64,000 nucleotides of DNA. Origin: an uncultured Bacteroidota bacterium (GTDB taxonomy: Bacteria > Bacteroidota > Bacteroidia > Flavobacteriales_F > PHOS-HE28). Positions 1 to 64,000 of the stretch are shown one piece after another; the first letter of the stretch is position 1; every line of letters starts with the position of its first letter. The position numbers were made by a program, and so were the translations under genes. The DNA lies in the NCBI GenBank assembly GCA_902826215.1, contig CADEDY010000001.1:1-64000 (forward strand), given 5' to 3'. Below the pieces are notes generated by a model. That model had not been told where the DNA came from. It worked only from the letters and a program-made list of their open reading frames with translations, and did not search any database.

Positions 1-1
1 C

Positions 2-72
2 GGTCGCGTGGCCGAGTGGCTAGGCACAGCTCTGCAAAAGCTGCTACTGCGGTTCGAATCCGCACGCGACCT
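2..72 (+). tRNA. tRNA-Cys (anticodon GCA)
   Basis: A full cloverleaf can be folded by eye. The acceptor stem GGTCGCG (2-8) pairs with CGCGACC (65-71). The anticodon stem CAGCT/AGCTG closes the loop CTGCAAA, which carries anticodon GCA. The T-arm shows GGTTCGAATCC. The discriminator base at 72 is T, as expected for cysteine tRNA. The variable region is short and CCA is not encoded. Confidence 0.95.
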
Positions 73-80
73 CAACGATC

Positions 81-113
81 AGATGCCCCGTATCCCGGGG
101 CATCTTGCTTTCT
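81..113 (+). terminator. Rho-independent terminator after tRNA-Cys
   Basis: A perfect 10-bp stem (AGATGCCCCG at 81-90 with CGGGGCATCT at 96-105) closes a 5-base loop TATCC and is followed by a T-rich tract TGCTTTCT. It starts nine bases after the tRNA, so it most likely ends the tRNA transcript. Confidence 0.75.
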
Positions 114-193
114 GGCCCGAAAGACCTGAAATTAGTGCGAGGCCAAGGCCCGGTAGTTCGCCGATATCCACCCCACCGTACCTTGGCCCATAC

Positions 194-210
194 CGATCGG
201 ACTCCGATCG
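194..210. promoter_or_regulatory. 17-bp perfect palindrome upstream of porZ
   Basis: CGATCGGA (194-201) and TCCGATCG (203-210) are exact inverted copies around a single central C. The element ends 30 bases before the porZ ATG at 241. It could be an operator for a dimeric regulator or a short hairpin (7-bp stem with ACT loop). No factor can be named from the sequence. The rest of the 114-240 interval shows no clear gene and no good TAnnTTTG element. Confidence 0.4.
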
Positions 211-240
211 CGTTGTTGGCATTGCACCCTATTGAATACC

Positions 241-2607
241 ATGCGCTGGACCCTACTTCCTACCTTCCTGTTCCTGATCCTTAGCCACTTGACACTGGCC
301 CAGGGCGAGAGTTCGATCGGCGAATGGCGCGACCACTTTCCGTATACCACGTTGATCGCCGTTGCTGAAGGCGGTGGGCATGTGTATGCGGCATCTACCA
401 CGAGCATGTTCCGATACGATCCGGCCAGTGGTGAGATCGAGCGCATCAACAAAACGAACGCACTGAATGATGTCGGTATTCAAGGACTTGCTTGGAACGA
501 GACCTTGGGCGCACTTTTGGTTTTCTACACCAATGGCAATCTTGATCTTGTGCAGGGTGGGACCAGTTGGAACGTCGGCGACATCAAGCGAAGTTCCATC
601 ATCGGCAACAAGGGTGTTTACTGTGCTTACATGCAGGGTTCCACAGCGTTCCTCGGATGCGGGTTCGGCATTGTCGTTGTCGACCTCCAAGCGCGCGAAG
701 TGCGGGATACGTGGTTCATCGGACCTTCCGGCTCACAGGTTCGAGTGAATGGAATAACCATGACGCAGGACTCCATTTATGCGGCCGCGAATACGGGTCT
801 ATTCGTAGCGAGCAGGACGGCGGCGAATCTGGCGTCCTTCGATAGTTGGCGCAAGCGAACGGACATGGGCGAACCATTGTCCACGGGACCCTTCAATGCG
901 GTGGCAAGTCTGGGTCAGCGCGTGTTGTTGAATGCACAGCGGAATACCGGAGGCGATACGCTACTGGTACTGGAAGAGTCGAATTCTTGGACCCGCTTTG
1001 AACCCTTGTTCGGCAAAGTCAATCGCAGTTTGAGCGTATCGGCCGATGGCCAGTTCGTCGTGATACCCCATGAAGCGGATCTGCACACGTACCGAGCGGA
1101 TCTTACTGAGGAGGGATTCATTTTCGGGTATGCTGGTGGTTTCGCTACGCCCAACACTGCGTTGCGATCCACCGAGGGGTATGCTTGGGTCGCTGATCGA
1201 AAGCTTGGTCTCGTCAAAGCGCTAGGGAACGACCAAGGTTCTGCAGTACTGCCGAATGGACCCAAGACCAGCACTGCATGGCGGATGTCGGCAGGAGGAG
1301 GAGCCTTGTATGTAGCAACTGGTGCGGTAACGGGCACATGGGACAATACGTTCTTGAAGGATGGTGTCCATATCTACGAGGACGGTCGATGGACTTCAGT
1401 GGATCGGGACAACTCGCCCTTGATGTTCGGCGTTAACGATTTCGCAGCGGCGACGAACGATGTGATCGCGGTGGTCGTGGATCCGAACGACCCCGACCAC
1501 GCATTTGCCGGCAGTTGGGACGAGGGCCTTCTAGAGTTCCGCAACCGGGAGTTGATCGCGATCTACAACGCGAGCAACAGCACCTTGGGCGAAGACATCA
1601 ACCCATACCAGGGACGGCTGTACGTCGCTGGGTTGACCTATGACGAGAAGGACAACCTATGGATGACCAATCCATGGTCTTCGGCGGGGTGCATCGTTGC
1701 GCGGAGCAAGCAGGGCGAATGGTACAGGTTCAATCCTGGTACGTTGTTGAACGGGAACCTGCTGGTCTCGGAGATCGTTTCATCACGTAACAACAACTAC
1801 AAGTGGATCATCCGACCCCGTGGCAATGGCCTGTTGGTCTACGATAGCGGCAATTCGCTTTCGAGTACGGAAGATGACCAATACAAGCTTGTGGGTACTC
1901 AAATGGGCGCCGGAGGACTGCCCGCACCGGATGTATTCGCCGTTGCAGAGGATCTTGATGATCAGATCTGGATAGGCACGAGCCGAGGGATCGCGGTCAT
2001 CTACACCCAGGAGGCGGTCTTTTCAGGAGAGGAGTTCGATGCTCAGCAGATCCTGATCGAACAGGATGGCAATGTGCAGATCCTTCTGGAAACGGAAACG
2101 GTAAGCTCCATCCAAGTGGATGGCGCCAACCGCAAATGGATCGGCACACAGGGCAGCGGTGCCTATTTGGTATCGGCCGATGGTCGAGAACAGATCCTGC
2201 ACTTCACGGCAGAGAACAGCCCATTACCGAGCAACAACGTGACCAACCTCGCACTCGACGGTGAGACAGGGGAGGTTTACATAGCCACGGATAGGGGCAT
2301 CATGGGCTACCGCGGAACAGCTACGGAAGGCCTGAGCGACAACGAATGTGCATCGGTCTTCCCCAATCCGGTTCGCGAAACCTATACGGGTCCCATTGCC
2401 ATCACGGGTCTGGTGCGGGACAGTGAGGTGAAGATCACGGACGTGAGCGGTAACCTCGTTTATCGCACTACTTCCGAGGGTGGCCAAGCGATCTGGTACG
2501 GCAACGACATGAGCGGTCGTCGGGCCAGCACCGGTGTTTACCTTGTCTTCGCTAGTGATGTGAGCGGTTCATACAAGTGCAACACCAAGTTGCTGCTCGT
2601 GCATTGA
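241..2607 (+). CDS. porZ: Type IX secretion system attachment-complex protein PorZ
   Basis: 788 residues when started at the ATG at 241, which directly opens a signal peptide (RWTLLPTFLFLIL...LAQ). A TTG four codons upstream is in frame but less likely. The mature start carries the WRDHFPY motif seen in PorZ proteins. The body is a chain of short beta-propeller (Reg_prop-like) motifs such as QIWIGTSRGIAVI and RKWIGTQGSGAYL. The last roughly 85 residues resemble a T9SS C-terminal sorting domain: VFPNPV, then DVSGNLVY, then STGVYLV. In Porphyromonas gingivalis PorZ sits at the surface with PorU, PorV and PorQ, helps anchor T9SS cargo and binds A-LPS. Here it precedes recO on the same strand with a 53-bp gap. 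The assignment rests on motif order and length (family about 750-800 residues). Confidence 0.85.
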   Translation: MRWTLLPTFLFLILSHLTLAQGESSIGEWRDHFPYTTLIAVAEGGGHVYAASTTSMFRYDPASGEIERINKTNALNDVGIQGLAWNETLGALLVFYTNGNLDLVQGGTSWNVGDIKRSSIIGNKGVYCAYMQGSTAFLGCGFGIVVVDLQAREVRDTWFIGPSGSQVRVNGITMTQDSIYAAANTGLFVASRTAANLASFDSWRKRTDMGEPLSTGPFNAVASLGQRVLLNAQRNTGGDTLLVLEESNSWTRFEPLFGKVNRSLSVSADGQFVVIPHEADLHTYRADLTEEGFIFGYAGGFATPNTALRSTEGYAWVADRKLGLVKALGNDQGSAVLPNGPKTSTAWRMSAGGGALYVATGAVTGTWDNTFLKDGVHIYEDGRWTSVDRDNSPLMFGVNDFAAATNDVIAVVVDPNDPDHAFAGSWDEGLLEFRNRELIAIYNASNSTLGEDINPYQGRLYVAGLTYDEKDNLWMTNPWSSAGCIVARSKQGEWYRFNPGTLLNGNLLVSEIVSSRNNNYKWIIRPRGNGLLVYDSGNSLSSTEDDQYKLVGTQMGAGGLPAPDVFAVAEDLDDQIWIGTSRGIAVIYTQEAVFSGEEFDAQQILIEQDGNVQILLETETVSSIQVDGANRKWIGTQGSGAYLVSADGREQILHFTAENSPLPSNNVTNLALDGETGEVYIATDRGIMGYRGTATEGLSDNECASVFPNPVRETYTGPIAITGLVRDSEVKITDVSGNLVYRTTSEGGQAIWYGNDMSGRRASTGVYLVFASDVSGSYKCNTKLLLVH

Positions 2608-2660
2608 GTTCGCTTCACAGGTGTCCTTGATGCACCGCTGCTGGTCACCTGTCAGGATCC

Positions 2661-3374
2661 ATGTTGCACACCACACGCGCCGTCGTTCTCAAAGCCATTC
2701 GCCATGGAGATAGCACCACGGTGGTCAAGGCGTACACCGAACAGCTAGGGGCTCGTTCATTCATGGTGCGGACGAGCAAGAAGGGGGGGGTATCAGCAGC
2801 CTCTTTGCAACCCCTGAACCGCGTCGAGATCGTCGCCCTTGAACACACGGATCGCGACTTGCTCAATGCACGCGAACTAAGGCTCGATCGGCCATATCGC
2901 CACATTGCTTTCGACCCTGTTCGCGGAACGCTCGCACTTTTCGTGCAGGAAGTGCTGTACAAGGTCCTACGAGGTGAGTCGGCCGACTCCGAGCTTTTCG
3001 CTTTCGTAGAAGATTCCCTCGAAGCCATGGACACGGGTTCGGATATCCGCCATTTCCCGGTAGCCTTTCTCGTGCAGCTTTCAGGCCACCTCGGCTTTCG
3101 GCCTGCGGCGCCCTTGCCTGGTGAAGACCGGTTCGACCTGCGCGAAGGGGAGTTCGTTCGCGGCGCTGCGGAACATGGGCATACCATGGGCCCCGGGCTC
3201 AGTTCACATTTGAAGGCGCTTTTGGATGTGGATCTCGCTTCCTTGTCAGGTCTTTCGATCCCCGCTGCACAGCGGCGAGAGCTGTTGGATCACCTGCTGC
3301 TCTATTTCCGCATGCACATCGATGGGCTGGGTGAATTGCGATCTCCTGCAGTGCTCCATAGCGTGCTCGGTTGA
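2661..3374 (+). CDS. recO: DNA repair protein RecO
   Basis: 237 residues, normal length for RecO. The N-terminal part (about 1-80) has the OB-fold pattern TTRAVVLKAIRHGDSTTVVKAY, here quoted only to its key features: an initial beta strand followed by Gly-Asp and a run of hydrophobics. The C-terminus ends with FRMHIDGLGELRSP, a pattern typical of Bacteroidota RecO. No zinc-binding cysteines are present. RecO loads RecA onto SSB-coated DNA together with RecR during gap repair. A run of eight G lies inside the gene at 2783-2790 (codons for Lys-Lys-Gly-Gly). An inverted repeat ACAGGTG (2617-2623)/CACCTGT (2646-2652) sits in the porZ-recO gap, with a 22-base loop, of uncertain meaning. Confidence 0.9.
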   Translation: MLHTTRAVVLKAIRHGDSTTVVKAYTEQLGARSFMVRTSKKGGVSAASLQPLNRVEIVALEHTDRDLLNARELRLDRPYRHIAFDPVRGTLALFVQEVLYKVLRGESADSELFAFVEDSLEAMDTGSDIRHFPVAFLVQLSGHLGFRPAAPLPGEDRFDLREGEFVRGAAEHGHTMGPGLSSHLKALLDVDLASLSGLSIPAAQRRELLDHLLLYFRMHIDGLGELRSPAVLHSVLG

Positions 3375-3389
3375 AACAGGGGGCGGCGC

Positions 3390-3397
3390 TACCTTGT
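3390..3397 (+). promoter_or_regulatory. Candidate -7 element for the oligopeptidase gene
   Basis: TACCTTGT resembles the Bacteroidota -7 consensus TAnnTTTG with one mismatch in the TTTG part, and lies eight bases before the ATG at 3406. No convincing -33 TTTG was found. If used, the 5' leader would be only a few bases long. Confidence 0.35.
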
Positions 3398-3405
3398 GGC
3401 CCATC

Positions 3406-5589
3406 ATGCAACCGTACCATCGGCCCCTTTTCCTTGCTAGCATGGCCGTGTTCTTGTTCGGCTGCCAGAACGCCCCGACAACGATGAATGCCTCCGAGCC
3501 AACACCGCCGCAAGCGGTGAAGAAGCCCTTTGCGATGACCGTTCATGGTCATACGCGCAACGACGAATACCATTGGATGCGGTTGAGCGAAGAGCAACGT
3601 AATGCTGCTGAGCCCGATGCGCACACACGAGAAGTCGTGGCACACCTGGAGGCGGAGAACGCGTACTGCGACTCCATGCTTGCGCCAGTGGCTGCGTTGC
3701 GCGAAGAGCTCTTCAAGGAGTTGAAGGCCCGGATCAAAGAGAGCGATATGAGCGTGCCCTACCGCGAGAACGGATATTGGTATCACTCGCGCTACGAGGA
3801 AGGGAAGGAGTACGCTGTTCAAGTTCGTCGCAAGGATGTAGAAGGCGCACAGGAGGAGGACTTCCTGGATGAGAACGCGATGGCGCTCGGTAGCACCTAC
3901 TACGATCTTGGCGACTTCGAGATCAGCCCAAGGAATGGCTTGGTCTGTTACAGCGAGGATAAAGTGGGGCGCCGGCAATACGAGCTTCGCTTCAAGGACC
4001 TGAGCACCGGCAAGGACCTGCCCGATGTGATCACCAATACCGGAGGCGGTTGTGCCTGGGCCGACGACCGCACCATCTTCTATCCACGCAAGGATGAAAC
4101 CCTGCGCAGCTATCGGATCTACCGCCACGAACTCGGGACCGATGAGGCCAACGATGTGGTCGTTTTCGAGGAGAAGGACCCGGGCTTCAGTTGCGATGTG
4201 TACCGCAGCCGTAGCGATGCCTTCGTGATGATCACGACCGAGAGCACGACCAGTAGTGAGCACCTCATCCTATCCGTGAAGGAGTCGAAGGGAGACTTCC
4301 GGGTTTTCCTTCCGCGCGAAGAGGACCATGAACACACGGCGATGCATGTTCCCGGGATCGATGGCGCAGCGGGTAAATGGTACATCGTTACCAACTGGAA
4401 AGCCCTCAACTTCCGCTTGATGGAATGTGCCGAAGGCGATACGGGGAACAAGCGAAAGTGGAAAGAGGTGCTCGCGCACCGAGCGGATGTTTTCCTTGAG
4501 GATGTTGATGTCTTCAAGGATCACCTCGTTTTCACGGAACGCCGTGAAGGCCTCACGCATCTGGTGGTGCGTCGGTTGAGCGATGGGAGGGAACATGAGA
4601 TCGCGTTCCACGACCCTGCCTATGTGTGCTATAGCGGCACGAACCCCGAGTGGGCGAGCGATAAGTTGCGGTATGGCTACACATCGCTCACCACGCCTAG
4701 CAGTGTCTACGAGCACGACCTCAATGCCAAGACCGATCGTCTGCTGAAGCAACAAGAAGTGGTCGGCTCTTTCAGCCCGGCCAACTACGCGAGCGAACGG
4801 ATCTGGATCGCTGTGCGCGACAGTGTGAAGGTTCCGGTATCCCTGGTGTACCGCAAAGGCACTGTCCTGAACGGAACCTCACCCTTGGTGCTGTACGGCT
4901 ATGGCAGCTATGGGATCTCCATCGACCCGACCTTCAGCAGTTCGCGATTGTCATTGCTGGATCGCGGATTCGTGTTCGCCATTGCGCACATCCGCGGTGG
5001 CGAGGAGCTGGGCCGGGAATGGTACGAGACGGGGAAGATGGAGGACAAGATGAACACCTTCAACGACTTCATCGACTGTGGTGATGCGCTGGTGCGTTTG
5101 AAGTATGCCGATCCTGCTCGACTTTACGCTTGGGGTGGCAGTGCCGGTGGTCTGCTCATGGGAGCGGTGGTCAACATGCGCCCCGACCTTTGGAACGGCA
5201 TCATAGCCGACGTGCCTTTCGTGGATGTGGTGACCACCATGTTGGACGAGAGTATTCCTTTGACGACGGGTGAATTCGAGGAGTGGGGCGATCCGAAGGA
5301 GAAGGAAGCCTATGAACGGATGTTCAGCTACTCGCCCTACGACAACGTGAAGGATCAAGCCTATCCTGCCATGCTGGTCGGTAGTGGGTTCCACGACAGT
5401 CAAGTGCAGTACTGGGAGCCCGCCAAGTGGGTGCAACGCGTGCGTGATCATCAACAAGGCGATGCACCGATCCTGTTACACGTCAACATGGAGGCAGGCC
5501 ACGGCGGCGCCTCGGGAAGATTCAGCGCATTGAAAGATGTAGCGCGCAACTACGCCTTCCTTCTTTGGCGTGCCCGAAAAGTGGAATAG
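3406..5589 (+). CDS. Exported oligopeptidase B (S9A prolyl oligopeptidase family)
   Basis: 727 residues from the ATG at 3406. The reading frame is open further upstream, but that part overlaps recO, and the 3406 start opens a lipoprotein signal with lipobox LFGC (Cys20). The C-terminal alpha/beta-hydrolase domain has the complete triad: Ser579 in GGSAGG, Asp664 in GFHDSQV and His699 in EAGHGGASGR. This pattern matches oligopeptidase B/PtrB, which cleaves short peptides after basic residues. The N-terminal half is the beta-propeller that restricts entry to small peptides. E. coli PtrB is cytosolic; the lipobox here predicts an envelope location, so it may degrade peptides in the periplasm. It converges on the next gene with only six bases between stop codons. 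Confidence 0.85.
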   Translation: MQPYHRPLFLASMAVFLFGCQNAPTTMNASEPTPPQAVKKPFAMTVHGHTRNDEYHWMRLSEEQRNAAEPDAHTREVVAHLEAENAYCDSMLAPVAALREELFKELKARIKESDMSVPYRENGYWYHSRYEEGKEYAVQVRRKDVEGAQEEDFLDENAMALGSTYYDLGDFEISPRNGLVCYSEDKVGRRQYELRFKDLSTGKDLPDVITNTGGGCAWADDRTIFYPRKDETLRSYRIYRHELGTDEANDVVVFEEKDPGFSCDVYRSRSDAFVMITTESTTSSEHLILSVKESKGDFRVFLPREEDHEHTAMHVPGIDGAAGKWYIVTNWKALNFRLMECAEGDTGNKRKWKEVLAHRADVFLEDVDVFKDHLVFTERREGLTHLVVRRLSDGREHEIAFHDPAYVCYSGTNPEWASDKLRYGYTSLTTPSSVYEHDLNAKTDRLLKQQEVVGSFSPANYASERIWIAVRDSVKVPVSLVYRKGTVLNGTSPLVLYGYGSYGISIDPTFSSSRLSLLDRGFVFAIAHIRGGEELGREWYETGKMEDKMNTFNDFIDCGDALVRLKYADPARLYAWGGSAGGLLMGAVVNMRPDLWNGIIADVPFVDVVTTMLDESIPLTTGEFEEWGDPKEKEAYERMFSYSPYDNVKDQAYPAMLVGSGFHDSQVQYWEPAKWVQRVRDHQQGDAPILLHVNMEAGHGGASGRFSALKDVARNYAFLLWRARKVE

Positions 5590-5595
5590 AACGGA

Positions 5596-5847
5596 TCAGC
5601 TGGCCAAGCTCTCCACATGGACGATCTCCTCGGGGGGCATGTCCATGACGCTAACGGGCCCATGCGGCTCCACTTGCAAGCGCTCGTAGTCGCGCACACT
5701 GGCGAAGAACAGGTGCTTGTCCGATGCGTCACCCTGCGCAACAGAAGCCGTCTCCACTTCCCAGATCACACCAAAGACTTCCTTGCCATTGCGCAACTTG
5801 AACCGACAGTGTTTGTGGGCGAAGGGGCGGATGCGTGAAAGGTCCAT
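5596..5847 (-). CDS. Hypothetical protein, 83 residues
   Basis: A small soluble protein with no family I can name. It has an N-terminal stretch rich in basic residues and Phe (RPFAHKHCRFKLRNGK) that looks like a short beta-strand hairpin, followed by GVIWEVE and an acidic tail (MPPEEIVHVESL). No signal peptide or membrane segment is visible. It is separated from its minus-strand neighbour upstream by 129 bp containing an AT-richer patch; TAATTTG (reverse complement of 5890-5896) could be part of its promoter. It ends six bases from the convergent oligopeptidase gene. Base composition and codon pattern look like real coding sequence, which is why it was kept. Confidence 0.6.
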   Translation of the reverse strand: MDLSRIRPFAHKHCRFKLRNGKEVFGVIWEVETASVAQGDASDKHLFFASVRDYERLQVEPHGPVSVMDMPPEEIVHVESLAS

Positions 5848-5976
5848 GTTTGATCCTGATCGACGGTTGGATCGTCACTCGGGAAAACGCAAATTAGGTG
5901 ATGAGCGCATCAGAGACATCGTCGAAATATCAACAAATGTCGATGACCTGTTGAGTACTACGAAGGCCGAACTGTC

Positions 5977-7017
5977 CTAACCCTTGGTGCTCAACGGGAT
6001 GCACTTCGGTCCGAAACGCGTGGACCGGAGGATCGCTTCGAGTTCGCGCACGTACTCCCGTTTGTTGAATTGAGGCGCATAGACGAATCCTTCAACGGTG
6101 ATCATGCGCACTTGCGGTTCGCAAACCGTGGTCATGCTCACGAAGGGCCCTCCCATCTTGGCGCCTTCCATGCCGAACAGGCCGTGCATGATGTAGGCAT
6201 AATGGCCGTCCAGTTCGGTCACCGCGCCTTGCGGCATGAGGTCCAAGGTCTCGAAGCGGCGCTGCACGATCATGTAACTACCGGGTGCCGGCCCTTCCAC
6301 ATACTTCTTGGTGATACTGTCGCGCAGGTTCACCAGGTTCAACACATTGAATACCGTATCGCTGCGATAGGGTTGGTGGTGGATCAGCAGGCCTTCGATC
6401 ACGTTGTGTTCCAAGCCTGATCCGGAGACGAGCCGGTCTCGTTCCAACCACGTGAAGTTGCTGTCCTGTTTCATGATGCGATACCCCTTGGGAATTTCCA
6501 AGAGAACGTCATGGACCTTCTCTACTGAAGCCACCAATTCCGGGTCGCGCTCTTTGGCCACCTGTTTGCGAAGGCGGTCCAACTGATGCGTTTCGAAGCG
6601 ACTGACCGCAGCATCGGCCTCGTTGGCGAAGGCGCGTTCCCAAGCGGCTCCATCGGCACCAGAAACTTGCAAAAAGAGTTGACCTTGCGCATAGCGGTCC
6701 GGTGTCAGGCCGGTGCCAGCAGTGTCACCCGCTTGGCCGATCGCAGCGAACAGGACCGAGTGGTGTGTGAGCAATAGCGACCCGAATGCCTTTGGCGGGA
6801 CCTGTACCAATTTGAAACGCGGTTCGCGCTGTGGAAGCGAAGCGATCGGCTGTTCGAAAATGGAACGGACCAAGACACCGGGACCACTCTCCCAATGACC
6901 CTTGTCCATGACTACGAGGATCTCCCCCGGGGCACCTGATGCGTTCGGCAAGTGTTTCTGGCTCGGTGAGCAAGCCACAAGGACCAGAAGCAGCAGGAAG
7001 GGCCTGAAGGTGTTCAT
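5977..7017 (-). CDS. DUF4837 family lipoprotein
   Basis: 346 residues. The N-terminus is a lipoprotein signal (FRPFLLLLVLVAC, Cys16 followed by Ser), so the protein should be anchored in the envelope. The body matches the Bacteroidota-specific DUF4837 family: a conserved start PGEILVVMDKGHW and later regions mentioning FTWLERD and GSYMIVQRR. The biochemical role is unknown. Its start codon overlaps the stop of the upstream lytic transglycosylase gene (TGATG at 7015-7019), so the two are probably co-translated and may act together at the cell wall; this link is inference. Confidence 0.8.
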   Translation of the reverse strand: MNTFRPFLLLLVLVACSPSQKHLPNASGAPGEILVVMDKGHWESGPGVLVRSIFEQPIASLPQREPRFKLVQVPPKAFGSLLLTHHSVLFAAIGQAGDTAGTGLTPDRYAQGQLFLQVSGADGAAWERAFANEADAAVSRFETHQLDRLRKQVAKERDPELVASVEKVHDVLLEIPKGYRIMKQDSNFTWLERDRLVSGSGLEHNVIEGLLIHHQPYRSDTVFNVLNLVNLRDSITKKYVEGPAPGSYMIVQRRFETLDLMPQGAVTELDGHYAYIMHGLFGMEGAKMGGPFVSMTTVCEPQVRMITVEGFVYAPQFNKREYVRELEAILRSTRFGPKCIPLSTKG

Positions 7018-8483
7018 CAGCCTTTCTCGACAGCTACTTTGATCTTGCGACCCGGGGTAAGCTCCTCCTTCTCGATATCGACGTTCAACTTCCGCAGGTC
7101 ATCCACGGTGGTGCCGGGGTAGCGTTCAGCGATGTTGTTCAACGTATCGCCGGGCTGTACTTCGTAGTAGACGTATGAGACATCGGGCTTTTGCGTGGGT
7201 GTGGCCTGCGCGGAGACCACTTTGTTCACGGTGCCCACTTTCAATCTCTGTCCGGTTCGGATCAAGGTGCCGTGCAAGCCATTTAGCCGCTTGAGTTCAG
7301 TCACCGAAAGGTGGTATTTCTGGGAAATGGACCCGAGCGATTCCCCACTACGAACGGTGTGATAGCGCGGTGTCGAAGTCGTTCGTGTTTCGCTGGCCGT
7401 TGACGCAACGGTCGGCTCGGATCGCGGCGTCGCCGTTGCGAAGGCATACCGCAAGCTGTCCTCGTTGTTCACGAAGATGCCGGTCGCCTCCTTGGGCAGA
7501 TAGACGGTCACGGGTTGATCGACATCAGGCACCATGCCGAGCTTGAACGTCGGGTTGAGGTCGAGCACTTCCTGAGCGGAAGCACCGGTAAGTTGCGCAA
7601 CACGTGCAAGGTCAAGCGGGTAGCACACCTGTACCGTATCCACTTGGTGTGCGCAATACATCGGCACCACGGGATAAAGGTTGTGATCAGCAGCGTGCGC
7701 GAAAACGTAGTTCACCGCAATGAAGGCGGGCACATAGCCACGGGTCTCTCGCGGCAAGTGGTCGTAGATCCTCCAATAGTCCTTCACGCCACCACTGCGC
7801 CGGATCGCCTTGTTCACATTACCCGGGCCGCAATTGTAGGCCGCCAGTGCCAGTTCCCAGTTGTCGTACATCTTGTAGAGGTATGCGAGGTAGTCGCAGG
7901 CCGCCTCGGTGCTCTTGTGCAGATCATGTCGTTCATCCACATAACTGGTGGCCTTCAGGCCGAACATTTTGCCCGTGGGCAGCATGAACTGCCAAAGGCC
8001 AACAGCACCGGCACGCGACCGGGCAGAAGGGTTGAGGGCGCTCTCCACCACAGCGAGGTATTTCAATTCCAGCGGCATGTGGTGGCGGTCCAGGTATTCC
8101 TCGAAAACCGGGAAGTACAGATCGGCGAGCCCCAGCATGCGTGAGGTCATCTCGCGTTTGCGCACGGCGTACAGGTCGATGTACGATTGCACCACCGGGT
8201 TGTAGGTCAACTCGAAGGGCGTGTGGCCATCCAAGAATTGCAAGCGGCTCCCGTAAGTGGCTTCTGGCCAAGCGGGGATGTAGGTAGCAGGAAAGCCGTG
8301 TACGTTCAACTTTACCGTGTCGGCGTGCAGTGGTGAGTTCTTCACCCAAGGAAGCACAGCAAGGTCATCCAAGCTCTTGGCAACCGGGTCATCGACCATC
8401 AGTGGCAAGGGCGTTCCGGGTTGAGCACTGGCCACCAAGGGGATCAGTGCGACAAAGGCGAGATTCCGGAGGATGAACGACAT
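7017..8483 (-). CDS. Lytic transglycosylase with two LysM domains (MltD-like)
   Basis: 488 residues from the ATG at 8483, which begins a signal peptide (SFILRNLAFVALIPLVASAQ). A TTG three codons further upstream lies inside the probable -7 promoter, so it was not chosen. A GH23 SLT domain covers about residues 120-270: catalytic Glu147 in VVESALNP, then GLWQFM and AYNCGPGNV. Two LysM modules follow: YHTVRSGESLGSISQKY and YEVQPGDTLNNIAERY. The enzyme should cut the MurNAc-GlcNAc bond in peptidoglycan, forming 1,6-anhydroMurNAc ends, with LysM modules binding the glycan. Length and order match MltD. Confidence 0.92.
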   Translation of the reverse strand: MSFILRNLAFVALIPLVASAQPGTPLPLMVDDPVAKSLDDLAVLPWVKNSPLHADTVKLNVHGFPATYIPAWPEATYGSRLQFLDGHTPFELTYNPVVQSYIDLYAVRKREMTSRMLGLADLYFPVFEEYLDRHHMPLELKYLAVVESALNPSARSRAGAVGLWQFMLPTGKMFGLKATSYVDERHDLHKSTEAACDYLAYLYKMYDNWELALAAYNCGPGNVNKAIRRSGGVKDYWRIYDHLPRETRGYVPAFIAVNYVFAHAADHNLYPVVPMYCAHQVDTVQVCYPLDLARVAQLTGASAQEVLDLNPTFKLGMVPDVDQPVTVYLPKEATGIFVNNEDSLRYAFATATPRSEPTVASTASETRTTSTPRYHTVRSGESLGSISQKYHLSVTELKRLNGLHGTLIRTGQRLKVGTVNKVVSAQATPTQKPDVSYVYYEVQPGDTLNNIAERYPGTTVDDLRKLNVDIEKEELTPGRKIKVAVEKG

Positions 8484-8489
8484 GGGTTC

Positions 8490-8497
8490 CAAAGCTA
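8490..8497 (-). promoter_or_regulatory. -7 promoter element of the MltD-like gene
   Basis: On the minus strand this reads TAGCTTTG, a perfect match to the Bacteroidota consensus TAnnTTTG. The gene's ATG begins six bases downstream (8483), so the message may be leaderless or nearly so. No clear -33 TTTG was found. The rest of 8498-8600, between this promoter and gatA, shows nothing else. Confidence 0.6.
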
Positions 8498-8600
8498 TCT
8501 GTAATACGCTGGATCAGCGGCTTTGTTATGTCCACAGCGAATTGTCAGAAGCGAAGGATATGCCCCATCGGGCCCATGACCACGGCCCAGAAAGAGGCGG

Positions 8601-10010
8601 TCAACAGCCGAACAACACCTTCGATGCCGCCAACAATTTCGCTTCGGCGAACGGCGCTCCAGTTAGTTGGATCCCGAATGGCAGGCCGTTGCTATGCGTG
8701 CCGGTAGGCAGACTGATCGCAGGCGTTCCGGCGAGGTTGGCCTGCACGGTGAAGATATCCTGCAGGTACATCGTGATCGGGTCCGTGATGGCGCCATGGC
8801 CGAAGGCGGTCCCAGGACAGGTGGGACTCAGGATCAGGTCGAAACGCTCGAAGGCGGCCAGGGTGTGATCGCGGATGATGCGACGCACACGCTGCGCTTG
8901 GGCATAGTAGGCATCGTAGTAGCCCGCGCTGAGCACGAAGGTGCCAAGAAGGATGCGGCGTTTCACCTCGGGTCCGAAGCCTTCGGAACGACTGAGGCGA
9001 TAGGTCTCGTCCACGCCTTGAGCCACTTTACTGCGGTGGCCGAAACGGATGCCATCGAAGCGGGCCAAGTTGCTGCTGGCCTCGGCGGTTGCCAAAATGT
9101 AATACGTGGGGACCTGGTGGTCCAGCAAAGGCACGTCGATCGGCTCCACGGTGTGTCCTTCGGCTTTCAGGCGATCGATGTGTGCTTGCAGATGCGCGAC
9201 GACTTCGGGATCCATGCCGGGGCGTTCAAGTCCTTCGCGGTAGTAGCCGATGCGGAGCTTCCTGGGATGCTCCAGGGAAATGGGCTCCACTGGTCGGCTG
9301 CTGGTTGTGCTGTCCTTCGGGTCTTGGCCGGCCATGGCGGAATAGACCGCTGCGGTGTCGTCCACCGTGTGCGCGAAAGGGCCGATCTGATCGAGACTGC
9401 TGGCAAAGGCGATCAGCCCGTAGCGGCTGACACGTCCATAGGTGGGCTTGAAACCAACAGTACCCGTGAACGAGGCCGGCTGGCGAATGGAACCACCGGT
9501 GTCGCTACCGAGCGCGGCATGTACGATGCTCGCTGCGACGCTTGCAGCCGCACCGCCACTGCTTCCTCCAGGAACCTTGGTCGGGTCCACTGGATTCTTG
9601 ACGTTGCCGAAAGCGCTGTTCTCGTTACTGCTGCCCATGGCGAACTCGTCGCAGTTGGTGCGGCCCAGGATCACCGCATCAGCGGCGAGCAAACGCTCTA
9701 CCACCGTAGCGCTGTACAACGAGGTGAAGCCTTCGAGGATGCGCGAAGCTGCGCTCACCTTATGGTCCTTGTAGCAGATGTTGTCCTTGATGCTGAGCAC
9801 TAGACCCGCTAGCGGCCCAGCATCACCGGCCTTCAATTTGGCGTCCACGCGAGCGGCTTGTTCCAAAGCCGTTTCCGGGAACAGTTCGAGAAATGCGTTG
9901 AGGTACTGTTGAGCCTCCGCAGCAGCCAAGGCTTGCTCGGTAGCGCCCACCACGCTACCACCGCTCGAAAGCAGGGCACGGGCCTCGGTCAAGGTCTTGG
10001 TCGTGCTCAC
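8601..10010 (-). CDS. gatA: Asp-tRNA(Asn)/Glu-tRNA(Gln) amidotransferase subunit A
   Basis: 469 residues, typical for GatA. The amidase-signature catalytic residues are all present: Lys75 in SIKDN, the cis-Ser150 in PGGSSGG, and nucleophile Ser174 in GSDTGGSIR. GatA hydrolyses glutamine to supply ammonia to GatB, which converts misacylated Glu-tRNA(Gln) or Asp-tRNA(Asn). gatB and gatC are not in the window. The start codon is GTG at 10010; no in-frame ATG occurs near it. It lies 18 bases downstream of tatA and is probably expressed from the same promoter. Confidence 0.93.
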   Translation of the reverse strand: MSTTKTLTEARALLSSGGSVVGATEQALAAAEAQQYLNAFLELFPETALEQAARVDAKLKAGDAGPLAGLVLSIKDNICYKDHKVSAASRILEGFTSLYSATVVERLLAADAVILGRTNCDEFAMGSSNENSAFGNVKNPVDPTKVPGGSSGGAAASVAASIVHAALGSDTGGSIRQPASFTGTVGFKPTYGRVSRYGLIAFASSLDQIGPFAHTVDDTAAVYSAMAGQDPKDSTTSSRPVEPISLEHPRKLRIGYYREGLERPGMDPEVVAHLQAHIDRLKAEGHTVEPIDVPLLDHQVPTYYILATAEASSNLARFDGIRFGHRSKVAQGVDETYRLSRSEGFGPEVKRRILLGTFVLSAGYYDAYYAQAQRVRRIIRDHTLAAFERFDLILSPTCPGTAFGHGAITDPITMYLQDIFTVQANLAGTPAISLPTGTHSNGLPFGIQLTGAPFAEAKLLAASKVLFGC

Positions 10011-10028
10011 GATCGCAGGGCAACGGGA

Positions 10029-10217
10029 CTACTTCCCGGGCTCGTTCTTGTCGTCGTTCTTGCTGGCGTCCTTGAATTCCTTCATGCCCTGCCCTAGGCC
10101 GCGCATGAGCTCGGGGATCTTCTTGCCACCGAATAGCAGCAGAAGCACCACAACGACCAGCACGATCTGCCATGGTCCGATGACGCCGAGGAGAATGGAA
10201 AGAGGGAGTGTGGACAT
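10029..10217 (-). CDS. tatA: Twin-arginine translocase subunit TatA/TatE
   Basis: 62 residues from the ATG at 10217. One N-terminal membrane helix (WQIVLVVVVLLLLF) is followed by the FGGKKIPEL hinge, an amphipathic helix and a charged, Lys/Asp-rich tail, the standard TatA layout. TatA forms the pore that moves folded proteins across the inner membrane with TatC. No tatC lies in the window. An upstream in-frame start eight codons earlier would place the promoter inside the coding region, so the ATG that follows the TACCTTTG element was chosen. Confidence 0.92.
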   Translation of the reverse strand: MSTLPLSILLGVIGPWQIVLVVVVLLLLFGGKKIPELMRGLGQGMKEFKDASKNDDKNEPGK

Positions 10218-10238
10218 GGTCCTTGCGGAATTGGTCGT

Positions 10239-10246
10239 CAAAGGTA
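10239..10246 (-). promoter_or_regulatory. -7 promoter element of tatA-gatA
   Basis: The minus strand reads TACCTTTG, a perfect TAnnTTTG match, 21 bases upstream of the tatA ATG. This also marks the boundary to the preceding operon, whose last gene ends at 10267. Confidence 0.6.
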
Positions 10247-10266
10247 GCGCTTCCTTGGGGCGCTGG

Positions 10267-11496
10267 TCATCGGAACAACCACGGGCCGGGATCCACCTTC
10301 ACTAGGCCATCGGCTGTGATCTTCCACAGCTCCACGTGGGCTACGGAGCCGTTGTCATCTGTAAGCACGGTTCCCAACGTTCCCTTGGTGTCGACCTTCT
10401 GGCCTTTGGTCACGCTCACCTCGCGCAGGTTGCTGTAGACCGTTCGGTAGGCACCATGGCTCAAGATCACTGCTTTACCCGCACCGGGGATCACGATCAC
10501 GCTGCTCACTTCGCCTCGGAACAAAGCACGCACCGTTGCATTCTTCTCAGTGGTGATGTCGATGCCGTTGTTGTCGATCTTGATGCCGGGCAGTACTGGG
10601 TGAGGCTGGGGTCCGAATCGGCTGGTGATCACGCCTTTCTCCACGGGCCACGGAAGTTTGCCCCGATTCTTCTCGAAGTCAGCGTTCAACTCCTTTGCTT
10701 CGGGGGTGAGGGTCAGGTCGAGTTTGCCGGAGGTGCCTGGCTTACTGCCTGCTGTGGCCTTGGGCTTCAGTTCAGCTTCGATCGCCTTGCGGATCGCCGC
10801 ATCCAGGTCCCGACGTTGGTTCGCTTGTTTCTTTTGGGTCTCTCGCAGGCGTCCTTCTTCCTTCTTCAAACCATTCAGAGCGCTCTGCTGGCCGTTGCGA
10901 TCGCTGCTGAGGCGCTGCCTTTCGGCCTGTTGTTGGCTTACAAGCTTGTTCTTCTCCTCGCGCTGGGTTTGTAGGTCGGTCAAACGCTGATCGATCGTCG
11001 CGCGCGTTTCTTCGATCAACGCCGCTTGGCGTGTGCGCTGCTCAGCGATCTGTGCGAGGTAACGCGAACGTTTGTAGGCTTGCTGGAAACTCGTAGAGGC
11101 AAACAGGTAGCTCATCCGATCGTAAGCGCTGCGATTGCGGTACGCGAAGAGCAACATGCGACCGTACTCCTCCTTCAGGTGGACCAGGTCCTCCTTCAAG
11201 GATGCCACCAGTTCAACATCCTCCGCGATCAGTTGGTCCACACGGTGGAGTTCGCTGTTCATGGTATGGATCAATTGCTCGCGCGCTCGGATCTGGCTTT
11301 CGAGCAATTGCAACTGTTCCTGCGTGACGCGCTGTTCCTTGCGGGCTTGGTCGATCAGCGCGGTGGTGGTCTTGATCTGTTGGTCCAACGCCGCGCGTTT
11401 CTTCTCCAGATCCTTGCGGTTCTGGGCAAGGGTCGGCAAGGCCAGCACCACCAACAGCAGTCCGAAGAGGAGTCGGATGAAGGGGACGTTCTTCAT
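10267..11496 (-). CDS. EnvC-like murein hydrolase activator (degenerate M23/LytM)
   Basis: 409 residues. A signal peptide (about 1-24, ending LAQN) is followed by a long coiled coil (about 25-255, heptads rich in Leu, Gln, Glu, Arg) and a C-terminal LytM/M23 domain (about 285-405). The zinc site is broken: the usual first His of HxxxD is Asn (NNGID), and the catalytic HxH is VAH, so only Asp and one His remain. This is the hallmark of EnvC/NlpD-type activators that switch on amidases during septal peptidoglycan splitting and do not cut themselves. It is the last gene of the envelope operon, overlapping the DUF4292 gene by ATGA. Confidence 0.85.
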   Translation of the reverse strand: MKNVPFIRLLFGLLLVVLALPTLAQNRKDLEKKRAALDQQIKTTTALIDQARKEQRVTQEQLQLLESQIRAREQLIHTMNSELHRVDQLIAEDVELVASLKEDLVHLKEEYGRMLLFAYRNRSAYDRMSYLFASTSFQQAYKRSRYLAQIAEQRTRQAALIEETRATIDQRLTDLQTQREEKNKLVSQQQAERQRLSSDRNGQQSALNGLKKEEGRLRETQKKQANQRRDLDAAIRKAIEAELKPKATAGSKPGTSGKLDLTLTPEAKELNADFEKNRGKLPWPVEKGVITSRFGPQPHPVLPGIKIDNNGIDITTEKNATVRALFRGEVSSVIVIPGAGKAVILSHGAYRTVYSNLREVSVTKGQKVDTKGTLGTVLTDDNGSVAHVELWKITADGLVKVDPGPWLFR

Positions 11497-12383
11497 GGCA
11501 TCGGGGTGAATTTATCCGGGATGCGGAAGTTCATTTGCAAAGGGCCTTCGCGTTGGATCCGCGAGAGTTCCAAGGTGCCGGTCGCTTGTTTGTTGGTATC
11601 GCTCAGGGTGATGCTGATCCGTGTGGGGAGGAAGTACTGATCGGCGCCACCTCGTTCTTCATAACGCACCTCGGCGGTCTGGTCGTGTATGAGGTCGACG
11701 ATCTGCACACGGGTCACGAGGAAGCTGTCCGGTTCGATCCAATAGCGCAACACCACCGCTTCTTTCTCTTCGGCTTTGCGAAGAGTGCGTTCCAGGCGTT
11801 TCTCCCGCATGTCGCGATCCTTGGCCAGCGTGTCGCCGGGGCTGATGTCCTCCGCGGCACGAACAAAGCGACGACGTTCCTTGCTGGTGAGCACGTACTG
11901 CCCATCCTCGCGATCCGATCGGTACTTGCTTTCCGGTTCAATGCCGATGGCTTTCCCGAGCAGGGCCTGTTGCAACAGAAAGAGACTGGGTTGCAGTCCG
12001 AATTTGGCCGCTGCGGCGGCAGTATCACCAACGAAATATTGGTCGTGCAACTTGTCCATCAGCTTCAGGCTGTCAGACGTCAAAAGCACCCGTGCCACCT
12101 CGATGCCCAATGCGGGGATCACGCTCACCCAAGCTGCACTGTCACGCACCGAACGGATCTGCGCCTTGAAGCTCTTCTTGCCTTCAGGAAGCACCAGCTC
12201 CACAGTCGCCTTGGCGGAGTAATACCGGAAGGTGTCCACGTCGTTCGCCAGCACGCGGTCCAAGAGCTTTTCCGGCGATCGCGCGGGCAGCTCGCGGTTG
12301 AGAATGGTGATCGGGCGGGGGGTCTTGCACGCGGCCGATAGAAGGAGCGCCAGTAGCACCAACGCTTTGAGCCCTCCCTTCAT
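11493..12383 (-). CDS. DUF4292 family lipoprotein
   Basis: 296 residues from the ATG at 12383, chosen because it forms an exact ATGA overlap with the upstream stop and begins a lipoprotein signal (LVLLALLLSAAC, Cys19). The body fits DUF4292, a Bacteroidota family with a LolA/LolB-like curved beta-sheet pattern: a phrase YYSAKATVEL near the start, then WVSVIPALGIEVARVLLTSD, and a C-terminal run of alternating beta strands. A role in lipoprotein or lipid handling at the outer membrane is possible by analogy but not shown. A 50-residue charged insertion rich in Arg, Lys, Glu and Asp (around 185-225) is a local oddity. Confidence 0.8.
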   Translation of the reverse strand: MKGGLKALVLLALLLSAACKTPRPITILNRELPARSPEKLLDRVLANDVDTFRYYSAKATVELVLPEGKKSFKAQIRSVRDSAAWVSVIPALGIEVARVLLTSDSLKLMDKLHDQYFVGDTAAAAAKFGLQPSLFLLQQALLGKAIGIEPESKYRSDREDGQYVLTSKERRRFVRAAEDISPGDTLAKDRDMREKRLERTLRKAEEKEAVVLRYWIEPDSFLVTRVQIVDLIHDQTAEVRYEERGGADQYFLPTRISITLSDTNKQATGTLELSRIQREGPLQMNFRIPDKFTPMP

Positions 12384-14203
12384 TCCACCCTTATCCCTTC
12401 GTTGATCTTCCGATCCAAGAGGTCCGTACCGCCGCCCAACTGCTTTGCCAAGCGCCACTGTTCCATGGCCTTGGAGGTATCGCCCAATTCGAATAGGATG
12501 TCCCCATAGTGCTCCACGACCACGCCGTCGGGCTCGCCTGTCAACAGGGCTTTCTCGATCCACGTGCGGGCTTCGGGGAAGCGTTTCGCGCGGAAGAGGA
12601 TCCAGCCGTAAGTGTCCATGTACGTTGCGGAACCTGGCGTGATCTCCAACGAGCGTTTGCTCATCCGCTCGGCCTTCTCCAGCTGTTCGTTGCGCACGCT
12701 CAGGTAATAGGCGTAGTTGTTCAAGGTACCGGCATTGTTTGGTTCCAGCGCAAGCGCTTTATCGTACGCTTTATCGGAATCGGCGAAGCGCGCGGCTTCG
12801 TTGTAGGCGTCGCCCAAACTGCTCCAGAATTGCGCCATCAATGCGGAGTTGTCCACCACCACATCGCGGCCAGTGATCAGTGTTTCAATGGCTTCGTCGT
12901 GCTTGCTGAGCTGGGACAACGCTATGCCGTTGTACAGGTACGGCTCCGGCACGGTCGGGAACAGGCTCATGGTCTCCTCCGCATCGGCATGAAGGGCGGG
13001 GTAGTCGCGCAATTGCAGATCCAGTTGCAGCAATTGCATGTGGATCGGGAAGCGTTCCTTTTCGGTGCGCAATGCTTCGCGGAATTGGTCGCGCGCTTCG
13101 GGGAACTTGCCATCGCGCAACAAGAAATCGCCATGGATGGTGTGTGGCTTTCCGCTTTCGGGATGGGCCTTTTCGAGTTGTTCGATCAACCCGTACGAGC
13201 GGCGGATGAGGTCGGGACGGTCACCGGGCTTCTCGCCCTCGTTGTCGGTCATCTCGAAGAAACCGATGAGCACCTGCATTTTGGCATCGATGTCGAGGTC
13301 GGGGTCCAAGAAGGCCTCCCCGAGTTCGTTGTAGGCCTCGTCCATCTTGCCGTTGGAGTAGTAGTGCTCCGCCAGCGCAATGCGCAGCATGCTATTGCCA
13401 GGGTCCAGTGCAAGGGTCTTGCGGTATTGTTCCAGTGCTTTCTCGTGTTCACCTTGTTGATCGAACACTTCGGCGAGCAGCCCCATGTACCGAGGGTCTT
13501 CGGGGAAAGCCTTGATAGCACGTTCAACCAAGGCCTGTGCTTCGGTCCCGCGGCCGCTCTGGCTCAGCATACCGAACTCTTGCATGATCAGCTCCTCGCT
13601 CAGTCCGAAACGCTTCTCGGTATCGTCGTACACCTTGATCGCCTCATCCACTTTGCCGCTGTAGGCCAGCATGTTGGCCAAGTCGAAGTACACCTCGTAG
13701 CGATCGGGCCACTTGGCGAGGATGTCTCGGTAGACGCTCGCTGCATCATCGGCCTTGCCATTCTGGGAGTAGAGGTCGGCCAGTAGGAAACGGTACCAGA
13801 TGTTGTCCTTGTCCGCAGCCACCGCCCGTTTGGCGTGATCCACAGCAGCGGGGTAGTTCTGTCCTTGGTGGTAGAGTTTGCTCAGCTCGAACATCGCAGC
13901 ACCGTTGCTGGGGTCCAGCTTCAAGCACTGTTGGTAGAGTTGTACGGCCTTTGGCACCTGCCCGGCGAGACGCGCTTGTGTGGCCTCCATGAACAACCGC
14001 ATGGTCTGGGCACGCTTGTCCGTTCCGGGCTCAACAGCGGTCGGGCTTTCCGGCGCCGGTGTCCTGTCCGTTACCGCTTTGCTTCCGCTGCAGGCGCTAA
14101 GTAGGGTGATCAAAACGAGCCCAACGAACCAACCACGACCCACCGGGATCCGATGACCACGTGGAGCGGTCAAGCTCGCCGGCAGGGTGTTCAGTGCGTT
14201 CAT
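12380..14203 (-). CDS. TPR-repeat lipoprotein
   Basis: 607 residues. A 22-residue basic N-terminal tail leads into a lipoprotein signal peptide with Cys38 (LITLLSAC). About a dozen tetratricopeptide repeats follow (for example AVQLYQQCLKLDPSNGAAMF, ALEQYRKTLALDPGNSM, AYDKALALEPNNAG), each roughly 34 residues. The protein should be an envelope-anchored scaffold for protein-protein contacts. The order nucleotidyltransferase, TPR, DUF4292, M23/EnvC is one I recognise from other Flavobacteriales, suggesting a shared envelope function. It overlaps both neighbours by ATGA. Confidence 0.82.
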   Translation of the reverse strand: MNALNTLPASLTAPRGHRIPVGRGWFVGLVLITLLSACSGSKAVTDRTPAPESPTAVEPGTDKRAQTMRLFMEATQARLAGQVPKAVQLYQQCLKLDPSNGAAMFELSKLYHQGQNYPAAVDHAKRAVAADKDNIWYRFLLADLYSQNGKADDAASVYRDILAKWPDRYEVYFDLANMLAYSGKVDEAIKVYDDTEKRFGLSEELIMQEFGMLSQSGRGTEAQALVERAIKAFPEDPRYMGLLAEVFDQQGEHEKALEQYRKTLALDPGNSMLRIALAEHYYSNGKMDEAYNELGEAFLDPDLDIDAKMQVLIGFFEMTDNEGEKPGDRPDLIRRSYGLIEQLEKAHPESGKPHTIHGDFLLRDGKFPEARDQFREALRTEKERFPIHMQLLQLDLQLRDYPALHADAEETMSLFPTVPEPYLYNGIALSQLSKHDEAIETLITGRDVVVDNSALMAQFWSSLGDAYNEAARFADSDKAYDKALALEPNNAGTLNNYAYYLSVRNEQLEKAERMSKRSLEITPGSATYMDTYGWILFRAKRFPEARTWIEKALLTGEPDGVVVEHYGDILFELGDTSKAMEQWRLAKQLGGGTDLLDRKINEGIRVE

Positions 14204-15207
14204 CCGAAGGTGCTGTCGTCGCTCATGCTCACATCCAAGGCCGTGCCGGATACCATGGCGCGTTCGCCGATCATGCTGTTGTCCATCACGCAGTCCTGTA
14301 CACGTGTGGCACCGCGAAGGATCGAATTGCGCACCACGCTTCCCGTGATGGTCGCTCCTTTCTCGATGGAAACGTTCGGGCCAACGATGCTGTTCGTCAG
14401 GGTCACATCCTCACCGATGAAACAGGGCGGGATCACCACACTGTTGGTGCTTTTCAGGGACGTACTGACCAGATCCTTGCTATCCTTCAGGAAGCCGAGC
14501 ACCTTGGTGTTGGTATCTACCATGGCGTTCTTGTTGCCGCAATCCATCCAAACATCCACGCTGCCGGCCTTGAAGCGAGCACCCTTCTGCTTCATGTTCT
14601 CCATGGCGTTGGTCAGCTGGTACTCGCCCTTGTCCTTGATGTCATTGTCGATCAAGTACTGCATCTCCTTGCGCAGGTATTCGCCGTCCGCGAAGTAGTA
14701 GATGCCGATGATCGCGAGATCACTGATGAAGGTCTGCGGCTTCTCCACGAACTCCGTGATGATGCCTTTGTCGTCCAGTTTCACCACGCCGAAGGGCTTC
14801 GGGTCGTCCACCTTGTTCACCCAGATCACGCCGTCGCAATCCTTGTCGAGCTTCAGCTGGGCGCGGAATAGCGTATCGGCGAATGCCACGATCACGCGGC
14901 CGCTGAGGGCGCTTTGGGCACAGAGGATCGCGTGTGCGGTGCCAAGGGCCACCTCTTGGTAATGGATCGTGCCTTTGGCGCCGATGCCTTTCGCGATGGC
15001 GACCAGTTCATCCTCCACTTTCTTGCCGAAGGCCGGATTGGTGATGAACGCGACTTCTTCCACGGGCTCACCGGCCACGGCGGCCAGGTCCTCCACGAGG
15101 CGTTGAACGATTGGCTTGCCCGCGATGGGCAGCAAGGGCTTGGCGGTGGTGTGGGTGTGCGGACGCATCCGCTTGCCCATGCCCGCCATAGGGACGATGA
15201 TCTTCAT
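14200..15207 (-). CDS. Sugar-phosphate nucleotidyltransferase
   Basis: 335 residues. The N-terminal nucleotidyltransferase fold (about 1-235) has the signature IIVPMAGMGKRMRPHT and the Lys-containing KPLLPIAGKP. The C-terminal part (about 245-335) is a left-handed beta-helix of hexapeptides (NSIVGPNVSIEKGATITGS pattern). It should transfer a nucleotidyl group to a sugar 1-phosphate, making an NDP-sugar for glycan assembly; the sugar (glucose, mannose, GlcNAc) cannot be read from the sequence. Its neighbours, a flippase and envelope lipoproteins, support a role in surface polysaccharide synthesis. Confidence 0.85.
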   Translation of the reverse strand: MKIIVPMAGMGKRMRPHTHTTAKPLLPIAGKPIVQRLVEDLAAVAGEPVEEVAFITNPAFGKKVEDELVAIAKGIGAKGTIHYQEVALGTAHAILCAQSALSGRVIVAFADTLFRAQLKLDKDCDGVIWVNKVDDPKPFGVVKLDDKGIITEFVEKPQTFISDLAIIGIYYFADGEYLRKEMQYLIDNDIKDKGEYQLTNAMENMKQKGARFKAGSVDVWMDCGNKNAMVDTNTKVLGFLKDSKDLVSTSLKSTNSVVIPPCFIGEDVTLTNSIVGPNVSIEKGATITGSVVRNSILRGATRVQDCVMDNSMIGERAMVSGTALDVSMSDDSTFG

Positions 15208-15220
15208 TCAGCTCTTTTGC

Positions 15221-15679
15221 TCAGTGCGTGCCGGAGTGGCCGAAGCCTCCTGCGCCGCGTTCCGAGGCGCGAAGGTCCGCACTTTCTGCCAAAGTTACCC
15301 GCAGGTACCGGGCGATGACCAGTTGAGCAACGCGCTCCCCATCGTTCACGGTGAATGGTTCCTGTCCGTGGTTGACCAGTAGAACACCCACCTCACCGCG
15401 ATAATCGGCATCGATGGTACCCGGTGAATTGAGCACCGTGACGCCGTGCTTGAACGCCAATCCGCTCCGAGGACGTACTTGGGCTTCAGTGCCTTCGGGC
15501 AATTCCAAAAAGAGACCCGTTGGGATCAGTGCATAACCGCCAGGCGCCAGTACGATGGGCGCGTCGAGGTTGGCGCGGAGGTCCATGCCCGCACTGTGCT
15601 CCGTGGCATATTGCGGGAGGGGGTGGTGGCTCTTGTTGGTGATGCGGACTTCGCTGAGCTGTTTGAGGACTTCGTTCAT
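15221..15679 (-). CDS. dut: dUTP diphosphatase
   Basis: 152 residues from the ATG at 15679, selected because it makes an ATGA overlap with the flippase stop. All five dUTPase motifs are in order: [41 protein letters not shown] and [12 protein letters not shown] (the last is usually GFGSTG). The enzyme hydrolyses dUTP to dUMP and pyrophosphate, keeping uracil out of DNA and feeding dTMP synthesis. Its place within an envelope operon is common in Bacteroidota and does not imply an envelope role. Confidence 0.95.
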
Positions 15680-17166
15680 GAGGACAAAGGTCGCAGCGCA
15701 CCCTTTTCGCACGTCCATGCCACGCCAAGAAAGATCAACAGTGCGGCCGACCGCAGGGCATACTTCAACAGGCCCTCCAGTATCAGTTGCTCACATCCCC
15801 ACCACAACACAACAGCCCCCGCCATGTACAACAGCACGCGCGTCACGTTGTAAGGGATAGGGAAATGCCTCTGCCCCCACACGTAACTGATCACCGCCAT
15901 GCTGGCGTAGCAGATCAGCGTGGTCCAAGCGGCGCCCATGTAGCCGAGGTGTGGGATCAGCGCGAAGAGCAGCACGATGGTAATGATCGCCCCGATGATG
16001 CTGATGGTGCTACCCACACGCGGCCGGTCGGTGAGCTTGTACCACACGCTTTGATTGTAGTATATGCCGAGGAAGACATTGGCGAGCATGAGGATCGGGA
16101 CCACGCGGAGGCCTGCGTGAAAGGCCGGGTTGGGGATGAACCATTTGAAGAGATCAAGGAAGAGCATCACCACCAGAAAGGCGCTCATGCACACCGCCAC
16201 GAAGATGTTCATGATCTTGGCGAAGGTCTCGCGGCTGTTCTTCTCTTTCGCGTGGCTGAAGAAGAAGGGTTCGGCACCCATCCGGAAGGCTTGGATGAAG
16301 AGCGTGATCAGTACCGCCAGTTTGTAACATGCGCCGTAGATGCCTATCTCGCTGTCGGCGATGTCCTCTGGGAGCAGATACTTCAGGATCACGCGGTCGG
16401 CGGTCTCGTTCACCATGCCGGCAAGGCCCGCGATCATCAATGGCGCACCGAAGACGAACATCGCGCGCAGAAGGCTTTTGTCAACTTTACGGAAGGAAGG
16501 CCAAGAAGGCAAGAGCACCAGCAGCTTCACCGCCGTGGCCACCAAGTTGATCGCGAAAACGTACGCCAAGCCGAAGGACGGGTCGTACACCGTATCGATG
16601 AGCGCATTGCTCTGGCCCATATTGTACCGCTTCATGCAATACAGGATGAAGAACACGCTAAGCCCCACGTTCACCGCCACGCTGATCATGTTGATGGCTG
16701 CGTACCTCCACGGGCGGGACTCTTGCCGCAGCCGTGCCATGGGGATGGTGGTAATGGCGTCGATACCGATGATCGCGACGAGCATCAACACGGAACTGGC
16801 ATAGGCTTCGAAACCGAGACCATCGGCGATGTTGGCGGAGAATACGCCCCCCAACAACAGGAAGGCCAGTGCGGGGAATAGTAGACCGTAGGTCGCGGTG
16901 GCGTAGAGGGCTTGTCCTCCATCCGGATTCTTCAGCACATGGTCCTTCGAAGCGAACCGGAAGTAGGTCGTCTCCATGCCGAAGGTGAGCACCACGTTGA
17001 GCAGGGCGGTCCATGCATACAGCGAGGTGACCACCCCGTACTCGGCTGGCTCGAACACGAACTTGCTGGTGTACAGTGGCACCAACAGGAAGTTCACGAA
17101 GCGCGCAACGATGCTGCTAAGCCCGTAGATGGCCGTTTGGCCGGCGAGTTTGCGGAGGGCGCTCAT
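15676..17166 (-). CDS. Oligosaccharide flippase family protein (Wzx-like)
   Basis: 496 residues with about 12-14 membrane segments spread along the whole length. The N-terminus ([30 protein letters not shown] pattern, conserved Tyr-Gly and Pro-Leu-Tyr-Thr) is typical of the polysaccharide-biosynthesis branch of the MVF/MATE-like flippases. It should flip lipid-linked glycans across the inner membrane. It sits between a small membrane protein and dUTPase with ATGA overlaps on both sides. The substrate is unknown. Confidence 0.85.
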
Positions 17167-17699
17167 TCGCGATCAAAAGCGTAGCGGAAGGGGGACCACA
17201 GCGGCGGCCAACTCTCATTGCCAATGAATGGCACGCCCCATTCTTGTAACAGATCGCGCAAAGGAGCTATTGCCTGGAGGTTCAACGAGCGCAATTGAAC
17301 GGGGCGCGCGTTCTTCAAGTACAGGACCAATCCGTGTTCGTTGACAATGTCGAACGGGACATCGCGATCGTCCACTTGGCTGAATCCGCGAAGGTCATCC
17401 GGCTTCAGTACGAGCGATGAACTGAAGAGTCTTCCGAGCACTAACGCGCCGCTCCGACTGTCGAGGGAGGCACGCACAGGCCAACGAAAGACCGTTGTGC
17501 CGTGCACCACAGCGATCACCACCAAGCACGCAAGATAGACCATTTCCAGTGTGGTCACCCGGTGACCGTCCGACCGCATGATTGCCCCGCCTACCGCATG
17601 TAATTGTACAAGGATCAAGACGGTAAGGAAGGCCAGAACGCCGCCGTGCACCATCAGCCAACCGTACCGGGGTGAGATATGTAGATCCTTGTCAGGCAC
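17163..17699 (-). CDS. Hypothetical membrane protein, 178 residues
   Basis: Two hydrophobic helices near the N-terminus (about residues 14-32 and 50-68) with a short loop, then a roughly 110-residue soluble domain with alternating beta strands (GALVLGRLFSSSLVL, LVLYLKNARPVQL). The layout resembles small PH-domain-like membrane proteins, but I cannot assign a family. It overlaps the flippase gene by ATGA and the enoyl-CoA hydratase gene by eight bases, so it is certainly part of this transcript. Confidence 0.7.
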   Translation of the reverse strand: MPDKDLHISPRYGWLMVHGGVLAFLTVLILVQLHAVGGAIMRSDGHRVTTLEMVYLACLVVIAVVHGTTVFRWPVRASLDSRSGALVLGRLFSSSLVLKPDDLRGFSQVDDRDVPFDIVNEHGLVLYLKNARPVQLRSLNLQAIAPLRDLLQEWGVPFIGNESWPPLWSPFRYAFDRE

Positions 17700-18474
17700 C
17701 CGTGAAATTCGCCTTCCGTTTCTCCACGAACGCCGTTGTTCCTTCCTTGAAATCCGCTGTACCGAAGCATTTGCCGAATTCCTCGATCTCGCGTTGCAGG
17801 CCGTTGGCGCCGGGCTCGTAACCGGCGTTCACTGCGCGGATGGCGGCGGCCAGGGCGGTGGGGCTGTTCTTCATGATGCGCACGGCCAGTTCGTGGGCGG
17901 TGCTCAGGAGTTGATCCTGTGGTACAACGCGGTTCACGAGGCCCCATTGCAGCGCGTCGTTCGCGTCGATCATCTGGGCGCTCAGGATCATCTCCATCGC
18001 CTTGCCTTTGCCCACGAGGCGCGGTAGGCGTTGTGTGCCGCCGTAGCCGGGGATCACACCGAGGCTCGCTTCGGGCAGGCCCATCTTGGCGTTGTCGCTG
18101 GCGATGCGCACGTGGCAGCTCATGGCCAGTTCGAGGCCACCACCGAGCGCGAAACCGTTCACCGCAGCGATCACGGGCTTGCTCATGTACTCCACATGAT
18201 CGAAGAGTTTCTTTTGTCCATCCGCAGCGAGGGCCTTGCCTTCCGGTACACTGAAGTCCGCGAACTCCTTGATGTCGGCACCGGCTACGAAGGCCTTCGC
18301 ACCACTGCCGGTAAGCAGCACCACGCGAATGCCCTTATCCGCCTCCGCTTCGGTCAGCGCCTGGTCCAGCTCGGCGATGGTGCCGCGGTTGAGCGCATTG
18401 AGCTGGTCGGGGCGGTTGATGGTGATGGTGCGGACGTTATCGGCGTCGGTGATGAGGAGGTTGGTGTAGGACAT
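17692..18474 (-). CDS. Enoyl-CoA hydratase/isomerase family protein
   Basis: 260 residues, standard crotonase length. Oxyanion-hole residues lie in AGADIKEF and in GGGLELAMSC. Both catalytic glutamates of true enoyl-CoA hydratases are kept, Glu115 (GLELAM) and Glu135 (GLPEASLG), exactly 20 residues apart, followed by GYGGTQRLPR. It probably hydrates trans-2-enoyl-CoA (for example crotonyl-CoA) in fatty-acid or butyrate-type metabolism. It is the first gene of an otherwise envelope-related operon, which is a curious pairing. Confidence 0.88.
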   Translation of the reverse strand: MSYTNLLITDADNVRTITINRPDQLNALNRGTIAELDQALTEAEADKGIRVVLLTGSGAKAFVAGADIKEFADFSVPEGKALAADGQKKLFDHVEYMSKPVIAAVNGFALGGGLELAMSCHVRIASDNAKMGLPEASLGVIPGYGGTQRLPRLVGKGKAMEMILSAQMIDANDALQWGLVNRVVPQDQLLSTAHELAVRIMKNSPTALAAAIRAVNAGYEPGANGLQREIEEFGKCFGTADFKEGTTAFVEKRKANFTGA

Positions 18475-18530
18475 CGATGATCGGTCATTTTCTGATCAAC
18501 TGATCGGTTGACCAGCTGATCCACATTCGA

Positions 18531-18538
18531 CAAATGTA
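18531..18538 (-). promoter_or_regulatory. -7 promoter element of the enoyl-CoA hydratase-EnvC operon
   Basis: The minus strand reads TACATTTG, a perfect TAnnTTTG match, 56 bases upstream of the ATG at 18474. The leader between them contains four GATC sites (18479, 18494, 18502, 18518) and an imperfect inverted repeat (TGATCAAC/GGTTGACCA). This is the only strong promoter seen for the eight genes down to 10267. Confidence 0.55.
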
Positions 18539-18542
18539 CCCG

Positions 18543-21500
18543 CTACGAACGGAGGGGCAACGCAACGAAGAAGGAGGTACCCTCGCCCTCGCCGGTCTCG
18601 AACCAAACCCGTCCTCCGGCATTCTCCACGATGCGTTTTACCATGGCTAGACCAAGCCCCATACCGCTGCTCTTGGTAGTGAAGCTGGGGGTGAAGATGC
18701 GCTCGCGTGCCTCTTCCGGTATGCCTGTGCCGTTGTCTCGCACCTCCGCGATGGCATGGCCATCCCTGCTCGACAGGCGAACATCGATCCGGCCATGACC
18801 ACCTTCTGGGATCGCCTGCATGGCATTCTTCAACAGGTTGTTGAATACACGCAGCAGATGTTCGCGGTCTGCATGCACGAGCAAGGGGCTTGATCCATGC
18901 AGCTCAATGACCACGTCAGGGGAGGCGCTGAAGACATCGACCGCCGCGCGAGCAACCTCGTTCAGGTCCAAGGTGATGGGTTGCGCAATGGGCATTTGCG
19001 CGAATTGGGAGAACGCAGTGGCCACACCATTCAGCGCATCGATCTGCTGTACCATGCTTCGGCTGAACCGTTCCAATCGCTCGCGTGCGTCCGGTGCCTG
19101 TGGATCCCATGCGTGTTGGAAGTGTTCAATACCGAGCTTCATCGGGGTAAGCGGATTCTTTATCTCGTGCGCCACCTGCCGCGCCATTTCACGCCACGCG
19201 CTTTCGCGTTCGCTGCGGGCCAATCGTTCAGCGTTTTCGCGGAGTTCTTCCACCTTGCGGTTGTACACTTCGACCAGCTGCCCCACCTCATCGTTGTCCG
19301 GGTAGGTTAGCGGCCTATTGGCATCCTGCAGCTCAACGCTCTCCAACGAGCGTTTCAGTGCGGAGAGCGGGCGTGTGGTCCAATTGCTGATGAAGAGCGC
19401 CACGAGGATGCTCAATGCGAAGAGCAGCACGAAGAGGTTGACCACGGCCACCAGCACGCCAGAGCGCTCTTGTTCCTGCTGGCGTTGATCCGCGAAGGAG
19501 GGGAGGGAGAGGTAGCCGAGCACTTGCCCTTGCCGATCGCGCAAAGGCAGATAGGCGCTTTGGTATTGCGCGGTTCCGATGGCCTCTTCATTCACAAAAT
19601 CACTTGTCTGGTCGATCACCATGCGCACGTACGCGGTGGCATCCATGCGCGGCCCCAGTAGTCCACTGGCGAATACTTGCGGTCGTGAGGAGGAGAGCAG
19701 ATGGCCATGTACGTCGTACACGGTGATGTCAGAGAACAGCACATTGCTCTGTTGGGCAAGGATGTGTTCAAGGTAGGGAGCGTTGCGATGATCGAGCGGA
19801 GGTTGTCCGTTCAACTTCTGCTGCAGCTCCATGTGCGCAGAGCGCGCCTTCTCGAGCAAGGAGGCTTCGGCACGTTCGGTGTACTGGTTGGTGAGCAAAC
19901 GTTGGGCACCAGCGCCGAAGAAGAGCAAGCTGACCACGCCGAAGACAAGCAGGGCGGCACGCACCTTGCCGGCGATGAGTAGTGACGGAAGTCTTTTGTT
20001 GTGAAGGATCGCACGTGCCAACATGACGGCCGCGAGCAACAGAGCGAACAAGGCGAAGAGGTAGCTGAACGTGGTCGCCCTATCCAAGAGGCTCGGCATG
20101 GGTTTTCCCAAGATGAGAACGGTGCTGTCCGGGGACCCCTTGGCGAGGTACTCGATCCCGTTCTCTAGGTACCAGAGCGTTCCGTCAGCACCTAATTCAC
20201 GGGTCCAATGCAGTGGCACTCCATTCGTGTTGGCGCGATCGGCCAAGAGGCCATGTTCATAGCGCGCCATGGCGTATCGTTCCAGCCGTCCGCTCAAGGG
20301 GTCCTCGCCGGAAAGAAGCAGGTCCGGGAATCCGAGGCCGCCATCGGCAGAGCGCGGGTGCAGTTCGATGATGATCTGGCCGGGCGTTGCGTTGGCGTTC
20401 GGCATCACCACCAAGCGTGCATGGTAGAATGATCCTTCAGCGCCACCGTGTTCGTAGAACAGATCCGGCATTTCGGCCAAAGCGGTGTGTTCACTGAAGA
20501 GTGGTTCAATGCTCTCGAAGCTTCGCGGTGGCTGTCCTTCGCTGTTGCAACGGGGCACGCCCTGGCCGTCGAAAGCGTACACGTGTACATCGTAACGCTC
20601 CCAGAAATTCCCGAAGAAGATCCTTCGTATCGCGAGTTCCAGATCACCGGAGGTGCATGGCTTACCCGAGGTGATCAACGCGTGCAGAGCGGGATCCGTG
20701 CGGAGCACGGGGGCAACCTCACGGAACAACAACTCCACGACCGGGTCTTCTCTGACGCTCGATCGTTCGGCGAGGACAATACGCTCTCGTTGCTCCCTGT
20801 CCCGCGTGTATTTGGTCAACACATGGGACGTGATCGCGGCAAGTACACCGAGTCCGATCACGGCATGCACGAAGCGATATCTACCATGTGCCCAACGGAT
20901 AAGGACCAGCAACGGTACGGGCCACAAGAAGAGAATGGTATCCCGGATACCTTGAAGATGGTGGAACGCGATGGAGATGAACAGCACCAAGGCTCCGCTG
21001 TACAACCAGGATCTCGATGCCGACGACCGCCTCAGCGCAGCAAGGAATGTATCGGCGAGCAAAAGCCAACTCCCGAAGAGCAAGGCAATACCCAATACCG
21101 CAGCGGCACTCGCGCCGTTGAGACTTTGCACATGGTTCAGGTCGAGGTCGACACTGCTGTCGTTCACCAAGCCGATGATGGTGTTCGTGATCCATGCAGC
21201 CGCTGCTAGGAGGATCACCCAAGAGACGAACGATTCGGGGAGGCTCACTGGTCGAGTGCCCAGCCTATCGGTCGAGCGCTGAACAAAGGCTGCGCCGATG
21301 AGCAGCAACAACCCGTTGATGACCAAATCGCCCAGGGACGGGAAGAGTATGGAGGCGGCATAAAGCGCAGGGTCGAAGAGGGGTAACCGGTCGAAGGGGG
21401 CGGAGGGAAGTAAGCGAAGCACCAGCCAGCGACCGAGCAATAGGCCTGCAAGAAAGAGGACCGCGCTTAGCCGCACGTGATCACGTTCGGCCAATGAGAC

Positions 21501-22175
21501 GCAGTAATGCCATAGTGCTGCGATCAGCAGGAACGCCCCGATCAACAGCAGGCCGAGCTTCCAAAGGATCCAAGGGCCGACATCCAAGGCGCCGTCACGC
21601 CAAGCCAAACGAAGGATCACATGACCAGAAGCATCCTTAACGGCAGGCCCGGCCGATGTGCTTGGTTGGGCCATCAACCCGTCGGGTGCACCCAGGCTGG
21701 CGTGGAAACCGCGTCGAAGGTGCCGGTTCTCGATGGAAGGAGTTAGCCAAACTGGAGCAAGGGCGTGTACTCGAAGGGTGCCGATCGCTGCCCGGTGATG
21801 GAGGTAAGTGGCATCGGGGAAGGTCAATTGATCAGCTTCGCCAAGGTCGCGCAGGAGGTCAAGGTCCGCTGGCAATTGGCCGGTCCAACAAACCAGACTG
21901 TCGCCAGCAAAACCGAGGTAAATGATGCCGGTGGCGTTTTGCGATCCGGCCAATTCTTGCGCATGGAGCCTCATCCATTGTTCAGCTCCGGATCCAGCCA
22001 GTTCGTGCAACCAGCGTTCGGACCCCGCAACGAGCTCCGATGCACGCCTATCCATGCTCCTTTGCATGCGGACGGCCTCTCCTTCCAAGCGAACATCTGC
22101 GTCGGGCTCATGAACGCTCCACGCCAAGCCCATGAAGAGGACGCTGAGCGCAAGAAGGACGAGTTGGCGGGACAT
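18543..22175 (-). CDS. Large NtrY-like sensor histidine kinase
   Basis: 1,210 residues from the ATG at 22175 (a TTG ten codons upstream is less likely). Order: a membrane helix, an extracytoplasmic region of about 170 residues, a block of about eight helices (210-470), a second extracytoplasmic region, two more helices, a third sensor region with a CHASE-like helical start, a further helix, HAMP, then kinase. The H-box is AHEIKNPLTPMKLG (His near residue 1003), the N-box NLLKNAMQAI, then DNGTGIPEE and GMGLGLAMVK. The HEIKNPLTPMK form is typical of NtrY-type kinases. No response regulator is adjacent. It is divergent from the giant adhesin gene. Confidence 0.88.
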   Translation of the reverse strand: MSRQLVLLALSVLFMGLAWSVHEPDADVRLEGEAVRMQRSMDRRASELVAGSERWLHELAGSGAEQWMRLHAQELAGSQNATGIIYLGFAGDSLVCWTGQLPADLDLLRDLGEADQLTFPDATYLHHRAAIGTLRVHALAPVWLTPSIENRHLRRGFHASLGAPDGLMAQPSTSAGPAVKDASGHVILRLAWRDGALDVGPWILWKLGLLLIGAFLLIAALWHYCVSLAERDHVRLSAVLFLAGLLLGRWLVLRLLPSAPFDRLPLFDPALYAASILFPSLGDLVINGLLLLIGAAFVQRSTDRLGTRPVSLPESFVSWVILLAAAAWITNTIIGLVNDSSVDLDLNHVQSLNGASAAAVLGIALLFGSWLLLADTFLAALRRSSASRSWLYSGALVLFISIAFHHLQGIRDTILFLWPVPLLVLIRWAHGRYRFVHAVIGLGVLAAITSHVLTKYTRDREQRERIVLAERSSVREDPVVELLFREVAPVLRTDPALHALITSGKPCTSGDLELAIRRIFFGNFWERYDVHVYAFDGQGVPRCNSEGQPPRSFESIEPLFSEHTALAEMPDLFYEHGGAEGSFYHARLVVMPNANATPGQIIIELHPRSADGGLGFPDLLLSGEDPLSGRLERYAMARYEHGLLADRANTNGVPLHWTRELGADGTLWYLENGIEYLAKGSPDSTVLILGKPMPSLLDRATTFSYLFALFALLLAAVMLARAILHNKRLPSLLIAGKVRAALLVFGVVSLLFFGAGAQRLLTNQYTERAEASLLEKARSAHMELQQKLNGQPPLDHRNAPYLEHILAQQSNVLFSDITVYDVHGHLLSSSRPQVFASGLLGPRMDATAYVRMVIDQTSDFVNEEAIGTAQYQSAYLPLRDRQGQVLGYLSLPSFADQRQQEQERSGVLVAVVNLFVLLFALSILVALFISNWTTRPLSALKRSLESVELQDANRPLTYPDNDEVGQLVEVYNRKVEELRENAERLARSERESAWREMARQVAHEIKNPLTPMKLGIEHFQHAWDPQAPDARERLERFSRSMVQQIDALNGVATAFSQFAQMPIAQPITLDLNEVARAAVDVFSASPDVVIELHGSSPLLVHADREHLLRVFNNLLKNAMQAIPEGGHGRIDVRLSSRDGHAIAEVRDNGTGIPEEARERIFTPSFTTKSSGMGLGLAMVKRIVENAGGRVWFETGEGEGTSFFVALPLRS

Positions 22176-22202
22176 GGGACTGCCGATCGGCAAGGGTCGC
22201 GC

Positions 22203-22210
22203 CAAAGTAA
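22203..22210 (-). promoter_or_regulatory. Candidate -7 element of the sensor kinase; divergent intergenic region
   Basis: The minus strand reads TTACTTTG, one mismatch from TAnnTTTG, 27 bases before the ATG at 22175. The region 22176-22320 is shared with the giant gene on the plus strand. For that gene I see no convincing TAnnTTTG; a TTTG at 22236-22239 could be a -33 element. Confidence 0.4.
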
Positions 22211-22320
22211 GGCGCTGGTGTATGTGCAGGAGCCATTTGTGCGCTGGGATAACCTATTCGTCGAGGGTGTCGTAGAACGGCACCGGTCCACTACTCATGG
22301 GCCGGATTGATCTTACTGGA

Positions 22321-25300
22321 ATGAAACAGGCACTACTCTTCGTGCTTGGGGTGCTCTTGACCGGGCTACTCCATGCACAGACCGGAACCGAGTTCTGGAT
22401 GGCCCCGCCGGACGTGACGTATTATCACAATGCGCCGGGGGATGAGCCCATCTATCTGAATGTCACTACAGGTGGCACGGCCGCTACGGTGACCATTTCC
22501 CAGCCAGCGAATGCCGCGTTCAACGGTGGTAGCCCCATCGTGCTGAATGTTGCTGCCAACTCGGCCGTGAGGTACAACATGACCTCGCTGAAGGCACAGT
22601 TGGAGACCCGCCCCACGAACAGCGTTCGGAACACAGGTCTGCGGATCCAAGCCACGGCCAACATCACCTGTTACTACGAGAGCAGTAACACGAACAACCC
22701 GGATATCATGGCCCTGAAAGGGGCTAACGGACTTGGGACGGAGTTCTACATCCCACTGCACAAGCACGCGCCGTTCTTTAACCACAGTTTTTCGCCGAAC
22801 AATGCGGATCTAGCGTTCGCTTCGTTCGACATCGTCGCAACCGAGAACGGTACGACGGTCCTGATCTATTCGCCGGTTGCAGTTGATGGGCACGCTGCGT
22901 TGGCTCCATTCACGGTAACGTTGGACCAAGGGCAGACCTATTCCTGCGCGAATACGGTTCCGGCAACACACACCGACCCGACGACGCACCCCTCCGGTGC
23001 TGTTGTGCTTGCCGACAAGCCTGTCGCTGTTTCCATCAAGGACGATTCGAACCACAATCCATCCGGCGGCTGCTACGACCTGATGATGGATCAGATCGTT
23101 CCCGTGAACATCCTAGGCACCGACTACGTGGCCGTGAAAGGCGCGCTGAACAATACGGGTGATGAGTCGCTCTTCCTGATGGCCGTGCAGAACAATACGC
23201 AGGTCTTCATCGATGGCAATGCGACCCCGGTGGCCACGCTTTTCGCTGGACAGTACTATCGCCACGATATGGATTATCTGGCCGGCGCTGCGAACAACGC
23301 CACGCTGGTAACGGGTTCCAAGCCACTCTACGCCATCCACGTCACTGGTTTCGGTTGCGAACAAGGCATGGCGATCCTGCCTCCGCTGAATTGCGCGGGG
23401 AGTACCCAATTGAGCTTCACGCGATCCACGAGTGAATCGTTCTTCTTGAACCTCCTGGTCCGCAACGGATCGCAGAACAATTTCGTGGTCACTGGCCCCG
23501 GGACGGCAACGATCCCGGGTTCGGCATTCCAAGCCGTGCCGGGTACCGGAGGAGAATGGATGGCCGCTCGGATCCAGTACAACACCACACAGGTTCCAGT
23601 GAACCAAGCGTTCATCGTTTCGAATACGACGGATGTGTTCTCCCTGGCCATCATCAATGGCGGAGGAAGTTCCGGCTGCCGCTACGGGTTCTTCTCGGAG
23701 TTCTCGGGTCGCATCGATGTAAGTGCAGGTCCGGACCAAACGCGCTGTGCGGGCGATGATGTGACCTTGACCGGTACCGTTTCCGGAGGATCCACGACCG
23801 GTATCTGGACAACCACCGGCAGCGGCGCATTCACACCGAGCGCTACCTCGCTCAACGCGACATACGAGCCGAGCATCGGTGATCTGGCGATCGGTACTGT
23901 TGCACTCACCTTGACCTCGACCGGCCCCTGTACACCGGAGAACGATCAGATGGTCGTCACCTTCAGTCCGAAGCCGATACCTGACGCCGGACCTGATCAA
24001 AGCGTTTGTCGCAACAATGCGGTGGTACAATTGGCCGGCTCCGTCTTGAACGCCGTGGGTGGCGTATGGACCGGAGGTGCCGGAGCCTTCCTGCCCAGCA
24101 ATAGCAATTTGAATGCGACCTATACACCGACAGCCGCCGAACTGACCGCGGGCCAGGTGTGGATCAAATTGACCTCCACAGGAAATGGAGTTTGTAGCGC
24201 TGTCGCGGACAGCATGCTCGTGACTTTCACGCTTTCCCCAACTGCCGATGCGGGTGCCGATCAAACACGCTGTGCGAACAACGCGGTTGCACTGTTGAAC
24301 GGTTCGTTCACTGTGGCGACAGGAGGTGTGTGGAGTGGCGGAGCGGGCACCTTCGACCCGAGCACCACGAACATGAGTGCACAGTACACACCGACCGCAG
24401 CGGAGATCTCCAGCGGGTCGGTGACGTTGACGATGACCACCACGGGCAACGGCAATTGCGTTGCAGTGAATGATCAAGTGCTGATCTCCTTCACGGCGGC
24501 ACCGGTGGTGAACGCGGGTGCAGCGGTATCCGTGTGTGCGAACAATGCGCTTGTCAGCTTGAGCGGAAGTGTGACCGGTGCGACCGGTGGGGTATGGAGC
24601 GGTGGCGCGGGCACATACAACCCGAACAACACAACGCTCGGTTCGACCTATACACCGACCGCAGCGGAGATCGCAGCGGGCACGTTGACGCTGACCTTGT
24701 CGAGCACAGGCAACGGCAATTGCAATGCGGTCAGCAGCAGCAAGGTGATCACATTCACCCCGGCCCCCACCGTGGAAGCTGGTACGAACGGCACCGTTTG
24801 CGCGAACAATGCGACGATCACATTGGCGGGTTCGCAAGTAGGTGCTGCTGGCGCGGTGTGGAGCGGCGGAACGGGCACCTACGCACCGAACAACGCTACG
24901 TTGAATGCAGTGTACACGCCGAGTGCTGCGGAACGCACGGCGGGGACGGTGACACTGACGCTAACTACGGTCGGAAACGGAACCTGTAATCCCGTCAGCG
25001 ATAACGTCACGTACGCGATCACTCCGGCTCCGACGGCGAACGCCGGTGCCGATCAGACCCTTTGCGCGAACAACGCGGTCGCTACACTGAACGGTTCGTT
25101 CACCGTGGCCACCGGCGGTGTGTGGAGCGGCGGTGCTGGCAGCTTCGACCCGAGCACCACGAACATGGGTGCGCAGTACACACCTACTGCTGGTGAGATC
25201 TCCAGCGGTTCCGTCACACTCACGTTGACGACCACTGGCAATGGCGGTTGTGTTGCCGTGACCGACCAGGTCCTCTTGTCCTTTACGGCGGCTCCTGTTG

Positions 25301-28300
25301 TGAGCGCTGGTGCAGCTGCTTCCGTTTGTGCGAACAACGTACAAGTGGCGCTGAACGGAACCGTGACCGGTGCAACGGGCGGTGCTTGGAGCGGTGGTTC
25401 CGGATCTTCCAACCCGAATGCGACCACGCTCAACGCGACCTACACACCAAGCGCTTCGGAGATCGCCGCAGGTACCGTTACGTTGACCTTGACCTCGACC
25501 GGCAACGGCAACTGTATCGCGGTAACGAGCAGCAAAGTGATCACGATCACACCTGCACCGACCGTTGATGCTGGCCCGAACGCGACGGTATGTGCGAACA
25601 ACGCGGCGATCACACTCGCGGGTTCGATCACTGTTGCGACCGGGGCCACTTGGAGCGGTGGTAATGGTACATATGCGCCGAACAACACCACTTTGAATGC
25701 AGTTTACACGCCCAGCGCTGCGGAACGCACTGCAGGTACAGTAACGCTCACACTTACCACGGTGGGCAATGGCAATTGCAATGCGGTGAATGACCAGGTG
25801 ACCTTCACCATCACACCAGCACCAACTGCGAATGCAGGTGCTGATCGCACGGTGTGCGCGAACAACGCTGTCGTCACTTTGAATGGAGGTTTCACGGTCG
25901 CTACGGGCGGTGTGTGGAGCGGTGGAGCGGGATCCTTCGACCCGAGCACCACGAACCTGGGTGCGCAGTACACACCTACTGCTGGTGAGATCTCCAGCGG
26001 ATCCGTGACGCTCACATTGACGACCACCGGGAACGGTGGCTGCTTAGCTGTCGCCGATCAGATGTCGATCGCCTTCACTCCGGCTCCTGGTGTGAATGCC
26101 GGTGCTGCTGTTTCGCTTTGCGCGAACAATGCACAAGTGTCCTTGAACGGAAGTGTGACGGGCGCCACCGGTGGCATTTGGAGTGGTGGAACGGGAACCT
26201 TCAACCCGAACAACACCACGTTGATCGCGACCTACACCCCGACCGCTGCGGAGATCGCGGCGGGCACATTGACACTCACCCTCACGAGCACGGGCAACGG
26301 TACATGTAGCCCGGTCACGAGCACCAAGGTGATCTCGTTCACACCAGCTCCTATCGTGAATGCTGGCGCTGATGGAAGTGTTTGCCGCAACAACTCGAAC
26401 ATCACCTTGGCTGGTTCCGTGATCGGTGCCACCGGTGGTATCTGGAGCGGAGGCACGGGCACCTACAACCCGAACAACACCACGCTGAATGCAGTGTACA
26501 CACCGAGCGCTGCTGAACGCACTGCGGGAACGGTGACCTTGACATTGATTTCTGCTGGCAACGGCACATGCAATGCAGTAAGCGATGCGGTCACGTATGC
26601 GATCACGCCTTCGCCCACAGCAAATGCGGGTGCTGATCAAGTGCTGTGCACGAACAATCCGGTGGCCTCCTTGGGCGGATCGGTCACGGTTGCATCGGGC
26701 GGCATCTGGAGCGGTGGTGCAGGCACCTTCGCACCGAGCACCACGAACCTGAACGCGACCTACACACCGACCGCTGCGGAGATCGCGAGCGGAGTTGTGA
26801 CTTTGACATTGACCACGACCGGTAACGGCACCTGCATCCAGGTAACGGATCAAGCGCAGTTGTCCTTCACGCCATCGCCTACCGCAAATGCAGGTGCGGA
26901 TCTTTCACTGTGCCGCAATAACGCAAGCTTCGCCTTGGGCGGATCGGTGACCGTTGCGACCGGTGGTATCTGGAGCGGTGGGTCGGGATCCTACACGCCG
27001 AACAACACCACGCTCAACGCGACGTATACACCAACGCCTGCCGAACTCGCTGCGGGCATGTTGACGCTGACCTTGACCACGACCGGGAATGGTAACTGCA
27101 ACGCGGTTTCCGATAGCCGCGTGATCACGTTCACGCCATCGCCGACCGTTGATGCGGGCTTGAACGGATCTGTCTGCGCGAACAACAGCGCGATCACATT
27201 GAACGGTTCGTTCACTGGATCGACGGGTGTTTCCTGGAGCGGTGGAACGGGCACCTACAACCCGAACAACACCACGCTCAACGCAGTGTACACGCCGAGT
27301 GCTGCTGAACGCACCGCGGGTACCGTGACGCTGACCTTGACCACCACGGGCAACAACAATTGCAACACGGTCAGCGACCAAGTGACCTTCAGCATCACGC
27401 CTGCTCCGACAGCGAATGCGGGTGCGGATCGCACGGTGTGTTCGAACAATGCGGCCGTTGCGCTTGCGGGTTCGTTCACTGTTGCGACCGGTGGTATCTG
27501 GAGCGGTGGTGCAGGCACCTTTGATCCGAGCACCACGAACATGGGGGCGATCTACACACCGAGCGCTGCAGAAGTGTCCAGCGGATCGGTGACCTTGACG
27601 ATGACGACAACGGGTAACAGCACTTGCACAGCTGTGGCCGATCAAATGACGATCACGCTGACGCCTGCTCCTGTCGTGAATGCCGGTGCCGCTGTTTCGC
27701 TTTGCGCGAACAATGCTCAGGTGAGCTTGACCGGCAGCGTTTCCGGTGCGACGGGTGGTGTGTGGAGCGGTGGAACCGGTACCTACAACCCGAACAATAC
27801 GACCCTCACCGCGACCTACACACCGACTGCTGCGGAGATCGCAGGGGGTACGCTGACCTTGACCTTGACCAGCACCGGCAACGGTACGTGCAATCCGGTG
27901 CAGAGTAGCAGGATGATCACCTTCACCCCATCACCGATCGTGAATGCGGGCGCCGATGGTTCCGTCTGCAACAACGCTTCGATCATCTCGCTCGGCGGTA
28001 GTGTGATCGGTGCGACTGGTGCGATCTGGAGCGGCGGTGCAGGTGTCTTTACGCCGAACAATACCACCCTCAATGCCACTTATACACCGACCGCTGCTGA
28101 GCGCACGGCAGGCACGGTGACCCTCACACTCACCTCCGCTGGTAACGGCAATTGCAATGCGGTGAGCGACCAGGTGACCTACAGCATCACCCCAGCGCCA
28201 ACGGCGAATGCGGGTGCGGGTCAGACCTTGTGTTCGAACAATGCGATCGCCACCTTGGGTGGATCATTCACGGTTGCGACCGGCGGGATCTGGAGCGGTG

Positions 28301-31300
28301 GGAACGGTTCCTTCAGCCCGAGCACCACGAACATGAACGCGACCTACACGCCGACCGCGGCGGAGATCGCGAACGGCAACTTAACGCTCACCTTGACCAC
28401 GACCGGCAACGGTTCATGCATCGCGGTGACCGATCAAGTCCAGATCAATTACACGCCAAGTCCAACTGCGAATGCTGGTCCGGATCTTTCGCTGTGCCGC
28501 AACAACGCCGCTGTGCCCATGGGCGGATCGGTGACTGTTGCGACAGGTGGTATCTGGAGCGGTGGTGTGGGTTCCTTCACGCCGAACAACACCACGCTCA
28601 ACGCAACCTACACACCGACCCCTGCAGAACTCGCAGCAGGCACATTGACACTGACCCTGACCACGACCGGCAACGGTAACTGCACTGCAGTATCCGATAG
28701 CCGAGTGATCACATTCACGCCTTCGCCAACGGTGGATGCCGGTGCGAACGCAACGGTGTGCGCGAACAACAGCGCGATCACCTTGAGCGGCTCGTTCACT
28801 GGTTCCACGGGTGCGATCTGGAGCGGTGCAACGGGCACCTACAACCCGAACAGTTCCACCATGAACGCGGTGTACACGCCGAGTGCTGCAGAGCGCGCAG
28901 CAGGTACTGTAACGCTGACGTTGACGACGGCCGGCAACGGCAACTGCAATGCGGTAAGCGACAATGTGACCTTCACGATCGCGCCTTCGCCGACGGCCAA
29001 TGCCGGTGCTGACCGCACGGTGTGTGCCAACAACGCGGCCGTTGCCTTGAATGGCTCGTTCACGGTAGCAACGGGAGGTGTGTGGAGCGGCGGCGCGGGC
29101 ACCTTCGACCCGAGCACCACCAACATGGGTGCGATCTACTCACCAAGCGCGGCAGAGATCGCGAACGGTTTCGCAACACTGACCTTGACCACGACCGGCA
29201 ACGGATCGTGCATAGCCGTCACCGATCAGATGACGATCAACTTCACGGATGCTCCAGTGGTGAACGCTGGCGCTGCGATCTCGCTATGCGCGAACAACGC
29301 CGTCGTGAGCTTGAATGGCAGCGTGTCCGGTGCTACGGGCGGTGCCTGGAGCGGTGGCTCGGGAACCTACAACCCGAACAACACCACACTGACCGCTACC
29401 TACACACCAAGCGCTGCGGAACTCGCCGCTGGTACGGTGACCTTGACGCTCACATCAACAGGGAACGGAATATGCAATCCGGTTTCGAGCAGCCGTACCA
29501 TCAGCTTCACGCCTGCGCCAACAGCTAATGCTGGTGCGGATGCGAGCGTGTGCTCCAACAATGCGAACATCACCTTGAGCGGCGCCTTCACCGGTGCGAT
29601 GGGTGCGATCTGGAGTGGTGGAACGGGGACCTACAACCCGAACAACGCCACGATGAACGCGGTGTACACGCCGAGCGCTGCGGAGCGCACGGCTGGTACC
29701 GTGACCTTGACGCTTACGACCGTGGGCAATGGAAACTGCAACGCCGTGAGCGATGCGGTGACCTTCACCATCACACCAACACCAACAGCGAACGCTGGTG
29801 CGGATCGCACGGTGTGCGCCAACAACGCGGCCGTGACCCTGGCCGGTTCCTTCACCGTTGCAACTGGTGGTGTGTGGAGCGGCGGCAATGGCACCTTCGA
29901 TCCGAGCACCACGAACATGGGTGCGATCTACACGCCGACCGCAACGGAGATCGCGAACGGTTCAGTGACCTTGACGATGACGACCACCGGCAACGGAAAT
30001 TGCATCGCCGTGGCTGATAACATGACGATCAACTTTACACCGGCTCCGGTGGTGAATGCGGGTGCTGCTGTTTCGCTTTGCGCGAACAACGCACAAGTGA
30101 ACTTGAACGGTAGCGTGAGCGGTGCGACCGGTGGTGTCTGGAGCGGAGGAACGGGAACCTATAGCCCGAACAACTCCACCTTGAATGCGACCTACACGCC
30201 GACCGCAGCGGAGATCGCTGGTGGCACGTTGACCTTGACCTTGACGAGCACCGGCAACGGTACGTGCAACCCAGTACAGAGCAGCAAGCTGATCAACTTC
30301 ACGCCTGCTCCTTCTGTGGATGCCGGTCCGAACGGAACGGTGTGCGCGAACAATAGCGCGATCACCTTGGCCGGTACGCAAAGTGGTGCGACTGGTGCTG
30401 TGTGGAGCGGCGGAACGGGAACCTACAGCCCGAACAACGCAACCTTGACCGCGATCTATACGCCAAGTGCCGCAGAGCGCATAGCAGGTACGGTCACATT
30501 GACCTTGACCACTGTTGGCAATGGCAATTGCAACGCAGTGAGCGACCAGGTGACGTACAGCATCACACCTGCACCGACGGCCAACGCCGGTGCCGATCAA
30601 ACCCTCTGCGCGAACAATGCCACCGCCACCTTGAGCGGTAGCGTGACCGTTGCGACGGGCGGTATTTGGAGCGGCGGAGCAGGCAGCTTCAGCCCGAGCA
30701 CCACCAACCTCAATGCGACCTACACGCCGACGGCGGCCGAGATCGCAAGTGGATCCGTGACGATCACGTTGACCACAACAGGTGTGGGCGGATGCGTGGC
30801 CGTTGCCGATCAGATGACCATCAGCTTCACGCCAGCGCCGATCGCGAACGCGGGTGCGCCGGCTTCGATCTGCGTGAACAACCCGCAGGTGACGATGACC
30901 GGTACCGTGACCGGTGCGACAGGTGGCGCGTGGAGCGGAGGACTCGGATCCTTCACACCGAACAACACGACCCTGAATGCGACCTACACGCCGACCCCGG
31001 CGGAACTCGCTGCGGGTACGTTGACCTTGACCTTGACCACGACCGGCAACGGCAATTGCAACGCCGTTACCAGCAGCCGCGTGATCACCTTCACACCAGC
31101 ACCCATCGTGGATGCCGGAGTGAACGGAACGGTCTGCGCGAACAACAGCGCGATCACCTTGAACGGTTCCTTCAGTGGAGCAACGGGTGCGATCTGGAGC
31201 GGCGGTGCAGGGACTTTCGCGCCGAACAATACCACCCTCAACGCGAGCTACACACCGACCGCAGCTGAACGTGCGGCGGGAACGGTGACCCTCACGTTGA

Positions 31301-34300
31301 CGTCTGCTGGCAACGGCAATTGCAACGCAGTAAGCGACCAGGTGACCTTCACCATCACACCAGCACCGACGGCGAATGCTGGAGCGGACATCGTGCTGTG
31401 CTCGAACAATGCGACCGCGAATTTGAACGGGGGCTTCACCGTGGCGACCGGTGCTATTTGGAGCGGTGGGGCCGGAAGCTTCAGCCCGAGCAATACGAAC
31501 ATGAACGCGACGTACACGCCGACCGCGAGCGAGATCTCGAACGGTTCCGTGACCTTGACCTTGACCACCACCGGCAACAACAACTGTGTGGCGGTGAGCG
31601 ACCAAGTGCAGATCTCCTTCACACCAAGTCCGACCGTGAATGCTGGTGCCGATGTTTCGCTGTGCCGCAACAACGCGGCTGTGTCCTTGAGCGGTGCGGT
31701 GGGTGTTGCCACAGGTGGGATCTGGAGCGGTGGTGCGGGGTCCTTCACGCCGAACAACACAACGTTGAATGCGACCTACACGCCTACTCCTACCGAACTC
31801 GCTGCAGGCACCTTGACCTTGACGCTGACCACTACCGGCAACGGCTTGTGCAACGCGGTGTCGGACAGCAAGGTGATCACCTTCACGCCTTCACCAACGG
31901 TGGATGCTGGCTCGAACGGAACGGTGTGCGCGAACAACAGTGCCATCACCTTGAATGGTAGCGTCGTTGGCGCAGGTGGTGCGACATGGAGCGGCGGAAC
32001 GGGCACGTACAGTCCGAACAACCAAACGCTGAATGCGACCTACACACCGAGCGCTGCGGAACGCACTGCTGGTACAGTGACCTTGACGCTGACCACGACC
32101 GGTAACGGCAACTGCAACGCGGTGAGCGACCAGGTGAGCTTCAGCATCACGCCTGCACCGACGGCGAATGCCGGTGCCGATCGTGTGTTGTGCGCGAACA
32201 ATGCTTCGACCGGATTGTCCGGCGCCTTCTCCATCGCCACGGGCGGTATCTGGAGCGGCGGATCCGGCACCTTCGATCCGAGCACCACGAACATGAGCGC
32301 GATCTACACGCCGACTGCGGCGGAGATCACGGCAGGTAGCGTGCTGCTGACCTTGACCACCACGGGCAACGGTCTGTGCAATGCGGCTACCGATCAAGTG
32401 CTCTTGACCTTCACCGACCCACCTTCTGCGAACGCAGGACCTGACGTCACGCGCTGCGCGAACAACGCTGCGGTCGCTCTCGGTGGAAGTGTGGTTGTAG
32501 CGACCGGAGGAACATGGACCGGTGGAACCGGAACGTTCACGCCGAACGCGAACACCTTGAATGCGACCTATAACCCGGGTCCTGGTGATCTCGCCGCAGG
32601 CCAGGTGACCTTGACCTTGTCCACCACGGGCAATGGTAACTGCACACCTGCCACGGATACGAAGATCATCACGTACACCCCTGCACCGATCGTGAATGCA
32701 GGTGCGAGTGGAGCTGTTTGCGCCAATGCTGCCGCCATTGCCTTGAACGGAAGTGTGACCGGTGCTGTGGGTGGTGTGTGGAGCGGTGGAAACGGATCCT
32801 TCAGCCCGAACAACATCACACTGAGTGCGACCTACACACCGACCGCAGCGGAGATCGCCGCAGGAACGGTAACGCTGACCCTGACCTCTGCAGGTAACGG
32901 TCAGTGCAACGCGGTCTCAAGCAACGTGACCTACACCATCACGCCTGCACCGACCGTGAACGCCGGTGTCGATCAATCCGTTTGCGGTAACAATGCAGCT
33001 GCGAACATGAGCGCGGTGCTCACGGTTGCAAGCGGTGTTCAGTGGTCCGGTGGATCGGGCCTCTTCAACCCAGGCAACACCGCGCAGAACATCACCTACA
33101 CGCCTTCGCCGATCGAAGTCGCGAACGGCTCCGTGACCTTGATCGCAACGACCACGGGCAACGGCAACTGCGCGGCAGTGACCGATGCGGTGACCATCAC
33201 CTACACGCAAGCGCCGCTCGCGAACGCGGGTCCGGATCAAACGGTAAGCTCGAACAACGCGAACACGACGCTCGCAGGTTCCTTCTCCATCAGCACAGGT
33301 GCCGCTTGGAGCGGTGGCTCGGGCACTTACAACCCGAACAACACCACAATGAACGCGGTGTACACACCGACGCCGCAGGAGATCGCCGCAGGAAGTGTGA
33401 CACTGACCTTGATCACCACAGGCAATGGCAGCTGCTCGCCGGCGACGGATCAGATGACGATCTTCTTCGGCGCTGCCCCGACCGCGAATGCGGGAACGGA
33501 CCAGACCGTTTGTGCAAACAATGTGAACGTGCAATTGAACGGTGCTGTCACCATCGCGACCGGTGGTATCTGGAGCGGTGGAACAGGAACCTACAGCCCG
33601 AACAACAGTGCGCTGAACGCGATCTACACACCGAGCGCTACGGAGATCGCTGCCGGGACGGTGACACTGACACTCACCACGGTGGGCAATGGCAACAGCA
33701 ATCCGGAGAGTGATCAGTTCCTGATCACGATCACCCCTGCGCCGATCGCGAACGCTGGTGCGAACATCACCATCTGTGCGAACCAAGCAACGGCCCAACT
33801 CACGGGTGTGGTGAACAATGCCACCGGTGGTATCTGGAGCGGCGGTTCGGGCACTTTCAACCCGAGCAATACGAACCTCAACGCGACCTACACGCCGACC
33901 TTTGGCGAGATCGCAGCAGGTACCGTGACGCTGACCTTGAGCAGCACCGGAAACGGGCTGTGCAATGGTGTGTCCGATCAAGTACTGATCTCGATCGCAC
34001 CTGCGCCGGTAGTGAGCGCTGGTGTGGATCAAACGGTGTGCTCCAACAATGCCAACGTGCAGATGGCCGGATCCGTGAGCAATGCGGGTGGCGGTATCTG
34101 GAGCGGTGGAACCGGAACGTTCTCACCGAGCATCAACGCACTGAATGCGGTTTACACGCCGAGTACTTCAGAGCTCGCGAACGGTTCCGTGACGCTTACA
34201 CTGAGCAGCACCGGCAACGGAAGCTGTGTATCCGTGAGCGATCAGATGACGATCTTCTTCTCGCAAAGCCCTGTGGTGAACGCAGGTATGGATCGCACGG

Positions 34301-37300
34301 TGTGCGCCAATGACCCGACCGTGATCCTCAACGGCTCCGTGACCATTGCAACCGGCGGTGTGTGGAGCGGTGGCGGTGGAACCTTCACCCCGAACGCGAA
34401 CACGCTCAATGCGAGCTACTACCCGAGCCCTGCTGAAGTGGCCCTGGGAACAGCTACGCTGACCTTGACATCGACAGGCAATGGCTTGTGCAACGCCGTG
34501 AACGATCAGATGGTGATCACCATCATCGCATCGCCGAGCGCCAATGCAGGCAATGACATCTTCGTCTGCTCGAACAACGCGCAAGTGCAGCTCGGCGGTT
34601 CCGTAAGTGGTGCTGGCGGTGGCCAATGGAGCAGTGGTGCGGGCACCTTCACGCCGAGCATCGCTTCACTGAACGCGATCTACACACCTACTGCAGCGGA
34701 GATCGCCGGGGGTACATTGAATCTGACCCTCACCACGATCGGCAACGGCAACTGTGTGCCGGTATCGGATCAAGTGCTGATCACCTTCACCGCTTCGCCA
34801 ACGGCAAATGCCGGTGTGGATGGAGTGCGCTGCGCGAACAATGCGAGCATCCAACTGAACGGAAGTGTCACCGTAGCGAACGGCGGTACCTGGTCCGGCG
34901 CGGGAGGAACCTTCACCCCGAATGCAAATGCGCTGAACGCGGTGTACACACCAAGCGCAGGCGAACTCGCTGCAGGTAGCGTGACCTTGACCTTGACCAC
35001 CACGGGCAACAACGGTTGCACGGCGGTAAGCGATGATGTGAGCTACACCTTCACACCTGCACCAACAGCGAACGCTGGTGTGGATGCCTTCACCTGTGCG
35101 AACAATGCATCCGTGGTGTTGAACGGTTCGATCACCGTGGCCACGGGTGCGCTGTTGTTCGGTGGATCTGGAACGTTCACACCGAACAACAGCACGCTCA
35201 ATGCGACCTACGTGCCTAGCGCATCGGAGATCACTGCTGGTACCGTAGCACTCACATTGACCACGGTCGGTAACGGCACGTGCAACCCGGTGAGCGATCA
35301 GGTGGTGATCACCATCAACCCTGCGCCGATCGTGGATGCTGGAACACCGTTGACCTCCTGCGCGAACAATCCTTCAGCTCAGTTGGCAGGATCCGTGCAG
35401 AATGCAACAGGTGGTATCTGGAGCGGTGCAGGAACTTTCTCCCCAAGTGCCACGAACCTGAGCGCGACCTACACGCCAAGTGCTGCCGAGGTGGCCGCTG
35501 GTACTGCGACCATCACCCTGACCAGCACCGGCAACGGTCTGTGCAATGCGGTATCCGCGCAAGTGGTGTTGACCATCACCGCTGCTCCGATCGTGGATGC
35601 GGGTGCTGAACAAGTGCTCTGCGCGAACAACGCGGTCGCTCAATTGGCCGGTCAAGTGACCAATGCCACGGGTGGCGCCTGGAGCGGTGGTGTCGGCACC
35701 TTCGCGCCGAACGCCAACGCACTGAATGCAGCCTACACGCCTAGTGTTGCGGAGATCGCAAGCGGAGGCCTCTGGCTGTACCTCACGACCACCGGGAATG
35801 GCGGTTGCTTGTCCTCACGTGATTCCGTTCATGTCACCTTCACACCTGCACCAACGGTGAATGCCGGATCCGATCTGCACATCTGCGCGAACACGGCACA
35901 GATCAACTTGACCGGTGCGGTCACCATCGCGACCGGCGGTATATGGAGTGGCGGCAACGGCGCCTTCACACCTGCGAATACCGCACTGAACGCGGCGTAC
36001 AGCCCGACAGCGGCGGAGATCGCTGCTGGCCAGTTCACCTTGGTGCTCAGCACCACGGGCAACGGGAATTGCACTGTTGTGCGCGACAGCCTGTTGGTGA
36101 TCGTCGATCCGGTTCCTGTGGTGAATGCGGGTCCTGATCAGCAGATCTGCGCGAACAACTCGAACGTGCAGTTGAACGGCTTCGTGGGCAACGCGCCAGG
36201 CGGTGCATGGAGCGGTGGTGCAGGGACATTCTTCCCGAGCAACACCATGCTGGCCACACAGTACATGCCTACGGCTGCTGAAGTAGCAAGCGGCTCGCTG
36301 ACGCTGACGCTGACGTCCACCGGAACGACCTACTGCACCGCAGTGGCCGATCAGATGACGATCGTCTTCACCGGTGCACCGATCGTGGACGCTGGTAACG
36401 ACCTGCAGATCTGCGCGAACAACAGCGCAGTGCAGTTGACCAGCAACGTGACCAACGCGAGCGGCGGCACGTGGACAGGCGGTAGCGGAGCTTTTGCACC
36501 GAGCGCCAACGTACTGAGCCCGGTGTACACACCAACGCCCGGTGAACTTGCCGCAGGAACACTTTCGCTCTACCTCGCAAGCACCGGGAACGGCAATTGC
36601 ATCGCAGTACGCGATACGGTCGTCGTGACCTTCACGCCGGCACCGACCGCCAATGCGGGTGCGGATCTGGACGTGTGCACGAACAACCCGCTGGTGACTT
36701 TGAACGGTTCCATCACAGTGGCCACCGGAGCACAGTGGACGGGCGGTCTCGGCACCTTCACGCCGAACGCACAAACGTTGAACGCGCAGTACGCGCCGAC
36801 ACCGTTCGAACTGCAAAGCGGATCGGTGCAGTTGACCTTGACCACCACGGGCAATGGCAACTGTATCGCGGTCGCGGATCAAATGACGATCACCGTAACG
36901 CCTTCACCGGTGGTGGATGCGGGTGCTGATGTGATCACCTGCTCGAACCAATTGCAGGTGCCGCTGATCGGTATGGTGCAAGGCGGCGCGACCACGGGTC
37001 TGTGGAGCAGCAGCGGTACGGGCACCTTCAGTCCGAGCGCCGCAACGCTCAACGCGACCTACATCGCCAGCAGCCTCGATTCGCTTAATGGAACCGTGGA
37101 CCTCACACTCACCTCGACCACCAATGGCCTGTGCAACGCGGTGAGCGACATGATGACCGTGACCATCCTGCCGAACGCGATCGCGAACGCCGGTGTGGAC
37201 CAAACGGTGTGTTCTACCACGAGCACCGTTCAGATGAACGGAACGATCACAGGCAATGCAACACAAGGTCAGTGGACGACCACCGGCGCTGGTTCCTTCA

Positions 37301-40300
37301 CACCGAATGCGAATGCCGCCAACGCTGTGTACCAGTTCGCACCGAGCGATCAAGGCACGATCACCTTCACCTGGAGTGTGAACAGTTGCGACAACGCCAT
37401 GGATCAAATGGTGGTGACGATCACGCCGGAGTCCGCTGTGGATGCTGGTGTGGATCAAGTGACCTGCTTCGGCGATCTGGATGTGGTGATCAATGGTAGC
37501 GTGAGTGGTGCTTCGAGCACCGGTACATGGAGCACCTTGGGAAGTGGCACGTTCGCCAACCCGAGCACAGCGCTGTCCAACGTTTACCAAGCCAGCGCCA
37601 ACGATCAACTCGCGAACGGTGTGTACCTGGTGTTGACCGCCACGAACACGGGAGTTTGCCAAACAGCGGCCGATACGGTATTCATCGCGATCCAGCCTGC
37701 GGGCACGGTGAATGCTGGTGTTGACGTGACCGCTTGCGCGAACAACGCAGCGACACAACTCAACGGCATCTTGACCGGTGATGCCACGCAAGTGCAGTGG
37801 ACCACGTCAGGAACGGGTTCGTTCTTCCCGAACTCGAACGTGCTCACACCGACGTACATCCCGAGCGCGATCGATACCGCCATCGGTAACCTGACGCTCA
37901 CGTTGAGCGCACCAGGCACCTGCAACAATGCGACGGACGACCTCTTCCTGACGCTGACCCCAGCGCCGTATGTGAATGCCGGACCGGACCAGACCTATTG
38001 TGATCAAGTGACGCAGTTCGACCTGAACGGTATGATCTCCGGCATCACCAACGCAGGCCAGTGGACCACCACAGGTACGGGCACGATCGCCAATGCGGGA
38101 GCGTTGAACACGACCTACACGGCTAGTGCTGCGGACGTGGCCAATGGACGCATCGACTTCATCCTGACCTCGCTCAACAATGCGAATTGCAATGCGGTCA
38201 GTGATGCCATGACCATCTGGCTCACCGACGGCATCATTGTAAGCGCCGGTCCGGATCAGAACGTGTGTGTTGCTTCGGATCATGCGAACATGCAAGCGAC
38301 GGTGCAGAACGGATCCCCTTCAGGCGTCTGGAGCGCTACGGGTTCCGGCACCTTCAGCCCAAGCGCTGATTTGCTGAACGCGCAGTACTTCTTCTCTGCC
38401 GCCGATGTGGCCAACGGATCCGTGGTACTCACGTTCGTTGCGACGAACACGGGTACCTGCCCAACGACCCAGGACCAGATGGTGCTCACCTTCGGCAACA
38501 GCAGCTTCGCGTATGCCGGTGCAGACCAAACGCTCTGCGCCAACGCGCCGATCGCACAACTCGCAGGCAACTTCAGCGGAGGTGCGCAAGGCATCCAGTG
38601 GAGCAGCACGGGTTCTGGCTTCTTCAGCAACAACTCGGATCCCAATGCGACCTACACCATGAGCGCGTCGGATATTGCAGCGGGCACCGTGCAGCTGAGC
38701 CTCACGACGATCACCAACGGCGCGTGCACACCGAGTACCGATGTCATGGTGCTTTCGGTGAATGCACTGCCCAACATCACAGCGGGTGCGGATATCATCG
38801 CTTGCACAGCGGCTCCGGTGCAGATCACAGCGAATGCTGCGAACGCTGGCGGAGGCATGTGGACCACCTCGGGAACAGGTATGTTCTTCGATCCGAACGC
38901 ACTGGCAACGCTCTACACGCCGAGCGCGGCTGATAGCCTCGCAGGTAGTGTGACGTTGACCGTGACCACGACCGGTGTAATGCCTTGCAGCGCAGTATCC
39001 GATGAGCTCGTGATCAGCTTCGGCGGCGGTCTTGATGCCGATGCAGGCATGGACGTGATCGCGTGCAGCACGGATCCGAACATCGCACTGAATGGTGTCG
39101 TGGCGGGTACCACAACAGGAACGTGGAGCACAAGTGGTACGGGTTCGTTCACGCCATCGGTGAGCGCGCTCAACGCCACCTACATCCCAGGTGCTGCGGA
39201 TTACGCGATCGGTACCATAAACCTGATCCTGAGCACCACCAACAACCAAGGCTGCCCTGCTGGACGTGACACCCTGGTGGTGAGCTACCATGTACCACCG
39301 ACCGTGAATGCCGGTGTGGATGTGCTGCTCTGCGATGGCTTGGAGAACGTAGCGCTTAACGGTACGGCGCAGAACCAAGGCTCCATCCAGTGGACCACCA
39401 TGGGCTCGGGCACCTTCGCACCGGATGCAACGATGCTGAACGCCGTGTACACCCCGACCGCCAACGACAGCATCGCCGGTGGCGTGTACCTGGTGCTCAC
39501 CGCATTTGGAACGGGCACGTGTAGCAACGCTTCTGACTCGGTCTTCATCGACATCGGCCCGACCCGTATCGCGAATGCCGGTGCCGACCAGACCGTCTGC
39601 GCCGACATGGACCCGATCGCTTTGGGCGGATCGATCGCGGGTGTGAGTGGTGGCGTTTGGAGCACCAACGGAACAGGAACCTTCCTGCCCGATGCGACGA
39701 CACTCGGTGCGACCTATGTGCCGAGCGTGACGGACATGGCCTTCAACGAATTGCGCTTCATCCTTACCACCACGGGCAACTTGGGCTGCCCTGCGGATGC
39801 GGATACGATGCTGGTGAGCTTGCAAGCACGACCTACCGTGAATGCGGGGTCCGACCTCAGCACGTGCGACGCATCAGTAGCGGTGGATGTGGCCGGATCC
39901 TTCACCGGTGCCGCAGGGGTCTTGTGGACCACGAACGGTTCCGGCGTCTTCCTGCCGAGCAACACTTCCGCGAATGCCAGCTACCAGCCGGGCGCCACGG
40001 ATGAGCAATTGGGAACAGTACGCATGATCCTCACCACCACCGGCAACGGTGTGTGTGCGGCGGCCAGCGATACCCTGATGCTCTCCTTCGTGAACCCGCT
40101 GCAAGCGGACTTCAGCTGGAGCAACGCTTGCGCCGGATCACAGACCGTGTTCACCAGCACAAGCACCACCACGGGTGCACCGATCATCGGTTGGAATTGG
40201 AGCTTCGGCAACGGAGGCAGTGGAAGCGGTCCGCAGACCACCACGAGCTTTGCCACTCAGGGGCAATACCTCGCAACATTGACGGTGTTCGCGCAAAATG

Positions 40301-40860
40301 GATGCAGCAGCACGATCACGCGCACCATCGATGTGCTGAACGCACCTGTAGCGGGCTTCACGATCGCGGGTGATCCCTTCACGGATACGCCGATCGAATT
40401 CACGGACAACTCCTTCGGGGCGACGAACTGGCAATACGACTTCGGCGACGGTACAGGAGCCATTGTCGCTGAGCCGGTGCACGAATACACCGAAGCGGGT
40501 CAGTTCATCATCGTGCAAACGGTGACCAACGCAGCAGGCTGTGCGGATCGGGATTCGCTCTTGATCAGCATCGAGGAGAAGGACATCCTTCCACCGAAAT
40601 TGCCGAACGCATTCAGCCCGAACGGCGACGGGGTGAACGATGTGTTTTACGTGCGCGGTGGACCATTCGAGACCATCGAGCTGAAGATCTACAATGGATG
40701 GGGCGAACTCATCTTCGAGACTACGGATCCGACCTTCGGATGGGATGGCACGCACGATGGCAAGCCGGAGATTAATGGAGTGTATGTGTACTCGGTGATC
40801 GCCAAGTCGGTGGATGGACTGGAACATGACCGTTCGGGCAAAGTGATCCTGGTACGATGA
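22321..40860 (+). CDS. Giant repetitive T9SS-secreted surface protein (SprB-like adhesin)
   Basis: 6,179 residues from the ATG at 22321, which starts a clean signal peptide (KQALLFVLGVLLTGLLHAQ); an ATG eight codons earlier is possible. Order: an IgGFc-binding-like N-terminal region (about 22-465; TEFWMAPPD, later YNMTSLKAQ and TEFYIPLHKH), 62 tandem units of about 88 residues (5,450 residues), two PKD-like domains (WNWSFGNGG and WQYDFGDGTG) and a C-terminal type-B T9SS sorting domain (PNAFSPNGDGVND, then IYNGWGELIFET, then GVYVYSV). Each unit follows NAGxDxxxCANN...GSVTxATGGxWSGGxGTF...YTPTAAE...TTGNGNC. The units are rich in Thr, Ala, Gly and Asn and nearly lack Lys. By analogy to Flavobacterium SprB it should be a long surface filament for adhesion or gliding. 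Its stop overlaps the sprF-like start. Confidence 0.9.
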   Translation: MKQALLFVLGVLLTGLLHAQTGTEFWMAPPDVTYYHNAPGDEPIYLNVTTGGTAATVTISQPANAAFNGGSPIVLNVAANSAVRYNMTSLKAQLETRPTNSVRNTGLRIQATANITCYYESSNTNNPDIMALKGANGLGTEFYIPLHKHAPFFNHSFSPNNADLAFASFDIVATENGTTVLIYSPVAVDGHAALAPFTVTLDQGQTYSCANTVPATHTDPTTHPSGAVVLADKPVAVSIKDDSNHNPSGGCYDLMMDQIVPVNILGTDYVAVKGALNNTGDESLFLMAVQNNTQVFIDGNATPVATLFAGQYYRHDMDYLAGAANNATLVTGSKPLYAIHVTGFGCEQGMAILPPLNCAGSTQLSFTRSTSESFFLNLLVRNGSQNNFVVTGPGTATIPGSAFQAVPGTGGEWMAARIQYNTTQVPVNQAFIVSNTTDVFSLAIINGGGSSGCRYGFFSEFSGRIDVSAGPDQTRCAGDDVTLTGTVSGGSTTGIWTTTGSGAFTPSATSLNATYEPSIGDLAIGTVALTLTSTGPCTPENDQMVVTFSPKPIPDAGPDQSVCRNNAVVQLAGSVLNAVGGVWTGGAGAFLPSNSNLNATYTPTAAELTAGQVWIKLTSTGNGVCSAVADSMLVTFTLSPTADAGADQTRCANNAVALLNGSFTVATGGVWSGGAGTFDPSTTNMSAQYTPTAAEISSGSVTLTMTTTGNGNCVAVNDQVLISFTAAPVVNAGAAVSVCANNALVSLSGSVTGATGGVWSGGAGTYNPNNTTLGSTYTPTAAEIAAGTLTLTLSSTGNGNCNAVSSSKVITFTPAPTVEAGTNGTVCANNATITLAGSQVGAAGAVWSGGTGTYAPNNATLNAVYTPSAAERTAGTVTLTLTTVGNGTCNPVSDNVTYAITPAPTANAGADQTLCANNAVATLNGSFTVATGGVWSGGAGSFDPSTTNMGAQYTPTAGEISSGSVTLTLTTTGNGGCVAVTDQVLLSFTAAPVVSAGAAASVCANNVQVALNGTVTGATGGAWSGGSGSSNPNATTLNATYTPSASEIAAGTVTLTLTSTGNGNCIAVTSSKVITITPAPTVDAGPNATVCANNAAITLAGSITVATGATWSGGNGTYAPNNTTLNAVYTPSAAERTAGTVTLTLTTVGNGNCNAVNDQVTFTITPAPTANAGADRTVCANNAVVTLNGGFTVATGGVWSGGAGSFDPSTTNLGAQYTPTAGEISSGSVTLTLTTTGNGGCLAVADQMSIAFTPAPGVNAGAAVSLCANNAQVSLNGSVTGATGGIWSGGTGTFNPNNTTLIATYTPTAAEIAAGTLTLTLTSTGNGTCSPVTSTKVISFTPAPIVNAGADGSVCRNNSNITLAGSVIGATGGIWSGGTGTYNPNNTTLNAVYTPSAAERTAGTVTLTLISAGNGTCNAVSDAVTYAITPSPTANAGADQVLCTNNPVASLGGSVTVASGGIWSGGAGTFAPSTTNLNATYTPTAAEIASGVVTLTLTTTGNGTCIQVTDQAQLSFTPSPTANAGADLSLCRNNASFALGGSVTVATGGIWSGGSGSYTPNNTTLNATYTPTPAELAAGMLTLTLTTTGNGNCNAVSDSRVITFTPSPTVDAGLNGSVCANNSAITLNGSFTGSTGVSWSGGTGTYNPNNTTLNAVYTPSAAERTAGTVTLTLTTTGNNNCNTVSDQVTFSITPAPTANAGADRTVCSNNAAVALAGSFTVATGGIWSGGAGTFDPSTTNMGAIYTPSAAEVSSGSVTLTMTTTGNSTCTAVADQMTITLTPAPVVNAGAAVSLCANNAQVSLTGSVSGATGGVWSGGTGTYNPNNTTLTATYTPTAAEIAGGTLTLTLTSTGNGTCNPVQSSRMITFTPSPIVNAGADGSVCNNASIISLGGSVIGATGAIWSGGAGVFTPNNTTLNATYTPTAAERTAGTVTLTLTSAGNGNCNAVSDQVTYSITPAPTANAGAGQTLCSNNAIATLGGSFTVATGGIWSGGNGSFSPSTTNMNATYTPTAAEIANGNLTLTLTTTGNGSCIAVTDQVQINYTPSPTANAGPDLSLCRNNAAVPMGGSVTVATGGIWSGGVGSFTPNNTTLNATYTPTPAELAAGTLTLTLTTTGNGNCTAVSDSRVITFTPSPTVDAGANATVCANNSAITLSGSFTGSTGAIWSGATGTYNPNSSTMNAVYTPSAAERAAGTVTLTLTTAGNGNCNAVSDNVTFTIAPSPTANAGADRTVCANNAAVALNGSFTVATGGVWSGGAGTFDPSTTNMGAIYSPSAAEIANGFATLTLTTTGNGSCIAVTDQMTINFTDAPVVNAGAAISLCANNAVVSLNGSVSGATGGAWSGGSGTYNPNNTTLTATYTPSAAELAAGTVTLTLTSTGNGICNPVSSSRTISFTPAPTANAGADASVCSNNANITLSGAFTGAMGAIWSGGTGTYNPNNATMNAVYTPSAAERTAGTVTLTLTTVGNGNCNAVSDAVTFTITPTPTANAGADRTVCANNAAVTLAGSFTVATGGVWSGGNGTFDPSTTNMGAIYTPTATEIANGSVTLTMTTTGNGNCIAVADNMTINFTPAPVVNAGAAVSLCANNAQVNLNGSVSGATGGVWSGGTGTYSPNNSTLNATYTPTAAEIAGGTLTLTLTSTGNGTCNPVQSSKLINFTPAPSVDAGPNGTVCANNSAITLAGTQSGATGAVWSGGTGTYSPNNATLTAIYTPSAAERIAGTVTLTLTTVGNGNCNAVSDQVTYSITPAPTANAGADQTLCANNATATLSGSVTVATGGIWSGGAGSFSPSTTNLNATYTPTAAEIASGSVTITLTTTGVGGCVAVADQMTISFTPAPIANAGAPASICVNNPQVTMTGTVTGATGGAWSGGLGSFTPNNTTLNATYTPTPAELAAGTLTLTLTTTGNGNCNAVTSSRVITFTPAPIVDAGVNGTVCANNSAITLNGSFSGATGAIWSGGAGTFAPNNTTLNASYTPTAAERAAGTVTLTLTSAGNGNCNAVSDQVTFTITPAPTANAGADIVLCSNNATANLNGGFTVATGAIWSGGAGSFSPSNTNMNATYTPTASEISNGSVTLTLTTTGNNNCVAVSDQVQISFTPSPTVNAGADVSLCRNNAAVSLSGAVGVATGGIWSGGAGSFTPNNTTLNATYTPTPTELAAGTLTLTLTTTGNGLCNAVSDSKVITFTPSPTVDAGSNGTVCANNSAITLNGSVVGAGGATWSGGTGTYSPNNQTLNATYTPSAAERTAGTVTLTLTTTGNGNCNAVSDQVSFSITPAPTANAGADRVLCANNASTGLSGAFSIATGGIWSGGSGTFDPSTTNMSAIYTPTAAEITAGSVLLTLTTTGNGLCNAATDQVLLTFTDPPSANAGPDVTRCANNAAVALGGSVVVATGGTWTGGTGTFTPNANTLNATYNPGPGDLAAGQVTLTLSTTGNGNCTPATDTKIITYTPAPIVNAGASGAVCANAAAIALNGSVTGAVGGVWSGGNGSFSPNNITLSATYTPTAAEIAAGTVTLTLTSAGNGQCNAVSSNVTYTITPAPTVNAGVDQSVCGNNAAANMSAVLTVASGVQWSGGSGLFNPGNTAQNITYTPSPIEVANGSVTLIATTTGNGNCAAVTDAVTITYTQAPLANAGPDQTVSSNNANTTLAGSFSISTGAAWSGGSGTYNPNNTTMNAVYTPTPQEIAAGSVTLTLITTGNGSCSPATDQMTIFFGAAPTANAGTDQTVCANNVNVQLNGAVTIATGGIWSGGTGTYSPNNSALNAIYTPSATEIAAGTVTLTLTTVGNGNSNPESDQFLITITPAPIANAGANITICANQATAQLTGVVNNATGGIWSGGSGTFNPSNTNLNATYTPTFGEIAAGTVTLTLSSTGNGLCNGVSDQVLISIAPAPVVSAGVDQTVCSNNANVQMAGSVSNAGGGIWSGGTGTFSPSINALNAVYTPSTSELANGSVTLTLSSTGNGSCVSVSDQMTIFFSQSPVVNAGMDRTVCANDPTVILNGSVTIATGGVWSGGGGTFTPNANTLNASYYPSPAEVALGTATLTLTSTGNGLCNAVNDQMVITIIASPSANAGNDIFVCSNNAQVQLGGSVSGAGGGQWSSGAGTFTPSIASLNAIYTPTAAEIAGGTLNLTLTTIGNGNCVPVSDQVLITFTASPTANAGVDGVRCANNASIQLNGSVTVANGGTWSGAGGTFTPNANALNAVYTPSAGELAAGSVTLTLTTTGNNGCTAVSDDVSYTFTPAPTANAGVDAFTCANNASVVLNGSITVATGALLFGGSGTFTPNNSTLNATYVPSASEITAGTVALTLTTVGNGTCNPVSDQVVITINPAPIVDAGTPLTSCANNPSAQLAGSVQNATGGIWSGAGTFSPSATNLSATYTPSAAEVAAGTATITLTSTGNGLCNAVSAQVVLTITAAPIVDAGAEQVLCANNAVAQLAGQVTNATGGAWSGGVGTFAPNANALNAAYTPSVAEIASGGLWLYLTTTGNGGCLSSRDSVHVTFTPAPTVNAGSDLHICANTAQINLTGAVTIATGGIWSGGNGAFTPANTALNAAYSPTAAEIAAGQFTLVLSTTGNGNCTVVRDSLLVIVDPVPVVNAGPDQQICANNSNVQLNGFVGNAPGGAWSGGAGTFFPSNTMLATQYMPTAAEVASGSLTLTLTSTGTTYCTAVADQMTIVFTGAPIVDAGNDLQICANNSAVQLTSNVTNASGGTWTGGSGAFAPSANVLSPVYTPTPGELAAGTLSLYLASTGNGNCIAVRDTVVVTFTPAPTANAGADLDVCTNNPLVTLNGSITVATGAQWTGGLGTFTPNAQTLNAQYAPTPFELQSGSVQLTLTTTGNGNCIAVADQMTITVTPSPVVDAGADVITCSNQLQVPLIGMVQGGATTGLWSSSGTGTFSPSAATLNATYIASSLDSLNGTVDLTLTSTTNGLCNAVSDMMTVTILPNAIANAGVDQTVCSTTSTVQMNGTITGNATQGQWTTTGAGSFTPNANAANAVYQFAPSDQGTITFTWSVNSCDNAMDQMVVTITPESAVDAGVDQVTCFGDLDVVINGSVSGASSTGTWSTLGSGTFANPSTALSNVYQASANDQLANGVYLVLTATNTGVCQTAADTVFIAIQPAGTVNAGVDVTACANNAATQLNGILTGDATQVQWTTSGTGSFFPNSNVLTPTYIPSAIDTAIGNLTLTLSAPGTCNNATDDLFLTLTPAPYVNAGPDQTYCDQVTQFDLNGMISGITNAGQWTTTGTGTIANAGALNTTYTASAADVANGRIDFILTSLNNANCNAVSDAMTIWLTDGIIVSAGPDQNVCVASDHANMQATVQNGSPSGVWSATGSGTFSPSADLLNAQYFFSAADVANGSVVLTFVATNTGTCPTTQDQMVLTFGNSSFAYAGADQTLCANAPIAQLAGNFSGGAQGIQWSSTGSGFFSNNSDPNATYTMSASDIAAGTVQLSLTTITNGACTPSTDVMVLSVNALPNITAGADIIACTAAPVQITANAANAGGGMWTTSGTGMFFDPNALATLYTPSAADSLAGSVTLTVTTTGVMPCSAVSDELVISFGGGLDADAGMDVIACSTDPNIALNGVVAGTTTGTWSTSGTGSFTPSVSALNATYIPGAADYAIGTINLILSTTNNQGCPAGRDTLVVSYHVPPTVNAGVDVLLCDGLENVALNGTAQNQGSIQWTTMGSGTFAPDATMLNAVYTPTANDSIAGGVYLVLTAFGTGTCSNASDSVFIDIGPTRIANAGADQTVCADMDPIALGGSIAGVSGGVWSTNGTGTFLPDATTLGATYVPSVTDMAFNELRFILTTTGNLGCPADADTMLVSLQARPTVNAGSDLSTCDASVAVDVAGSFTGAAGVLWTTNGSGVFLPSNTSANASYQPGATDEQLGTVRMILTTTGNGVCAAASDTLMLSFVNPLQADFSWSNACAGSQTVFTSTSTTTGAPIIGWNWSFGNGGSGSGPQTTTSFATQGQYLATLTVFAQNGCSSTITRTIDVLNAPVAGFTIAGDPFTDTPIEFTDNSFGATNWQYDFGDGTGAIVAEPVHEYTEAGQFIIVQTVTNAAGCADRDSLLISIEEKDILPPKLPNAFSPNGDGVNDVFYVRGGPFETIELKIYNGWGELIFETTDPTFGWDGTHDGKPEINGVYVYSVIAKSVDGLEHDRSGKVILVR
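23719..40089 (+). repeat. 62 tandem units of about 264 bp (88 codons)
   Basis: Counting the NAG/DAG unit starts gives 62 units. Unit starts fall on an exact 264-bp lattice from unit 3 (24244) to unit 45 (35332), that is 42 units with no net insertion or deletion. Unit 45 is 261 bp, and units 51-62 vary in length. Conserved positions in a unit: Cys near 10, Trp near 30, Tyr-Thr-Pro near 48-50, Cys near 72. Confidence 0.95.
24244..32163 (+). repeat. Ten copies of a three-unit (792-bp) higher-order repeat
   Basis: Units 3-32 span 7,920 bp, exactly 30 x 264. Every third unit (5, 8, 11, 14, 17, 20, 23, 26, 29, 32) carries AAER in place of AAEI/AAEL and ends in ITPAPT or a close form. First units of each triad carry SFTVATGG or SVTVATGG and mostly STTN; second units mostly carry GAAVSLCANN or GADLSLCRNN. 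Confidence 0.88.
40600..40857 (+). other. Type-B T9SS C-terminal sorting domain of the giant protein
   Basis: The last 86 residues match the gliding-motility-associated (CHU_C/TIGR04131-type) tail: LPNAFSPNGDGVNDVF, a central IYNGWGELIFE, FGWDGTHDGK and a final GVYVYSV...GKVILVR. This tail directs export through T9SS and, in known cases, needs a PorP/SprF-family partner. Confidence 0.9.
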
Positions 40861-41867
40861 ACGAAAAGCTGAACACGATGAACGCAAAGAAAAACCTGAT
40901 GCTGTTGATGCTCGCTGTTTGCGGGACGTCAGTGGTGCGTGCACAGGATGGCCAGTTCTCGCAGTACGATGCTTCGCAAGTACTTCTGAACCCGGCTCTG
41001 ACAGGCATGTACGAGAATGCCGATTTCCGAATGGCGAGCAGTGTACGTAGCCAATGGAACAGCTTGTCCAGCGCATTCCTCACCACGGCCTTCGCCTACG
41101 ATGTGTCGTTGCAGAAGCGCTACGGATTCGGCACTTACGTGAACAACTATAACCAAGCGGGCGTAGTGAACACCCTTCAGTTCGGCACGACGGCCGCTTA
41201 CAACGTATCGGATAGCAAGGCGAACCACACGCTCTCCGTTGGCGTGAATTTGGGCTTGATCTACAAGAAGGTGAATGATCAGCAATTGGTCTGGGATGCG
41301 CAGTACGACAACGGGTACTTCAACAGCGACCTGCCGAGCGGTGAATCCTTCCAGAAGGGCCAACGGTTGATGCCCGAAGTAGCTGCGGGCTTGGCATACC
41401 GCTCAACGGATGGCCGCAAAATGGTGAATCCGTACGGCAATTTCGCCCTCTTCCATGTCACGACGCCGGATGAATCCATCTTCCGCACGGAGAAGAGCGA
41501 TATGCCGATCCGCTACATGATGAATGGAGGCGTACGAGTAGAGGTGATGGATGACATCTACATTATCCCGATGGGGATCTATATGCGGCAAGGCAATGAT
41601 CAGCTGATCAATGCCGGCTTGCTGGCTGAAGTCGCGATCATGGGTTCCATGTACAGTGTGGTGGGTGGTGCGTCTTACCGCTTGAACGACGCCATCGTTG
41701 CGCAGATCGGCCTGAAGCACAAGAGCGCGATGTACCGTTTCAGCTACGACGTGAATACCTCGTCACTGAAAGCCTACACCAACCGGAACGGGGCGTTCGA
41801 ATTCACCATCTCCTATTTCGGCACACACTCCGGAAGGGAGCGGCGGATGACGAGCAGTGCGTTCTAG
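40857..41867 (+). CDS. PorP/SprF family type IX secretion membrane protein
   Basis: 336 residues from the ATG at 40857, which overlaps the giant gene's stop (ATGA). A second ATG at 40878 gives 329 residues and starts the signal peptide directly (KKNLMLLMLAVCGTSVVRAQ), so either start could be used. The mature protein begins with the family signature QDGQFSQYDASQVLLNPALTG and continues as amphipathic beta strands to a C-terminal FEFTISYFGTH, fitting an outer-membrane barrel. In Flavobacterium johnsoniae SprF is needed for secretion of its neighbour SprB. The same layout here argues that this protein serves the giant adhesin. Confidence 0.9.
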   Translation: MNEKLNTMNAKKNLMLLMLAVCGTSVVRAQDGQFSQYDASQVLLNPALTGMYENADFRMASSVRSQWNSLSSAFLTTAFAYDVSLQKRYGFGTYVNNYNQAGVVNTLQFGTTAAYNVSDSKANHTLSVGVNLGLIYKKVNDQQLVWDAQYDNGYFNSDLPSGESFQKGQRLMPEVAAGLAYRSTDGRKMVNPYGNFALFHVTTPDESIFRTEKSDMPIRYMMNGGVRVEVMDDIYIIPMGIYMRQGNDQLINAGLLAEVAIMGSMYSVVGGASYRLNDAIVAQIGLKHKSAMYRFSYDVNTSSLKAYTNRNGAFEFTISYFGTHSGRERRMTSSAF

Positions 41868-41879
41868 GGAAAGGATGCC

Positions 41880-42761
41880 TTACCCCTTCAACGCTTCCGC
41901 GCCACCCACGATCTCTAGGATCTCGTTGGTGATGCTCGCCTGACGCGCCTTGTTGTACGTCAGCTTCAACTCTTTGAGGAGCGAATCGGCATTGTCGGTG
42001 GCCTTGTGCATGGCGGTCATGCGGGCACCGTGCTCACTGGCATTGCTATCGAGCAAGGCCTTGTAGAGCTGGATCTTCAAGCTCTTAGGGATGATCTCCT
42101 CCACGATGGTCCGGCGATCCGGCTCCATGATGTAGTCCACGTTGGAAGCCTTTGTGGTCGAATCTGCGGCAGGTGGTAGCACCGGCAGATAGTTCTCTGC
42201 GGTAACGTATTGTACCGCCGCGTTCTTGAACCTGTTGTAGAACACAACGACCTTATCGTAGGTGCCGTCCGCGAACCGCTCCATGATCAATTCGGACACA
42301 GGAGAGACCTTGTCGAAGCTGAGGCCATCGTACAGTTTGGCCAGATCCGTTGGCAGCTCAGCGTTGAAATACGGTGTGCGGCGATAGGCGTCCATGGCCT
42401 TCTTGCCAACGGGCAGGACGGTCACTTTTTGGCCATCGGCCTCTGCTTCCGCTGCTGCTTTGCGGATCAGGCGGAACACTTGCGTGTTGAATGCACCGGC
42501 CAGACCACGGTTGCTCACCACCGCTACGAACAGCACGTTCTTCACTTCGCGCTGCTGGCTGTACTTGCCTTCGCTGCTATCCAGCGAAGCGCTCACGTTG
42601 CTGAGGATGGCCTGCAGTTTCTCGGCGTAAGGGCGCATACGGACGATGGCATCCTGGGCACGACGCAACTTGGCCGCGCTCACCATTTTCATGGCGGCGG
42701 TGATCTGCTTGGTGCTGTTGACCGAGACGATCCTGTTGCGTACCTCCTTCAAGCTGGCCAT
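41880..42761 (-). CDS. atpG: F-type ATP synthase subunit gamma
   Basis: 293 residues. It starts with SLKEVRNRIVSVNSTKQITAAMKMV, the conserved N-terminal rotor helix, and ends with the matching C-terminal helix (NKARQASITNEILEIVGGAEAL). The two helices form the coiled coil that turns inside the F1 ring. It is the last gene of this ATP synthase cluster and converges on the sprF-like gene with only 12 bases between. Confidence 0.95.
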   Translation of the reverse strand: MASLKEVRNRIVSVNSTKQITAAMKMVSAAKLRRAQDAIVRMRPYAEKLQAILSNVSASLDSSEGKYSQQREVKNVLFVAVVSNRGLAGAFNTQVFRLIRKAAAEAEADGQKVTVLPVGKKAMDAYRRTPYFNAELPTDLAKLYDGLSFDKVSPVSELIMERFADGTYDKVVVFYNRFKNAAVQYVTAENYLPVLPPAADSTTKASNVDYIMEPDRRTIVEEIIPKSLKIQLYKALLDSNASEHGARMTAMHKATDNADSLLKELKLTYNKARQASITNEILEIVGGAEALKG

Positions 42762-42785
42762 CCTGCGTGCGCTTCTTGCTTTGGC

Positions 42786-44366
42786 TTAGTTATCGAGGCT
42801 CTTCACGAGATCAGCAGCCACTTTCTCGAGCGTACCGGTGATCTGGTCGTTGTATTCGCCCTTCTTCAAGGCCTCCAGCACATCGCTGTGCTTGTTGCGC
42901 AGCATGGTGATGAATTCGGCTTCGAACTGCTTGATGTTCTTGACCGGAACCTTGCTCAGCAAGCCTTTGGTACCGCAGTACAGAACAGCGATCTGCTCCT
43001 CAACGCGTTGGGGTTGGTTCTGGCCCTGCTTCATGATCTCCACGTTGCGGGCACCTTTATCCAACACGGCTTTGGTGGATGCATCGAGGTCCGAGCCGAA
43101 CTTCGAGAAGGCTTCCAGTTCGCGGTAGGCAGCTTGGTCAAGTTTCAAGGTACCAGCCACCTTCTTCATGGATTTGATCTGCGCGTTACCACCCACGCGG
43201 CTCACGCTGATACCCACGTTGATCGCAGGGCGAACACCGCTGAGGAACAAGTTGCTCTCCAAGAAGATCTGACCGTCGGTGATCGAGATCACGTTGGTCG
43301 GGATGTAAGCCGATACGTCACCGGCCTGCGTCTCGATGATAGGCAGAGCGGTCAAGGAGCCACCACCTTTCACGATGCTCTTCAGGCTATCGGGCAGGTC
43401 GTTCATCTGACTGGCCACGGTCTGGTCAGCGGTCACTTTCGCGGCGCGTTCCAAGAGGCGGCTGTGGAGGTAGAATACGTCACCTGGGTACGCCTCACGA
43501 CCGGGTGGACGACGGAGCAGCAACGACACTTCGCGGTAGGCAACGGCCTGCTTCGAGAGATCATCATACACGATCAAGGCAGGACGGCCCGTGTCGCGGA
43601 AGTACTCGCCGATGGCTGCACCGGTGAACGGAGCATAGAACTGCATCGGAGCAGGGTCGCTGGCATTCGCGGCCACCACCGTGGTGTAGGCCATGGCACC
43701 GCTCTCCTCCAACACCTTCACGGTACCGGCAACGGTGGAACCTTTCTGGCCGATGGCCACGTAGATGCAATACACCGGCTTACCGGCGTCGTAGAATTCC
43801 TTCTGGTTGATGATCGTATCGATCGCCACGGTGCTCTTACCCGTCTGGCGGTCGCCGATGATCAATTCGCGTTGGCCACGACCGATCGGGATCATGGCGT
43901 CGATGGCCTTGATACCGGTCTGCAGTGGCTCCTTCACGGGTTCGCGGAAGATGACACCAGGGGCCTTGCGCTCCAACGGCATCTCGAACAACTCACCGCT
44001 GATCGGGCCTTTTCCATCGATCGGTTCGCCGAGCGTATTCACCACCCGACCCACGATGCCTTCGCCGGTCATGATGCTGGCGATCCGCTTGGTACGCTTC
44101 ACGGTATCGCCCTCTTTGACGCCCACGGAAGGGCCGAGCAATACCACACCCACGTTGTCCTCCTCGAGGTTCAACACGATGCCTCGCAGGCCGCTGTTGA
44201 ACTCAACGAGTTCACCGCTCTGCACGCTGTTCAGGCCATAGATACGGGCGATACCATCACCCACTTGGAGGACGGTACCGACCTCTTCGAGCTCGGCCTC
44301 GCTGCGGAAACCAGCGAGTTCTTGTTTGAGTATCGCCGTTACTTCGGCTGGATTCACTTCGGCCAT
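42786..44366 (-). CDS. atpA: F-type ATP synthase subunit alpha
   Basis: 526 residues. The P-loop is GDRQTGKST, preceded by [14 protein letters not shown], and the family signature [14 protein letters not shown] is present. Alpha holds the non-catalytic nucleotide sites of F1. It follows atpH by 12 bases. The catalytic beta subunit (atpD) and epsilon (atpC) are not in the window, consistent with a separate locus as known in other Flavobacteriia. Confidence 0.97.
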
Positions 44367-44378
44367 GATGGGAAGTCG

Positions 44379-44939
44379 TTAGATCGCGGGGATGTACGGG
44401 TTCTTGGAGAATTCACGGCGCATGTCCGAGAGCTGACGGCTTACGCTGCCATCGTACAACTCGTCGCCTATACGGATCGACAGGCCGCCGATCAGGGCAG
44501 GGTCCACCAGTTCCACCAATTCGATGGACTTACCCGGGTGTTGCTTGGCTGCCAGCGCCATCACCTTCTCGCGGGTGGCGGCATCCAGCGGCACAGCACT
44601 GGTCACCTGTGCTACAACGATGTTCTTGCTGATCTTGTACAGTATGCTGAAGGCTGCAGCTACGTGGGGCAACAACCGCTCGCGGCCTTTGCGCACAAGA
44701 ATGCTCATGAAACTCGTGGTGATCGCGCCGATCTTGCCAGCGAAAACGGCAGAAAGGATCTTGTCCTTCTTATCCGCCTTCACTACCGGGCTGTTCAGCA
44801 GCACAACCAGTTCGCGGTTGGCTTCGCATGTGCGGGCCACCAAGCGCATATCCTCCTCCACACCAGCGAGCACACCCCTTTCTTGGGCAAGCTCCATCAG
44901 GGAGCGGGCGTAGCGGTAGGCGACCGGTGCGATGTTCAT
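44379..44939 (-). CDS. atpH: F-type ATP synthase subunit delta
   Basis: 186 residues. It begins APVAYRYARSLMELA, the usual delta/OSCP start, and has the C-terminal signature VDPALIGGLSIRIGDELYDGS. It joins F1 to the peripheral stalk. The start overlaps the atpF stop (ATGA at 44936-44939), so translation is probably coupled. Confidence 0.95.
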   Translation of the reverse strand: MNIAPVAYRYARSLMELAQERGVLAGVEEDMRLVARTCEANRELVVLLNSPVVKADKKDKILSAVFAGKIGAITTSFMSILVRKGRERLLPHVAAAFSILYKISKNIVVAQVTSAVPLDAATREKVMALAAKQHPGKSIELVELVDPALIGGLSIRIGDELYDGSVSRQLSDMRREFSKNPYIPAI

Positions 44940-45445
44940 GACTTACGGGCCTCGGCTTCGGCCATCACTTTGTTCACCAGCGATTGCTGGGCGGCGGGAT
45001 CACCGAGTTTGGTCTTCAGGATCTGTTCGGCCACGAGGATGCTGAGCTCAGCAACCTGGTTCTTCATCTCCGTGATGGCCGCATTCTTCTCGTTGCGGAT
45101 GTCTTCACGGGCGCGGGCCAGCAGGGCGTCACCTTCGGCCTTGGCCTTGGCTTTTGCACCGGCGATCTCCTTGTCGCGGATATCACGCGCTTCCTTCAGC
45201 AGCACTTCACGCTCCTCGCGTGCTTCGCGCATCAGGTCCTCGTTGCGGGCATTCAGCGCGGCCATTTCCTCGCGCGCTTTCCGTGCCTCATCCAAGGCAT
45301 CAGCAATGGATGCTTCGCGCTCTTTCAACCCATTGAGAATGGGTTTCCAAGCGAACTTGGCCAAGATGTACAACACCGCCAAGAACGACAGGGTCATCCA
45401 GAAGATGAGGCCGAAGGAAGGCTGTACGAGACTAGCGAGCAGCAT
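44936..45445 (-). CDS. atpF: F-type ATP synthase subunit b
   Basis: 169 residues. One N-terminal membrane helix (FGLIFWMTLSFLAVLYILAKFAW) is followed by a long charged helix rich in Ala, Glu, Lys and Arg, forming the peripheral stalk. Length is normal for subunit b. It lies 50 bp downstream of atpE. Confidence 0.95.
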   Translation of the reverse strand: MLLASLVQPSFGLIFWMTLSFLAVLYILAKFAWKPILNGLKEREASIADALDEARKAREEMAALNARNEDLMREAREEREVLLKEARDIRDKEIAGAKAKAKAEGDALLARAREDIRNEKNAAITEMKNQVAELSILVAEQILKTKLGDPAAQQSLVNKVMAEAEARKS

Positions 45446-45495
45446 GGGCGTGCGGGGTCAGATGGACTAAGTGAACGAAAATGTCGAGGTGGCTA

Positions 45496-45777
<282 letters not shown>

Positions 45778-45783
45778 TCAGGT

Positions 45784-46941
45784 TCAATGATGGTATGGTT
45801 CCTCTACCGCCGCGCCGATATACATGGCTGACAGGAAAGTGAACACGTAGGCTTGGATGAAGGCGACCAGCAACTCGAGCATGGTCATGAAGATGGTGAA
45901 GGCCAAGGAGAAGACCCCAACACCCAAGCCTGCGCCGGTGCTGGTTTCGCCGAATACGAAGATCAAGCTGAAGAAGCTCAGCGCAATGATGTGGCCCGCT
46001 GTGATGTTGGCGAACAGTCGGATCATCAACACGAAGGGCTTCAGGAACATGCCGAGGATCTCCACGGGCGTCAGGATCGCGAGCACCCAGCCCGGTACGC
46101 CCGGCATCGCCAGGATGTGACCCCAGTAGTGTTTGTTGCCGTTCACCGTCACGATGATGAAGGTGATCAGTGCCAGCACCAAGGTGACTGCGATATTCCC
46201 TGTGAGGTTGGCGCCACCAGGGAAGAAGGGCACCAAGCCCATCAGGTTGTTCAGGAAGATGAAGAAGAAGGCCGTGAGCAGGTACGGCATGTACTTCATG
46301 TACTTGGGGCCGATGGCGCTCTTTGCTACATCATCACGCACGAAGAGGATGATCGGCTCCAACAGGTTCTGTATGCCTGTCGGAGCTTGACCGGCGCGGC
46401 GCGTATAGGCCTTGGCCACGCTGATGAAGACGAAGAGGAGGATCCCCAAGCTGATGAAAAGACTCACCACGTTCTTCGTGATGCTGATGTCCCATGTGGC
46501 CTTTGTTGCAGCCTCATCGATCGTCGCATGGTGCACATCGGTGCCATCTGCAGCATTCACAGCAACCACACTACCCTCGTGGAGCATGTAGCCGCCGTAG
46601 GTCTTGTGGCCGTGGTCGAAATGACTGCTGCTGAACACAGAGAATCCGCGTTCGGTGTTGTACAGGATCACCGGAAGAGGTAGAGTGGTGTGGCCCCAGA
46701 GGTGCCAGCCGTGCTCATCGCCGATGTGGTCCATGATGAGCTTGCCTGCATTGAACTTAACGCCGTTGTGTTCAACTTCCTCTGCGATCAGCTCCGGAGC
46801 TTCCGAATCTGATTCGATGGCATGAACAATGGCCTCGCTCGCTGGATCCAGAGCGTCACTTCCATGTTGCGCGAACACGGAGCCTACGAATAGGCTTCCG
46901 AACAGGAAGGACGCGGCATGCAGGAGGTTCGACGTCGACAT
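45784..46941 (-). CDS. atpB: F-type ATP synthase subunit a
   Basis: 385 residues, longer than the E. coli protein (271) because of an N-terminal signal peptide (SFLFGSLFVGSVFAQ) and an extracytoplasmic extension of about 150 residues with several His/Asp/Glu stretches, common in Bacteroidota. The core membrane part has the essential Arg in FVLMIRLFANITAGH and the final helix region LELLVAFIQAYVFTFL. It forms the proton half-channels next to the c-ring. Confidence 0.94.
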   Translation of the reverse strand: MSTSNLLHAASFLFGSLFVGSVFAQHGSDALDPASEAIVHAIESDSEAPELIAEEVEHNGVKFNAGKLIMDHIGDEHGWHLWGHTTLPLPVILYNTERGFSVFSSSHFDHGHKTYGGYMLHEGSVVAVNAADGTDVHHATIDEAATKATWDISITKNVVSLFISLGILLFVFISVAKAYTRRAGQAPTGIQNLLEPIILFVRDDVAKSAIGPKYMKYMPYLLTAFFFIFLNNLMGLVPFFPGGANLTGNIAVTLVLALITFIIVTVNGNKHYWGHILAMPGVPGWVLAILTPVEILGMFLKPFVLMIRLFANITAGHIIALSFFSLIFVFGETSTGAGLGVGVFSLAFTIFMTMLELLVAFIQAYVFTFLSAMYIGAAVEEPYHH

Positions 46942-46973
46942 CTCGAAGGGGGTGTGTCCCCGGTTTGCGGCCG

Positions 46974-46981
46974 CGAAGGTA
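46974..46981 (-). promoter_or_regulatory. Candidate -7 element of atpB-E-F-H-A-G
   Basis: The minus strand reads TACCTTCG, TAnnTTTG with C in place of T at the seventh position, 32 bases before the atpB ATG. A TTTTC lies further upstream at about the -33 distance. It would let the main subunits be expressed apart from the upstream bactofilin promoter. Confidence 0.4.
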
Positions 46982-47029
46982 GAACTCTGACGCGAATGAT
47001 GAAAACGAAGAGAAAAAGGTCTTGCGCGA

Positions 47030-47263
47030 TCAGCGCTTTCCGGTTTCCTTGAAGAGGTACACCATGGAGCCTGCGATCCCCAGCAAGCTCAAGAGCACCG
47101 TCAAGAACGGATATTTCCAACCGATGAGACCATCGAGCCACCAACCGGCAAAGGTGGAGGCCAGGATGACGCCAACCATGGTGAAGCCCAGACCCGTGAA
47201 ACGCAGGTAGCTGTTGTATTCCTTCCGGGCCTTGTCCAATGGCTTTTTCGGACCGCCGCTCAT
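47030..47263 (-). CDS. AtpZ/AtpI family protein
   Basis: 77 residues with two membrane helices (GFTMVGVILASTFAGWWLDG and FLTVLLSLLGIAGSMVYLF) and a basic N-terminus. The pattern fits the AtpZ/AtpI assembly factors found just upstream of atpB, which assist c-ring assembly or divalent cation uptake. It overlaps the next gene upstream by ATGA (47260-47263). Confidence 0.8.
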   Translation of the reverse strand: MSGGPKKPLDKARKEYNSYLRFTGLGFTMVGVILASTFAGWWLDGLIGWKYPFLTVLLSLLGIAGSMVYLFKETGKR

Positions 47264-47649
47264 GCCGTAGGACCTTTGGAAAGCCGCACCAAGCGATTGG
47301 TGCTGAAAGTGAGGTAAGCCAAATAGGCCAAAGCGAAGCTCAACGTGAACGGGACCATGATGTCCTTGGGCAAAGTGAGCATTAGCACCACGAGCACAGC
47401 AACAGAGGCGAACATCTTAAGGACCAGTCCGGTCATGAATCGCCGAACGAATCCCTTGGGGTCGGTGATCAGGCTCTTCTCCTGCCAGCGGTGCAGGAAA
47501 AAGGTGATCGACACGAAGTAGAGGAAGATGATGGCGTAATGGGTCGTAACGGGTGCTTTTACCAACTTGAGCAGTCCGAACAGCACCACTGCACAAACAC
47601 CCGTAAATGCCAGTAATGGAAGTAGGAACGACCGAGTAGGGGTCGCCAT
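47260..47649 (-). CDS. Small membrane protein of the ATP synthase cluster
   Basis: 129 residues with four predicted membrane helices (about 8-26, 35-51, 69-89 and 95-113). The loop with HRWQEKSLITDPKGFVRRFM is basic. The position, just upstream of AtpZ with an ATGA overlap, suggests an AtpI-like ATP synthase assembly helper, but sequence alone does not prove it. Confidence 0.65.
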   Translation of the reverse strand: MATPTRSFLLPLLAFTGVCAVVLFGLLKLVKAPVTTHYAIIFLYFVSITFFLHRWQEKSLITDPKGFVRRFMTGLVLKMFASVAVLVVLMLTLPKDIMVPFTLSFALAYLAYLTFSTNRLVRLSKGPTA

Positions 47650-47670
47650 ATCACATGGAGAACTTGAGGA

Positions 47671-48132
47671 TCAACGGGAGGCCTGTGCCTGCTCCGAACG
47701 TGAAGGGTTGTTCTCCGTACGCAAGCGAACGGGGTCCATTTCCTTCACCACACCACCGCCCATGCTACAGTTACCGGTGAACACGGCACCCGGCTCGATC
47801 GCGAGCTTCTTGGTGTTGATGTCGCCTTGCAACTTGGCCGTGGCCTTCAGGCTCAAGAGATCCTGGCAATTCACTTTGCCGATCACGGTGCCTTCGATAT
47901 CCGAGCTCTGACAGATCACCTCGCCCTCGATCACCCCGGTCTGTCCCACGATCACGCGGCCACGGGCATTCACGGTCCCTTTCACGCGACCATCGATGCG
48001 GATATTGCTATCGCTCTTGATCTCGCCCTCGATGGAGGTGCCCTCCATGATGCTGTTGATCTTGCCGGGGCTGACGGGTTCTGCGGTCTTGTTCATGGGT
48101 GTCGGATTCGCAGGTTTCTCGCTTCGGAACAT
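47671..48132 (-). CDS. Bactofilin family polymer-forming protein
   Basis: 153 residues from the ATG at 48132 (a GTG 19 codons upstream lies beyond the likely promoter). The central part (about 30-130) is the repetitive right-handed beta-helix of bactofilins: GTSIEGEIKSDSNIRIDG, then GTVNARGRVIVG, then IEGEVICQSSDIEG. Flanking tails are disordered and polar. Bactofilins form filaments that scaffold cell-wall enzymes and shape. It heads the transcript that continues into the ATP synthase genes (21-bp gap). Confidence 0.9.
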   Translation of the reverse strand: MFRSEKPANPTPMNKTAEPVSPGKINSIMEGTSIEGEIKSDSNIRIDGRVKGTVNARGRVIVGQTGVIEGEVICQSSDIEGTVIGKVNCQDLLSLKATAKLQGDINTKKLAIEPGAVFTGNCSMGGGVVKEMDPVRLRTENNPSRSEQAQASR

Positions 48133-48167
48133 GGTTCCTTGGGTTGCAGGTAAATCAGTGGTCGGGT

Positions 48168-48175
48168 CAAAGATA
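48168..48175 (-). promoter_or_regulatory. -7 promoter element of the bactofilin gene
   Basis: The minus strand reads TATCTTTG, a perfect TAnnTTTG, 35 bases before the ATG at 48132. No clear -33 element is seen; the region upstream overlaps the 3' end of porW. Confidence 0.55.
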
Positions 48176-48194
48176 ATGGCGCGGCGCACTTATC

Positions 48195-50822
48195 CTATTG
48201 ACCGTCAAGGTAGTTCTCCGTGAAGAAGGCGGTATACCCATCGAGGTCCTTGCTCTTGAAAAGTTGGGCATAATTCTCCGTCGTAATGGGGAAAGCCGGA
48301 TACCCTTGGTCGTTGATCCCCACCAAGCCCGGATTGGCACTGGAGAACAAGGCGAAGTACTCCATGGCCTTCTGTTTCGATTCGAAGAAGCTGAGCAGCA
48401 CCACTTGATGGTCGGTATCCAAGAAGCTGTTGGTGATCTCCACCGGCGTGGTGGGGTAGTAATCGCGGTTGAAGGTGGAGATGCTGAGTTTGATGGCGTT
48501 GAGGTCGGAGCCGGAGTTGGGCACGATCAAGGCGAAGTAGTGCTGGCCTGCGTCCGGCTTGTAGTCCCCGGATGTCCCGGCTCTGCGAGCAGGCTCGGGT
48601 GGGTTTCCGGAGGTGCGGTCCAACGCGGTCAATAGGTCGGTGGCGGCGTGCTCTTCATCGGTGCCGGGGAACTTGGTGACCACCTCGCGCAAAGCCTCTC
48701 GGAATCCTTGTGTATCGCGCATACCGCCAATGGACATGGCGCGTAGCATGTGGTATTTCGGGAGAAAGTGGTTGCGCGGTTCGTTCGCAATGACCCCGGC
48801 GCAGGACACGATCACCGAGTTGTACATGTATTGGCGATAGCGGTCGTAGACCTCCTTGTAGGCCACCTCCTCTTCGGCACGACGCGCCTCATCCGCTTGA
48901 AGGATATTCGGATCGCGCACCAAGCGTGCGAACTCGGAGTCGGGCCAGCGCTCCAGAATGATATTCGCATAGCTCTGTGACCCCGAACCATCGGGTGCGA
49001 AATAGTTCGTGGTCTGCTCCTTCTCGAGATAGATCCGGTAAAGCTGATAGTAGCTCTCCGGTGTGAAACGGCACTCATCGAACCGGTTGTTCAACACTTC
49101 GAAGCTTTCTATCGCGTTGTCCGGATCCTTCAGTTGCTCCTTGTAGATGATGCCGCTGGTGTACAAAGCACTACAAATGCGGGCGTTGGAAGCTTCCAAG
49201 GCTGCGTCATCCTTCGGAATATCCTTGGTGTAGAAAGAGGGATCCTTCCATTCGCTTTCAACCTTTTCTGTCTTTTCGGCCGTCTCTTCCAAGAGTTCCT
49301 CTTCGATCTGCTCAGCCAGAATGCTGCCGCTCTTGTCCTTGCGACGCCAATCGTCCTCCAAGGGTCTATTGCCCCATTTCTTCCGGAAGTTGGACAGACC
49401 ACGACCGATCTGCGTAGGGTCGTAGAAATACCACGTGCCGCGGCCAACACCCGGTGTAGGAGGTGGTTTACCGGCATCGGGGTTCGCCTCGGCCAAGGCA
49501 CGGGCATCCTTCTCGGCCTGTTCTTTCTCGGACTCTTGTTGCTCCCGATCACGGATCAGGCCACGGATCTTCTTCTCCAGATCCTTGTCGTCCAATTTGC
49601 TCAAGGCCTGTAGGCTATCCTCCAACTCGATGATGGCCAATTGTTCCACCAATTCGCCCAGTACACGGGCACGTGTCTTCACCTCTTCCGAGCGCGGGTG
49701 GGTCTCGGCGAGCAAGGTTTGCGTGGAGTCGTAGTACAACTGCGCACTGGCGTAGGTCCGATCGTCGAAGTACAGATCGGCCAAACGAAGGAAGGTCTTG
49801 GCTTTCTGTTTCGTGTCCGTGGTGCTCACTTTGGCACTGGTCAGCAAGTGGTCGATGGCGCTGGAGTCCTTCCGCTCCTTCAGGTCCAGGTCGGCCAACG
49901 CGTAGTGCAGCATATCGAAGTGGTCGATGTGCTTGTCGTCGCGTAGCATCCGGTTCAGGCGTTTCCGGATCTCCTTGCTATCGCCTTTGTTGAAGGCCAG
50001 TGCTTGGAAGATCCGCGTCTGGAACGCCATTTCGTATGGCGGATTCATCCGTGCCACCATGGCGTATTGCTTCAGCGCTTTTTCTTCTTGCCCTTTCAAT
50101 TGGTAGAGTTGTGCCAGCACGAAGGCCCAGCGAACGCGTTCCTTCTTGGTCCCCGCATTGGGGATGGCATTCTCCAAGTGAACGATGGCATCATCGACCT
50201 TACCGCGCTTGAGGTCGAGTTCGGCTTTCACCGCGCTCAGTTCCCCGTGGTCGAATTTCTTCGGAAGCACCTTCTGGTTCGTCACCTCATCAAGCGCGCT
50301 CTGGGCCTTGCCGAATTGCTCCAGTTGAATGGCGGTCCTGGCCAGCCACACATAGCTCTCCAATTGGCGGTTCTCCCCTTTGAAGCGACGGCTCACGTAA
50401 GTGAATCCACGTTCCGCCTCATAGTAGTTCATCTTGTAGAACTGGCTCTTCGCGATCACGAACCAAGCGTCGTCGATCCACGCGTTCTTCTCCTTGCCCT
50501 CGATGTTCATCGAGTGCCGTTCGATCACCAAAGAGCATTTATCGATGCACTTCTCCAGGTCGGGTATTGCAGCCTTGGCTTCTGCATCGGAGCCATAGAT
50601 GAAGAGCGGGAGCACCTCATCGTAATCATCCACGTGGTTCTCCTCGATCCCGGCCACCACCGTCTTCAGCTTTTCATTGGCATTGAACCAGCCATTGTCC
50701 CTAGCGGTCAGCCGATGGAACGTACGGTTGATGAACGCATCCTTTTCTTGCGAGCATCCCACAGCAAGCACCACCAAAAGTGCGAGCGGTCCGATGAGGC
50801 GATATGGAATACGGTGTACCAA
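48195..50822 (-). CDS. porW: Type IX secretion system lipoprotein PorW/SprE
   Basis: 875 residues, matching PorW/SprE length. A lipoprotein signal (LIGPLALLVVLAVGC, Cys23) is followed by the family-specific NRTFHRLTARDNGWFNANEKL and a chain of TPR units (about 90-440). A coiled, charged middle (about 430-560) and a further TPR block come next, with a C-terminal globular part. In P. gingivalis PorW links the PorK/N ring to the outer-membrane translocon; in F. johnsoniae SprE is needed for gliding. The start codon is TTG at 50822: an in-frame stop lies 19 bases upstream and no ATG precedes the signal peptide. Confidence 0.88.
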   Translation of the reverse strand: MVHRIPYRLIGPLALLVVLAVGCSQEKDAFINRTFHRLTARDNGWFNANEKLKTVVAGIEENHVDDYDEVLPLFIYGSDAEAKAAIPDLEKCIDKCSLVIERHSMNIEGKEKNAWIDDAWFVIAKSQFYKMNYYEAERGFTYVSRRFKGENRQLESYVWLARTAIQLEQFGKAQSALDEVTNQKVLPKKFDHGELSAVKAELDLKRGKVDDAIVHLENAIPNAGTKKERVRWAFVLAQLYQLKGQEEKALKQYAMVARMNPPYEMAFQTRIFQALAFNKGDSKEIRKRLNRMLRDDKHIDHFDMLHYALADLDLKERKDSSAIDHLLTSAKVSTTDTKQKAKTFLRLADLYFDDRTYASAQLYYDSTQTLLAETHPRSEEVKTRARVLGELVEQLAIIELEDSLQALSKLDDKDLEKKIRGLIRDREQQESEKEQAEKDARALAEANPDAGKPPPTPGVGRGTWYFYDPTQIGRGLSNFRKKWGNRPLEDDWRRKDKSGSILAEQIEEELLEETAEKTEKVESEWKDPSFYTKDIPKDDAALEASNARICSALYTSGIIYKEQLKDPDNAIESFEVLNNRFDECRFTPESYYQLYRIYLEKEQTTNYFAPDGSGSQSYANIILERWPDSEFARLVRDPNILQADEARRAEEEVAYKEVYDRYRQYMYNSVIVSCAGVIANEPRNHFLPKYHMLRAMSIGGMRDTQGFREALREVVTKFPGTDEEHAATDLLTALDRTSGNPPEPARRAGTSGDYKPDAGQHYFALIVPNSGSDLNAIKLSISTFNRDYYPTTPVEITNSFLDTDHQVVLLSFFESKQKAMEYFALFSSANPGLVGINDQGYPAFPITTENYAQLFKSKDLDGYTAFFTENYLDGQ

Positions 50823-50886
50823 CGGTCGTGCTTGGGATAACTACGAACGGGCGAAGTTATTTCATGGACGTGGATCCGGATCGTCC

Positions 50887-50923
50887 TTTGTTCTCCTGAC
50901 CAGGGAAGCAACACCGATATTTG
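50887..50923 (+). promoter_or_regulatory. Candidate promoter of the M23 peptidase gene
   Basis: TTTG at 50887-50890 and GATATTTG at 50916-50923 resemble the Bacteroidota -33 and -7 elements (first base of TAnnTTTG differs; the 25-bp spacer is slightly long). The ATG begins five bases after the -7 element, so a leaderless message is likely. On the other strand, TAACTTCG (50852-50859) could serve porW. Confidence 0.45.
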
Positions 50924-50927
50924 TGCG

Positions 50928-51824
50928 ATGCCCACCAACCCCGTTCCTGGCGCAAGGCGCGGAGATCGCAAAACGAAGTGGTTGCGGAAGCTCAAGGACC
51001 GCTATCGGCTGCTCTTGATCAACGACCGCACTTTCGAGGAGCGTTTCAGCATGCGGCTCAATCGCCTCAATGTGCTGCTATTGGGGGTCACGGCCTTCTT
51101 GGCCTACGGCGCCTTCGTCACTGCGGTCATCGTTCTTACCCCGCTGAAACGCTACATACCGGGTTACGCGGACCAAGAGACCAAGCGCAATGCCTACCGG
51201 AGTACATTGATGGCCGATTCGTTGGAGATCCAGCTCCGGCAGCGAGACCTGTACATCGAGAATCTTCGCGCGGTATTGAGCGGAGAGCTTCCCGCCGACA
51301 GTGCGAACCTGTTCACGCCCTTGGCGACCACACCGGGACCGGAGGACCTACATGCCAGTCGGGCCGATAGCGTGTTACGGGCCCGGGTTGCCAAGGAAGA
51401 GGCCTACAGTTTGGGAGAAGATCGCGGAACAGCAGGTCGCCGGGAATTGGCGGGGGTGTTCTTCTTCCCTCCACTGCGAGGGATCATCACCAGTGAATTC
51501 GAAAGCGAGAAGGATCATTTCGGGATCGACATAGTTGCCAAGGCCGATGCGGCAGTGAAGGCCTGCCTATCCGGAACAGTTACCCTGGCCAGCTGGACCA
51601 CCGACGCAGGTCACATCATCCAGATCCAGCACGCCAACGACCTGGTGAGCATCTACAAGCACAACAGCGTGCTCCTGAAACAAGTGGGCGATAAAGTGAA
51701 AGCCGGCGAAGCCATCGCAATTGTCGGGGATAGCGGAGAACTCACTTCTGGTCCGCATCTGCACTTCGAACTTTGGTTGAACGGAGAGGCCGTGGACCCT
51801 CAGGCCTTCATGGTGTTCCAATGA
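50928..51824 (+). CDS. M23 family metallopeptidase (intact LytM domain)
   Basis: 298 residues. A basic cytoplasmic start is followed by one membrane helix (NVLLLGVTAFLAYGAFVTAVIVL, about 48-70), a short coiled region and a C-terminal LytM domain (about 180-295). All zinc and catalytic residues are kept: HxxxD as DHFGIDI and HxH as GPHLHFELW. It should be an inner-membrane-anchored endopeptidase that cuts peptidoglycan cross-links. This contrasts with the degenerate EnvC-like protein at 10.3-11.5 kb. Confidence 0.9.
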   Translation: MPTNPVPGARRGDRKTKWLRKLKDRYRLLLINDRTFEERFSMRLNRLNVLLLGVTAFLAYGAFVTAVIVLTPLKRYIPGYADQETKRNAYRSTLMADSLEIQLRQRDLYIENLRAVLSGELPADSANLFTPLATTPGPEDLHASRADSVLRARVAKEEAYSLGEDRGTAGRRELAGVFFFPPLRGIITSEFESEKDHFGIDIVAKADAAVKACLSGTVTLASWTTDAGHIIQIQHANDLVSIYKHNSVLLKQVGDKVKAGEAIAIVGDSGELTSGPHLHFELWLNGEAVDPQAFMVFQ

Positions 51825-51861
51825 GGAGCCCAATTGCTCACTACTGAACGAGCATTCGAAC

Positions 51862-53370
51862 ATGAGCCTCAAGTCCGCCATCGCGAAGCCTTATGCCCGG
51901 TACGTAACCAACGCGGTGATGAAGCGGGCTTTGGATGCCCCTGCCACGCAAGCGGCGGTGCTTCGAGAGCTGGTCCGTTTTGCAGGAGATACCTCGTTCG
52001 GGAAGGAGCATCGCCTCCACGACTTGCGTGATCATCAAGGCCTGGTGCAGTCCATTCCGTTGCGCGATTACGAAGGCTTCAAGCCCTACATCGAGCGTAT
52101 CCGGTTCGGGGAGGAAGATGTCCTTTGGCCCGGGAGGCCTCTCTATTTCTGCAAGACCAGCGGTACCACCAGCGGTGCGAAGTTCATCCCCATCACCAAG
52201 GAAAGCCTGCCCAACCACATCGGCAGCGCACGCCAAGCCCTGCTTGCCTACATCGCGCACAGCGGTCGTGCGGATTTCGTGGATGGCAAGATGATCTTCC
52301 TGCAAGGCAGTCCCGTGTTGGATAAGAGCGGGCACATTCCTTCCGGTCGCTTGAGTGGGATCGTGGCCAACCACGTACCGGCCTACCTGCTTCGGAACCG
52401 CATGCCCAGTTTCGCCACCAATGCCATTGCGGATTGGGAAACGAAGGTGGAAGCCATCGTTGGTGAAACAAGAAAGGCCGACATGCGCTTGATCAGTGGC
52501 ATACCGGCGTGGGTGCAGATGTATTTCGAACGGCTGCTTGCCCGCACCGGCAAGGCGAATGTGAAAGAGGTCTTCCCCAACTTTTCGCTATTCGTATACG
52601 GGGGAGTCAACTACGCGCCTTACCGCAGCCGCATGGAGGCCTTGATCGGTTCCAGTGTTCCTAGTGTGGAGTTGTTCCCCGCCAGCGAAGGGTTCATTGC
52701 CTATCAGGACAAAAGCCCGGAAGAAGGCCTGTTGCTCGTATTGGACAACGGGATCTACTATGGCTTCTTACCCGTGGACGCGCACACTTCACAAGAAGCC
52801 ACAACGGGAAAGGAGCCGGGTCCACAAAGACCACTTTCCATCGCCGATGTCGAAGTCGGCGTCCAATACGCGCTCGTGCTCTATACCAACGCTGGCCTTT
52901 GGGGCTACGAGATCGGCGACACCGTGAAATTCGTTTCACTTTCTCCGCCCCGCATTGTTGTAACGGGGCGAACCAAGCACTTCACCAGCGCCTTTGGAGA
53001 ACATGTGATCGCAGAAGAAGTGGAGGGGGCGCTGAAGGATTCCATGGCCGAAATGCCTTGCGAGGTCAGCGAATTCACCGTCGCCCCGCAGCTTTCTCCA
53101 TCAGAAGGGCTGCCCTACCACGAGTGGTACATCGAATTCGCGCAAGCACCTGCGGACCCATCGCACTTCGCGCAATTGATCGATAGTGCATTGCAGAAGC
53201 GGAATGTGTACTACAAGGATCTGATCACCGGGAAGGTGCTACGTCCTCTGGTCATCCGGTCGCTTCAACGCGGGGCTTTCGCCGCCTGGATGAAAGCACG
53301 AGGCATGAATGATGCGCAAAGCAAAGTGCCGAGGCTTGCGAATGACCGACGATACGTCGAGGGTCTTTAG
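51862..53370 (+). CDS. GH3-like acyl-adenylating enzyme
   Basis: 502 residues. The adenylate-forming motif is CKTSGTTSGAKFIPIT (about 94-109), followed by ELFPASEGFIAYQ and a C-terminal VVTGRTKHFTSAFGEH. This matches the GH3 auxin-responsive-promoter family. Plant members conjugate amino acids to hormones; bacterial roles are mostly unknown, so an ATP-dependent acyl-acid amido-synthetase activity is inferred only. It begins 37 bp after the M23 gene and may be co-transcribed. Confidence 0.88.
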   Translation: MSLKSAIAKPYARYVTNAVMKRALDAPATQAAVLRELVRFAGDTSFGKEHRLHDLRDHQGLVQSIPLRDYEGFKPYIERIRFGEEDVLWPGRPLYFCKTSGTTSGAKFIPITKESLPNHIGSARQALLAYIAHSGRADFVDGKMIFLQGSPVLDKSGHIPSGRLSGIVANHVPAYLLRNRMPSFATNAIADWETKVEAIVGETRKADMRLISGIPAWVQMYFERLLARTGKANVKEVFPNFSLFVYGGVNYAPYRSRMEALIGSSVPSVELFPASEGFIAYQDKSPEEGLLLVLDNGIYYGFLPVDAHTSQEATTGKEPGPQRPLSIADVEVGVQYALVLYTNAGLWGYEIGDTVKFVSLSPPRIVVTGRTKHFTSAFGEHVIAEEVEGALKDSMAEMPCEVSEFTVAPQLSPSEGLPYHEWYIEFAQAPADPSHFAQLIDSALQKRNVYYKDLITGKVLRPLVIRSLQRGAFAAWMKARGMNDAQSKVPRLANDRRYVEGL

Positions 53371-53371
53371 T

Positions 53372-53533
53372 TCACCCGATCACCTGCGCCTGTGGATAGC
53401 GTTTCTTCCAGAATTCAAGAGCCTTCAGGTTGGCGAGTGTGATCACCGTGCGGTGGTCCAATTGCACCTTGATGGCTTTAAGACCTTCTTTGATCGGCTG
53501 GGTAAGAATGAGGTTCTTTTTGGCCCGTGGCAT
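53372..53533 (-). CDS. Short conserved-looking protein, 53 residues
   Basis: An ATG at 53533 opens 53 codons ending TGA at 53372-53374. The protein starts PRAKKNLILTQPIKEGLKAI and ends KALEFWKKRYPQAQVIG: basic, with no signal peptide and a mixed strand-helix look. Codon usage resembles neighbouring genes, and the stop lies one base from the stop of the convergent GH3-like gene, as with other convergent pairs here. I do not recognise a family. The rest of the interval, 53534-53722, holds no other gene I can support. Confidence 0.6.
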   Translation of the reverse strand: MPRAKKNLILTQPIKEGLKAIKVQLDHRTVITLANLKALEFWKKRYPQAQVIG

Positions 53534-53706
53534 GTTCTATCGAAATTGGTTCTTCAGCACATACGCGGATCGCGTGCCAAATGGTTCATCACCGGCCGGG
53601 ATATCGCCATTTCTCGCATTTCCTGACAAGGCTGTGGCAATGCAAATACCGGCGCGTTGTGGAATTCATTCCCCGGATCGGAGTAGAAACCAGGTCGGTC
53701 GCGCCC

Positions 53707-53714
53707 CACATTTG
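53707..53714 (+). promoter_or_regulatory. Candidate -7 element of the sua5 gene
   Basis: CACATTTG matches TAnnTTTG except for the first base. It lies eight bases before the ATG at 53723, again giving a very short or absent leader. Confidence 0.4.
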
Positions 53715-53722
53715 CGGTCGAA

Positions 53723-54676
53723 ATGGCGCATATAGGAACGGACATCAGCAAGGCCGCGGACCTGCTCCGTGCTGGCGAAGCGGTAGCTGTGCCGACCGAA
53801 ACGGTTTACGGCTTAGCAGCGAATGCATTCGATGAGGCCGCTGTCCTTCGGATCTTCACCATCAAGGAGCGGCCGACCTTCGACCCGCTCATCGTCCACA
53901 TTGCGCAGCGTTCGGATCTGCACAAGGTCGCACAACAGGTCCCTGCAAGTGCCGAGGTCCTGATGGATGCCTTCTGGCCGGGGCCGCTCACATTGGTTCT
54001 GCCCAAGCGCCCCGAAGTGCCTGACCTGGTGACCAGCGGTTTGGATTCCGTGGCCGTGCGCATGCCCGCGCATCCCATGATGATCGAACTGCTTGGATCC
54101 TTGGACTTCCCGCTTGCGGCCCCCAGCGCCAATCCGTTCGGCTACATCAGCCCCACCACAGCGCAGCACGTTGCGGATCAATTGGGGGAGAAAGTGCCCT
54201 ATATACTGGACGGTGGCCCTTGTGCGGTTGGCGTGGAAAGTACCATCATCGGGTGGGAGCCGGAAGGTGGCGGCCGGTGGGTCCTCTATCGACCCGGAGG
54301 CATAACCACGGAACAGATCGAAGTACTCGTTGGGCCTTTGGGCAATTCCGACAAAGGCCCCGTTCCCATGGCGCCGGGGATGATGGACAGCCACTATGCG
54401 CCGCGCAAACCGTTTTATGTAGGCGATGTTCCAGCACTGATGAAACGCTTCGCAGGTCGCTCCATTGGCGTGATCAGCTTTACCACCGACCATGACGCGC
54501 ACCGTTGCGAAGTGCTTTCGGAGAGCGGTGATCTTGCGCAAGCGGCGCGCAATCTCTTCGCCGTACTGCGCGAATTGGACGACAGCGATTGTGCGGTGAT
54601 CATCGCGGAAAAATTCCCGGAAGAGGGTTTGGGTCGGGCGATCAATGATCGTCTGCGGAGGGCTTCAGCAAAATAG
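53723..54676 (+). CDS. Threonylcarbamoyl-AMP synthase (Sua5 type)
   Basis: 317 residues: a YrdC domain (about 1-190) with VPTETVYGLAANA, KERP, WPGPLTLVL and PLAAPSANPFGYISP, followed by the C-terminal Sua5 domain (about 210-315) entered by the linker PGMMDSHYAPRKP. The enzyme makes threonylcarbamoyl-AMP from threonine, bicarbonate and ATP, the first step of t6A formation at position 37 of ANN-decoding tRNAs. The extra domain distinguishes it from the shorter TsaC. Confidence 0.93.
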   Translation: MAHIGTDISKAADLLRAGEAVAVPTETVYGLAANAFDEAAVLRIFTIKERPTFDPLIVHIAQRSDLHKVAQQVPASAEVLMDAFWPGPLTLVLPKRPEVPDLVTSGLDSVAVRMPAHPMMIELLGSLDFPLAAPSANPFGYISPTTAQHVADQLGEKVPYILDGGPCAVGVESTIIGWEPEGGGRWVLYRPGGITTEQIEVLVGPLGNSDKGPVPMAPGMMDSHYAPRKPFYVGDVPALMKRFAGRSIGVISFTTDHDAHRCEVLSESGDLAQAARNLFAVLRELDDSDCAVIIAEKFPEEGLGRAINDRLRRASAK

Positions 54677-54797
54677 GCCGGTCGAGCACATCGGCCAGTT
54701 GGTCGGATCGTTGAGCACGGCGTTCGAAAGCGGGCCAAGGCGAGAGTTGGATGGCCGCTCCATGGCCTTATCTTCAACCACCATCAACCCACTCTCC

Positions 54798-55190
54798 ATG
54801 GCAACCACCCTGAACCCCAAAGAGCTGACGTTGGTCTATAACAGCAGCACCTCGGAAGGCAAAAAGGCCTTGGCATTCGCCTATTCCTTGGCGCCCAAGG
54901 TGAACAAGCAGGATGTGAACGAGGTAAGCCTGTCCAGCACCTTCGTGCGGCAAGTGGTGAAGCAGCTGAACCTCCGGCCGAAGGACTTGATGAATCGGGC
55001 GCACCCCTACTACCAAGAACATGTGCGCGGCCGCGATCTGGACATGGAAGGCTGGCTGCATGTGCTGACCCGCAACCCACACCTGTGGAGGGCGCCCGTG
55101 GCCTTACTGGGCGACAAGGCCGTGCTGTGCGAGCCCGCTTCGTTGATCTACACCCTGAACGAAGCGCAACGCGCCGCCGCGACGGTTTAG
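54798..55190 (+). CDS. ArsC/Spx-fold protein lacking the catalytic cysteine
   Basis: 130 residues from the ATG at 54798 (another in-frame ATG 12 codons upstream is possible). The thioredoxin-like fold of ArsC/Spx is suggested by ELTLVYNSSTSEGKKALAFA, where ArsC proteins have YxxPxCxxS; here the Cys position is Thr/Ser. The distal ArsC-type region LVLLGDKAVL-like (here APVALLGDKAVLCEP) is kept. With no redox cysteine near the N-terminus it is unlikely to be an arsenate reductase and may be a binding or regulatory protein. The 121-bp gap after sua5 shows a possible TATCTTCA -7 element. Confidence 0.65.
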   Translation: MATTLNPKELTLVYNSSTSEGKKALAFAYSLAPKVNKQDVNEVSLSSTFVRQVVKQLNLRPKDLMNRAHPYYQEHVRGRDLDMEGWLHVLTRNPHLWRAPVALLGDKAVLCEPASLIYTLNEAQRAAATV

Positions 55191-55211
55191 CGGCTGTTCG
55201 TAGGGAAGCGC

Positions 55212-55219
55212 GATCTTTG
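55212..55219 (+). promoter_or_regulatory. Candidate -7 element of dxr
   Basis: GATCTTTG differs from TAnnTTTG only at the first base and lies 59 bases upstream of the ATG at 55279. No strong -33 TTTG was found. Confidence 0.4.
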
Positions 55220-55278
55220 CACGTTCTTCGACCGGATACCTTGTTCATGGATGCATGAGTACATGGTCGCATGCGCAC

Positions 55279-56439
55279 ATGAAGAAAGTCGCCATTCTCG
55301 GTTCCACCGGCTCCATCGGCACACAGGCATTGCAGGTGGTGCGTGAGCAATCGGACCATTTCCAAGTGGAAGTGCTCACGTGCGGCGCGAATTCGGATCT
55401 GCTGATCGAACAAGCGCTGGAGTTCAAGCCGAACGCCGTGGTGATCGGTGATCCCGCGAAATTGGAGTCCGTTAAAGAGATCCTTTTCCCACAAGGCATC
55501 AAGGTGTTCGCCGGTGCGGAAGCATTGGAGCAGGTCGTGCAGATGGAAGGCATCGATCTGGTGCTCACCGCTCTGGTCGGTTATGCTGGACTTCGTCCTA
55601 CGCTGGCGGCCATTGAAGCGGGCAAACACATCGCCTTGGCCAATAAGGAGACGTTGGTGGTGGCGGGCGAATTGGTCACCAAAGCAGCGCGGGACAAGGG
55701 TGTGAACATCTACCCAGTGGACAGCGAGCACAGTGCGATCTTCCAGTGCTTGGCGGGCGAATGGCACAACCCGATCGAGAAGATCATCCTGACGGCGAGC
55801 GGCGGTCCGTTCCGTGGAAAGAACCGCGAAGAACTCGCCGCGGTCACCAAGGCCCAAGCCTTGAAACACCCCAACTGGGACATGGGCGCCAAGATCACCA
55901 TCGATAGTGCGAGCCTCATGAACAAAGGCTTGGAGGCGATCGAGGCGAAGTGGCTCTTCAACCTACAAGCGGACCAGATCGGCATCATCGTGCATCCGCA
56001 GAGCATCATCCACAGCATGGTGCAATTCCGCGATGGCAGCATGAAGGCGCAGATGGGGTTGCCGGACATGAAGCTGCCGATCCAGTACGCACTGGCCTTC
56101 CCCGACCGATTGCCGACCGATTGGCCTCGTTTCGACTTCGCGAACCACGCCGCCTTCACGTTCGAACAACCGGACCTCACCACCTTCAGCAACCTGGCCC
56201 TTGCGCTCAAAGCGATGGAGCGCGGTGGTAACGCGCCGTGCGTGCTCAATGCTGCGAATGAGGTGGCAGTGCAACTCTTCTTGGATGAGCGCATCGGCTT
56301 CTTGGAAATGAGCGACCTGATCGCCCATACGTTGGAGGCCGTTGCCTTCGTTCCACATCCTGTACTTACCGACCTAGAAGCCAGCGATGCCGAATCCCGG
56401 CGCGTGGCACGTGAACGCATTCCTGCATGGAGATCCTGA
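55279..56439 (+). CDS. dxr: 1-deoxy-D-xylulose 5-phosphate reductoisomerase
   Basis: 386 residues from the ATG at 55279; the frame opens 24 bases earlier, but this start directly gives the NADPH-binding KKVAILGSTGSIGTQAL. Metal and substrate residues lie in DSEHSAIFQ, TASGGPFRG and DSASLMNKGLE, and HPQSIIHSMV follows. Dxr turns DXP into MEP, the second step of the non-mevalonate isoprenoid pathway. Its last 13 bases overlap rseP, so both are probably one transcript. Confidence 0.95.
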   Translation: MKKVAILGSTGSIGTQALQVVREQSDHFQVEVLTCGANSDLLIEQALEFKPNAVVIGDPAKLESVKEILFPQGIKVFAGAEALEQVVQMEGIDLVLTALVGYAGLRPTLAAIEAGKHIALANKETLVVAGELVTKAARDKGVNIYPVDSEHSAIFQCLAGEWHNPIEKIILTASGGPFRGKNREELAAVTKAQALKHPNWDMGAKITIDSASLMNKGLEAIEAKWLFNLQADQIGIIVHPQSIIHSMVQFRDGSMKAQMGLPDMKLPIQYALAFPDRLPTDWPRFDFANHAAFTFEQPDLTTFSNLALALKAMERGGNAPCVLNAANEVAVQLFLDERIGFLEMSDLIAHTLEAVAFVPHPVLTDLEASDAESRRVARERIPAWRS

Positions 56440-57770
56440 TCAAAGCAGCTCAGCTTCTGTTGAGCCTTTCCATCCTCGTGGTATTGCACGAGATGGGCCA
56501 CTTCCTTCCCGCTCGCTGGTTCAAGATCCGCGTGGAGAAATTCTACCTCTTCTTCGACCCCTGGTTCTCGCTTTTCAAGACCAAGAAGGGCGAGACCGAG
56601 TATGGCATCGGCTGGCTTCCGCTGGGTGGTTATGTGAAGATCAGTGGGATGGTGGATGAAAGCATGGACAAGGAGCAGATGAAGCGCCCTCCCGAGCCTT
56701 GGGAATTCCGAAGCAAACCCGCTTGGCAGCGCCTCATTGTGATGGTAGGGGGTGTTACGGTGAACCTCTTGCTCGGCATGCTCATCTATATCGGTGTGCT
56801 CTTCGTTTGGGGGCGTGAGTACCTGCCGACCGAGCAAGCGACCTACGGCATCCATCCGAGCAAGACCCTGGCTGCTCAAGGGGTCCAAGAAGGAGACCGT
56901 TTGGTAAGCGTGGATGGGGTCAAGCCGAAGACGATCGGCGAAGCACAGAAGCAGATCCTGATCGACGGAGCGCGAACCCTTCAGTTGGAACGCGAGGGAA
57001 AACCAGTGACCGTTCAGTTGGTTCCCGGCTTCAGCGAAATGGCGCTGGACAACGGGGAAAAGGAGATCATGGCCGTGCGCCTGCCGTTCTATGTGGATAT
57101 GTTGGAAGCGGGAAAGAGCGCAGCCAAGAGCGAACTTCGCAAAGGAGATAAGGTACTTGCTGTGGACGGAGCGCCAACATTGTTCTTCGAGGACTTCCGG
57201 AAGGCATTGCGTGACAAGAAGGACAAGACCATCAACATCACGGTAGCCCGTGGAGCGGATACGACCAACGTAGCCGTGGTGGTGGATGAGAACGGCAAAG
57301 TGGGTGTGGGACCGGAGGACTACGACGAACTGGCGAAACGCGGACCGGGGTTCGTGACCGTGAAGGAGACGTACAGCTTTTTCGAGTCCATTCCAGCAGG
57401 CATCAGTTATGGCGTTGAAACCTTGACCGGCTATGTGAGTTCATTGAAACTCCTGTTCACCAAGTCGGGCGCTGAGCAGATCGGCGGTTTCGGAGCGATC
57501 GGCAACATGTTCCCAGGCGAGTGGGACTGGCAAGCCTTCTGGACCATGACGGCCTTTCTGAGCATCATCCTCGCCTTCATGAACATCCTGCCGATTCCGG
57601 CATTGGATGGCGGCCACGTCATGTTCTTGTTGTACGAGATGGTCACCAAGCGTGTGCCCAACCAACGGGTAATGGAGGTGGCGCAGATGGTGGGCATGAT
57701 CCTACTGCTTGGTCTGCTTTTGTTCGCGAACGGCAACGATATCTTCAAAGGCCTTACCGGCAAGATGTGA
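56427..57770 (+). CDS. rseP: RIP zinc metalloprotease (site-2 protease, RseP)
   Basis: 447 residues. The HExxH motif is His21-Glu22-xx-His25 (VLHEMGHFLPARWF) in the first membrane helix, and the third zinc ligand lies in PALDGGHVMF near the C-terminus. Two PDZ-like regions lie between (about 130-205 and 215-300). The protease cuts membrane proteins inside the bilayer; in E. coli it releases sigma-E by cutting RseA. Which anti-sigma factor it serves here is unknown. The dxr-rseP pairing is common in bacteria. Confidence 0.93.
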   Translation: MEILIKAAQLLLSLSILVVLHEMGHFLPARWFKIRVEKFYLFFDPWFSLFKTKKGETEYGIGWLPLGGYVKISGMVDESMDKEQMKRPPEPWEFRSKPAWQRLIVMVGGVTVNLLLGMLIYIGVLFVWGREYLPTEQATYGIHPSKTLAAQGVQEGDRLVSVDGVKPKTIGEAQKQILIDGARTLQLEREGKPVTVQLVPGFSEMALDNGEKEIMAVRLPFYVDMLEAGKSAAKSELRKGDKVLAVDGAPTLFFEDFRKALRDKKDKTINITVARGADTTNVAVVVDENGKVGVGPEDYDELAKRGPGFVTVKETYSFFESIPAGISYGVETLTGYVSSLKLLFTKSGAEQIGGFGAIGNMFPGEWDWQAFWTMTAFLSIILAFMNILPIPALDGGHVMFLLYEMVTKRVPNQRVMEVAQMVGMILLLGLLLFANGNDIFKGLTGKM

Positions 57771-57789
57771 TCGATAGTCCGTTCTGGCG

Positions 57790-58251
57790 ATGGTCACAAA
57801 GGCAACGGCAGCGCTTTCGGAATCGCGCAAGCAACTGGTCAAATTCGGCTTGATCGGTGTGCTCGCCGTGCTTACGGACCTCAGCACGTATTGGATCTTC
57901 CTCAATACGCTACCCGAGAATGTAGCATCGGGGTCCATGCGCAACGAAGTGGTGGCCAAGGCACTTTCCTTTCTATGCGGATTGCTGGTGACCTACCAGT
58001 TCAACAAACGCTGGACCTGGCGGCGCAAGGACCGGAACAACCGCCGACTCGTGAAATTCATGCTCACCTATGGGGTGTCCTTGGTGCTGAACGTGGCCAT
58101 CAATACAGTCGCGTTGGAACTGCTGCACAAGCAAGAGCCTTTCACCACCTTGCCATTCAAGTATTTCATCGGTTTCGTCCTAGCGACCGGGGTGTGTGCC
58201 ACGTTCACCTTCATCGGGCAGAAGTTCTGGATCTTCAAGGAGGTGGAATAG
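57790..58251 (+). CDS. GtrA family membrane protein
   Basis: 153 residues with four membrane helices (about 17-36, 51-67, 86-107 and 119-141), spaced as in GtrA. Family-like phrases: KFGLIGVLAVLTDL, LSFLCGLLVTYQFNKRWTW and a final FIGQKFWIF. GtrA proteins are linked to transfer or flipping of lipid-linked sugars in cell-surface glycans. It follows rseP by 19 bp. Confidence 0.85.
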   Translation: MVTKATAALSESRKQLVKFGLIGVLAVLTDLSTYWIFLNTLPENVASGSMRNEVVAKALSFLCGLLVTYQFNKRWTWRRKDRNNRRLVKFMLTYGVSLVLNVAINTVALELLHKQEPFTTLPFKYFIGFVLATGVCATFTFIGQKFWIFKEVE

Positions 58252-58286
58252 TTGGTTCCGGTGGGTGTGGGCGGGTCGTCCCAACT

Positions 58287-58294
58287 CATCTTTG
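58287..58294 (+). promoter_or_regulatory. Candidate -7 element of the antiporter gene
   Basis: CATCTTTG differs from TAnnTTTG only at the first base and lies 22 bases before the ATG at 58317, in the 65-bp gap after gtrA. Confidence 0.4.
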
Positions 58295-58316
58295 CTGACC
58301 CTTTCGGGTACCCTGC

Positions 58317-60386
58317 ATGTTCCAGAGCATCCTTGACCAGTTGAAGGATCAGTTCGCGCTTCCGCTGCAGGGTCCGGTCTTGGTGTTCTGCGTAGTGCTG
58401 TTCATCATTCTATTGGCGCCGCTGGTTCTACGGCAGTTGAAGGTACCTGGGGTCATCGGACTCATCATCTCCGGGGTGATCATAGGTCCACATGCCCTCA
58501 ACATCCTGGAGAAGAACAGTGCAGTGGATCTCTTCAGCACCATCGGGTTGTTGTACATCATGTTCATCGCCGGGCTCGATCTCGATCTGGATGAATTCCG
58601 CCGTTACCGCAACAAGAGCATCGCCTTCGGGTTGTTCACCTTCGCCGTTCCGTTGGCGGTCGGCTATCCGGTTTGCCGGTATCTGCTGGAGTTCGAGCCC
58701 ACTGCCAGCCTCTTGATCGCAAGCATGTTCTCCACCCATACGCTGGTAGCCTATCCCATCGTGTCGAAACTGGGTGTACACCGTCACCAAGTTGTGGCGA
58801 TCACCGTAGGTGGCACCATCCTTACCGATACCGCTGTTCTGCTGCTCTTCGCGGTCATCATGGGAACGGCGGGGGGTGGCCCCTCGCACGCGTTCTGGTC
58901 AAGGCTGATGGTATCCATGCTTTTCTTTTTCATGTTCATGTTCCTGGCGCTGCCGCGGATTGCACGTTGGTTCTTCAGCCGCTTGGAGAGCGAGAAGACC
59001 TCGCACTACGTTTTCGTTCTTGCCGCCGTGTTCTTTTCTGCATTCCTCGCCAAGCTGGCTGGACTGGAACCCATCATCGGCGCCTTCGTTGCTGGTTTGG
59101 CCATCAACCGGTTGATCCCCCGGTCGTCCGCTCTGATGAACCGCTTGGAGTTCGTTGGCAATGCCCTCTTCATTCCGTTCTTCCTCATCAGTGTGGGCAT
59201 GATCGTTGATGTGCGGGTGTTGACCCAAGGGCCTGGTGTTGTTTTCGTGGCGACAGTGCTCACCGTAGTAGCCTTGCTGGGCAAGTGGATCGCCGCTCTT
59301 TTTACGCAATGGTCTTTCGGATATTCGGGGCCGCAGCGGCAACTCATCTTCGGGTTGAGCAGTTCACATGCCGCCGCGACCCTTGCGATCATCCTGGTGG
59401 GGTACCGAGCGGACATGATCAATGAGCTGGTGCTCAACGGCACCATCATTCTGATCCTTATCACGTGCCTGGTCTCGAGCTTCGTCACCGAAGCCGCTGC
59501 GAAACAGGTGCTGGTGACCAGCGAAACGGTGCTTGGTGACAATGTCCCGAAGGACGCCGTGCGCAAGGAGCGCATCCTCATCCCATGTGCCGACCCGCTC
59601 ACCGCACAACCGTTGCTCGATCTTGCTGCGATGATCCGCGAACGCACCGATGCACAGCCTGTGATCCTCGCTAACGTGGTGGAGAACGATGACCGTGCGG
59701 AGGAGCAGGCCGAACGGATGAAGGAACGCCTGGATGCGCAGGCCGAGCAAGCGGCGGCCAGCGAGATGGAGGTACGCACCATGGTCACCATCGACAACAA
59801 CATCGCGGGAGGCATCATTCGGTTGGCGAAGGAGACCGGAAGCGATCTGGTGCTGATCGGTTGGAGCGATGATGTTTCGTTGGTTGACCGCCTCTTCGGC
59901 CCGCGCACAGATGCGTTGTTGCGCAACTTCAGCAGGGCTATCCTGGTCGCACGTTTCGTTATGCCCATCGCATCGCACTCGCGGCTTGTGCTGCTTGCCC
60001 CGCCGCTCGCCGAGCACGAACCGGGTTTCGCACAATGGGTATTGAAGGTCCATCGGTTGGCGAAGGACCTTACCATACCGGTTGACCTCCTCTGTACTTC
60101 ACCCACCATGCAAGCGGTTGCTGCGGTTTCTAAAGCGCACCGGATCGTGTTCGCACCGCAGCATGTCTCCATCGCAGCGCAAGGAGAAATGGAAGAACGG
60201 CTCCTGGACCACACCGCATCCAACGACCTTGCGATCATCATCAGTCCTCGGCCCCGATCCGTTTCCTACAACCCGGCGTTGGAGCAGCTACCTCGCCGAC
60301 TGGATCGGCAATTCAACGGCTCATCGTTCATCCTGTTCTACCCCGCCACCAAGGACCTGCGGGAGAACGTGTTGGAATTGACGTGA
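58317..60386 (+). CDS. CPA2-type cation:proton antiporter with USP-like tail
   Basis: 689 residues. About 12 membrane helices fill residues 20-400, with TIGLLYIMFIAGLDLDLDEF and TLVAYPIVSKLGVH placed as in CPA2 exchangers and the Thr-Asp pair in TILTDTAVLLLFAV. The soluble C-terminus (about 405-685) looks like universal-stress-protein domains (RILIPCADPLTAQPLL start; SDLVLIGWSDD; SRAILVARF) rather than TrkA-N. It likely exchanges Na+ or K+ for H+. Its stop overlaps a GTG start by four bases with the receiver gene, but the ATG at 60431 is more likely for that gene. Confidence 0.88.
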   Translation: MFQSILDQLKDQFALPLQGPVLVFCVVLFIILLAPLVLRQLKVPGVIGLIISGVIIGPHALNILEKNSAVDLFSTIGLLYIMFIAGLDLDLDEFRRYRNKSIAFGLFTFAVPLAVGYPVCRYLLEFEPTASLLIASMFSTHTLVAYPIVSKLGVHRHQVVAITVGGTILTDTAVLLLFAVIMGTAGGGPSHAFWSRLMVSMLFFFMFMFLALPRIARWFFSRLESEKTSHYVFVLAAVFFSAFLAKLAGLEPIIGAFVAGLAINRLIPRSSALMNRLEFVGNALFIPFFLISVGMIVDVRVLTQGPGVVFVATVLTVVALLGKWIAALFTQWSFGYSGPQRQLIFGLSSSHAAATLAIILVGYRADMINELVLNGTIILILITCLVSSFVTEAAAKQVLVTSETVLGDNVPKDAVRKERILIPCADPLTAQPLLDLAAMIRERTDAQPVILANVVENDDRAEEQAERMKERLDAQAEQAAASEMEVRTMVTIDNNIAGGIIRLAKETGSDLVLIGWSDDVSLVDRLFGPRTDALLRNFSRAILVARFVMPIASHSRLVLLAPPLAEHEPGFAQWVLKVHRLAKDLTIPVDLLCTSPTMQAVAAVSKAHRIVFAPQHVSIAAQGEMEERLLDHTASNDLAIIISPRPRSVSYNPALEQLPRRLDRQFNGSSFILFYPATKDLRENVLELT

Positions 60387-60430
60387 CCCTGAATAACCCC
60401 AGATGCCTCTGTGGCGTATACCGGTGCCAG

Positions 60431-60790
60431 ATGCATCACGTGGTACTGGTCGAGGACGACGCCCTCGTTCGCAAATTGTTGGAGAAACGGCTGATAGCAG
60501 CGGGCTGGCGTGTCACAGGTCTGCGCGATGGTCGGTCCCTTTGCGAGAAACTCGCCGAAGACCCTGCGGACCTCATCCTCATGGATATCGGTCTGCCGCA
60601 TATCGATGGCTTGGCCTTGGTGGAAGCGGTCCGTGCGCAAGGGATCGACACACCGGTGATGGTCTTGACGGCCTACGAACTTCCCCACCTGCATGCCACG
60701 GTGCGGAGTACCGGTGCCAACGAACTGGTGCAGAAGCCGTACGACACCGAGGATCTATTGCACCGCATGGCGCGGTTGCTGGCCGCTTGA
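60431..60790 (+). CDS. Stand-alone response regulator receiver protein
   Basis: 119 residues from the ATG at 60431; a GTG at 60383 is in frame and overlaps the antiporter stop. It is a complete CheY-like receiver without output domain: acidic pocket Glu8-Asp9-Asp10, phospho-acceptor Asp52 (LMDIGLP), Thr80 and Lys102 (QKPYD). It should accept phosphate from a histidine kinase and act through protein contact. The partner is unknown; the large kinase at 18.5-22.2 kb is one candidate. Confidence 0.88.
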   Translation: MHHVVLVEDDALVRKLLEKRLIAAGWRVTGLRDGRSLCEKLAEDPADLILMDIGLPHIDGLALVEAVRAQGIDTPVMVLTAYELPHLHATVRSTGANELVQKPYDTEDLLHRMARLLAA

Positions 60791-60809
60791 GTGCGACCTT
60801 CGCGGTGCT

Positions 60810-61850
60810 TTGGCATCCGCTTCCCACTTCACGCATGATGTTCTCATCGTTGGCCAGGGTCTGGCTGGTGCGGTGCTGTCCGAAACGCTCGCACTGCAAG
60901 GGAAGCACGCTCTGATCTTCGATGAACCACACGAGGGAAGGGCCTCTGCTGCTGCAGCTGGATTGGTGAATCCGATCGTCCTTCGTCGCACCATTCCCAG
61001 CTGGCGTGCGTCCGAAATGATCGCTATCGCCGGGGCTTTCTACCGCGAATTGGAAATGCGTTACGACACCACGTTCTGGCATCCGATCCCGTTGGCGGCG
61101 ATCTTCCCAACGGCGCAGGAAGCAGGGATCTGGCAGTTGCGGCTGAAGGATCCGGAGATCGCACCGCTGTTGGAACAAGGACCTTCCAGCGACCAGGGGT
61201 TGGAACAGTTGCCGCAGCCCTATGGTCATGGCGTGATCAAACGATGCGGTTGGTTGGACGTGCAGGCCTTCCAGCGGATGCACCGGGAACGATGGTCGGC
61301 CTCCGGGGACCTTCTGGAACGGCATGTGTCGAAGTCGGACATCACGGCCATTCCCGGTGGTGTGCGGATCGGCGAACACAGCGCCCCTTTCGTCGTGTAT
61401 TGTGAAGGCCCGTTCTCGCAGATAACGGGACTAGTGCCGGTAAGGGGCGAAGGGCTCACGGTGCGTATCCAAGGATTGCGCCTCGGCTGCGCGGTGCATC
61501 GTGGGGTATTCACTCTACCCATCGGTTATGATGTGTACAAGGTGGGCTCCACGTTCGCGTGGGACAACGTATGGAGCGGCCCGACGCCAGAGGCATTCCG
61601 CTATTTGACAGACCGTTTGGAGCGGGCTGTGGAAAGGCCATTCGAGGTGCTGGATCATTGGGCTGGTGTGCGTCCTGCCTCGCGGGATCGACGCCCGATC
61701 CTTGGTCGGATCGGCGCACACGAGGCAGTGTTCAATGGCCTTGGCTCGCGAGGTGTGCTCTTGGCTCCTTGGAGCGCGCAGCACCTCTGTGATCAGCTCT
61801 TCAGCAACACGGCCGTCGATCCCGAAGTGGATCCGAAGCGCTTCAGCTGA
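60810..61850 (+). CDS. FAD-dependent oxidoreductase (DAO family)
   Basis: 346 residues from a TTG at 60810, chosen because no ATG occurs before the FAD-binding start HDVLIVGQGLAGAVLSE (GxGxxG, with an acidic end IFDE). The C-terminal half has the DAO-type closing pattern RPASRDRRPILGRIG and FNGLGSRGVLLAP. Likely an amine or amino-acid oxidase/dehydrogenase; the substrate is not clear. It starts 19 bp after the receiver gene and is probably co-transcribed. It ends exactly where the convergent YecM-like gene ends (TGA next to TCA). Confidence 0.82.
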   Translation: MASASHFTHDVLIVGQGLAGAVLSETLALQGKHALIFDEPHEGRASAAAAGLVNPIVLRRTIPSWRASEMIAIAGAFYRELEMRYDTTFWHPIPLAAIFPTAQEAGIWQLRLKDPEIAPLLEQGPSSDQGLEQLPQPYGHGVIKRCGWLDVQAFQRMHRERWSASGDLLERHVSKSDITAIPGGVRIGEHSAPFVVYCEGPFSQITGLVPVRGEGLTVRIQGLRLGCAVHRGVFTLPIGYDVYKVGSTFAWDNVWSGPTPEAFRYLTDRLERAVERPFEVLDHWAGVRPASRDRRPILGRIGAHEAVFNGLGSRGVLLAPWSAQHLCDQLFSNTAVDPEVDPKRFS

Positions 61851-62339
61851 TCAGCTTTTCTGTTCTTCAGTGATCACATCAGCCAAGGAGCGCTGATGGA
61901 ATTTCACGCTGAACCCATCGTAGTTCAGCCGCACATCTGCATTCTTGGGTTTGTTGGCGCCAGTGAAGTCCCAAGCGAGCGAAGGATAGTGCGATGCGAA
62001 GGATCGAGGATCTTCATCCACCACGAATTCCGCATGCTCGAATCCTTCGATGCAGGCACTACCCGGTTTAGGTGAAGGCAACTCCAGCACAGCGATCGTC
62101 CTGTTCCTGAATTGGCAAGGCTTGTCCAGCCGATACGTCGCGATAGGCCGGCCGCCGATGAGGTGCTCTCCGAGAAGAGTGCCCTCGGAACCAAGCGCGT
62201 GTTTCATCGCGGCATAGCGTTCCGCAGTGGCGACGCGGTAGCAGACATGATCCAGTTCAAAGCGCGCTACGTCGATGCCATCGCGCAGCAGGGCAGCGAA
62301 CAGTCGTTCCAAGAACGCAGTGGGGTCGAGGCTCAACAT
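61851..62339 (-). CDS. YecM-like VOC-fold protein
   Basis: 162 residues from the ATG at 62339; a GTG further upstream gives 188, near the E. coli YecM length, so the start is not certain. The N-terminal part contains VARFELDHVCYRVATAERY, the metal-binding-like His and Arg pattern of YecM, then GRPIATYRL and VLELPSPKPGS. The fold belongs to the vicinal oxygen chelate group; function of YecM is not established. It converges on the FAD oxidoreductase with no space between stops. Confidence 0.75.
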   Translation of the reverse strand: MLSLDPTAFLERLFAALLRDGIDVARFELDHVCYRVATAERYAAMKHALGSEGTLLGEHLIGGRPIATYRLDKPCQFRNRTIAVLELPSPKPGSACIEGFEHAEFVVDEDPRSFASHYPSLAWDFTGANKPKNADVRLNYDGFSVKFHQRSLADVITEEQKS

Positions 62340-62439
62340 AGGGATGTCGATCGTGTGCGGCTGGTCCTGGTCCGCCAACCGTTCGCGGTGTGAAGATCGC
62401 GTGCCGAGAAAATGCACGCGTCGCTACCGTGCGGCTTCC

Positions 62440-62447
62440 CACCTTTG
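62440..62447 (+). promoter_or_regulatory. Candidate -7 element of the macroglobulin-like gene
   Basis: CACCTTTG is one base from TAnnTTTG and lies 20 bases before the ATG at 62468, within the 128-bp divergent gap to the YecM-like gene. No matching element was found for the other strand. Confidence 0.4.
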
Positions 62448-62467
62448 TCGATGCAACCCATGGTCCC

Positions 62468-64000
62468 ATGCGCAATCCGCTGTCAGTCGTTCTTCTCTTC
62501 GCTGTCGCCGTGTTCTTCATCACCTGTAACACGGCACGAACAGTGAGCAAAGGTTCGAATACCGAGCAGGATCCGCGTTGGGCCGTGGTGGATTCGTTGA
62601 GCGGGCAGGGGCTGTACGCAAGTGCCCTGGAACGCAGCAACGAGATCCTTGCGGATGCGCAGGCACAAAGCGATTGGCGCAATGAATTCCGGGCTTGGAG
62701 CTACCGAGCGCGTTTCCGGGAGTACATGGGTGTGGATATGGACAGCACGCTGCGCGAGGTGGAGGAGAGGGCGATCACAAGTGAGCTACCGCTGAAGCAG
62801 TTGTTGCACTCCATGGCCGCAGAAGGTTGGTGGAACCGCTACCAGCGGGATCGCTGGCTGATCCTGGAGCGCACGAACATGCAGGAGGAGGGTGAGGACC
62901 CCGCGACATGGTCCCAAGCGTCGTTCATGGTCCGAGTGATCGACCATTACAAGGCCTCGCTTTCGCCGGAAGCGGCATTGCGAAACATATCGGTCGATGA
63001 TCTGGGGACCTTGCTCGCGGGCGGACCGGACACGTACCTGCGACCAACGCTTTTCGATCTCCTGGCCCATCGGGCGCTTGGGGTTTTTGCCAATTCCGAG
63101 ACGCGCCTCACCGAACCTGCCTGGCGATTCACCCTCGATGATCCGCGCGACTTCGAGTTGTTCGAGCCCTTTGTGTACCGCAAGCTCGAACACCGCGACA
63201 GTACCGCCTGGGAGTTCCAAGCACTGCGTTTGTTCCAGTCGTTGGAACACGCCCATCTGAACGATGATGCGCCAGATGCACTGGTGGACGTGACACTGCA
63301 GCGATTGGGCTATGTACGCGAGCGCAGCACATTGCCGGAGAAGGATTCTCTGTATTTGAACGCGCTTGAAGCCTTACAGGGCCGGTTGGTGAACGACAGC
63401 GTTCGGGCCGAAGTGACCGTGGCCATCGCGCGTTGGCATGCCGAGCAAGGTGCGAAGTACCAACGGCTCGCAGGGGATGCTTGGAAGTGGGAAAAGAAAG
63501 CCGCACGGGACCTGTGTGATTCTGCGATCACTCGGTTCCCGGGTTCCTTCGGCGCGGCGAATGCATATGCCCTGAAGGCCTCCTTGGAGCAACCGACCAT
63601 ACAGTTGCAGGCGGAAGAAGCCGCTTCACCCAATGCACCATTCAATGTGGCTTTGACCTATTCGAACGTTCCGACATTGTCGTTGCGCATAGTGAAGGAT
63701 CCGCTGGAGATCAACGCAGAATACCGTGCTGATCGGGACGAGTGGCTCACCGAACAGAAGGCGGTGCGTGAATGGAGCGTGACCTTACCGGATGATGGTG
63801 ACCTGCAAACCCATATGATCGAATTGCCTGTGGAAGGATTACCAGCAGGTCGGTACTCGCTACTCGTCAGTAACGCGACCAGCTTTGTTCCAACGCAGGA
63901 CCTGATCGCGCATGCAGCCTTCTGGTGCACGGATCTCGCCATGGTGGATCGCTACCACGGGAAGGACTTGGATCTGCTGGTATTGGACCGGACCACGGGT
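62468..64000 (+). CDS. Alpha-2-macroglobulin-like lipoprotein, N-terminal part (cut by window edge)
   Basis: 511 codons are visible, still open at 64000. The start is an ATG at 62468 followed by a lipoprotein signal (LLFAVAVFFITC, Cys20). Residues about 40-390 are helical and rich in charged and aromatic residues (DPRWAVVDSL, FRAWSYRARFREYMG). From about 395 the sequence turns to beta-rich macroglobulin-like domains (PFNVALTYSNVPTLSLRIVKDP, then LPAGRYSLLVSN). This resembles the very large MG-domain lipoproteins of Bacteroidota, thought to trap proteases or help surface protein assembly. The thioester region, if any, lies outside the window. Confidence 0.7.
   Translation, partial: MRNPLSVVLLFAVAVFFITCNTARTVSKGSNTEQDPRWAVVDSLSGQGLYASALERSNEILADAQAQSDWRNEFRAWSYRARFREYMGVDMDSTLREVEERAITSELPLKQLLHSMAAEGWWNRYQRDRWLILERTNMQEEGEDPATWSQASFMVRVIDHYKASLSPEAALRNISVDDLGTLLAGGPDTYLRPTLFDLLAHRALGVFANSETRLTEPAWRFTLDDPRDFELFEPFVYRKLEHRDSTAWEFQALRLFQSLEHAHLNDDAPDALVDVTLQRLGYVRERSTLPEKDSLYLNALEALQGRLVNDSVRAEVTVAIARWHAEQGAKYQRLAGDAWKWEKKAARDLCDSAITRFPGSFGAANAYALKASLEQPTIQLQAEEAASPNAPFNVALTYSNVPTLSLRIVKDPLEINAEYRADRDEWLTEQKAVREWSVTLPDDGDLQTHMIELPVEGLPAGRYSLLVSNATSFVPTQDLIAHAAFWCTDLAMVDRYHGKDLDLLVLDRTTG

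Follow-up and report, generated by a model that had tools for sequence, protein, structure and literature searches.

What does a reading frame of more than six thousand codons encode when it ends against a gene of the PorP/SprF family, and is its product driven along the cell surface, as SprB of Flavobacterium johnsoniae is, or held static? We asked this of a locus in a 64,000-nucleotide stretch of DNA (hereafter the window) that forms the start of contig 1 in a 51-contig, 4.16 Mb genome of an uncultured Bacteroidota bacterium. A previous reading of the letters alone (the sequence-only reading) had proposed a giant secreted adhesin fused to its own secretion partner. The triplet organisation of the stalk, the conservation of the head and the relation to the GhpA protein of Aureispira, all described below, were absent from it.

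An intact adhesin gene and its neighbour

The giant type-B T9SS adhesin gene occupies positions 22321-40860 as a single uninterrupted frame of 6,179 aa with zero internal stops, as the sequence-only reading had it. The features of the locus, all on the forward strand, are as follows.

22321..40860 (+): giant type-B T9SS adhesin, 6,179 aa; open frame, with the start at 22321 backed by ortholog start sites
22321..22380 (+): signal peptide, by inspection, its pattern recurring in orthologs; mature protein from about AQTGTEFW
22375..23715 (+): N-terminal head, IgGFc_binding PF17517, by family match and ortholog identity
23716..24240 (+): repeats 1-2, one-to-one orthologous between species
24241..32160 (+): repeats 3-32, the length-variable shaft; ten ABC triplets of 264 aa (792 bp) each
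32161..40095 (+): repeats 33-62, the base section, mostly one-to-one between species
40096..40590 (+): two PKD domains, by PF18911 and PKD matches in the PDB
40600..40857 (+): type-B T9SS C-terminal sorting domain, by TIGR04131, CHU_C and a match to the GhpA C-terminus
40857..41867 (+): PorP/SprF-family shuttle, starting at 40857 (ATGA overlap) or 40878; no Cys past the signal peptide

The longest exact direct repeat within the gene is shorter than 45 nt, which makes collapse in a short-read assembly unlikely. Divergence between repeat units is substantial (pS ~0.6, pN ~0.17-0.39), and among orthologs pN/pS is 0.18 for the head and 0.19 for the tail, with values of 0.31-0.35 for PorP, the PKD region and the stalk. 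Because these ratios are low in every part, the frame is under protein-level selection throughout; the short exact repeats and this purifying selection together led us to exclude a chance frame or a collapsed assembly. Upstream lies a divergently oriented gene for a 1,220-aa sensor histidine kinase (window 18543-22205, - strand).

Profile searches upheld the domain architecture that had been read from the letters. The protein begins MKQALLFVLGVLLTGLLHAQ, by eye a typical signal peptide, and its head matches IgGFc_binding (PF17517) at 117.4 bits (cut-off 25.6) over residues 136-424. PKD_4 (PF18911) is matched in two stretches after the stalk, and the C-terminus matches both CHU_C (PF13585; 59.2 bits, cut-off 27) and the type-B CTD model (TIGR04131; 42.7 bits, cut-off 35). 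The neighbouring gene is likewise what it had been taken for, matching the PorP family TIGR03519 at 165 bits (cut-off 90.55) and PF11751 over its full length (121.8 bits, profile positions 3-273). Of the large regions the head is the most conserved, at 78-88% identity between the window and nine orthologs; mean ortholog identity is 83% for the head, 70% for the stalk and 69% for PorP, so that a conserved tip is carried on a variable shaft. The AlphaFold2 model of the head, made with ten sequences, reached a pLDDT of 63.5, too poor to judge a fold, and we made no use of its Foldseek matches.

The description of adhesin and partner as fused by a 4-base overlap requires revision. The letters ATGA are present, with the ATG at 40857 and the last base of the TGA at 40860. 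It is doubtful, however, that the overlap is used: of 20 orthologous junctions, 14 lack it and place the porP start 5-19 nt past the adhesin stop, close to where the window's second porP ATG lies (40878, 17 nt after the stop). The overlap occurs in the other 6 of the 20, window included. Judging from these alignments, the real window porP start may be 40878 instead of 40857. A 4-base overlap is also possible in six other type-B/PorP pairs of this genome. It is thus an ordinary arrangement, neither conserved nor a special fusion, and the case for it as the defining feature of the locus is correspondingly weaker; adhesin and porP are two separate genes, and "fused" is incorrect.

Triplet organisation and structure of the stalk

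A profile built from the adhesin's own repeats recovered exactly 62 stalk units, the number previously counted, of ~88 aa each and spaced 85-92 aa apart at aa 467-5924. There are two Cys per unit, each retained in 61 of the 62. Within repeats 3-32, identity between units is 0.74-0.76 at offsets of 3, 6 and 9, as against 0.58-0.60 at other offsets up to 8, and in a leave-one-out assignment the triplet phase was correct for 30/30 left-out units. Length shows the same periodicity. Repeat totals in complete orthologs (62, 62, 59, 59, 53, 53, 53, 53, 41 and 38) are all 2 modulo 3, and the indels inferred from repeat-order alignment comprise 3, 6, 9, 21 or 24 units, always multiples of three. One of these, a 3-repeat indel in two orthologs, lies in the base section near repeats 43-46. 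The 30-repeat base has no overall period of 3, although in some orthologs its first 15 repeats give weak signals, and there is accordingly no support for triplet order constraining the stalk as a whole.

Homogenisation of the shaft copies after speciation is suggested by their nucleotide sequences: the window's copies resemble one another a little more (identity 0.778) than they resemble those of other species (0.72-0.74). This excess of within-genome similarity is not seen in two sister species.

Beyond the genus, a sample of the class showed an excess of similarity at offset 3 in 18 of 20 arrays, small in most of them, and in 9 of 10 families with the window's own included; because the arrays are related, a sign test on these counts overstates their independence. 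An exception is a 35-repeat array in genome G176 (L145), whose best similarity is at offset 4. Genome G380, from another family, is also strongly ordered in triplets, but the columns that carry its phase do not match those of the window (Spearman 0.09), so shared structural columns underlying both sets of triplets are unsupported. The product of the G380 gene (L124, contig 55 from ~53841) is 6,597 aa long and combines the same head with 65 repeats; the gene possibly has a 4-base overlap with PorP. We discarded a frame of 27,093 aa in contig 2 of genome G339 (L135-L138) as an artefact of an N run, 24,000 of its residues being X.

One general reading of this periodicity is that long T9SS stalks of the Bacteroidia are built and resized in steps of three Ig/PKD-like domains: resizing would go by threes because three domains make up one structural period of the fibre, and the gene would act as a ruler with a three-domain tick. 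We regard this as unlikely. It is simpler to suppose that a three-unit block was repeatedly duplicated and that the resulting order then kept unequal crossing-over in phase.

An AlphaFold2 model of three repeats, in line with the sequence-only reading's suggestion of modelling two or three units, has a pLDDT of 96.8 and an Ig-like fold. Its best VIA-align match in the PDB is the base of GhpA (9fly; Z 13.4, rmsd 7.9 over 235 residues, 23% identity), while the top Foldseek matches are cadherins, with GhpA fifth. Because the Ig-like fold is common, more weight falls on the sequence match: a profile of the stalk searched against the PDB found GhpA as its sole match (E 6.3e-44, 8 stretches passing), most strongly at GhpA residues 4,675-5,721. 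The adhesin tail also matches the GhpA C-terminus (E 1.1e-7), whereas no match between the head sequence and GhpA appeared at E values up to 10. By this sequence comparison, the stalk repeats are homologous to the basal, membrane-proximal repeats of Aureispira GhpA.

As for length, 49 DUF11 domains of L. aerophila form a filament of ~180 nm (PMC13319060), or ~3.7 nm each, which gives ~230 nm for 62 repeats plus the head and PKD domains. SprB is ~200 nm long (PMC12635249). A stalk of 230-250 nm is plausible by this analogy, and the previous estimate of roughly 250 nm, made at about 4 nm per unit, is reasonable as an upper bound.

Pairing, and proposed secretion and anchoring

The proposal that adhesin and PorP form a dedicated secretion-display pair is well supported by co-occurrence and by analogy with F. 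johnsoniae. The head and a full-length PorP ortholog occur in exactly the same genomes of the genus, 22 of 45, an order-level search having yielded just these 45; one further, incomplete genus genome has a 42-aa PorP fragment at 76%. These PorP orthologs are 57-80% identical, and the other PorPs listed are at ~33% or less. Outside the genus we examined 13 relatives in which the head is accompanied by five or more stalk repeats. PorP lies downstream in 12 of them, in one case beyond an apparent frame break, and the 13th is cut off; in five relatives without repeats, no PorP was seen in the fetched flank. The order head-stalk-CTD-PorP recurs in other families. The natural reading is that the partner secretes and displays the adhesin, since in F. 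johnsoniae type-B substrates depend on cognate PorP/SprF shuttles (PMC12618676) and SprB is a binding partner of SprF (PMC9143113).

The genome has the machinery that such a pair would use. It encodes the translocon protein SprA (TIGR04189, 2,528 bits) and GldK (587 bits), and probably GldJ, to which one 596-aa frame gives three partial matches with summed scores near the cut-off. Type-B adhesins are numerous, with 54 matches to the tail model and 15 PorP genes in this genome alone. The window also encodes the T9SS lipoprotein PorW/SprE (48195-50822, - strand; NF052312, 624 bits), adjoined by a bactofilin at 47671-48189, with ATP synthase genes nearby.

We consider it probable, though well short of certain, that adhesin and PorP make up a surface display module whose fibre is static or not driven by the gliding track and whose length is tuned by three-repeat blocks. 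The adhesin would be exported by Sec and recognised by the T9SS translocon (SprA) through its type-B tail. The neighbouring PorP/SprF-family barrel would then receive it and hold it in the outer membrane, C-terminus down, with the Ig/PKD-like stalk raising the IgGFc_binding-type head from the cell to bind a putative ligand. The module would work as a static, or at least non-track-driven, attachment fibre. Over evolution, its length would be tuned as three-repeat blocks close to the tip are added or lost, while head and base stay fixed.

The static element of this reading turns on the cysteines of the carrier. A disulfide joining the C-tail Cys-X-Cys of SprF to Cys343 of GldK couples SprF to the moving track, and continuous helical motion of SprB requires that bond, although cysteine-less SprF still contacts the track briefly (PMC12635249). 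The window partner has one Cys, within its signal peptide, and none thereafter, and a C-tail Cys is absent from all 21 PorP sequences of its ortholog group. The parallel with SprF implied by the sequence-only reading is less well supported, because this carrier has none of the C-tail cysteines through which SprF is linked to the gliding track. Five other PorPs of the genome (G000 L053, L057, L060, L061 and L062) do have a Cys within their last few residues, in endings such as VVACPTF and VVPCPKF, and one of these genes adjoins GldJ; the other ten of the 15 lack a C-terminal Cys. Past the N-terminal region, GldK has just one Cys, residue 340 in RNRQGCFLGNF, near the position of F. johnsoniae Cys343. 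Given this GldK Cys and the five Cys-tailed PorPs, a track link is seemingly available in the organism, though not to the window partner, and a C-terminal Cys is possibly the mark of track-linked carriers among PorPs. With a barrel that has no Cys for the GldK disulfide, the window adhesin is probably not driven by the track. Whether or not a carrier has a C-tail Cys offers a testable, sequence-based prediction of gliding versus static carriers.

The principal competitor is a mobile, SprB-type gliding adhesin whose PorP partner would ride the GldJKN track through non-disulfide contacts. Giant size and gene order resemble SprB-SprF, and GldK and probably GldJ are at hand. The neighbourhood speaks for it as well: there is no PorE-like peptidoglycan anchor gene adjacent to the pair, the next gene being atpG, and in F. 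johnsoniae the one tested type-B protein that behaves as static has a PorE-like neighbour while the mobile ones have none (PMC12618676), a pattern that counts against static behaviour here. Set against this are the cysteine-free mature partner and ortholog C-tails, when SprB needs the SprF-GldK disulfide for helical motion (PMC12635249), and the C-tail Cys carried by other PorPs of the same genome. We weight static about three times mobile, and regard gliding as rather unlikely.

Lower still we place a multi-chain appendage in which copies bundle through the stalk, comparable to the heptameric grappling hook of Aureispira. The homologous stalk, the GhpA base as best VIA-align match, the matching tail and the similar lengths (6,179 versus 5,898 aa) fit such a bundle, but the head gives no sequence match to GhpA and Ig-like stalks also occur in single-chain adhesins; we think it distinctly improbable. 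Least probable of all is a protein released into the surroundings as a long linker within a matrix or between cells: a repeat-rich stalk with its well-retained Cys would suit a stable extracellular fibre, yet a type-B tail together with its cognate PorP partner provides anchoring to the cell surface (PMC9143113, PMC12618676), and we give this very little credence. The static or non-track-driven fibre remains our preferred reading. Its conserved head, triplet shaft and fixed base constitute a natural length series of 38-62 repeats in which reach could be set against attachment.

Comparison with known systems

The window pair belongs to an already known kind, a type-B adhesin with its cognate PorP/SprF shuttle; experiments in F. 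johnsoniae have established such pairing (PMC12618676, PMC9143113). SprB (669 kDa; PMC9127263) is likewise a type-B T9SS substrate of giant size, rich in repeats, whose gene is followed directly by one of the PorP/SprF family, and carrier-dependent secretion and anchoring, which we infer for the window pair, would be common to both. In contrast to SprF, the window partner has no C-tail Cys-X-Cys and so no evident disulfide link to GldK. The F. johnsoniae set Fjoh_3952-Fjoh_3951-Fjoh_3950, for which static anchoring has been proposed (PMC12618676), shares the type-B tail and cognate shuttle; the window pair lacks its PorE-like third gene.

The head family is common to the PF17517 proteins of the Bacteroidia, for which IgG binding is a family name only. 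Relatives of the head occur in 99 of 395 sampled class genomes, mostly on proteins of ~600-3,000 aa, whereas the window head sits on a 62-repeat stalk. GhpA of Aureispira sp. CCB-QB1 (PDB 9flp, 9fly and others) shares homologous membrane-proximal stalk repeats, a homologous T9SS tail and a similar size with the window adhesin; between the heads there is no sequence match, and hook and heptamer are described for GhpA.
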